Shown here: piece by piece, positions 1 to 17,561 of the stretch | Layout of the letters: every line of letters begins with the position of its first letter | How positions within the stretch are numbered: position 1 is the stretch's first letter | From: Aquificaceae bacterium | GTDB lineage: Bacteria > Aquificota > Aquificia > Aquificales > Aquificaceae | Reading direction: 5' to 3' | Assembly: GCA_027014185.1 (NCBI GenBank) | Contig: JALWEK010000011.1 | Coordinates: 1-17,561 of the forward strand | Length of the DNA: 17,561 nucleotides | Position numbers and translations under genes: made by a program | Notes under the pieces: model-generated | Told to the model about the DNA's origin: nothing | The model's database searches: none | The model's input: the letters and a program-made list of their open reading frames with translations, nothing else

Positions 1-1
1 T

Positions 2-649
2 GAGGCCCTGAAAGAGCTTAAGTTTTATAAGAAAAAGGAGGCGAGGTTAATATCCGAGCTCTACAAGACCAACAGACAGAACTTCATGAGGGTCTTTTCA
101 GATCAGGAGAGCCTTTCGCTTCTGGCCCGCTCCCTCGTGTTCCTGGGAGACAGAACAGCCTACGAGGTTATACCTCGTCTGAAAGACGAGCCACTTAAGA
201 GCTTCCTCACAGCCAAGCTCAAGATAATCGGAGGCGACGAAAAGAAGGCCCTGGAACTTCTAAAGGCGAGCATGATCAGGCTCGAAGGCGATGACAGGAA
301 AGAAGCCCAGATACTCCTGGGCTACCTTGGAAAGGATACCGCCCTTCTGGAGAAGGTCCTTAGCGAGGTGGACTTCAAAAAAGAGAGGTTCGCTCCCTAC
401 AGATCCCTGCTCCTTCTGAGGCTCGCCGACCTGTACTATGAAAAAGGAAACCTAAAGAAGGCCTCCGAATACTACAGACAGATCGTTCAGAGCGAAGAGA
501 AAGGAAGAGGCTACTGGTGGGCCCTGTTCAGGCTTGCCCTCATAAGCGAAAGGATGAGGGACGAGGAAACCTTAAAATGGGTTGTAAAGCGGGCGAAAGA
601 AGAAGATAATATATGGAGCAGGGTCATCAGGACCCTCTGGGAGGGCTGA
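2..649 (+). CDS. TPR-like helical repeat protein, 5' end outside the window
   Basis: The reading frame is open from the first complete codon at base 2, so the Met codon at 86 is internal and the gene begins upstream. The 215 visible residues are almost wholly helical and charged. A TPR-like helix pair stands out near the C-terminus (LADLYYEKGNLKKASEYYRQ, about residues 141-160), followed by an aromatic segment (RGYWWALFRLALISERM) that suggests a further helical hairpin. No enzyme motif is visible. The stop codon lies 2 nt before the flgB start, so it is probably co-transcribed with the flagellar rod genes. A scaffold or assembly role in flagellum building or gliding is inferred from position only. 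It could also be a general TPR protein that happens to lead the operon. TPR-type fold is moderately sure; function is unknown. Confidence 0.7.
   Translation, partial: EALKELKFYKKKEARLISELYKTNRQNFMRVFSDQESLSLLARSLVFLGDRTAYEVIPRLKDEPLKSFLTAKLKIIGGDEKKALELLKASMIRLEGDDRKEAQILLGYLGKDTALLEKVLSEVDFKKERFAPYRSLLLLRLADLYYEKGNLKKASEYYRQIVQSEEKGRGYWWALFRLALISERMRDEETLKWVVKRAKEEDNIWSRVIRTLWEG
639..645 (+). promoter_or_regulatory. Ribosome binding site deciding the flgB TTG start
   Basis: GGGAGGG lies 6 nt before TTG 652. It supports TTG 652 over ATG 613, which would add 13 residues (MEQGHQDPLGGLR) unlike any FlgB N-terminus and would overlap the preceding gene by 37 nt. Confidence 0.6.
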
Positions 650-651
650 GG

Positions 652-1026
652 TTGGACCTGTTCAAGAGCGTGAAGAAACTCGAACCCCGTCTCGACTACA
701 CCTGGAAGAGGCACAAGGTGATCCTCAGCAACATAGCCAACGCGGACACCCCAAACTACAAAGCCAAGGATCTTAAGTTCAGGGAGGAGGTGGAGAAGAT
801 ACCTCTAAAGACCACACGGTCCAAGCACATGAAACCCTCTGGCGGGGAGAGGTTCAAGGTCGTGGAGATAAAGAGACGTCTTGTGGGGAACGATAGGAAC
901 AACGTGAGCATCGAGGAGGAGATGGCCAAGCTCACACAGAACAGGATAGCCTACGAGGTCTATATGAAGATGGCCACGGGAAGTATTGAGAAGCTCAACA
1001 ACGTGATAAGGGGTGGTAGAAGATGA
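652..1026 (+). CDS. flgB: Flagellar basal-body rod protein FlgB
   Basis: FlgB is one of the proximal rod subunits that join the MS ring to the distal rod in the periplasm. The 124-residue product has the family pattern: a short N-terminal helix (DLFKSVKKLEPRLDYTWKRH), the rod signature LSNIANADTPNYKAKD around residues 24-39, and the C-terminal helix EEEMAKLTQNRIAYEVYMKM that packs in the rod bundle. It is slightly shorter than many FlgB proteins (about 130-140). The TTG start at 652 is chosen because it follows a good Shine-Dalgarno and gives the standard LDLF start. The stop overlaps the flgC ATG (ATGA, 1023-1026), so translation is probably coupled. Like other rod subunits it has no cleavable signal and would be exported by the flagellar type III apparatus (family knowledge). 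Confidence 0.93.
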   Translation: MDLFKSVKKLEPRLDYTWKRHKVILSNIANADTPNYKAKDLKFREEVEKIPLKTTRSKHMKPSGGERFKVVEIKRRLVGNDRNNVSIEEEMAKLTQNRIAYEVYMKMATGSIEKLNNVIRGGRR

Positions 1027-1436
1027 ACGACCTTTTTAGAGCCTTCGAGATAAGTGCCTCTGGGATGCGTGCCCAGAGGATAAGGATGAACGTGGTTGCC
1101 TCGAATCTGGCCAACTACGAGTCCTACAAGCAGACTGGGGAACCCTTCAGAAAGCTGGAGGTGGTCTTCAGGGCGGCCTACGATCCCGAAAGGATGAAGA
1201 AGGGAGAGATCCCCGTAGAGGTCTCCGAGATAAGGGAGTCGGACGCTCCCTTCAAGCTCATCTTCGATCCGGGGAACCCAAGGGCGGACGCCCAGGGCTT
1301 TGTGAGGCTTCCCAACGTGGATCTGGTTAAGGAGATGGCGGACATGATCTCCGCCGTCAGAAGCTACGAGGCGAACCTCAACGCCTTCAACCTTACCAAG
1401 GAGATGGCAAACAGGACCATAGAGCTATGGAGATAG
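1023..1436 (+). CDS. flgC: Flagellar basal-body rod protein FlgC
   Basis: This is the second proximal rod subunit, 137 residues, a normal length for FlgC. The N-terminal rod signature is clear (SGMRAQRIRMNVVASNLANY, about residues 13-32), as is the C-terminal helix VDLVKEMADMISAVRSYEAN followed by LNAFNLTKEMANRTIELWR, the part that forms the coiled rod core. The central segment carries the usual short beta region (residues about 45-95). It overlaps flgB by 4 nt (ATGA) and fliE by 10 nt, so stoichiometric translation from one message is likely. An AAGGGGTGG stretch just upstream of 1023 is a plausible ribosome site. Identification is secure by signature and context. Confidence 0.95.
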   Translation: MNDLFRAFEISASGMRAQRIRMNVVASNLANYESYKQTGEPFRKLEVVFRAAYDPERMKKGEIPVEVSEIRESDAPFKLIFDPGNPRADAQGFVRLPNVDLVKEMADMISAVRSYEANLNAFNLTKEMANRTIELWR

Positions 1437-1720
1437 GGGGGATAGACTTCGGGGCCTTCGAGGCCTTTCTGAAGGAGAGAAAGAAGGAGGTAAAGGGTCC
1501 CGAGGACTTTGCACAGGCTCTGAATGAATTCGTCCAGTGGGTAAACGCCCAGCAGAAGGAGGCCAAGGAGATCCGTGAAGCGGTCCTGAGAGGTGAGGAC
1601 GTTCCCCTCCACAGGATGGTAATCGAGTTCGAGAAGGCGGGGTTGGCTCTCAACCTCCTGATAGAGGTCCGAAACAGGCTCCTGGAAGGCTATCAGGAGC
1701 TCCTGAGGATGCAGGTCTGA
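1427..1720 (+). CDS. fliE: Flagellar hook-basal body protein FliE
   Basis: FliE is the small adapter between the MS ring/export gate and the proximal rod and is needed for rod export. The 97-residue product matches FliE in length. It has a variable N-terminal half, then the conserved C-terminal helices VPLHRMVIEFEKAGLALNLL and IEVRNRLLEGYQELLRMQV (residues about 64-97), the usual FliE pattern of a hydrophobic heptad helix with Arg-Asn followed by YQE-RM. The start lies inside the end of flgC (10-nt overlap) and the stop is 1 nt before the fliF ATG at 1722. FliE located between flgC and fliF is the common bacterial order, which supports the call. Confidence 0.93.
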   Translation: MEIGGIDFGAFEAFLKERKKEVKGPEDFAQALNEFVQWVNAQQKEAKEIREAVLRGEDVPLHRMVIEFEKAGLALNLLIEVRNRLLEGYQELLRMQV

Positions 1721-1721
1721 T

Positions 1722-3230
1722 ATGGCTGATATCAACGAGACACTAAAGAACCTTCAGGAGAGGTTTTCGGCCCTACCTCTTACACAGAAGCTCCTCATAA
1801 TCGGCCTTCCCGCGGTAGTCTTCTCCCTGCTGGTTACGGTTCTCATCTACTCCCTTCAGCCCGATTACGCGGTCCTCTACGGGAACCTGAGTCCAGAGGA
1901 CATGAACGCTGTCCTAACAGAACTAGACAAGGAGGGAATCAAGTATAAGGTGGGCAGGGATGGGAGGTCCATCCTCGTTCCCGAGAACAAGGTCAGAGAC
2001 ATAAGGCTCAAGCTCGCCGCGAAGGGGATCCCCAACAAGGGGGTTATAGGGTACGAGCTCTTCGACAAGAGCACGATAGGGCTGTCCGAGTTCCAGCAGA
2101 GGGTGAACTTCAAGAGGGCCATAGAGGGGGAGCTTGTAAGGACGATCCTCAGGTTTAGGAACATAGAGGACGCGAGGGTTCACATAGCCCTGCCTGAGAG
2201 GTCGATCTTCCTCAGGGACGAGAGGGAGCCGAGCGCTTCTGTCTTCATAAGGCTCAAGCCAGGAGCGGAGATCCACCCTGATCAGGTCAAGGCTATAAGG
2301 AACCTGGTGGCTGCGAGTGTGGAGAACCTGAAGCCTGAAAACGTTGTTGTCATAGACGACAGGGGGAGGAACCTTACCGCCATGCTCGAGGACGGGGGTG
2401 AGGAGGCGGTCTCCGCCAAGCAGCTCAAGATAAAGAAGGAGATAGAGAAGGACATAGAGAAGAAGATCCAGACCGCCCTCGAGGAGGCCCTCGGATACGG
2501 GAACGTGAAGGTTCGTGTTTCTGTGGAGCTTGATTTTTCCAAGGTCCAGAGGAAGGAGGAGATCTACGATCCCGATATGACCGCGGTGGTGAGTGAGCAG
2601 AAGAAGAAGGAAAAGACCGCCGGCGTTCCAGTCGGGGGCGTTCCCGGGGCAGCGGCCAACATACCTCCAGGGACGGGAGCAGTAGCTGGACAGACTGGAA
2701 CTATAACCGAGAGGAAGGAGACTATAACCAACTACGAGGTCAGCAAGAAGGAGATAGTCTCGGTGGACCCGACCCTCAGGATAAAGAGGCTCAGCATAGG
2801 GGTGATAGTAAACAAGGAGCTTAAAGACGTAGATGAGGAGAGTGTAAGGAAGATAGTCTCCGCGGCGGCAGGCTTAGATCCAAAGAGGGGGGACACCCTC
2901 TCTGTGGTGGCGATACCCTTCAAGCGCCCAGCTGCGGGCCTTCCCGCTGCTCCCGAGGTTCCCTTGTGGAAGAAGCTACTCGTTCCGGTTCTCGTAGGAT
3001 CAGTCCTAACAGTTCTTCTCCTCTTCGGACTTCTCAGGTTTCTCAGAAGGAGGGCACCCGCCCCTGTACCCGCTCCCGCGCCCGCTGAGGAGATGCCCAC
3101 CATCACCGGAGCAGAGGTTCTGAGGGAGAAGGCCAAGGAACTCGAGGTCGTAAAGACTGTGGTGGAGGTCGCTAGAAAGGAACCCAAGAAGGTTGCCGCC
3201 CTGATAAAGACCTGGCTGAGGGAGGAGTGA
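1722..3230 (+). CDS. fliF: Flagellar MS-ring protein FliF
   Basis: FliF forms the MS ring in the inner membrane and holds the C ring through FliG. The product is 502 residues, a little short for the family (about 520-570). The first membrane helix is at about 23-45 (LLIIGLPAVVFSLLVTVLIY) and is followed by the periplasmic ring-building motifs, including YAVLYGNLSPEDMN and the segment GYELFDKSTIGLSEFQQRVN. A Gly/Ala/Pro-rich loop lies near residue 310, then the second membrane helix at about 417-441. A short Pro-Ala linker (APAPVPAPAPA) precedes the cytoplasmic FliG-binding tail ending KKVAALIKTWLREE. It is the last gene of this cluster; fliG, fliH and fliI do not follow, so the C-ring genes must lie elsewhere. 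The stop directly abuts the stop of the convergent purF. Confidence 0.95.
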   Translation: MADINETLKNLQERFSALPLTQKLLIIGLPAVVFSLLVTVLIYSLQPDYAVLYGNLSPEDMNAVLTELDKEGIKYKVGRDGRSILVPENKVRDIRLKLAAKGIPNKGVIGYELFDKSTIGLSEFQQRVNFKRAIEGELVRTILRFRNIEDARVHIALPERSIFLRDEREPSASVFIRLKPGAEIHPDQVKAIRNLVAASVENLKPENVVVIDDRGRNLTAMLEDGGEEAVSAKQLKIKKEIEKDIEKKIQTALEEALGYGNVKVRVSVELDFSKVQRKEEIYDPDMTAVVSEQKKKEKTAGVPVGGVPGAAANIPPGTGAVAGQTGTITERKETITNYEVSKKEIVSVDPTLRIKRLSIGVIVNKELKDVDEESVRKIVSAAAGLDPKRGDTLSVVAIPFKRPAAGLPAAPEVPLWKKLLVPVLVGSVLTVLLLFGLLRFLRRRAPAPVPAPAPAEEMPTITGAEVLREKAKELEVVKTVVEVARKEPKKVAALIKTWLREE

Positions 3231-4628
3231 TCACCTCCGCCTGCTTATAGCGACCTTCTCGACAGGGATAGGATACTCGTTGCTAAAACAGGCGTCGCAG
3301 AAGTTCTCTCTGTCCTTCACGCAGCTTCTAAGACCTTCCAGGGAGAGATACCTTAGGGAGTCCACTCCTATGAACTCCTTTATGTCCTCCAGGCTCATCC
3401 TGTTGGCTATGAGCTCTTCCCTCGTGGGTGTGTCTATACCGTAGTAGCATGGTCCTACCACCGGTGGTGAGGCTATCCTCATGTGGATCTCCTTAGCTCC
3501 CGCACGCCTGAGCATGTTCACTATCCTCTTGGAGGTCGTTCCCCTCACCAGAGAGTCGTCTATCACTACAACCCTCTTTCCCTCTAAAACTGCTCTGTTG
3601 GGGCTTAGCTTCATCAGGACCCTGAGGTTCCTGAGCTCCTGCGTAGGTTCTATGAAGCTCCTTCCTACGTAGTGGTTCCTTATGAGCCCCATCTCGAAGG
3701 GCATCTTCTTCTCCTGGGCATAACCCATCGCAGGGACCACTCCGGAGTCTGGAACGGGAACGACCACGTCCGCCTCCACGTCGTCTTCCCTAGCGAGCTG
3801 CCTGCCGAGCTCCTTCCTTACCTTGTAAGCCCACTCCCCGAATATGAAGCTGTCTGGCCTGGAGAAGTAAACGAACTCGAATATACACTGGGCCCTCTTC
3901 TTCTGTCCGAAGGGAAAGTAACTCCTTATACCTGCCTCATCGACGATGAGTATCTCTCCGGGCTTTACCTCCCTCCAGAGTTCTCCCTCCACCGTTTCAA
4001 AGGCGCAGCTCTCGGAAGCAAAAAGGAGGGCGTTCCCCTTTCTTCCCACAGCCAAAGGCCTGAAACCGAAGGGATCCCTTCCGGCTATGAGCTTATCCCC
4101 AACTATCATTAGGAAACTGTAGGCCCCCTCCACCCTGGTGAGCGCGTAAAAGAGCCTGGGCAGCAGGTCTTTGTCCCTCGGATGTATCTCGGTCCCCTCT
4201 GGTATGAAGGTCTCTCCTGAGTCCAGGAGCGCGAGGAAGAGCTCGGTGTCCGAGCTGTAACTGAACTCAACGCCTCTGGACTCGAGCTCGCCCCTAAGGC
4301 TGAGGTAGTTAACTAGGTTCCCGTTGTGGACTATCGCCACCTCCCCCAGATCGGTCCTCCTAACTATGGGCTGGGCGTTTGTCGCTCCCGAGTCCCCCGC
4401 GGTAGAGTACCTCACGTGGGCTATAGCTATATCACCTTTCAGATAGTTTAAGTCCTCCTGCTTTATCGCCTCCAACACCCTCCCAGATCTCTTTACAGTT
4501 CTTATCTCCTTTCCGTCCGAGGAGCTTATCCCAACGCTCTCCTGACCTCTATGTTGGAGGGAGTATATCTCCAAGAAGGCGTACTGTGAGGCGTAGGAAC
4601 TGCCCCAAACACCAGCTATCCCGCACAT
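3231..4628 (-). CDS. purF: Amidophosphoribosyltransferase (glutamine PRPP amidotransferase)
   Basis: PurF makes 5-phosphoribosylamine from PRPP and glutamine, the first committed step of purine synthesis. The 465-residue product starts MCGIAG, placing the catalytic Cys2 directly after the initiator Met, so there is no propeptide of the Bacillus kind. The Ntn-type glutaminase domain spans about 1-230 (QHRGQES, HVRYSTAG, HNGNLVN, DPFGFRPL). The phosphoribosyltransferase domain follows, with the PRPP loop VVVIDDSLVRGTTS at about 353-366. Four cysteines at 248, 394, 444 and 447 correspond in spacing and context to the [4Fe-4S] ligands of the Bacillus-type enzyme, so this is the iron-sulfur form. 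It lies 25 bp downstream of the GspN-like gene on the same strand. It could be read from gspD or from a local promoter. No other purine gene is in the window. Confidence 0.96.
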   Translation of the reverse strand: MCGIAGVWGSSYASQYAFLEIYSLQHRGQESVGISSSDGKEIRTVKRSGRVLEAIKQEDLNYLKGDIAIAHVRYSTAGDSGATNAQPIVRRTDLGEVAIVHNGNLVNYLSLRGELESRGVEFSYSSDTELFLALLDSGETFIPEGTEIHPRDKDLLPRLFYALTRVEGAYSFLMIVGDKLIAGRDPFGFRPLAVGRKGNALLFASESCAFETVEGELWREVKPGEILIVDEAGIRSYFPFGQKKRAQCIFEFVYFSRPDSFIFGEWAYKVRKELGRQLAREDDVEADVVVPVPDSGVVPAMGYAQEKKMPFEMGLIRNHYVGRSFIEPTQELRNLRVLMKLSPNRAVLEGKRVVVIDDSLVRGTTSKRIVNMLRRAGAKEIHMRIASPPVVGPCYYGIDTPTREELIANRMSLEDIKEFIGVDSLRYLSLEGLRSCVKDRENFCDACFSNEYPIPVEKVAISRRR

Positions 4629-4653
4629 ACCAGCAGTATTAATATAGCCTAAG
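4629..4653 (-). promoter_or_regulatory. Possible local promoter for purF
   Basis: The 25-bp spacer is AT-rich and on the minus strand contains TATATTAATACT, which resembles a -10 element, ending near the purF ATG. No convincing -35 is seen at 17 bp (TGTCCA is weak) and no Shine-Dalgarno precedes the ATG, so any transcript from here would be nearly leaderless. Weak evidence. Confidence 0.25.
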
Positions 4654-5304
4654 CTATCTCAGCTGGACAGATGGACTTCCCAGCCTTCCCTTCAGGACAA
4701 GTCTGCCAACGCTCCCCCTGAAGACGGCGTTTATCTCCGAGTCTTCGAGCCTGCTCGGATTTAACTTCAAGCTCCCACCTCCCTGGAGCTTCATGCCGCT
4801 GTACTCAACGCTCCCATCGAACCTATCCCCCTTGAACTCGATATCTACCCTATCAACCCTTATACCCTTTAGATCTAGATTCTCGAGAGACACCCTGCCA
4901 AAGAGCCTGCTCTCCTCAAGTCTGACGTTTCCGTCCACCTTCCCCGCCATCTCCAGACACTCGAAGCCTTCAGCCTCTGCGGATAGGTTGCCAGATAGAG
5001 ATACGTGTCCCTTCAAGTACCCATCTCCGCATACCGCTAAAATCCCCAGGCCGGCCGGCTTGAGGTATACGCCTAGGCTGTCGAGTCTGCTTACAAGCTC
5101 GTTCTTGAAGAAGACTCTAACCCTTCCGAACTCGACTCTGAATGTGCCTTCCTGAACCCTCTCGGGGATGAGGCCTATGCCCTTTGTAGTCAAGAACCTA
5201 TCTAGGATTACGGACTTTGGAAGTGAGAAGAGCACCAGGGTCGAGGAGATCACAAGGGATGCGAGTGTTAAAAGGAGCAGCTTAGAAATAAAAGTCCTCT
5301 TCAT
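4654..5304 (-). CDS. GspN-like type II secretion protein (AsmA-like periplasmic domain)
   Basis: The 216-residue product has a basic N-terminus and one hydrophobic helix (about residues 7-28, LLLLTLASLVISSTLVLF), then a region rich in short alternating beta strands with repeating hydrophobic/Gly patterns (GYLKGHVSLSGNLSAEAEG, FDGSVEYSGMKLQGGGSLKL), ending in GSVGRLVLKGRLGSPSVQLR. This is typical of GspN/AsmA-type proteins: an inner-membrane anchor with a periplasmic beta groove. ATG 5304 is chosen because it gives a short basic tip before the membrane helix; the in-frame TTG at 5340 would add 12 mostly basic residues inside the gspD tail. It overlaps gspD by 23 nt, which ties it to the secretin. 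GspN is often absent from type II systems and its role is unclear. A general AsmA-family protein is the alternative. Confidence 0.6.
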   Translation of the reverse strand: MKRTFISKLLLLTLASLVISSTLVLFSLPKSVILDRFLTTKGIGLIPERVQEGTFRVEFGRVRVFFKNELVSRLDSLGVYLKPAGLGILAVCGDGYLKGHVSLSGNLSAEAEGFECLEMAGKVDGNVRLEESRLFGRVSLENLDLKGIRVDRVDIEFKGDRFDGSVEYSGMKLQGGGSLKLNPSRLEDSEINAVFRGSVGRLVLKGRLGSPSVQLR

Positions 5305-7285
5305 CTTCCTCTTCTTTCTTTTCCTCCTCTCTCTCTTCAAGTCGCCGCTTGATCTCCTCGGACAGCCTTCTGTGCTCTTCGGTGATCCTCGAAAGCTCTT
5401 CTGGGGATGAGACCACGTAGGGCGTTATGAAGATAAAGAGGGTGGTCTTGTCGTCCTGCTTTACGTCCCTCCTGAACAGCCTCCCTATAATGGGGACCCT
5501 CCACAGACCAGGTACCCCCTCCATAGTTCTCAGCGTCTTCGTGCTCACAAGCCCGCCGAGTATAACGGTCTGTCCGTTCTCTATGACCACGTCCGAGTTT
5601 ACCTCCCTATTTGAGGTGACGGGAACGGTGTAACTCGTCGCCCCTATCTGGTTCGTGACGAAGTCTATTATCTCCTGGAGGGTGAGGTCTATGGTGAGGC
5701 GTAGGTTGTCCCCCGATATCCTGGGGGTAACGTTGAGTTCAAGCCCGACCTCCTTGTAGTCGTAAGTTATTATCGGCTGTCCGTTTATATCGAACTTCAG
5801 TCCCTCTGCGTAGGGAACCACCTGACCGACCTTTATCACCGCTGGCTGGTTGTCGAGGGTGAGGACCTTGGGGTTCGAGACTATGTTAAATCCAGACCCG
5901 CTCTCCAGAAGAGAAAAGAGCAGGACCAGATCGGGAAAGAACAGATCGGTGCCGCCTATGGATATAGTCTTGCCCGCTTCCGAGAAGACGCCTATGAGGA
6001 AGTTCCCGGACACGAAGGAGCTGTATATATCTGTTAGTGTGCTACCTCTAAAGCTGGCCCCGCCGCGCTTTCCCAGGATCTGCCATCTCACCCCTATGTC
6101 GAGCAGGCTCTTTGTTGAAGCCTCCACTATGGTGGCAGCTATCAGTACCTGTTTCCTCCTTATGTCCAGCTTTGAGATCAGCTTCTTCAGGCTCTCGTAC
6201 TCCGATCGCGTCCCGTAAAGTATTATCGAGTTTGTCCCCTTATCGAAACCTATCCTCATACCTTCCTTCGTCGTTATAACAGTGAGGGGCTCAGCTCTCG
6301 ATTTCTGAACCGGCTTAGGCCTCTGGGGCTTCCTTCCCTTCATCTGTTTTTGGTACCTGCCCGTAGCCTGAGTGGTCCTCTGGGTCGGCCTCGTGAACCC
6401 CCTCGTAGTCCCGGTACCTTTCAGCAAACTCTGGAGACTCTGGGCTACCTCCTCGGCCGATACGAACCTGAGGGGTATTATGTAAAAGCCCCTTACCTCC
6501 GACACTACCTCTTCGGTATCCACCTCGGAGAGTATCCTCTCTATAGCCTCTTGAGCCCCCCTCGGGGCGAAGACTACCAAGGCGTTCGCCTCCTCGCTGG
6601 AGGATACGACGAGTGGAACCCCGAACCTCTTGCTTACAACGGAGCCGAGGGGAGATACTATCCTAACCGCGTCCCTAGCCGAGAGGTGCTTCAGTTTATA
6701 TACCTTTACCTCACCCTCCACACTGCTCTTATCTATGCTCGACAGTATCCTCTTCGCCTTCTCTATGTTTTCTCCAACATCCGCAACTATCAGGGAGTTG
6801 GAGGGGGCGTGAACAGAGACCCTGGCGAAGGGTGAAAGGAACGGCCTTATAGAGTTCATAGCCGTCTGAGCCTCGGTGTGCTTTAGGTTGAATACAAGGG
6901 TCGCGAGCTCACCTTCGGCCGGCTTCCTCTTTAGCTCTGCTACCGTAACCGCCTCGTTCACCGGAAGTATCTTAACAACCCTGTCCCCTTCCACCACCCC
7001 AAAGCCTTGCATGAACAGGGCGGAGGTGAAAACATCCCAGGCTTCCTCTATCTTTAGAGGCTTTGAGAACACGAGCGTCAGCTTTCCCCTAACGGCCGGA
7101 TCTACTATCACGTTCTTACCTATCAGCTCCCCCATGAAGAGGGCGAGATCCTTAACCTCGGTATCCTGAAAGTTTAGGACCACCTCCCCCTTCTCCTTCT
7201 CTTCTCTGGCGATCTCCTCCAGACTTCTCTCCTCGGCGAATGCAACCAGAAGTACAAAGAGCAGTAAGGTTATAGCTCTCTTCAT
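5282..7285 (-). CDS. gspD: Type II secretion secretin GspD
   Basis: GspD forms the multimeric outer-membrane channel of the type II secretion system. The 667-residue product has a signal peptide (residues 1-17, cleavage likely after AFA) and an N0 domain at about 34-108. Ring-building N1, N2 and N3 domains follow at about 127-186, 193-256 and 264-375. N3 is interrupted by a basic Arg/Lys/Gln/Pro-rich insert at about 294-332. The secretin beta domain runs about 378-625, with the hallmark segments VSNPKVLTLDNQPA (469-482), VTSNREVNSDVVIENGQTVILGGL (556-579) and VPGLWRVPIIGRLF (591-604). The tail 635-667 is a charged Glu/Lys helix ending DEEDFYF, perhaps the part that meets a pilotin or partner. 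It lacks a visible Shine-Dalgarno. The GspN-like gene starts within its last codons. No gspE, F or G lies nearby. Confidence 0.94.
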   Translation of the reverse strand: MKRAITLLLFVLLVAFAEERSLEEIAREEKEKGEVVLNFQDTEVKDLALFMGELIGKNVIVDPAVRGKLTLVFSKPLKIEEAWDVFTSALFMQGFGVVEGDRVVKILPVNEAVTVAELKRKPAEGELATLVFNLKHTEAQTAMNSIRPFLSPFARVSVHAPSNSLIVADVGENIEKAKRILSSIDKSSVEGEVKVYKLKHLSARDAVRIVSPLGSVVSKRFGVPLVVSSSEEANALVVFAPRGAQEAIERILSEVDTEEVVSEVRGFYIIPLRFVSAEEVAQSLQSLLKGTGTTRGFTRPTQRTTQATGRYQKQMKGRKPQRPKPVQKSRAEPLTVITTKEGMRIGFDKGTNSIILYGTRSEYESLKKLISKLDIRRKQVLIAATIVEASTKSLLDIGVRWQILGKRGGASFRGSTLTDIYSSFVSGNFLIGVFSEAGKTISIGGTDLFFPDLVLLFSLLESGSGFNIVSNPKVLTLDNQPAVIKVGQVVPYAEGLKFDINGQPIITYDYKEVGLELNVTPRISGDNLRLTIDLTLQEIIDFVTNQIGATSYTVPVTSNREVNSDVVIENGQTVILGGLVSTKTLRTMEGVPGLWRVPIIGRLFRRDVKQDDKTTLFIFITPYVVSSPEELSRITEEHRRLSEEIKRRLEEREEEKKEEEDEEDFYF

Positions 7286-7320
7286 GTTTTTGAAGTATTA
7301 TAAAGTCTAAATTAATAACC
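7286..7320. promoter_or_regulatory. Divergent promoter region between gspD and the NifA-like regulator gene
   Basis: This 35-bp AT-rich spacer must hold or adjoin the start signals of both divergent genes. On the minus strand TATAAT (7302 to 7297) ends 11 nt before the gspD ATG. On the plus strand TATTAT (7296-7301) or TATAAA (7300-7305) could serve the regulator. The -10-like elements overlap, and neither gene has a Shine-Dalgarno, so both messages may be nearly leaderless. The -35 elements would fall inside the opposite coding regions and are weak (TTCATG for gspD). Confidence 0.45.
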
Positions 7321-8841
7321 ATGAACCAGAAGCTCGAGCTCGAGACCCTCTACGAGGTCAGCAAGGTCCTATCGGGGAGCTTGAACTTAGAGCAAACCGT
7401 TCCGTACGTGCTGAGGCTTCTAAAGAAGCTCCTGGGCTTCGAGAGGGTAACGCTAACCCTATACGACCCATCTACAGACCAGATAGTGGTGAGGGCTACC
7501 TCTTCCGGCAGCTTCCCGAAGGACGGGTTTAAGAAGGGGGAGGGAATAACGGGGAAGGTCTGGAAGCACGGCGTCCCCATAGTTGTGCCTGACATATCTC
7601 AAGAGCCCGAGTTCCTGAACAAGTTATGGAAGAGGAAGAACTTAAAAGGTAAGAAGATAGCCTTTATAGCCGTCCCTATAAAGGCAGGGGGAAAGGTTGT
7701 CGGGGTTCTGAGCGTCGATAAGGAGATCTCTAAGAGGGAGTCCCTAGACGATTACACGAGGTTCCTCAACATGATAGCTACCCTTATAGCCAACGCCTTC
7801 TCTTTGGAGAGGAAGGTGGAGGAGGAGAGGAGGACTCTGGAGAACGAGAAGAGGGCCCTCGAGGCTGAGCTTAAAAGGGTGTACGAGGACCTTCACGTTG
7901 AGGGTATAGTGGGGAGGAGCAAGGAGATACTCGAGGTCTTAGATCTGATCCACAGGGTGGCTCCCACAAACGCTACGGTTCTCCTCAGGGGTGAGAGCGG
8001 TGTTGGAAAGGAGCTCTTCGCCAGGGCTATCCACTTCCTGAGCCCAAGGGCAGACAAGCCTTTTGTGGCGGTAAACTGCGGGGCCATACCCGAAAACCTC
8101 CTTGAGGCTGAGCTATTCGGGTACGAGAAGGGGGCATTCACGGGGGCTTACTCCTCAAAGAAGGGAAAGTTTGAGCTCGCCCAGGGAGGGACCATCTTTT
8201 TGGACGAGATAGGAGAGCTCCCCCTACAACTCCAGGTGAAGCTCTTGAGGGTCCTTCAGGAGAAGGAGATAGAGAGGCTCGGCGGAACGAAGCCCGTGAA
8301 GGTGGATGTTAGGATAGTGGCGGCAACGAACAGGGATCTCGAGACTATGGTAAGGGAAGGAAAGTTTAGGGAGGACCTTTACTACAGGCTGAGCGTCATT
8401 CCCATCTTCATACCCCCCCTCAGGGAGAGGAAGGAGGACATACCTGTACTAGTCCAGCACTTCCTGGAACGTTTCAAGAAGGAGTACAACAAGGAGGTTA
8501 CAGTCTCCCCCGAGGTCATGGACGCCTTCCTTAACTACGAGTGGAAGGGGAACGTGAGGGAGCTCCAAAATGTTCTCGAGAGGATGGTAATACTCGATAA
8601 CGACGGTATCCTTACAGTCGAGGATCTCCCCCGGGAGATAAGAGGCGGTCAGTCGGAGAGGCCCAGGTACGTTCCGGTTTCTACCAACGGGGAATCCATA
8701 TGGGATGTGGAGAGGAGGCTGATAGAGAAAGCCCTTGAGGAGAGTGGCTTCGTCATAAAGGAGGCGGCGAGGCGCCTGGGGATGACCCCAAGACAGGTGA
8801 GCTACAGGATAAAGAAGTACGGGATAAAATTACCGAGATGA
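7321..8841 (+). CDS. NifA-like sigma-54 enhancer-binding protein (GAF-AAA+-Fis)
   Basis: The 506-residue product has the full architecture of a sigma-54 activator without a receiver domain. A GAF sensor spans about 1-160, a charged coiled coil about 162-192, the AAA+ domain about 195-436, and a Fis-type helix-turn-helix about 463-502. Visible motifs are Walker A GESGVGKE (224-231), the sigma-54-contacting GAFTGA loop (271-276), Walker [11 protein letters not shown] (291-300) and the recognition region [22 protein letters not shown] (481-502), which is close to that of NifA. Activity should therefore depend on a ligand or protein acting on GAF, not on phosphorylation. Aquifex aeolicus is known to encode NifA-like homologues of this type. 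It overlaps the MOSC gene by ATGA and lies opposite the nitrate genes. Control of the sigma-54 promoter at 13647-13662 is inferred. Confidence 0.93.
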
Positions 8842-9605
8842 ACGGTAAGCCTTACCTAGTCAGAATAAGGATATACCCGATAAAGGGCCTAGATCCGCTT
8901 GAGGTGGAGTCAGCAAGTACAACGCCCAGCGGGTCGTTGGAGCACGATAGGGAGTTCGCCCTCTTCGACGAAGAGGGTAATGTGATAAGCGGGAAGAGGG
9001 AGCGCAAGATCCATACGGTAAGGAGTGAGGTGGATTTCGAAACCCAGATATTTCGTTTCGGATACGAGGGAAAGGTCTACGAGTTCTCCTTCGAAGAGAC
9101 GAGGGCTGTGGAGGACTTCTTCTCCGAAGTTTTTGGATACAAGGTTTTTCTGAGGAGATCTGCCGAAGGTTTCCCTGACGATAGGAAGGCACACGGCCCA
9201 ACCCTCGTGAGCAGAGCCACCCTGCTTGAGGTGGCAAGCTGGTTCGATCTGAGCGAGGAGAACGTCCGCAGAAGGTTCAGGGCCAATCTGGAGATCGATG
9301 GTGTTCCTCCCTTCTGGGAGGATTCCCTCGTGGGTGAAGACTCCCCGAAGGAGTTTTACATAGGGGCGGTCCTCTTTGCGGGAGAGGGGATATCGAAGCG
9401 CTGCCCCGTTCCAACGAGGGATCCTGTTACGGGGGAGGAGCTTAAGGGTTTCGTGAAGACTTTCGTGGAAATGAGAAGGAAAACGCTGCCGGAGTGGTCT
9501 CCTAAGAGAAGGTTCGAGGATACCTTCTACAGGCTCTGTGTAAACACTAACGTCCTCAAGGGAGGCCTTCTGAAGGTCGGTGATGAGCTAAGACCTTTAC
9601 ACTGA
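8838..9605 (+). CDS. MOSC-domain molybdenum protein, YcbX/mARC-like
   Basis: The 255-residue product has an N-terminal beta-barrel segment typical of MOSC_N ([40 protein letters not shown]) and a C-terminal MOSC domain. [11 protein letters not shown] (145-155) matches the conserved RFRPNL-type segment. Cys189 in [16 protein letters not shown] corresponds to the conserved Cys that ligates molybdenum in mARC and YcbX. Known relatives bind Moco and reduce N-hydroxylated compounds or deliver cofactor. No fused ferredoxin domain is present, unlike some YcbX proteins. The start overlaps the regulator stop (ATGA), so the two are translated together, and the last 50 bp overlap the convergent narB. 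Helping the molybdoenzyme NarB, or dealing with reactive N-hydroxy by-products, is inference. The true substrate is unknown. Confidence 0.82.
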
Positions 9606-11577
9606 CCCCGGAGTACTTTAGGTCGGGCTCCTTCGAGTAGGGATCTACCCTGTCCGTAAGGAGGAGGTTGACCGGTTCCCCGAACTCCTTGGGATATCCG
9701 AACGGTGCGAATATGTGGCCCCTCTTCACGTTGGAGAACCTCACCACCCTGACCACCTTCTTGGAACCTTTGCACAGAACCACCTCGTCCCCCTCTTCTA
9801 TTCCGAGCTCCAGAGCATCCTCTGGGTTCATGAGTACGAAGGGGGGTATCTCGCCCTTCAGGAGCTGAGGGCTCTTTCCCGTTTTAGTCATAGTGTGCCA
9901 CTGGTTCTTAAGCCTGCCTGTAATCAGGACGAACTCTCCCCTCTCGGTAGCTACCTCGAACTTTGCGGGATGAAGCCTCGCCCTTCCGCTTTCTGTAGGA
10001 AATCTCAGATCTCCGTAAAGCCAGTTGCCACCCCACCTTGCGGGCAGCTTATCGTAAGAAAGACCGCTTACATCGCACAGCCTCCCCTCTGTGGACCTTT
10101 TGAACTCCTCGAACACATCGGAGTTGGACCTGTAGGGGAAGAGACGCTTGGCCCCCATGAGCTTCGCCAGCTCGGTAAATATAAGCCAGTCAGGTTTCGA
10201 CTCGCCGTAAGGCTCCTTAAACTTTTCACAGTAGGTTATCGTCCTGTCAGAGCCTGTCATGGTCCCCTCCTTCTCCCCGAGCTGGGCCGCGGGTAGTATC
10301 AGGTTGGCATACTCGCAGGTATCGTTCCAGTAAGAGTCCTGTACTACAAGGAACACCCTCTCCAGAGCGCTGTGAACCTTGTCTAGGTTCGGCAGGGATA
10401 CCGCCGGATTAGTGCAGACTACCCAGAGGAGCTTTATCTTTTCTTCGAGTATCAGATCGACGGCCTCAGTTATCGTCGGGCCCGGTTCAGATCTTATTCC
10501 CTCAACCCCCCAGAACCTCTCCATAAACCTTCTGTCCGAAGGGTTCCTCACATCCCTGTATCCCGGAAGGCCGTTGGACAGGTACCCGACCTCCCTTCCT
10601 CCCATGGCGTTTGGCTGTCCAGTGAGTGAAAAGGGACATCCCTTTCCGTTGAGCCTTCCGGTCGCAAGATGCAGGTTTATCAGGGCAAGGTTTTTCATAG
10701 TTCCGTTTATCGACTGGTTCAGCCCCTGGCACCAGAAGGATATGAGCTTCTTGCTCTTGGCAAATGCTTCGGCCACGAGGTATATGTCTTCCTCTCTCAC
10801 ATCACATACGCTCGCCGCCACCTCGGGGGGGAACTTCCTCGCCTGCTCCAAGGCCTCCTCGAACCCTTCCGTGTACTTCTCGATGAACTCGAAGTCTATC
10901 CACCCCTCCCTGTGCAATACGTAAAGGACAGAGTTCAGGAAGGCTGTGTCCGTTCCCGCCCTTATCTGTATGAATACGTCGCTCTTCTTGGCGGTCTCAG
11001 TTTCAACCGGATCTATAGTGATCACCACCGCCCTCTCGAGCTCCCTCCTCCTCTTTAAAACCCTTTTGAACAGGACGGGATGGGCTATAGCCGCGTTGGA
11101 GCCTATGAATAGGAACGTGTCCGCGTCGTCTATATCCTCGTAGGAGCAGGGAGGGCCATCTGAGCCGAAGGCCATCTTGTAGGCCGTCACGGCGGTTGCC
11201 ATGCACAGCCTCGAGTTCGCGTCTATGTTGTTCGTTCTGAGGAAGCCTTTTACAAACTTGTTGGCCACGTATATGTCCTCGGTCAGAAGCTGACCGGAGA
11301 GGTAGAAGTAGGTTTCGCTCGGGTCTAGGGAGCTGAGCCTGTCCGCAAGTATCCTGTAGGCCTCCTCCCAGCTTATCTCCCTGAAGTTTTCCCTCTTGCT
11401 TTCCCTGTAAAGCGGTCTTCCCACCCTTCCCTCGTCCATGATCTTGGGAAGGTAGATGGGTTTCTTGCATATATCACCGCGGTTTGCCGGGTGCTCGAAG
11501 TCCCCTTTGATCCTGTCCCTGTCGTCTATGTAAAGCCCGCATCCTACCCCGCAGTAAGGACACTGGAAGGTCTTCAT
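9556..11577 (-). CDS. narB: Assimilatory nitrate reductase, molybdopterin catalytic subunit
   Basis: NarB reduces nitrate to nitrite in the cytoplasm. The 673-residue product starts with the [4Fe-4S] motif C6-x2-C9-x3-C13-x23-C37 (CPYCGVGCG, then GDICKKP). The Mo-ligand Cys is probably C125 in NSRLCMATAV, followed by YKMAFGSDGPPCSYEDIDDAD, the family segment near the molybdopterin guanine dinucleotide site. The C-terminal MGD-binding barrel is present (VLITGRLKNQWHTMTKTGKS, FVLMNPEDALELGIEEGDEV). There is no C-terminal [2Fe-2S] extension and no flavin partner gene, so a ferredoxin-dependent, cyanobacterial-type enzyme is likely. ATG 11577 overlaps the narK stop by ATGA. About 10 residues beyond the usual end give a 50-bp tail-to-tail overlap with the MOSC gene. 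A formate dehydrogenase is unlikely given NarK, NirA and CobA nearby. Confidence 0.92.
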   Translation of the reverse strand: MKTFQCPYCGVGCGLYIDDRDRIKGDFEHPANRGDICKKPIYLPKIMDEGRVGRPLYRESKRENFREISWEEAYRILADRLSSLDPSETYFYLSGQLLTEDIYVANKFVKGFLRTNNIDANSRLCMATAVTAYKMAFGSDGPPCSYEDIDDADTFLFIGSNAAIAHPVLFKRVLKRRRELERAVVITIDPVETETAKKSDVFIQIRAGTDTAFLNSVLYVLHREGWIDFEFIEKYTEGFEEALEQARKFPPEVAASVCDVREEDIYLVAEAFAKSKKLISFWCQGLNQSINGTMKNLALINLHLATGRLNGKGCPFSLTGQPNAMGGREVGYLSNGLPGYRDVRNPSDRRFMERFWGVEGIRSEPGPTITEAVDLILEEKIKLLWVVCTNPAVSLPNLDKVHSALERVFLVVQDSYWNDTCEYANLILPAAQLGEKEGTMTGSDRTITYCEKFKEPYGESKPDWLIFTELAKLMGAKRLFPYRSNSDVFEEFKRSTEGRLCDVSGLSYDKLPARWGGNWLYGDLRFPTESGRARLHPAKFEVATERGEFVLITGRLKNQWHTMTKTGKSPQLLKGEIPPFVLMNPEDALELGIEEGDEVVLCKGSKKVVRVVRFSNVKRGHIFAPFGYPKEFGEPVNLLLTDRVDPYSKEPDLKYSGVSVKVLAHHRPSEGLP

Positions 11578-13001
11578 GCTCCGATCTCCATTATCACCCT
11601 ACCCGTTCTCGGGTCTATACCAACGAGCTGCTCCTTCTCGTAGTCGTAACGAACGTGAGCCCACTCCATCCACTTAGCGTGGAGGAGCTTAACGATGACC
11701 AGACAAACGAGGGCCAAGCCTCCGAAGAAGGCGAAGGCGAGGCTGTACGTTCCCGTTGCCTCGAAGACTATACCGTTCACCGTGGGAAGGTAAAAGCCTC
11801 CTATCCCTCCCGCCGCACCGATTATTCCGGTCATCAGACCCGTCTTGTAGGGCCATCTGTGTGGTACCAGCTGGAAGACAGCTCCGTTCCCTAGCCCGTA
11901 GAAGGAGTACAGTGTCAAGAACAGGAGTATTCCCAGAGCCAGAGGGGGCGTGAAGGCAGCGAAGAGAAAGTTCACCCCCGCTATTCCGCCGAGGAAGAAG
12001 AGGAGTGCCGTTGCCCCGCTTATCTTGTCAGCTATGTGTCCACCAAGGGGCCTTATCATCGCCCCGGTAAAGGCGAAGAGGGACATAAGCATCCCGGCCT
12101 CCACCTTGGAGATCCCATAGACGTCCCTCAGGAGCATAGCCACGTAGGAGGACATTCCCACAAAGCCACCGAAGGTTATGGAGTATGCCAGCATAAGAAC
12201 CCAGGTATCCCTCTCGACGAACACCTTTTTAAAGGCACGAGGCATGAGCATTATCGCGAAGGCCGAGCCCAGGACCGGTATGAGGAGCTTGCCCACGTTT
12301 CCGTTTATCCCGAGCCATCCCTTATGTATGGAGAGCGCCAGGAGAAGCATGAAGGACATTGTCGCGAAGAAGGCTAGGAAGGGGTAAACCTTGTTGCCCT
12401 CGCTCTTTGGAGTTCTGTCCTTGGCCCACAGCACCACAAGCACCAGCGCTATGAGAAGTAAAATCCCTGAGAGGACGAAGGTCCGCTCCCAACCCACAAC
12501 CCTGGCGATTGGGGGAAAGAGGATTCCGTCCAATACGGCCCCTATGTTCCCTGCGGCGGCAAGACCCAGGACAAGCCCCTGTACCTCCTTGGGATAGTTG
12601 CTGCCGGCCATCGGTAATGCTATGGCGAAGCTCGCCCCCGCAACTCCGAGAAAAACACCCATCCAGATGAGATCCTCGTAACTGACCCTGAAACCGGTGA
12701 GGATCATGTAGATATGTGGTGTGAGTGAGAGAAGGATGCCCATAACGGCTATGTACCTTCCATCTACGTACTGAAACATGTGTCCGAAGTTGAGCCTGAA
12801 TATGGCGGCCGCTATCACCGGGATCGCCACCATGAAGCCCTTCTGTGCACCCGATAGCCCGAAGGACTCGGCTATGAAAGGACCTAAAGCACCGAGGAGG
12901 AGCCATATGCTGAAGGAGTGGTCGAAGTATATGAAGCTGGCAAATAGCGCCTTTGGATTCCCTTTCCTTACCGCTTCCAGCACCTCCGAGATAAGGTTCA
13001 T
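11574..13001 (-). CDS. narK: NarK-family nitrate/nitrite MFS transporter
   Basis: The 475-residue product has about 12 hydrophobic segments and the NarK/NRT markers. A substrate-site Arg lies in the second helix region (AAIFRLNFGHMFQYVDGRY) and a second Arg in LFAFTGAMIRPLGGHIADK. One nitrate-signature glycine helix is LGLAAAGNIGAVLDGI, and the other runs from LGNGAVFQLVPHRWP through TGIIGAAGGIGGFYLP. ATG 13001 is chosen because AAGGAGG lies 7 nt upstream and the ATG overlaps the P-II stop (ATGA). An in-frame codon at 13031 would add ten residues inside the P-II gene. The C-terminus is cytoplasmic and overlaps narB by 4 nt. It supplies nitrate to NarB. The tight coupling to a P-II gene recalls glnK-amtB and suggests post-translational control of transport (inference). 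Confidence 0.92.
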   Translation of the reverse strand: MNLISEVLEAVRKGNPKALFASFIYFDHSFSIWLLLGALGPFIAESFGLSGAQKGFMVAIPVIAAAIFRLNFGHMFQYVDGRYIAVMGILLSLTPHIYMILTGFRVSYEDLIWMGVFLGVAGASFAIALPMAGSNYPKEVQGLVLGLAAAGNIGAVLDGILFPPIARVVGWERTFVLSGILLLIALVLVVLWAKDRTPKSEGNKVYPFLAFFATMSFMLLLALSIHKGWLGINGNVGKLLIPVLGSAFAIMLMPRAFKKVFVERDTWVLMLAYSITFGGFVGMSSYVAMLLRDVYGISKVEAGMLMSLFAFTGAMIRPLGGHIADKISGATALLFFLGGIAGVNFLFAAFTPPLALGILLFLTLYSFYGLGNGAVFQLVPHRWPYKTGLMTGIIGAAGGIGGFYLPTVNGIVFEATGTYSLAFAFFGGLALVCLVIVKLLHAKWMEWAHVRYDYEKEQLVGIDPRTGRVIMEIGA

Positions 13002-13618
13002 AGACCTTCCTCCTTGGTTCTTATGGTCCACACCTTCGAGATGTTGCAGACGAACACCTTTCCATCCCCGTAAGCTCCGGTGTGGGCAGATTTAGTTATC
13101 GTTGAGACCACCTTCTCAACGTCCTCGTCCTCCACCGCCACCATGATCAGTGTCTTGGCGAGCTCGTCGTAGAGGGTCTCCCCAACCATAACGCCACCCT
13201 CCTTTCCCCTGCCAACTACGTCCCACATGGTCATCGCCTTGAAGCCCTTTTTCTCAAGGGCCTTTATGACCTCATAGACCTTCTCAGGTCTTATAACGGC
13301 CTTTACGAGCTTCATCGTGCTCTCCTCCTTTTCATCTATTAGAAACACCTTCCCGTCTCCGTAAGCGCCAGTATGGGCTGAATCGATGATCAGCTTCACA
13401 GTGTCCTCCTCCTTTCCCTCTTCGGGAAACAGGAGGAAGGCCCTTTTGGGTAGAAAGGGCATGAGAACCTTCTCCCTTATAAGCCCCTTGTATCTCAGGC
13501 CCCCTTCCTTTCCCCTTCCTTTAACAGTCCATGAAACGTAGGGAAGTTCCGCCTTTGCGAGCGCCTTCATGACATCGTAGGACCTCTCCTTCCTAACTAT
13601 AGCTAGGATCTCGGACAT
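12998..13618 (-). CDS. Tandem-fused double P-II (NifI-like) nitrogen regulatory protein
   Basis: The 206-residue product contains two complete P-II ferredoxin-like domains, about 1-96 and 102-206, where ordinary GlnB/GlnK is about 112 residues with one. Both keep GRGKEGG at the start of the T-loop (34-40 and 136-142) and an identical B-loop SAHTGAYGDGKVF (80-92 and 177-189), so two ATP/ADP sites per chain are expected. Domain 2 resembles NifI1 (YDELAKTLIMVAVEDEDVEKV) and keeps the C-loop TIRTKEEGL. Domain 1 is closer to NifI2 or general P-II (MPFLPKRAFLLF) and lacks a C-loop, running straight into the linker. Trimeric P-II would become a pseudo-hexamer or a mixed trimer. The start is set by AGGAGGA 7 nt upstream and the sigma-54 promoter. 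It probably senses 2-oxoglutarate/ATP/ADP and acts on NarK, NarB or the NifA-like activator (inference). Confidence 0.9.
   Translation of the reverse strand: MSEILAIVRKERSYDVMKALAKAELPYVSWTVKGRGKEGGLRYKGLIREKVLMPFLPKRAFLLFPEEGKEEDTVKLIIDSAHTGAYGDGKVFLIDEKEESTMKLVKAVIRPEKVYEVIKALEKKGFKAMTMWDVVGRGKEGGVMVGETLYDELAKTLIMVAVEDEDVEKVVSTITKSAHTGAYGDGKVFVCNISKVWTIRTKEEGL
13005..13015 (-). promoter_or_regulatory. Ribosome binding site deciding the narK start
   Basis: AAGGAGGAAGG on the minus strand places its AAGGAGG core 7 nt before ATG 13001. It lies inside the last codons of the P-II gene, consistent with coupled translation through the ATGA overlap at 12998-13001. Confidence 0.75.
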
Positions 13619-13625
13619 ACCTGTG

Positions 13626-13632
13626 TCCTCCT
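13626..13632 (-). promoter_or_regulatory. Ribosome binding site of the double P-II gene
   Basis: AGGAGGA on the minus strand ends 7 nt before ATG 13618. It is nearly the whole of the 17-nt leader predicted from the sigma-54 promoter upstream, so promoter and ribosome site agree on the start. Confidence 0.8.
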
Positions 13633-13646
13633 ACGCTGAAGTATTT

Positions 13647-13662
13647 GGCAAGAAGTGTGCCA
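13647..13662 (-). promoter_or_regulatory. Sigma-54 (RpoN) -24/-12 promoter for P-II-narK-narB
   Basis: The minus strand reads TGGCAC (13662-13657), five bases, then TTGCC (13651-13647). This matches the RpoN consensus TGGCAC-N5-TTGC exactly, including the invariant GG and GC pairs at the required spacing. Transcription should start near 13636 and give a 17-nt leader that carries AGGAGGA and ends at ATG 13618. The element is also the core of a perfect inverted repeat TTTGGCA-N7-TGCCAAA (13644-13664), which could in addition be an operator. It is the only intergenic space in the nitrate block. Sigma-54 promoters need an AAA+ activator; the candidate is the NifA-like gene at 7321-8841. Confidence 0.82.
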
Positions 13663-13723
13663 AAGTACCATGTACCGTTAATCGACCTTTACAGGCAGGC
13701 AAACAGGTTCTGTGAAACTCTGG

Positions 13724-13750
13724 CTACAATATTGTAGTTACAATTTTGTC
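13724..13750. promoter_or_regulatory. Alternating TACAAT/ATTGTA half-sites, candidate enhancer (UAS)
   Basis: A perfect 14-bp palindrome CTACAATATTGTAG (13724-13737) is followed by TTACAATTTTGTC. Together they give half-sites TACAAT (13725-13730), ATTGTA (13731-13736), TACAAT (13739-13744) and a degenerate TTTGT. The dyad centres fall about 95 and 102 bp upstream of the predicted sigma-54 start, within the range where enhancer-binding proteins usually bind. It covers the last codons and stop of the TrpD2-like gene. It does not fit the classic NifA TGT-N10-ACA site. It is not a terminator: the stem is AT-only with no T-run after it. Confidence 0.5.
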
Positions 13751-14653
13751 TATACCCTCCCTGACGCTCTCTGCTCTGTTTCCTGCGTATAGGAGAAGGC
13801 CGGCGGTGTAGATAGCCCAGTTCAGGAACTCTCCCCTCTCCTTCCCCTCCACTATACTCCTGTTGATCTCTACAGAATCCCCGAGGACGTTTTCCGTCTG
13901 AACATCCTTTGGAAGCTCTAGTTCGATCTCCTTGGGATCTATCACCTCGAGCTCCTCCCCTCTCTTCTTCACGTACGTGGGTCTGTCCGGCAGGGGCTCG
14001 ATGCCCCCCTCGAGGCCCTTGACTATAGTGTAATCCTCGAGGTTGAGGAGCTCTAAGAGCTTCTCGTTCTTCTCAAAGTAAGGCTTGTGAAAGATAGAAA
14101 CCGCTACCATCTTTGTGCCGAACGGGTTTAAGAACTTCTCAACGGTGTTTATCAGGCTCCTGAACCCAAGCTCTCTACGTAGAGGCATGAGCCTGTAAAG
14201 CCCCGGAGCGTAATCCTTCTGATCCGAGAAGCTGATATTGAGGTCCATACCCATAGCCCTAACAACCTCCTGCAGTGTAACCCCCTCCTTTGTAGGTGTC
14301 CTCAAAGCGAAGTGGTTGGTGAACTCCATTCCAATCCGCGAGCACAGCCAAAGGGCCGCGGGGAGTATGTATATGGTCCTGTTCTTACCGTCGTAGTTGA
14401 GGGCAAGATCGAGGGCTCTCTCCCGTCTTTTTGGACGGTTCATGCTATCTTCTATAGCCCTTTTGACTCCCAAAAGTTCCCCAGAGGTTTCACCCTTTAT
14501 CCTCATGGCTGTAAGGAAGGCCGAGATCTTTACCTCGGAGAGTTTTCCTTCGAGGATCCTCTTGAAGATCTCGTATGCTTCCTCCTCCGTCAGATCCTGC
14601 AGGTTTTCCCTGAGCTTGGTGAGCTTTTTAAAAGCTCTCGTGATAGAGTCCAT
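13724..14653 (-). CDS. TrpD2-like protein (anthranilate phosphoribosyltransferase fold), degenerate active site
   Basis: The 309-residue product follows the fold of anthranilate phosphoribosyltransferase. The helical N-terminal domain reads LTEEEAYEIFKRILEGKLSEVKISAFLTAMRIKGET, then comes the alpha/beta domain (VTLQEVVRAMGMDLN, YRLMPLRRELGFRSLINTVEKFLNPFG). The PRPP loop that reads GTGGD in TrpD is replaced by LALNYDGKNRTIYILP (about residues 83-98), so tryptophan synthesis activity is unlikely. This is the pattern of the TrpD2/YbiB group, for which E. coli YbiB has been reported to bind nucleic acid. The start is 3 bp after the cobA stop, so it belongs to the nirA-FNT-cobA message. No trp genes are nearby. 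Its tie to nitrite reduction suggests a regulatory or RNA/DNA-binding role (inference). Confidence 0.75.
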   Translation of the reverse strand: MDSITRAFKKLTKLRENLQDLTEEEAYEIFKRILEGKLSEVKISAFLTAMRIKGETSGELLGVKRAIEDSMNRPKRRERALDLALNYDGKNRTIYILPAALWLCSRIGMEFTNHFALRTPTKEGVTLQEVVRAMGMDLNISFSDQKDYAPGLYRLMPLRRELGFRSLINTVEKFLNPFGTKMVAVSIFHKPYFEKNEKLLELLNLEDYTIVKGLEGGIEPLPDRPTYVKKRGEELEVIDPKEIELELPKDVQTENVLGDSVEINRSIVEGKERGEFLNWAIYTAGLLLYAGNRAESVREGIDKIVTTIL

Positions 14654-14656
14654 TGT

Positions 14657-15391
14657 TTAGAGTTTACCCAAGGCACAGGTCTCCTCAAGGACTTTCTGAC
14701 CTATATCGACCACCTTCCCGACCACCATGACCGCCGGGGTATTCACCTCTGGAGGGTTCTCCATCAGCTCGCCCAGCGTGGTAAAGATCTCCCTCTGCTC
14801 GGGGGTGGTCGCCTTCTCTACGAAGGCTACCGGCTCTTCCGGGTTCCTCCCAGCCTCCACGAGAGCCTTGGCTATCTTTTGTCTGCTCTTCACACCCATG
14901 AGGATGACGAGGGTGTCCACCTTCGCGAAATCGGACCAGTTTATATCCCTGTTTGGATGGCCAGTTACTACGGCAAAGGAGGAGGCCACTCCCCGGTGTG
15001 TTACGGGGATGAACGAGGAGGAGGGAGCAGCGACAGCCGAGGTCACACCCGGGACTACCTCCACCTCTACCCCTTTTTCCTTTAGATAGAGTAGCTCCTC
15101 ACCTCCTCTTCCGAATACGAATGGGTCTCCTCCTTTTAGCCTTACCACCTTATCGTATGCCCTGGCAAATCTCAGGAGGAGCTCGTTTATCTCGTCCTGC
15201 GGTAAGGAGTGCTTTCCATCTCTCTTTCCCACGTATATCCTCACACAGTTTGGCTTCGTGAGCTCAAGGATCTCTCTGCCCACAAGGGCGTCGTAGAGAA
15301 CAACGTCCGCTTCCCTAAGAATTCTGTAAGCCTTGAGTGTAAGGAGCTCGGGGTCCCCAGGACCCCCACCTACCAGATACACCTTTCCCAT
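14657..15391 (-). CDS. cobA: Uroporphyrinogen-III C-methyltransferase (siroheme synthesis)
   Basis: This SAM-dependent enzyme methylates uroporphyrinogen III at C-2 and C-7 to precorrin-2, the branch to siroheme and cobalamin. The 244-residue single-domain product has the family motifs: VGGGPGDPELLTLKAYRIL (7-25), the RLKGGDPFVFGRGGEE loop (84-99), VEVVPGVTSAVAAPSSSFIPVTHRG and the C-terminal TPAVMVVGKVV. It has no fused dehydrogenase/ferrochelatase domain (as in CysG) and no HemD domain, so those steps are encoded elsewhere. It starts 1 bp after the FNT stop (TGA-C-ATG), and position next to nirA indicates that it makes siroheme for nitrite reductase. Confidence 0.94.
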   Translation of the reverse strand: MGKVYLVGGGPGDPELLTLKAYRILREADVVLYDALVGREILELTKPNCVRIYVGKRDGKHSLPQDEINELLLRFARAYDKVVRLKGGDPFVFGRGGEELLYLKEKGVEVEVVPGVTSAVAAPSSSFIPVTHRGVASSFAVVTGHPNRDINWSDFAKVDTLVILMGVKSRQKIAKALVEAGRNPEEPVAFVEKATTPEQREIFTTLGELMENPPEVNTPAVMVVGKVVDIGQKVLEETCALGKL

Positions 15392-15392
15392 G

Positions 15393-16220
15393 TCAGGCCG
15401 CCTCTTCCACGACTTCGGTTCTCTTCATATCTTCCCTCTTCCTGTGGGTGAAGTAGAGGGCCAGTCCTGTAAAGGTCAGGCCGCCGATTATGTTCCCGAT
15501 GGTGACGGGTATCTGGTTCCAGACCCACCACTCGTAAAGGCCTATATCAGCACCGAAGAACATGCCTGTGGGCATCAGGAACATGTTCACCACCGCATGC
15601 TCGAAGCCGAGGGCAAAGAAGGTGAGTATGGGAAGCCACATGGCAGCGATCTTCCCGATAACGTGCTGAGCCGTCATCGCCATCACGGCCCCGAGGGTCA
15701 CCATCCAGTTGCATAGGATAGCCTTCACTATCGCCAAGGTCCATCCGTCCATAAATCCCAGCTTGGCGTACCCCAAAGTGTTCGCCTCGGCCACCTTAGC
15801 TATCATCTTGCCCACCGTCGGGTCCGGAACGGTACCCATCTTGGTAGAGGCAAGGTAGAACATGTATCCGTAGAAGGCGGTTCCTAAGAGATGACCGATG
15901 TAAACCCACACCCAGTTGTAGATCATACGGCCGAAGGTTGCCCTCTTTTCCAGCAGGGCCACCGGGATGAGGGCGAAGTTACCGGTAACGAGCTCAAGCC
16001 CGAGCAGAACTATCATCACGAACCCGAGGGGAAATACGAGAGAGCCCACGATCCTCATCTCCGACTGGGCTATCGCGGAGAAGGCGACCGTTACCGCGTA
16101 GCCCAGCAGGGCTCCCGCCAGGAACCCCCTTATCAGCAGGTCCTTTGCGGACAGGCCCGCCTTGTAGGCTCCCGCCTGAATCATCTGCTCCACTACGGTT
16201 TCGGGTTTAACGTACCCCAT
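15393..16220 (-). CDS. Formate/nitrite transporter (FNT) family channel, probable nitrite channel
   Basis: FNT proteins are pentameric inner-membrane channels for formate, nitrite or hydrosulfide. The 275-residue product has six hydrophobic segments and the family markers: LLIRGFLAGALLGYAVTVA, LELVTGNFALIPVALLEKR (75-93), ILCNWMVTLGAVMA (168-181), the central-pore His208 in GFEHAVVNMF, and NQIPVTIGNIIGG (235-247). The start overlaps the nirA stop by 14 nt and follows AGGAGGTGG. With nirA upstream and cobA downstream, nitrite is the likely substrate, either uptake or return of leaked nitrite. It is a second transport protein besides NarK, which suggests use of external nitrite. Formate or hydrosulfide cannot be excluded from sequence alone. 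The C-terminal tail is short and charged. Confidence 0.9.
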   Translation of the reverse strand: MGYVKPETVVEQMIQAGAYKAGLSAKDLLIRGFLAGALLGYAVTVAFSAIAQSEMRIVGSLVFPLGFVMIVLLGLELVTGNFALIPVALLEKRATFGRMIYNWVWVYIGHLLGTAFYGYMFYLASTKMGTVPDPTVGKMIAKVAEANTLGYAKLGFMDGWTLAIVKAILCNWMVTLGAVMAMTAQHVIGKIAAMWLPILTFFALGFEHAVVNMFLMPTGMFFGADIGLYEWWVWNQIPVTIGNIIGGLTFTGLALYFTHRKREDMKRTEVVEEAA

Positions 16221-17561
16221 GCTCCACCTCCTGTAAGAGATTTATGAGAACGGCCCTGAGGTTGTCAGGACCGACCCTGTGCGCGAACTGGGCGAAGCTC
16301 TCCCCCTCCTGCCTGTTCTCTAGGTAGTATTGGACGAGGAGCTCGGTAGCCTCCTCGGCCTTGTCTAGGGGAAGTCCCTGGACTACCTTGAAGCCTTCTA
16401 GGGAGGTGGAGCCTCCTGCGAATATGTCCACAGCAAGAACGGCTTCGTTGCCTATCTTGGTCTTGGTTCCCACAAAGCCTATATCTCCGCACCCGTGCTG
16501 GCCGCAACCCTTAGCACATGCGGACCAGTGCATCCTTATGGGAGTGTCGAGCTTTATCTTCTGGGACAGGTAATTGGCCACTCTCATCGCGTTGCTCTTG
16601 TTGGGTATGACTCCAAAACCGCAGGTGTCGCTTCCGGCACAGGCTATGAGGTGCGTCATGAACGGGGAGCTGACGGTCGGATACCTCTGGAAGAACTCCT
16701 CCGAGAGGAGGGCGTCGAGGTTCTCCTCGGGAACGTTGGGTATGTAGAGGTTCTGGTATACGCTGAGTCTGAGCTCCCTGCTTCCGTATTTCCTCGCAAG
16801 CTCCGCCGCTGTCCTGAGATCTTTCGCCTTTATCTTGCCGGCGGGAACTATTGCAGAAACCGCAAAGGTTCCGTTTCTGAGGTTTATAACGCCTTCCCTC
16901 TCTCCCCATCTGTTTACCAGATCTTCCCCTTTCGAGGGTAGTGGCTTGTAGAGCCTCTGCTCTATCTCCTCCCTCAACCTGTCCACCCCCCACTCCTGGA
17001 GTAGGAAGAAGAGCCTGTTTTTGGATCTGTTTTCCCTGTTTCCGAAGGTGGAGTAGATGTCGAAGATCACCCTGCAGAGATCCGGAGCCTCGTAAGGCTC
17101 TATGAACACGTCCATATCTATCGCCTTGACGGGCCCTCCTGAACCTATCTTCCCACCGAGGTATAAGTTGAAGCCCAGCTTCCCTTCCCTCTCAGCGAGG
17201 TATAGGCATATATCGTTGAACTGGGCGTTTATGGAATCCGTCTGGGAACCTAAAACTGCAACGTTGAACTTCCTCGGCATATCGGCGTACCTCTTCTTAC
17301 CGAGGAACACCTTGGTTATCTCCTGAGAGAGCCTCAGTGTATCTATGAGGGAGTCCTCGGCGAGCCCGGTGAGGGGGTCCCCGGTGACGTTCCTTATGTT
17401 GTCCATACCGGTTTGAAGGGTCGAGAGCCCTACACTGTTGAGAGCTTCTAAGATCTCAGGTATGTTCTTTAGCTCTATCCATCTTATCTGGAGCTGCTGG
17501 CGTGAGGTTATCTCCACCTCACCCCTGCAGAACTTCTCCGAGAGATGAGATACCACTCTGG
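16207..17561 (-). CDS. nirA: Ferredoxin-nitrite reductase, 5' end outside the window
   Basis: NirA reduces nitrite to ammonium with six electrons using siroheme and a [4Fe-4S] cluster. The frame stays open through the window edge, and the GTG near 17556 falls inside the conserved N-terminal ferredoxin-like domain, so the true start and roughly the first 60-100 residues are missing. The 450 visible residues show EITSRQQLQIRWIELKNIPE, the siroheme-domain segments NIRNVTGDPLTGL and MPRKFNVAVLGS, and the cluster ligands C-x5-C (ACAGSDTCGF, Cys codons at 16639-16641 and 16621-16623) and C-x3-C (ACAKGCG, codons at 16516-16518 and 16504-16506). Sulfite reductase is the alternative, but narB, narK, FNT and cobA favour nitrite. 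The stop lies 14 nt inside the FNT gene. The promoter is off the window. Confidence 0.92.
   Translation of the reverse strand, partial: RVVSHLSEKFCRGEVEITSRQQLQIRWIELKNIPEILEALNSVGLSTLQTGMDNIRNVTGDPLTGLAEDSLIDTLRLSQEITKVFLGKKRYADMPRKFNVAVLGSQTDSINAQFNDICLYLAEREGKLGFNLYLGGKIGSGGPVKAIDMDVFIEPYEAPDLCRVIFDIYSTFGNRENRSKNRLFFLLQEWGVDRLREEIEQRLYKPLPSKGEDLVNRWGEREGVINLRNGTFAVSAIVPAGKIKAKDLRTAAELARKYGSRELRLSVYQNLYIPNVPEENLDALLSEEFFQRYPTVSSPFMTHLIACAGSDTCGFGVIPNKSNAMRVANYLSQKIKLDTPIRMHWSACAKGCGQHGCGDIGFVGTKTKIGNEAVLAVDIFAGGSTSLEGFKVVQGLPLDKAEEATELLVQYYLENRQEGESFAQFAHRVGPDNLRAVLINLLQEVEHGVR
16224..16232 (-). promoter_or_regulatory. Strong ribosome binding site of the FNT gene
   Basis: AGGAGGTGG on the minus strand, with its AGGAGG core 6 nt before ATG 16220, lies inside the last codons of nirA. 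It fixes the FNT start within the nirA overlap and predicts strong translation of the channel. Confidence 0.75.

What the first reader, a model, noticed from the sequence alone, without database searches (positions are those of the whole stretch)
12998..13618. Double-domain P-II protein, probably a NifI2-NifI1-like fusion, leading a nitrate operon
One 206-residue chain holds two P-II domains that share an identical 13-residue B-loop and a GRGKEGG T-loop start but differ between those motifs. Domain 2 is NifI1-like and keeps its C-loop; domain 1 is more NifI2-like and has lost it. NifI1 and NifI2 are normally separate genes next to nifH and act directly on nitrogenase. Here the fused pair precedes a nitrate transporter and nitrate reductase. 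A fusion fixes the ratio of the two protomers and could create asymmetric effector sites.
Basis: partly seen in the sequence, partly recalled or inferred. Interest (0 to 1): 0.75.

Follow-up and report, generated by a model that had tools for sequence, protein, structure and literature searches.

The report
Fused nitrogen-sensor pair with internal start
A heat-loving bacterium carries, at the head of its nitrate genes, two nitrogen-sensor proteins fused into one, and the gene seems to keep a second start signal so that the back half could also be made alone in extra copies.

Summary
Minus-strand 12998-13618 encodes 206 aa with two P-II (PF00543) domains. It is no error: the protein collection holds 48 near-full-length doubles, and 21 of 136 Aquificota genomes have the fused gene, all in one family. 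Aquifex aeolicus has it, named 'PII-like protein GlnBi'. Nine kin genomes have the halves as overlapping separate genes. Domain 2 is NifI1-type. Domain 1 is probably NifI2-type, not proven (AU tests undecided). The gene leads a NarK-NarB unit behind a sigma-54 promoter; a NifA-like activator is nearby. Omnitrophota nitrate clusters hold a similar couple as separate genes.

New here: domain 2 keeps its own start signal inside the fused gene. In 20 of 20 complete fused loci GGAGG lies 7-8 nt before an in-frame ATG (16) or GTG (4) at the domain-2 start; 48 of 48 doubles have linkers compatible with it, background 6%. So fusion probably does not fix a 1:1 ratio: D1-D2 plus free D2 is expected, which would allow the 2:1 NifI1:NifI2 chain ratio of PDB 9p1x. 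No experiment tests this.

The parts
12998..13618 (-). fused double P-II gene (206 aa)
   Evidence: 48 near-full-length relatives
13334..13618 (-). domain 1 (residues 1-95), NifI2-type most likely, C-loop absent
   Evidence: profile scores undecided
13001..13315 (-). domain 2 (residues 102-206), NifI1-type, C-loop kept
13324..13328 (-). internal Shine-Dalgarno core GGAGG in the linker, 8 nt before the domain-2 ATG
   Evidence: GGAGG at 7 or 8 nt in 20 of 20 complete fused loci
13313..13315 (-). internal in-frame start codon (ATG, Met102) of domain 2
   Evidence: ATG in 16 and GTG in 4 of 20 loci; Met in 41 and Val in 7 of 48 proteins
13648..13662 (-). sigma-54 promoter TGGCACACTTCTTGC
   Evidence: only match in the window at up to 1 mismatch, with 0 mismatches; a similar site in 19 of 20 fused loci
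11574..13031 (-). NarK-family nitrate/nitrite transporter; its likely ATG at 12999-13001 overlaps the P-II stop (ATGA)
   Evidence: TIGR00886, 318.6 bits, cut-off 311.7; overlap read
9556..11577 (-). molybdopterin oxidoreductase, assimilatory nitrate reductase (NarB/NasA-like) by context
   Evidence: PF00384, PF01568, PF04879; no NCBIfam cut-off reached
7321..8841 (+). NifA-like sigma-54 activator (GAF, AAA+, HTH), candidate activator of the unit
   Evidence: TIGR01817 NifA, 551 bits, cut-off 528.85
16207..17556 (-). NirA-type nitrite reductase; its N-terminal part is probably cut by the contig end
   Evidence: PF01077, PF03460; longer NirA ORFs in kin loci such as L037 and L038

Best explanation
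The gene encodes a NifI-type P-II couple that serves nitrate assimilation instead of nitrogenase; in one Aquificota family the couple became a single gene. Transcription starts at the sigma-54 promoter just upstream, probably driven by the nearby NifA-like activator under nitrogen limitation. Translation from the first start gives a D1-D2 chain. The conserved internal ribosome-binding site and start codon give additional free D2. One D1-D2 chain plus one free D2 can complete a P-II trimer D1:D2:D2, the 1:2 make-up of NifI2:NifI1. This asymmetric trimer reads ATP/ADP and 2-oxoglutarate and, when nitrogen is plentiful, binds and inhibits a neighbour in the nitrate system (NarB and/or NarK), by analogy with NifI1,2 blocking the NifH site on NifDK. 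Shown by sequence: the fusion, its conservation, the nitrate linkage, the promoter and the internal start signals. Inferred: that the internal start is used, the trimer make-up, the ligands, the target and the direction of control.
For: Internal start: in 20 of 20 complete fused loci ATG (16) or GTG (4) stands at the D2 start with GGAGG 7 or 8 nt upstream. Pairing with the anti-SD is -11.0 or stronger in 20 of 20 (mean -12.0); of other in-frame start-like codons in the same genes 18 of 189 reach this, and 2 of 78 ATGs. GGAGG is read in two codon phases (17 loci and 3 loci), so the nucleotides stay while the residues change. 48 of 48 double proteins fit (45 distinct linkers), background 544 of 9058 positions (6.0%). 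The 16S end with CCTCC was found in 4 of 6 genomes asked (not in the window's own MAG or G062). Leaders: a sigma-54 site precedes D1 in 19 of 20, and in 15 of 20 the predicted leader is 1-5 nt without an SD before D1, so there D2 has the stronger signal. Couple: nine kin genomes with separate overlapping PIIa/PIIb genes; tree. Ratio: PDB 9p1x holds 12 chains of a 105-aa P-II nearest D2, 6 chains of a 125-aa P-II and 6 NifK chains. Nitrate linkage: NarK next door in 20 of 20 fused loci; in the family 28 of 34 genomes with NarB (E 1e-150 or better) carry the couple against 2 of 30 others (Fisher p 4e-10, kinship not corrected); Omnitrophota nitrate clusters. [quoted passage not shown]
Against: No expression data: use of the internal start is untested. 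Single-locus synonymous shuffles are weak evidence (2.5% to 49% of shuffles reach the observed strength in 18 loci), because the linker residues themselves favour GGAGG; the case rests on conservation across changing linkers. The loci are kin. In the window itself the first start also has a good SD (-10.2, against -11.6 inside). D1 as NifI2-type is not settled. G035 and G041 keep the split couple without a NarB match, and six genomes of the family have NarB without the couple. Both halves have Glu at the Gln39 position (40 of 40 Aquificota rows), so 2-oxoglutarate binding cannot be assumed.
Confidence: 0.58

Rival explanations
1. Only the fused chain is made. Three chains form two linked trimers, (D1)3 and (D2)3, or a mixed hexamer; the ratio is 1:1, and the SD-like linker is an acidic or glycine linker, or a relic of the separate genes.
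For: Synonymous shuffles of single loci often reach the observed SD strength. The AlphaFold model has fair confidence over the linker (mean pLDDT 78 and 84 for residues 91-110) and pTM 0.74, so an ordered single chain is plausible.
Against: A relic should have decayed: doubles are as low as 56% identical to the window's, and 48 proteins have 45 distinct linkers, yet all fit GGAGG plus Met or Val. Val at the start is coded GTG in 4 of 4 loci against 24% of Val codons elsewhere (the four are one genus, so perhaps one event).
Confidence: 0.25
2. Domain 1 is not NifI2 but an old duplicate of domain 2, or a GlnK derivative, that diverged fast and lost its C-loop; the likeness to a NifI2-NifI1 couple is convergent.
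For: AU tests do not reject D1+D2 (p 0.295) or D1+GlnB/K (p 0.342). Profile scores for D1/PIIa are nearly tied. Both halves share Glu39, absent from nif NifI1 (26 rows) and GlnB/K (16 rows).
Against: D1 lies outside the NifI1+GlnB/K group (77 rows, 99/98) and beside Omnitrophota nitrate PIIa (31 rows, 89/87). Glu3 is shared only with NifI2-type rows, and Glu39 also occurs in 5 of 14 Omnitrophota nitrate PIIa rows. PIIa-PIIb-NarK-NarB order recurs in Omnitrophota, where PIIa still has its C-loop; the two scored there (L069, L073) are best on the NifI2 profile.
Confidence: 0.25
3. The target is the transporter alone: the fused P-II plugs NarK, as GlnK does AmtB and as cyanobacterial PII acts on nitrate uptake, and NarB is only co-transcribed.
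For: NarK is next downstream in 20 of 20 fused loci, with an ATGA overlap in the window. PII control of nitrate uptake in cyanobacteria is the title subject of PMC6603209 (listing only).
Against: In split relatives the next labelled gene is NarK, NrtA of an ABC transporter, or cyanate lyase, while NarB stays in the cluster in 7 of 9. In Omnitrophota a couple also stands on both sides of a nitrite reductase in 4 of 8 nitrate regions, which fits enzyme targets better.
Confidence: 0.35

Closest known systems
NifI1/NifI2 (nitrogenase P-II couple; PDB 9p1x)
   Same: D2 is in the NifI1-type clade; D1 probably NifI2-type; two partners encoded side by side; the 12:6 chain ratio of 9p1x would fit extra D2.
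   Different: Here fused, order reversed (NifI2-type first), beside nitrate genes and not nif, D1 without C-loop and without the long T-loop of nif NifI2, Gln39 is Glu in both halves.
Aquifex aeolicus 'PII-like protein GlnBi' (P0010)
   Same: Orthologue, 83% identical over the full length; same fusion and same internal start signals (L038).
   Different: Its gene follows globin and cyanate lyase genes and lacks the adjacent sigma-54 site. A search for the name GlnBi gave 22 papers, 20 listed, none about this protein by title.
Split PIIa/PIIb couples of other Aquificaceae and of Omnitrophota nitrate clusters
   Same: Same order, before NarK, NrtA or cyanate lyase and NarB; PIIb is NifI1-type.
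   Different: Two genes; Omnitrophota PIIa keeps its C-loop, and 4 of 8 nitrate regions have two couples.
Genes with internal in-frame starts that add copies of a C-terminal subunit (Cas11 from cas8/cas10d; SctQ of type III secretion; both recalled)
   Same: One gene would give a long chain and its C-terminal part as a separate subunit in excess.
   Different: I found no such report for P-II proteins, but I ran no search aimed at internal starts; here unproven.
Cyanobacterial PII (GlnB) controlling nitrate uptake
   Same: P-II control of nitrate assimilation (PMC6603209, listing only).
   Different: That is a canonical homotrimer (recalled). The window's genome has its own GlnB-like gene beside a GlnA-like gene (GlnA named by eye).

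Membership tests
P-II superfamily (PF00543) | Pfam P-II match over the gathering score in each half | tested here: met
NifI1 (domain 2) | Sequence clade with NifI1, apart from GlnB/GlnK | tested here: met
   61 rows 100/99; best profile in 24 of 24 D2/PIIb rows
NifI2 (domain 1) | Sequence clade with NifI2 | tested here: inconclusive
   Side of tree and Glu3 for it; profiles nearly tied and AU tests undecided
NifI1/NifI2 couple proper | Encoded in a nif cluster beside nifH/nifD | tested here: not met
   The window's neighbours are nitrate genes. So it is not filed as NifI.
NifI1/NifI2 couple proper | Binds and inhibits a target enzyme, relieved by 2-oxoglutarate and ATP | not testable with these tools
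   Needs biochemistry
Canonical GlnB/GlnK | Falls in the GlnB/GlnK clade | tested here: inconclusive
   Neither half lies there in the tree (D2 firmly with NifI1), but AU does not reject D1+GlnB/K (p 0.342)
Canonical GlnB/GlnK | Gln39 (role in ligand binding recalled) | tested here: not met
   Glu in 40 of 40 D1, PIIa, D2, PIIb rows; Gln in 16 of 16 GlnB/K rows
Gene with a functional internal in-frame start | Conserved SD and start codon at the domain boundary | tested here: met
   20 of 20 loci; 48 of 48 proteins compatible
Gene with a functional internal in-frame start | The short product is made in cells | not testable with these tools
   No proteomics or ribosome profiling on hand

The most novel reading that the evidence does not exclude
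A nitrogenase-type P-II couple has been re-aimed at nitrate assimilation in at least two phyla, and in Aquificaceae it became one gene that sets a 1:2 subunit ratio by an internal translation start inside the domain linker, giving built-in asymmetric trimers that sequester the nitrate reductase (or transporter) as NifI1,2 sequesters nitrogenase.
Probability: 0.45. Interest if true: 0.78.

Novelty: new variant of a known kind. Interest (0 to 1): 0.6.

Why it matters
P-II proteins are mostly known as homotrimers (recalled), which makes it hard to say what each subunit does. A gene that makes a long chain plus extra free copies of one domain would be a natural single-gene heterotrimer with defined asymmetry, heat-stable and easy to study. 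It would also show that the NifI way of switching off an enzyme is not confined to nitrogenase. Aquifex aeolicus carries the gene, so the claims can be tested directly.

Tried and rejected
Sequencing error or chimera: rejected by 20 complete fused loci and 48 proteins. Recent duplication: rejected by 42% identity and 8 of 39 nucleotide differences inside the identical B-loop; an old duplication is not rejected.

Fusions elsewhere: a search with the alignment of doubles showed, in its best 120 of 2670 hits, one further multi-P-II protein, P0233, whose glycine-serine linkers mark it as an engineered construct. Only 7997 candidates were scored, so distant fusions may be missed.

Structure: one AlphaFold model (mean pLDDT 79, pTM 0.74). 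VIA-align rows cover only residues 100-206, so the fold match is shown for domain 2; domain 1 was not modelled alone. Neither shows the oligomer. 9p1x was not among the 50 rows printed by Foldseek or the 50 entries printed by VIA-align; that proves nothing.

Literature: ten searches, judged from listings, showed no described double P-II or nitrate-linked NifI couple; passages were read in five papers. Subscription papers and preprints are not held, so this is weak evidence of absence. One preprint title seen in a reference list (Maslac et al. [quoted passage not shown]

For the same reason the two window rows of the first tree were wrong at the edges, and with them its AU tests (D1+NifI2 p 0.343, D1+GlnB/K p 0.383; D1+D2 p 0.401); one test there (D1+D2+NifI1) did not finish. 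Corrected rows went into the second tree, on which I rely; D1+NifI2 as one clade was not tested on it. Rows dropped for the second tree: five named rows (mostly long branches) and the rows of four kin loci. L013, L019 and L026 were not parsed by the first start-site script. The genes of L013 and L019 are as L042 and L047; L026 is cut by a contig end and is not among the 20.
Full report
What is there. The minus-strand ORF 12998-13618 encodes 206 residues with two P-II domains. The halves are 42% identical. They share the 13-residue B-loop SAHTGAYGDGKVF, but 8 of its 39 nucleotides differ, so the identity is kept by selection and is not a fresh copy. Both have GRGKEGG. Domain 2 keeps the C-loop; domain 1 ends before it.

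How widespread it is. A search of about 5.8 billion proteins gave 48 near-full-length doubles (P0002-P0049, 56-97% identical), among them Aquifex aeolicus, where the protein is named 'PII-like protein GlnBi', and Hydrogenivirga caldilitoris. Of 136 Aquificota genomes (the window's own included), 21 have the fused gene, one of them cut by a contig end. Nine more have two overlapping genes in its place: PIIa (96-100 aa, also without a C-loop) and PIIb. All 30 are in one family. A wider profile search showed only one further multi-P-II protein among its best 120 hits, P0233, an engineered construct.

Neighbourhood. In 20 of 20 fused loci examined (19 fetched plus the window) NarK is next downstream. 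In the window the likely NarK ATG overlaps the P-II stop. NarK passes its NCBIfam cut-off; the molybdenum enzyme after it passes none, and its nitrate reductase role is by context. Within the family of 64 genomes, 34 have NarB at E 1e-150 or better; 28 of these carry the couple (21 fused, 7 split), and 2 of the other 30 do (Fisher p 4e-10, not corrected for kinship; two weaker or partial matches, G027 and G040, count as without). The two exceptions are G035 and G041. The six NarB genomes without the couple are G008, G016, G017, G018, G026 and G052. Other Aquificota families (f2, f3) also have close NarB relatives, and none of their genomes gave a double or split couple of this kind among the matches listed.

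Promoter. TGGCACACTTCTTGC at 13648-13662 (-) is the only site in the window at up to one mismatch, and it has none; 63 of 200 shuffles also had at least one match at that tolerance. The same element scores 9 of 11 or better within 120 nt upstream of domain 1 in 19 of 20 fused loci, against a mean shuffle probability of 0.2% per locus. A. aeolicus (L038) is the exception; there the gene follows globin and cyanate lyase genes. The window also encodes a NifA-like activator over its cut-off. Studholme et al. 2000 (J Bacteriol 182:1616; reference line seen, paper not held, content recalled) studied an A. aeolicus NifA-like protein and sigma-N promoters, so this transcription layer is not new.

Internal start. 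At the domain-2 boundary 20 of 20 complete fused loci have a start codon, ATG in 16 and GTG in 4, with GGAGG 7 or 8 nt before it. Pairing energy with the anti-SD is -11.0 or stronger in 20 of 20, mean -12.0. Of 189 other in-frame start-like codons in the same genes 18 reach this, and of 78 ATGs only 2. GGAGG is read in one codon phase in 17 loci and in another in 3 (L045, L046, L049), so the nucleotide motif survives changes of residue and phase. For the 48 double proteins, whose DNA I mostly did not have, the residue at the domain-2 start is Met (41) or Val (7), and the two residues that would encode GGAGG fit in 48 of 48 (41 in one phase, 7 in the other), with 45 distinct linkers, against 6.0% of other positions.

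Weak points of the internal start. Single-locus synonymous shuffles reach the observed strength in 2.5% to 49% of cases (18 loci). The loci are kin, and the four GTG loci are one genus. In 15 of 20 loci the predicted leader before domain 1 is 1-5 nt with no SD, so there the internal start carries the stronger signal; in the window the first start has an SD too (-10.2, against -11.6).

What the halves are. Profiles were built from nif NifI1 (26 rows), nif NifI2 (22) and GlnB/K (18) (used). D2/PIIb score best as NifI1 in 24 of 24, on average by about 29 (PIIb) to 38 bits (D2) over the next profile; D1/PIIa split 13, 9 and 2 with near ties. In the second tree (142 rows, 113 columns) D2/PIIb is 100/99 and lies in a 61-row NifI1-type clade (100/99). 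NifI1-type and GlnB/K rows form 77 rows at 99/98, which excludes D1. D1/PIIa with two further proteins is 100/99 and sits beside nitrate-linked PIIa of Omnitrophota (31 rows, 89/87). AU tests do not reject D1+D2 (p 0.295) or D1+GlnB/K (p 0.342). Residue 3 is Glu in 19 of 20 D1/PIIa, 19 of 21 NifI2 and 14 of 14 Omnitrophota nitrate PIIa rows, and in 0 of 20 D2/PIIb, 0 of 26 NifI1, 0 of 15 Omnitrophota PIIb and 0 of 16 GlnB/K rows. I take NifI2-type as likely, not shown.

The couple outside Aquificota. In Omnitrophota locus L069 the order is nitrite reductase, PIIa, PIIb, NarK-like, NarB-like, MoaA-like (Pfam for the first and for the NarK- and NarB-like genes; MoaA by eye). In a sample of 384 genomes of that phylum 18 had a NifI1-type match at E 1e-20. 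I fetched 12 regions from 11 of these genomes: eight regions (seven genomes) have nitrate or nitrite genes beside PIIa/PIIb, and four regions have nifH-NifI1-NifI2-nifD order. Four of the eight (L175, L176, L177, L179) have two couples. In four (L176, L177, L180, L186) PIIa and PIIb stand on either side of a nitrite reductase. Omnitrophota PIIa mostly keeps its C-loop. The order of the couples by NarK or NrtA, NifI2-type first, is the one seen here and the reverse of the nif clusters.

Mechanism. [quoted passage not shown] PDB entry 9p1x contains 12 chains of a 105-aa P-II closest to domain 2, 6 chains of a 125-aa P-II and 6 NifK chains: a 2:1 ratio. That these two P-II are NifI1 and NifI2 is my reading of the sequences and of the nitrogenase partner; the entry names both only as P-II proteins. 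A D1-D2 chain plus a free D2 would give the same ratio in one trimer. This ties the internal start to a purpose, but it is inference. NarB, NarK or NirA as target is also inference. Both halves have Glu at the Gln39 position in 40 of 40 Aquificota rows; Gln39 takes part in Mg-ATP/2-oxoglutarate binding (recalled), so the ligand response must be measured.

Verdict. The claim that fusion fixes the ratio is probably wrong, and the reason it is wrong is the most interesting part.

Noticed in passing
L175-L181, L186 (Omnitrophota): Nitrate clusters with NifI-type couples; four of these eight regions have two couples, and in four PIIa and PIIb stand on either side of a nitrite reductase, which carries a Rieske domain in L176.
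   Followed up: partly
window 13724-14653: TrpD-like glycosyl transferase family 3 gene inside the nitrate cluster, also in 10 of 19 fetched fused loci; below the trpD cut-off. Its role in nitrate assimilation is unexplained.
   Followed up: no
Aquificota couples, GlnB positions 39-40: Both halves have Glu39 and Gly40 (40 of 40 rows), while no nif NifI1 or GlnB/K row has Glu39; 5 of 14 Omnitrophota nitrate PIIa rows have Glu39, and Gly40 occurs in 4 of 21 NifI2 and 1 of 14 Omnitrophota PIIa rows. Why both partners changed is unknown.
   Followed up: partly
L059 (G035), L062 (G041): Split couple kept although no NarB match was found in the genome.
   Followed up: no
L003 1489-3248 (G000:C22): A 108-aa P-II-family protein next to a DabA inorganic-carbon transporter gene in the window's genome.
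   Followed up: no
P0096, P0101: 109-aa hybrids with a domain-1 front and a domain-2 tail joined at the shared B-loop; real deletions or assembly collapse.
   Followed up: no
L055 7111-8697; L038 6528-7526: Globin and cyanate lyase genes next to the P-II couple in Aquificaceae nitrate clusters.
   Followed up: no
window 613-3230 and 5282-7285: Flagellar-looking genes and a secretin-like gene in the rest of the window, named by eye only; they look ordinary and unrelated.
   Followed up: no
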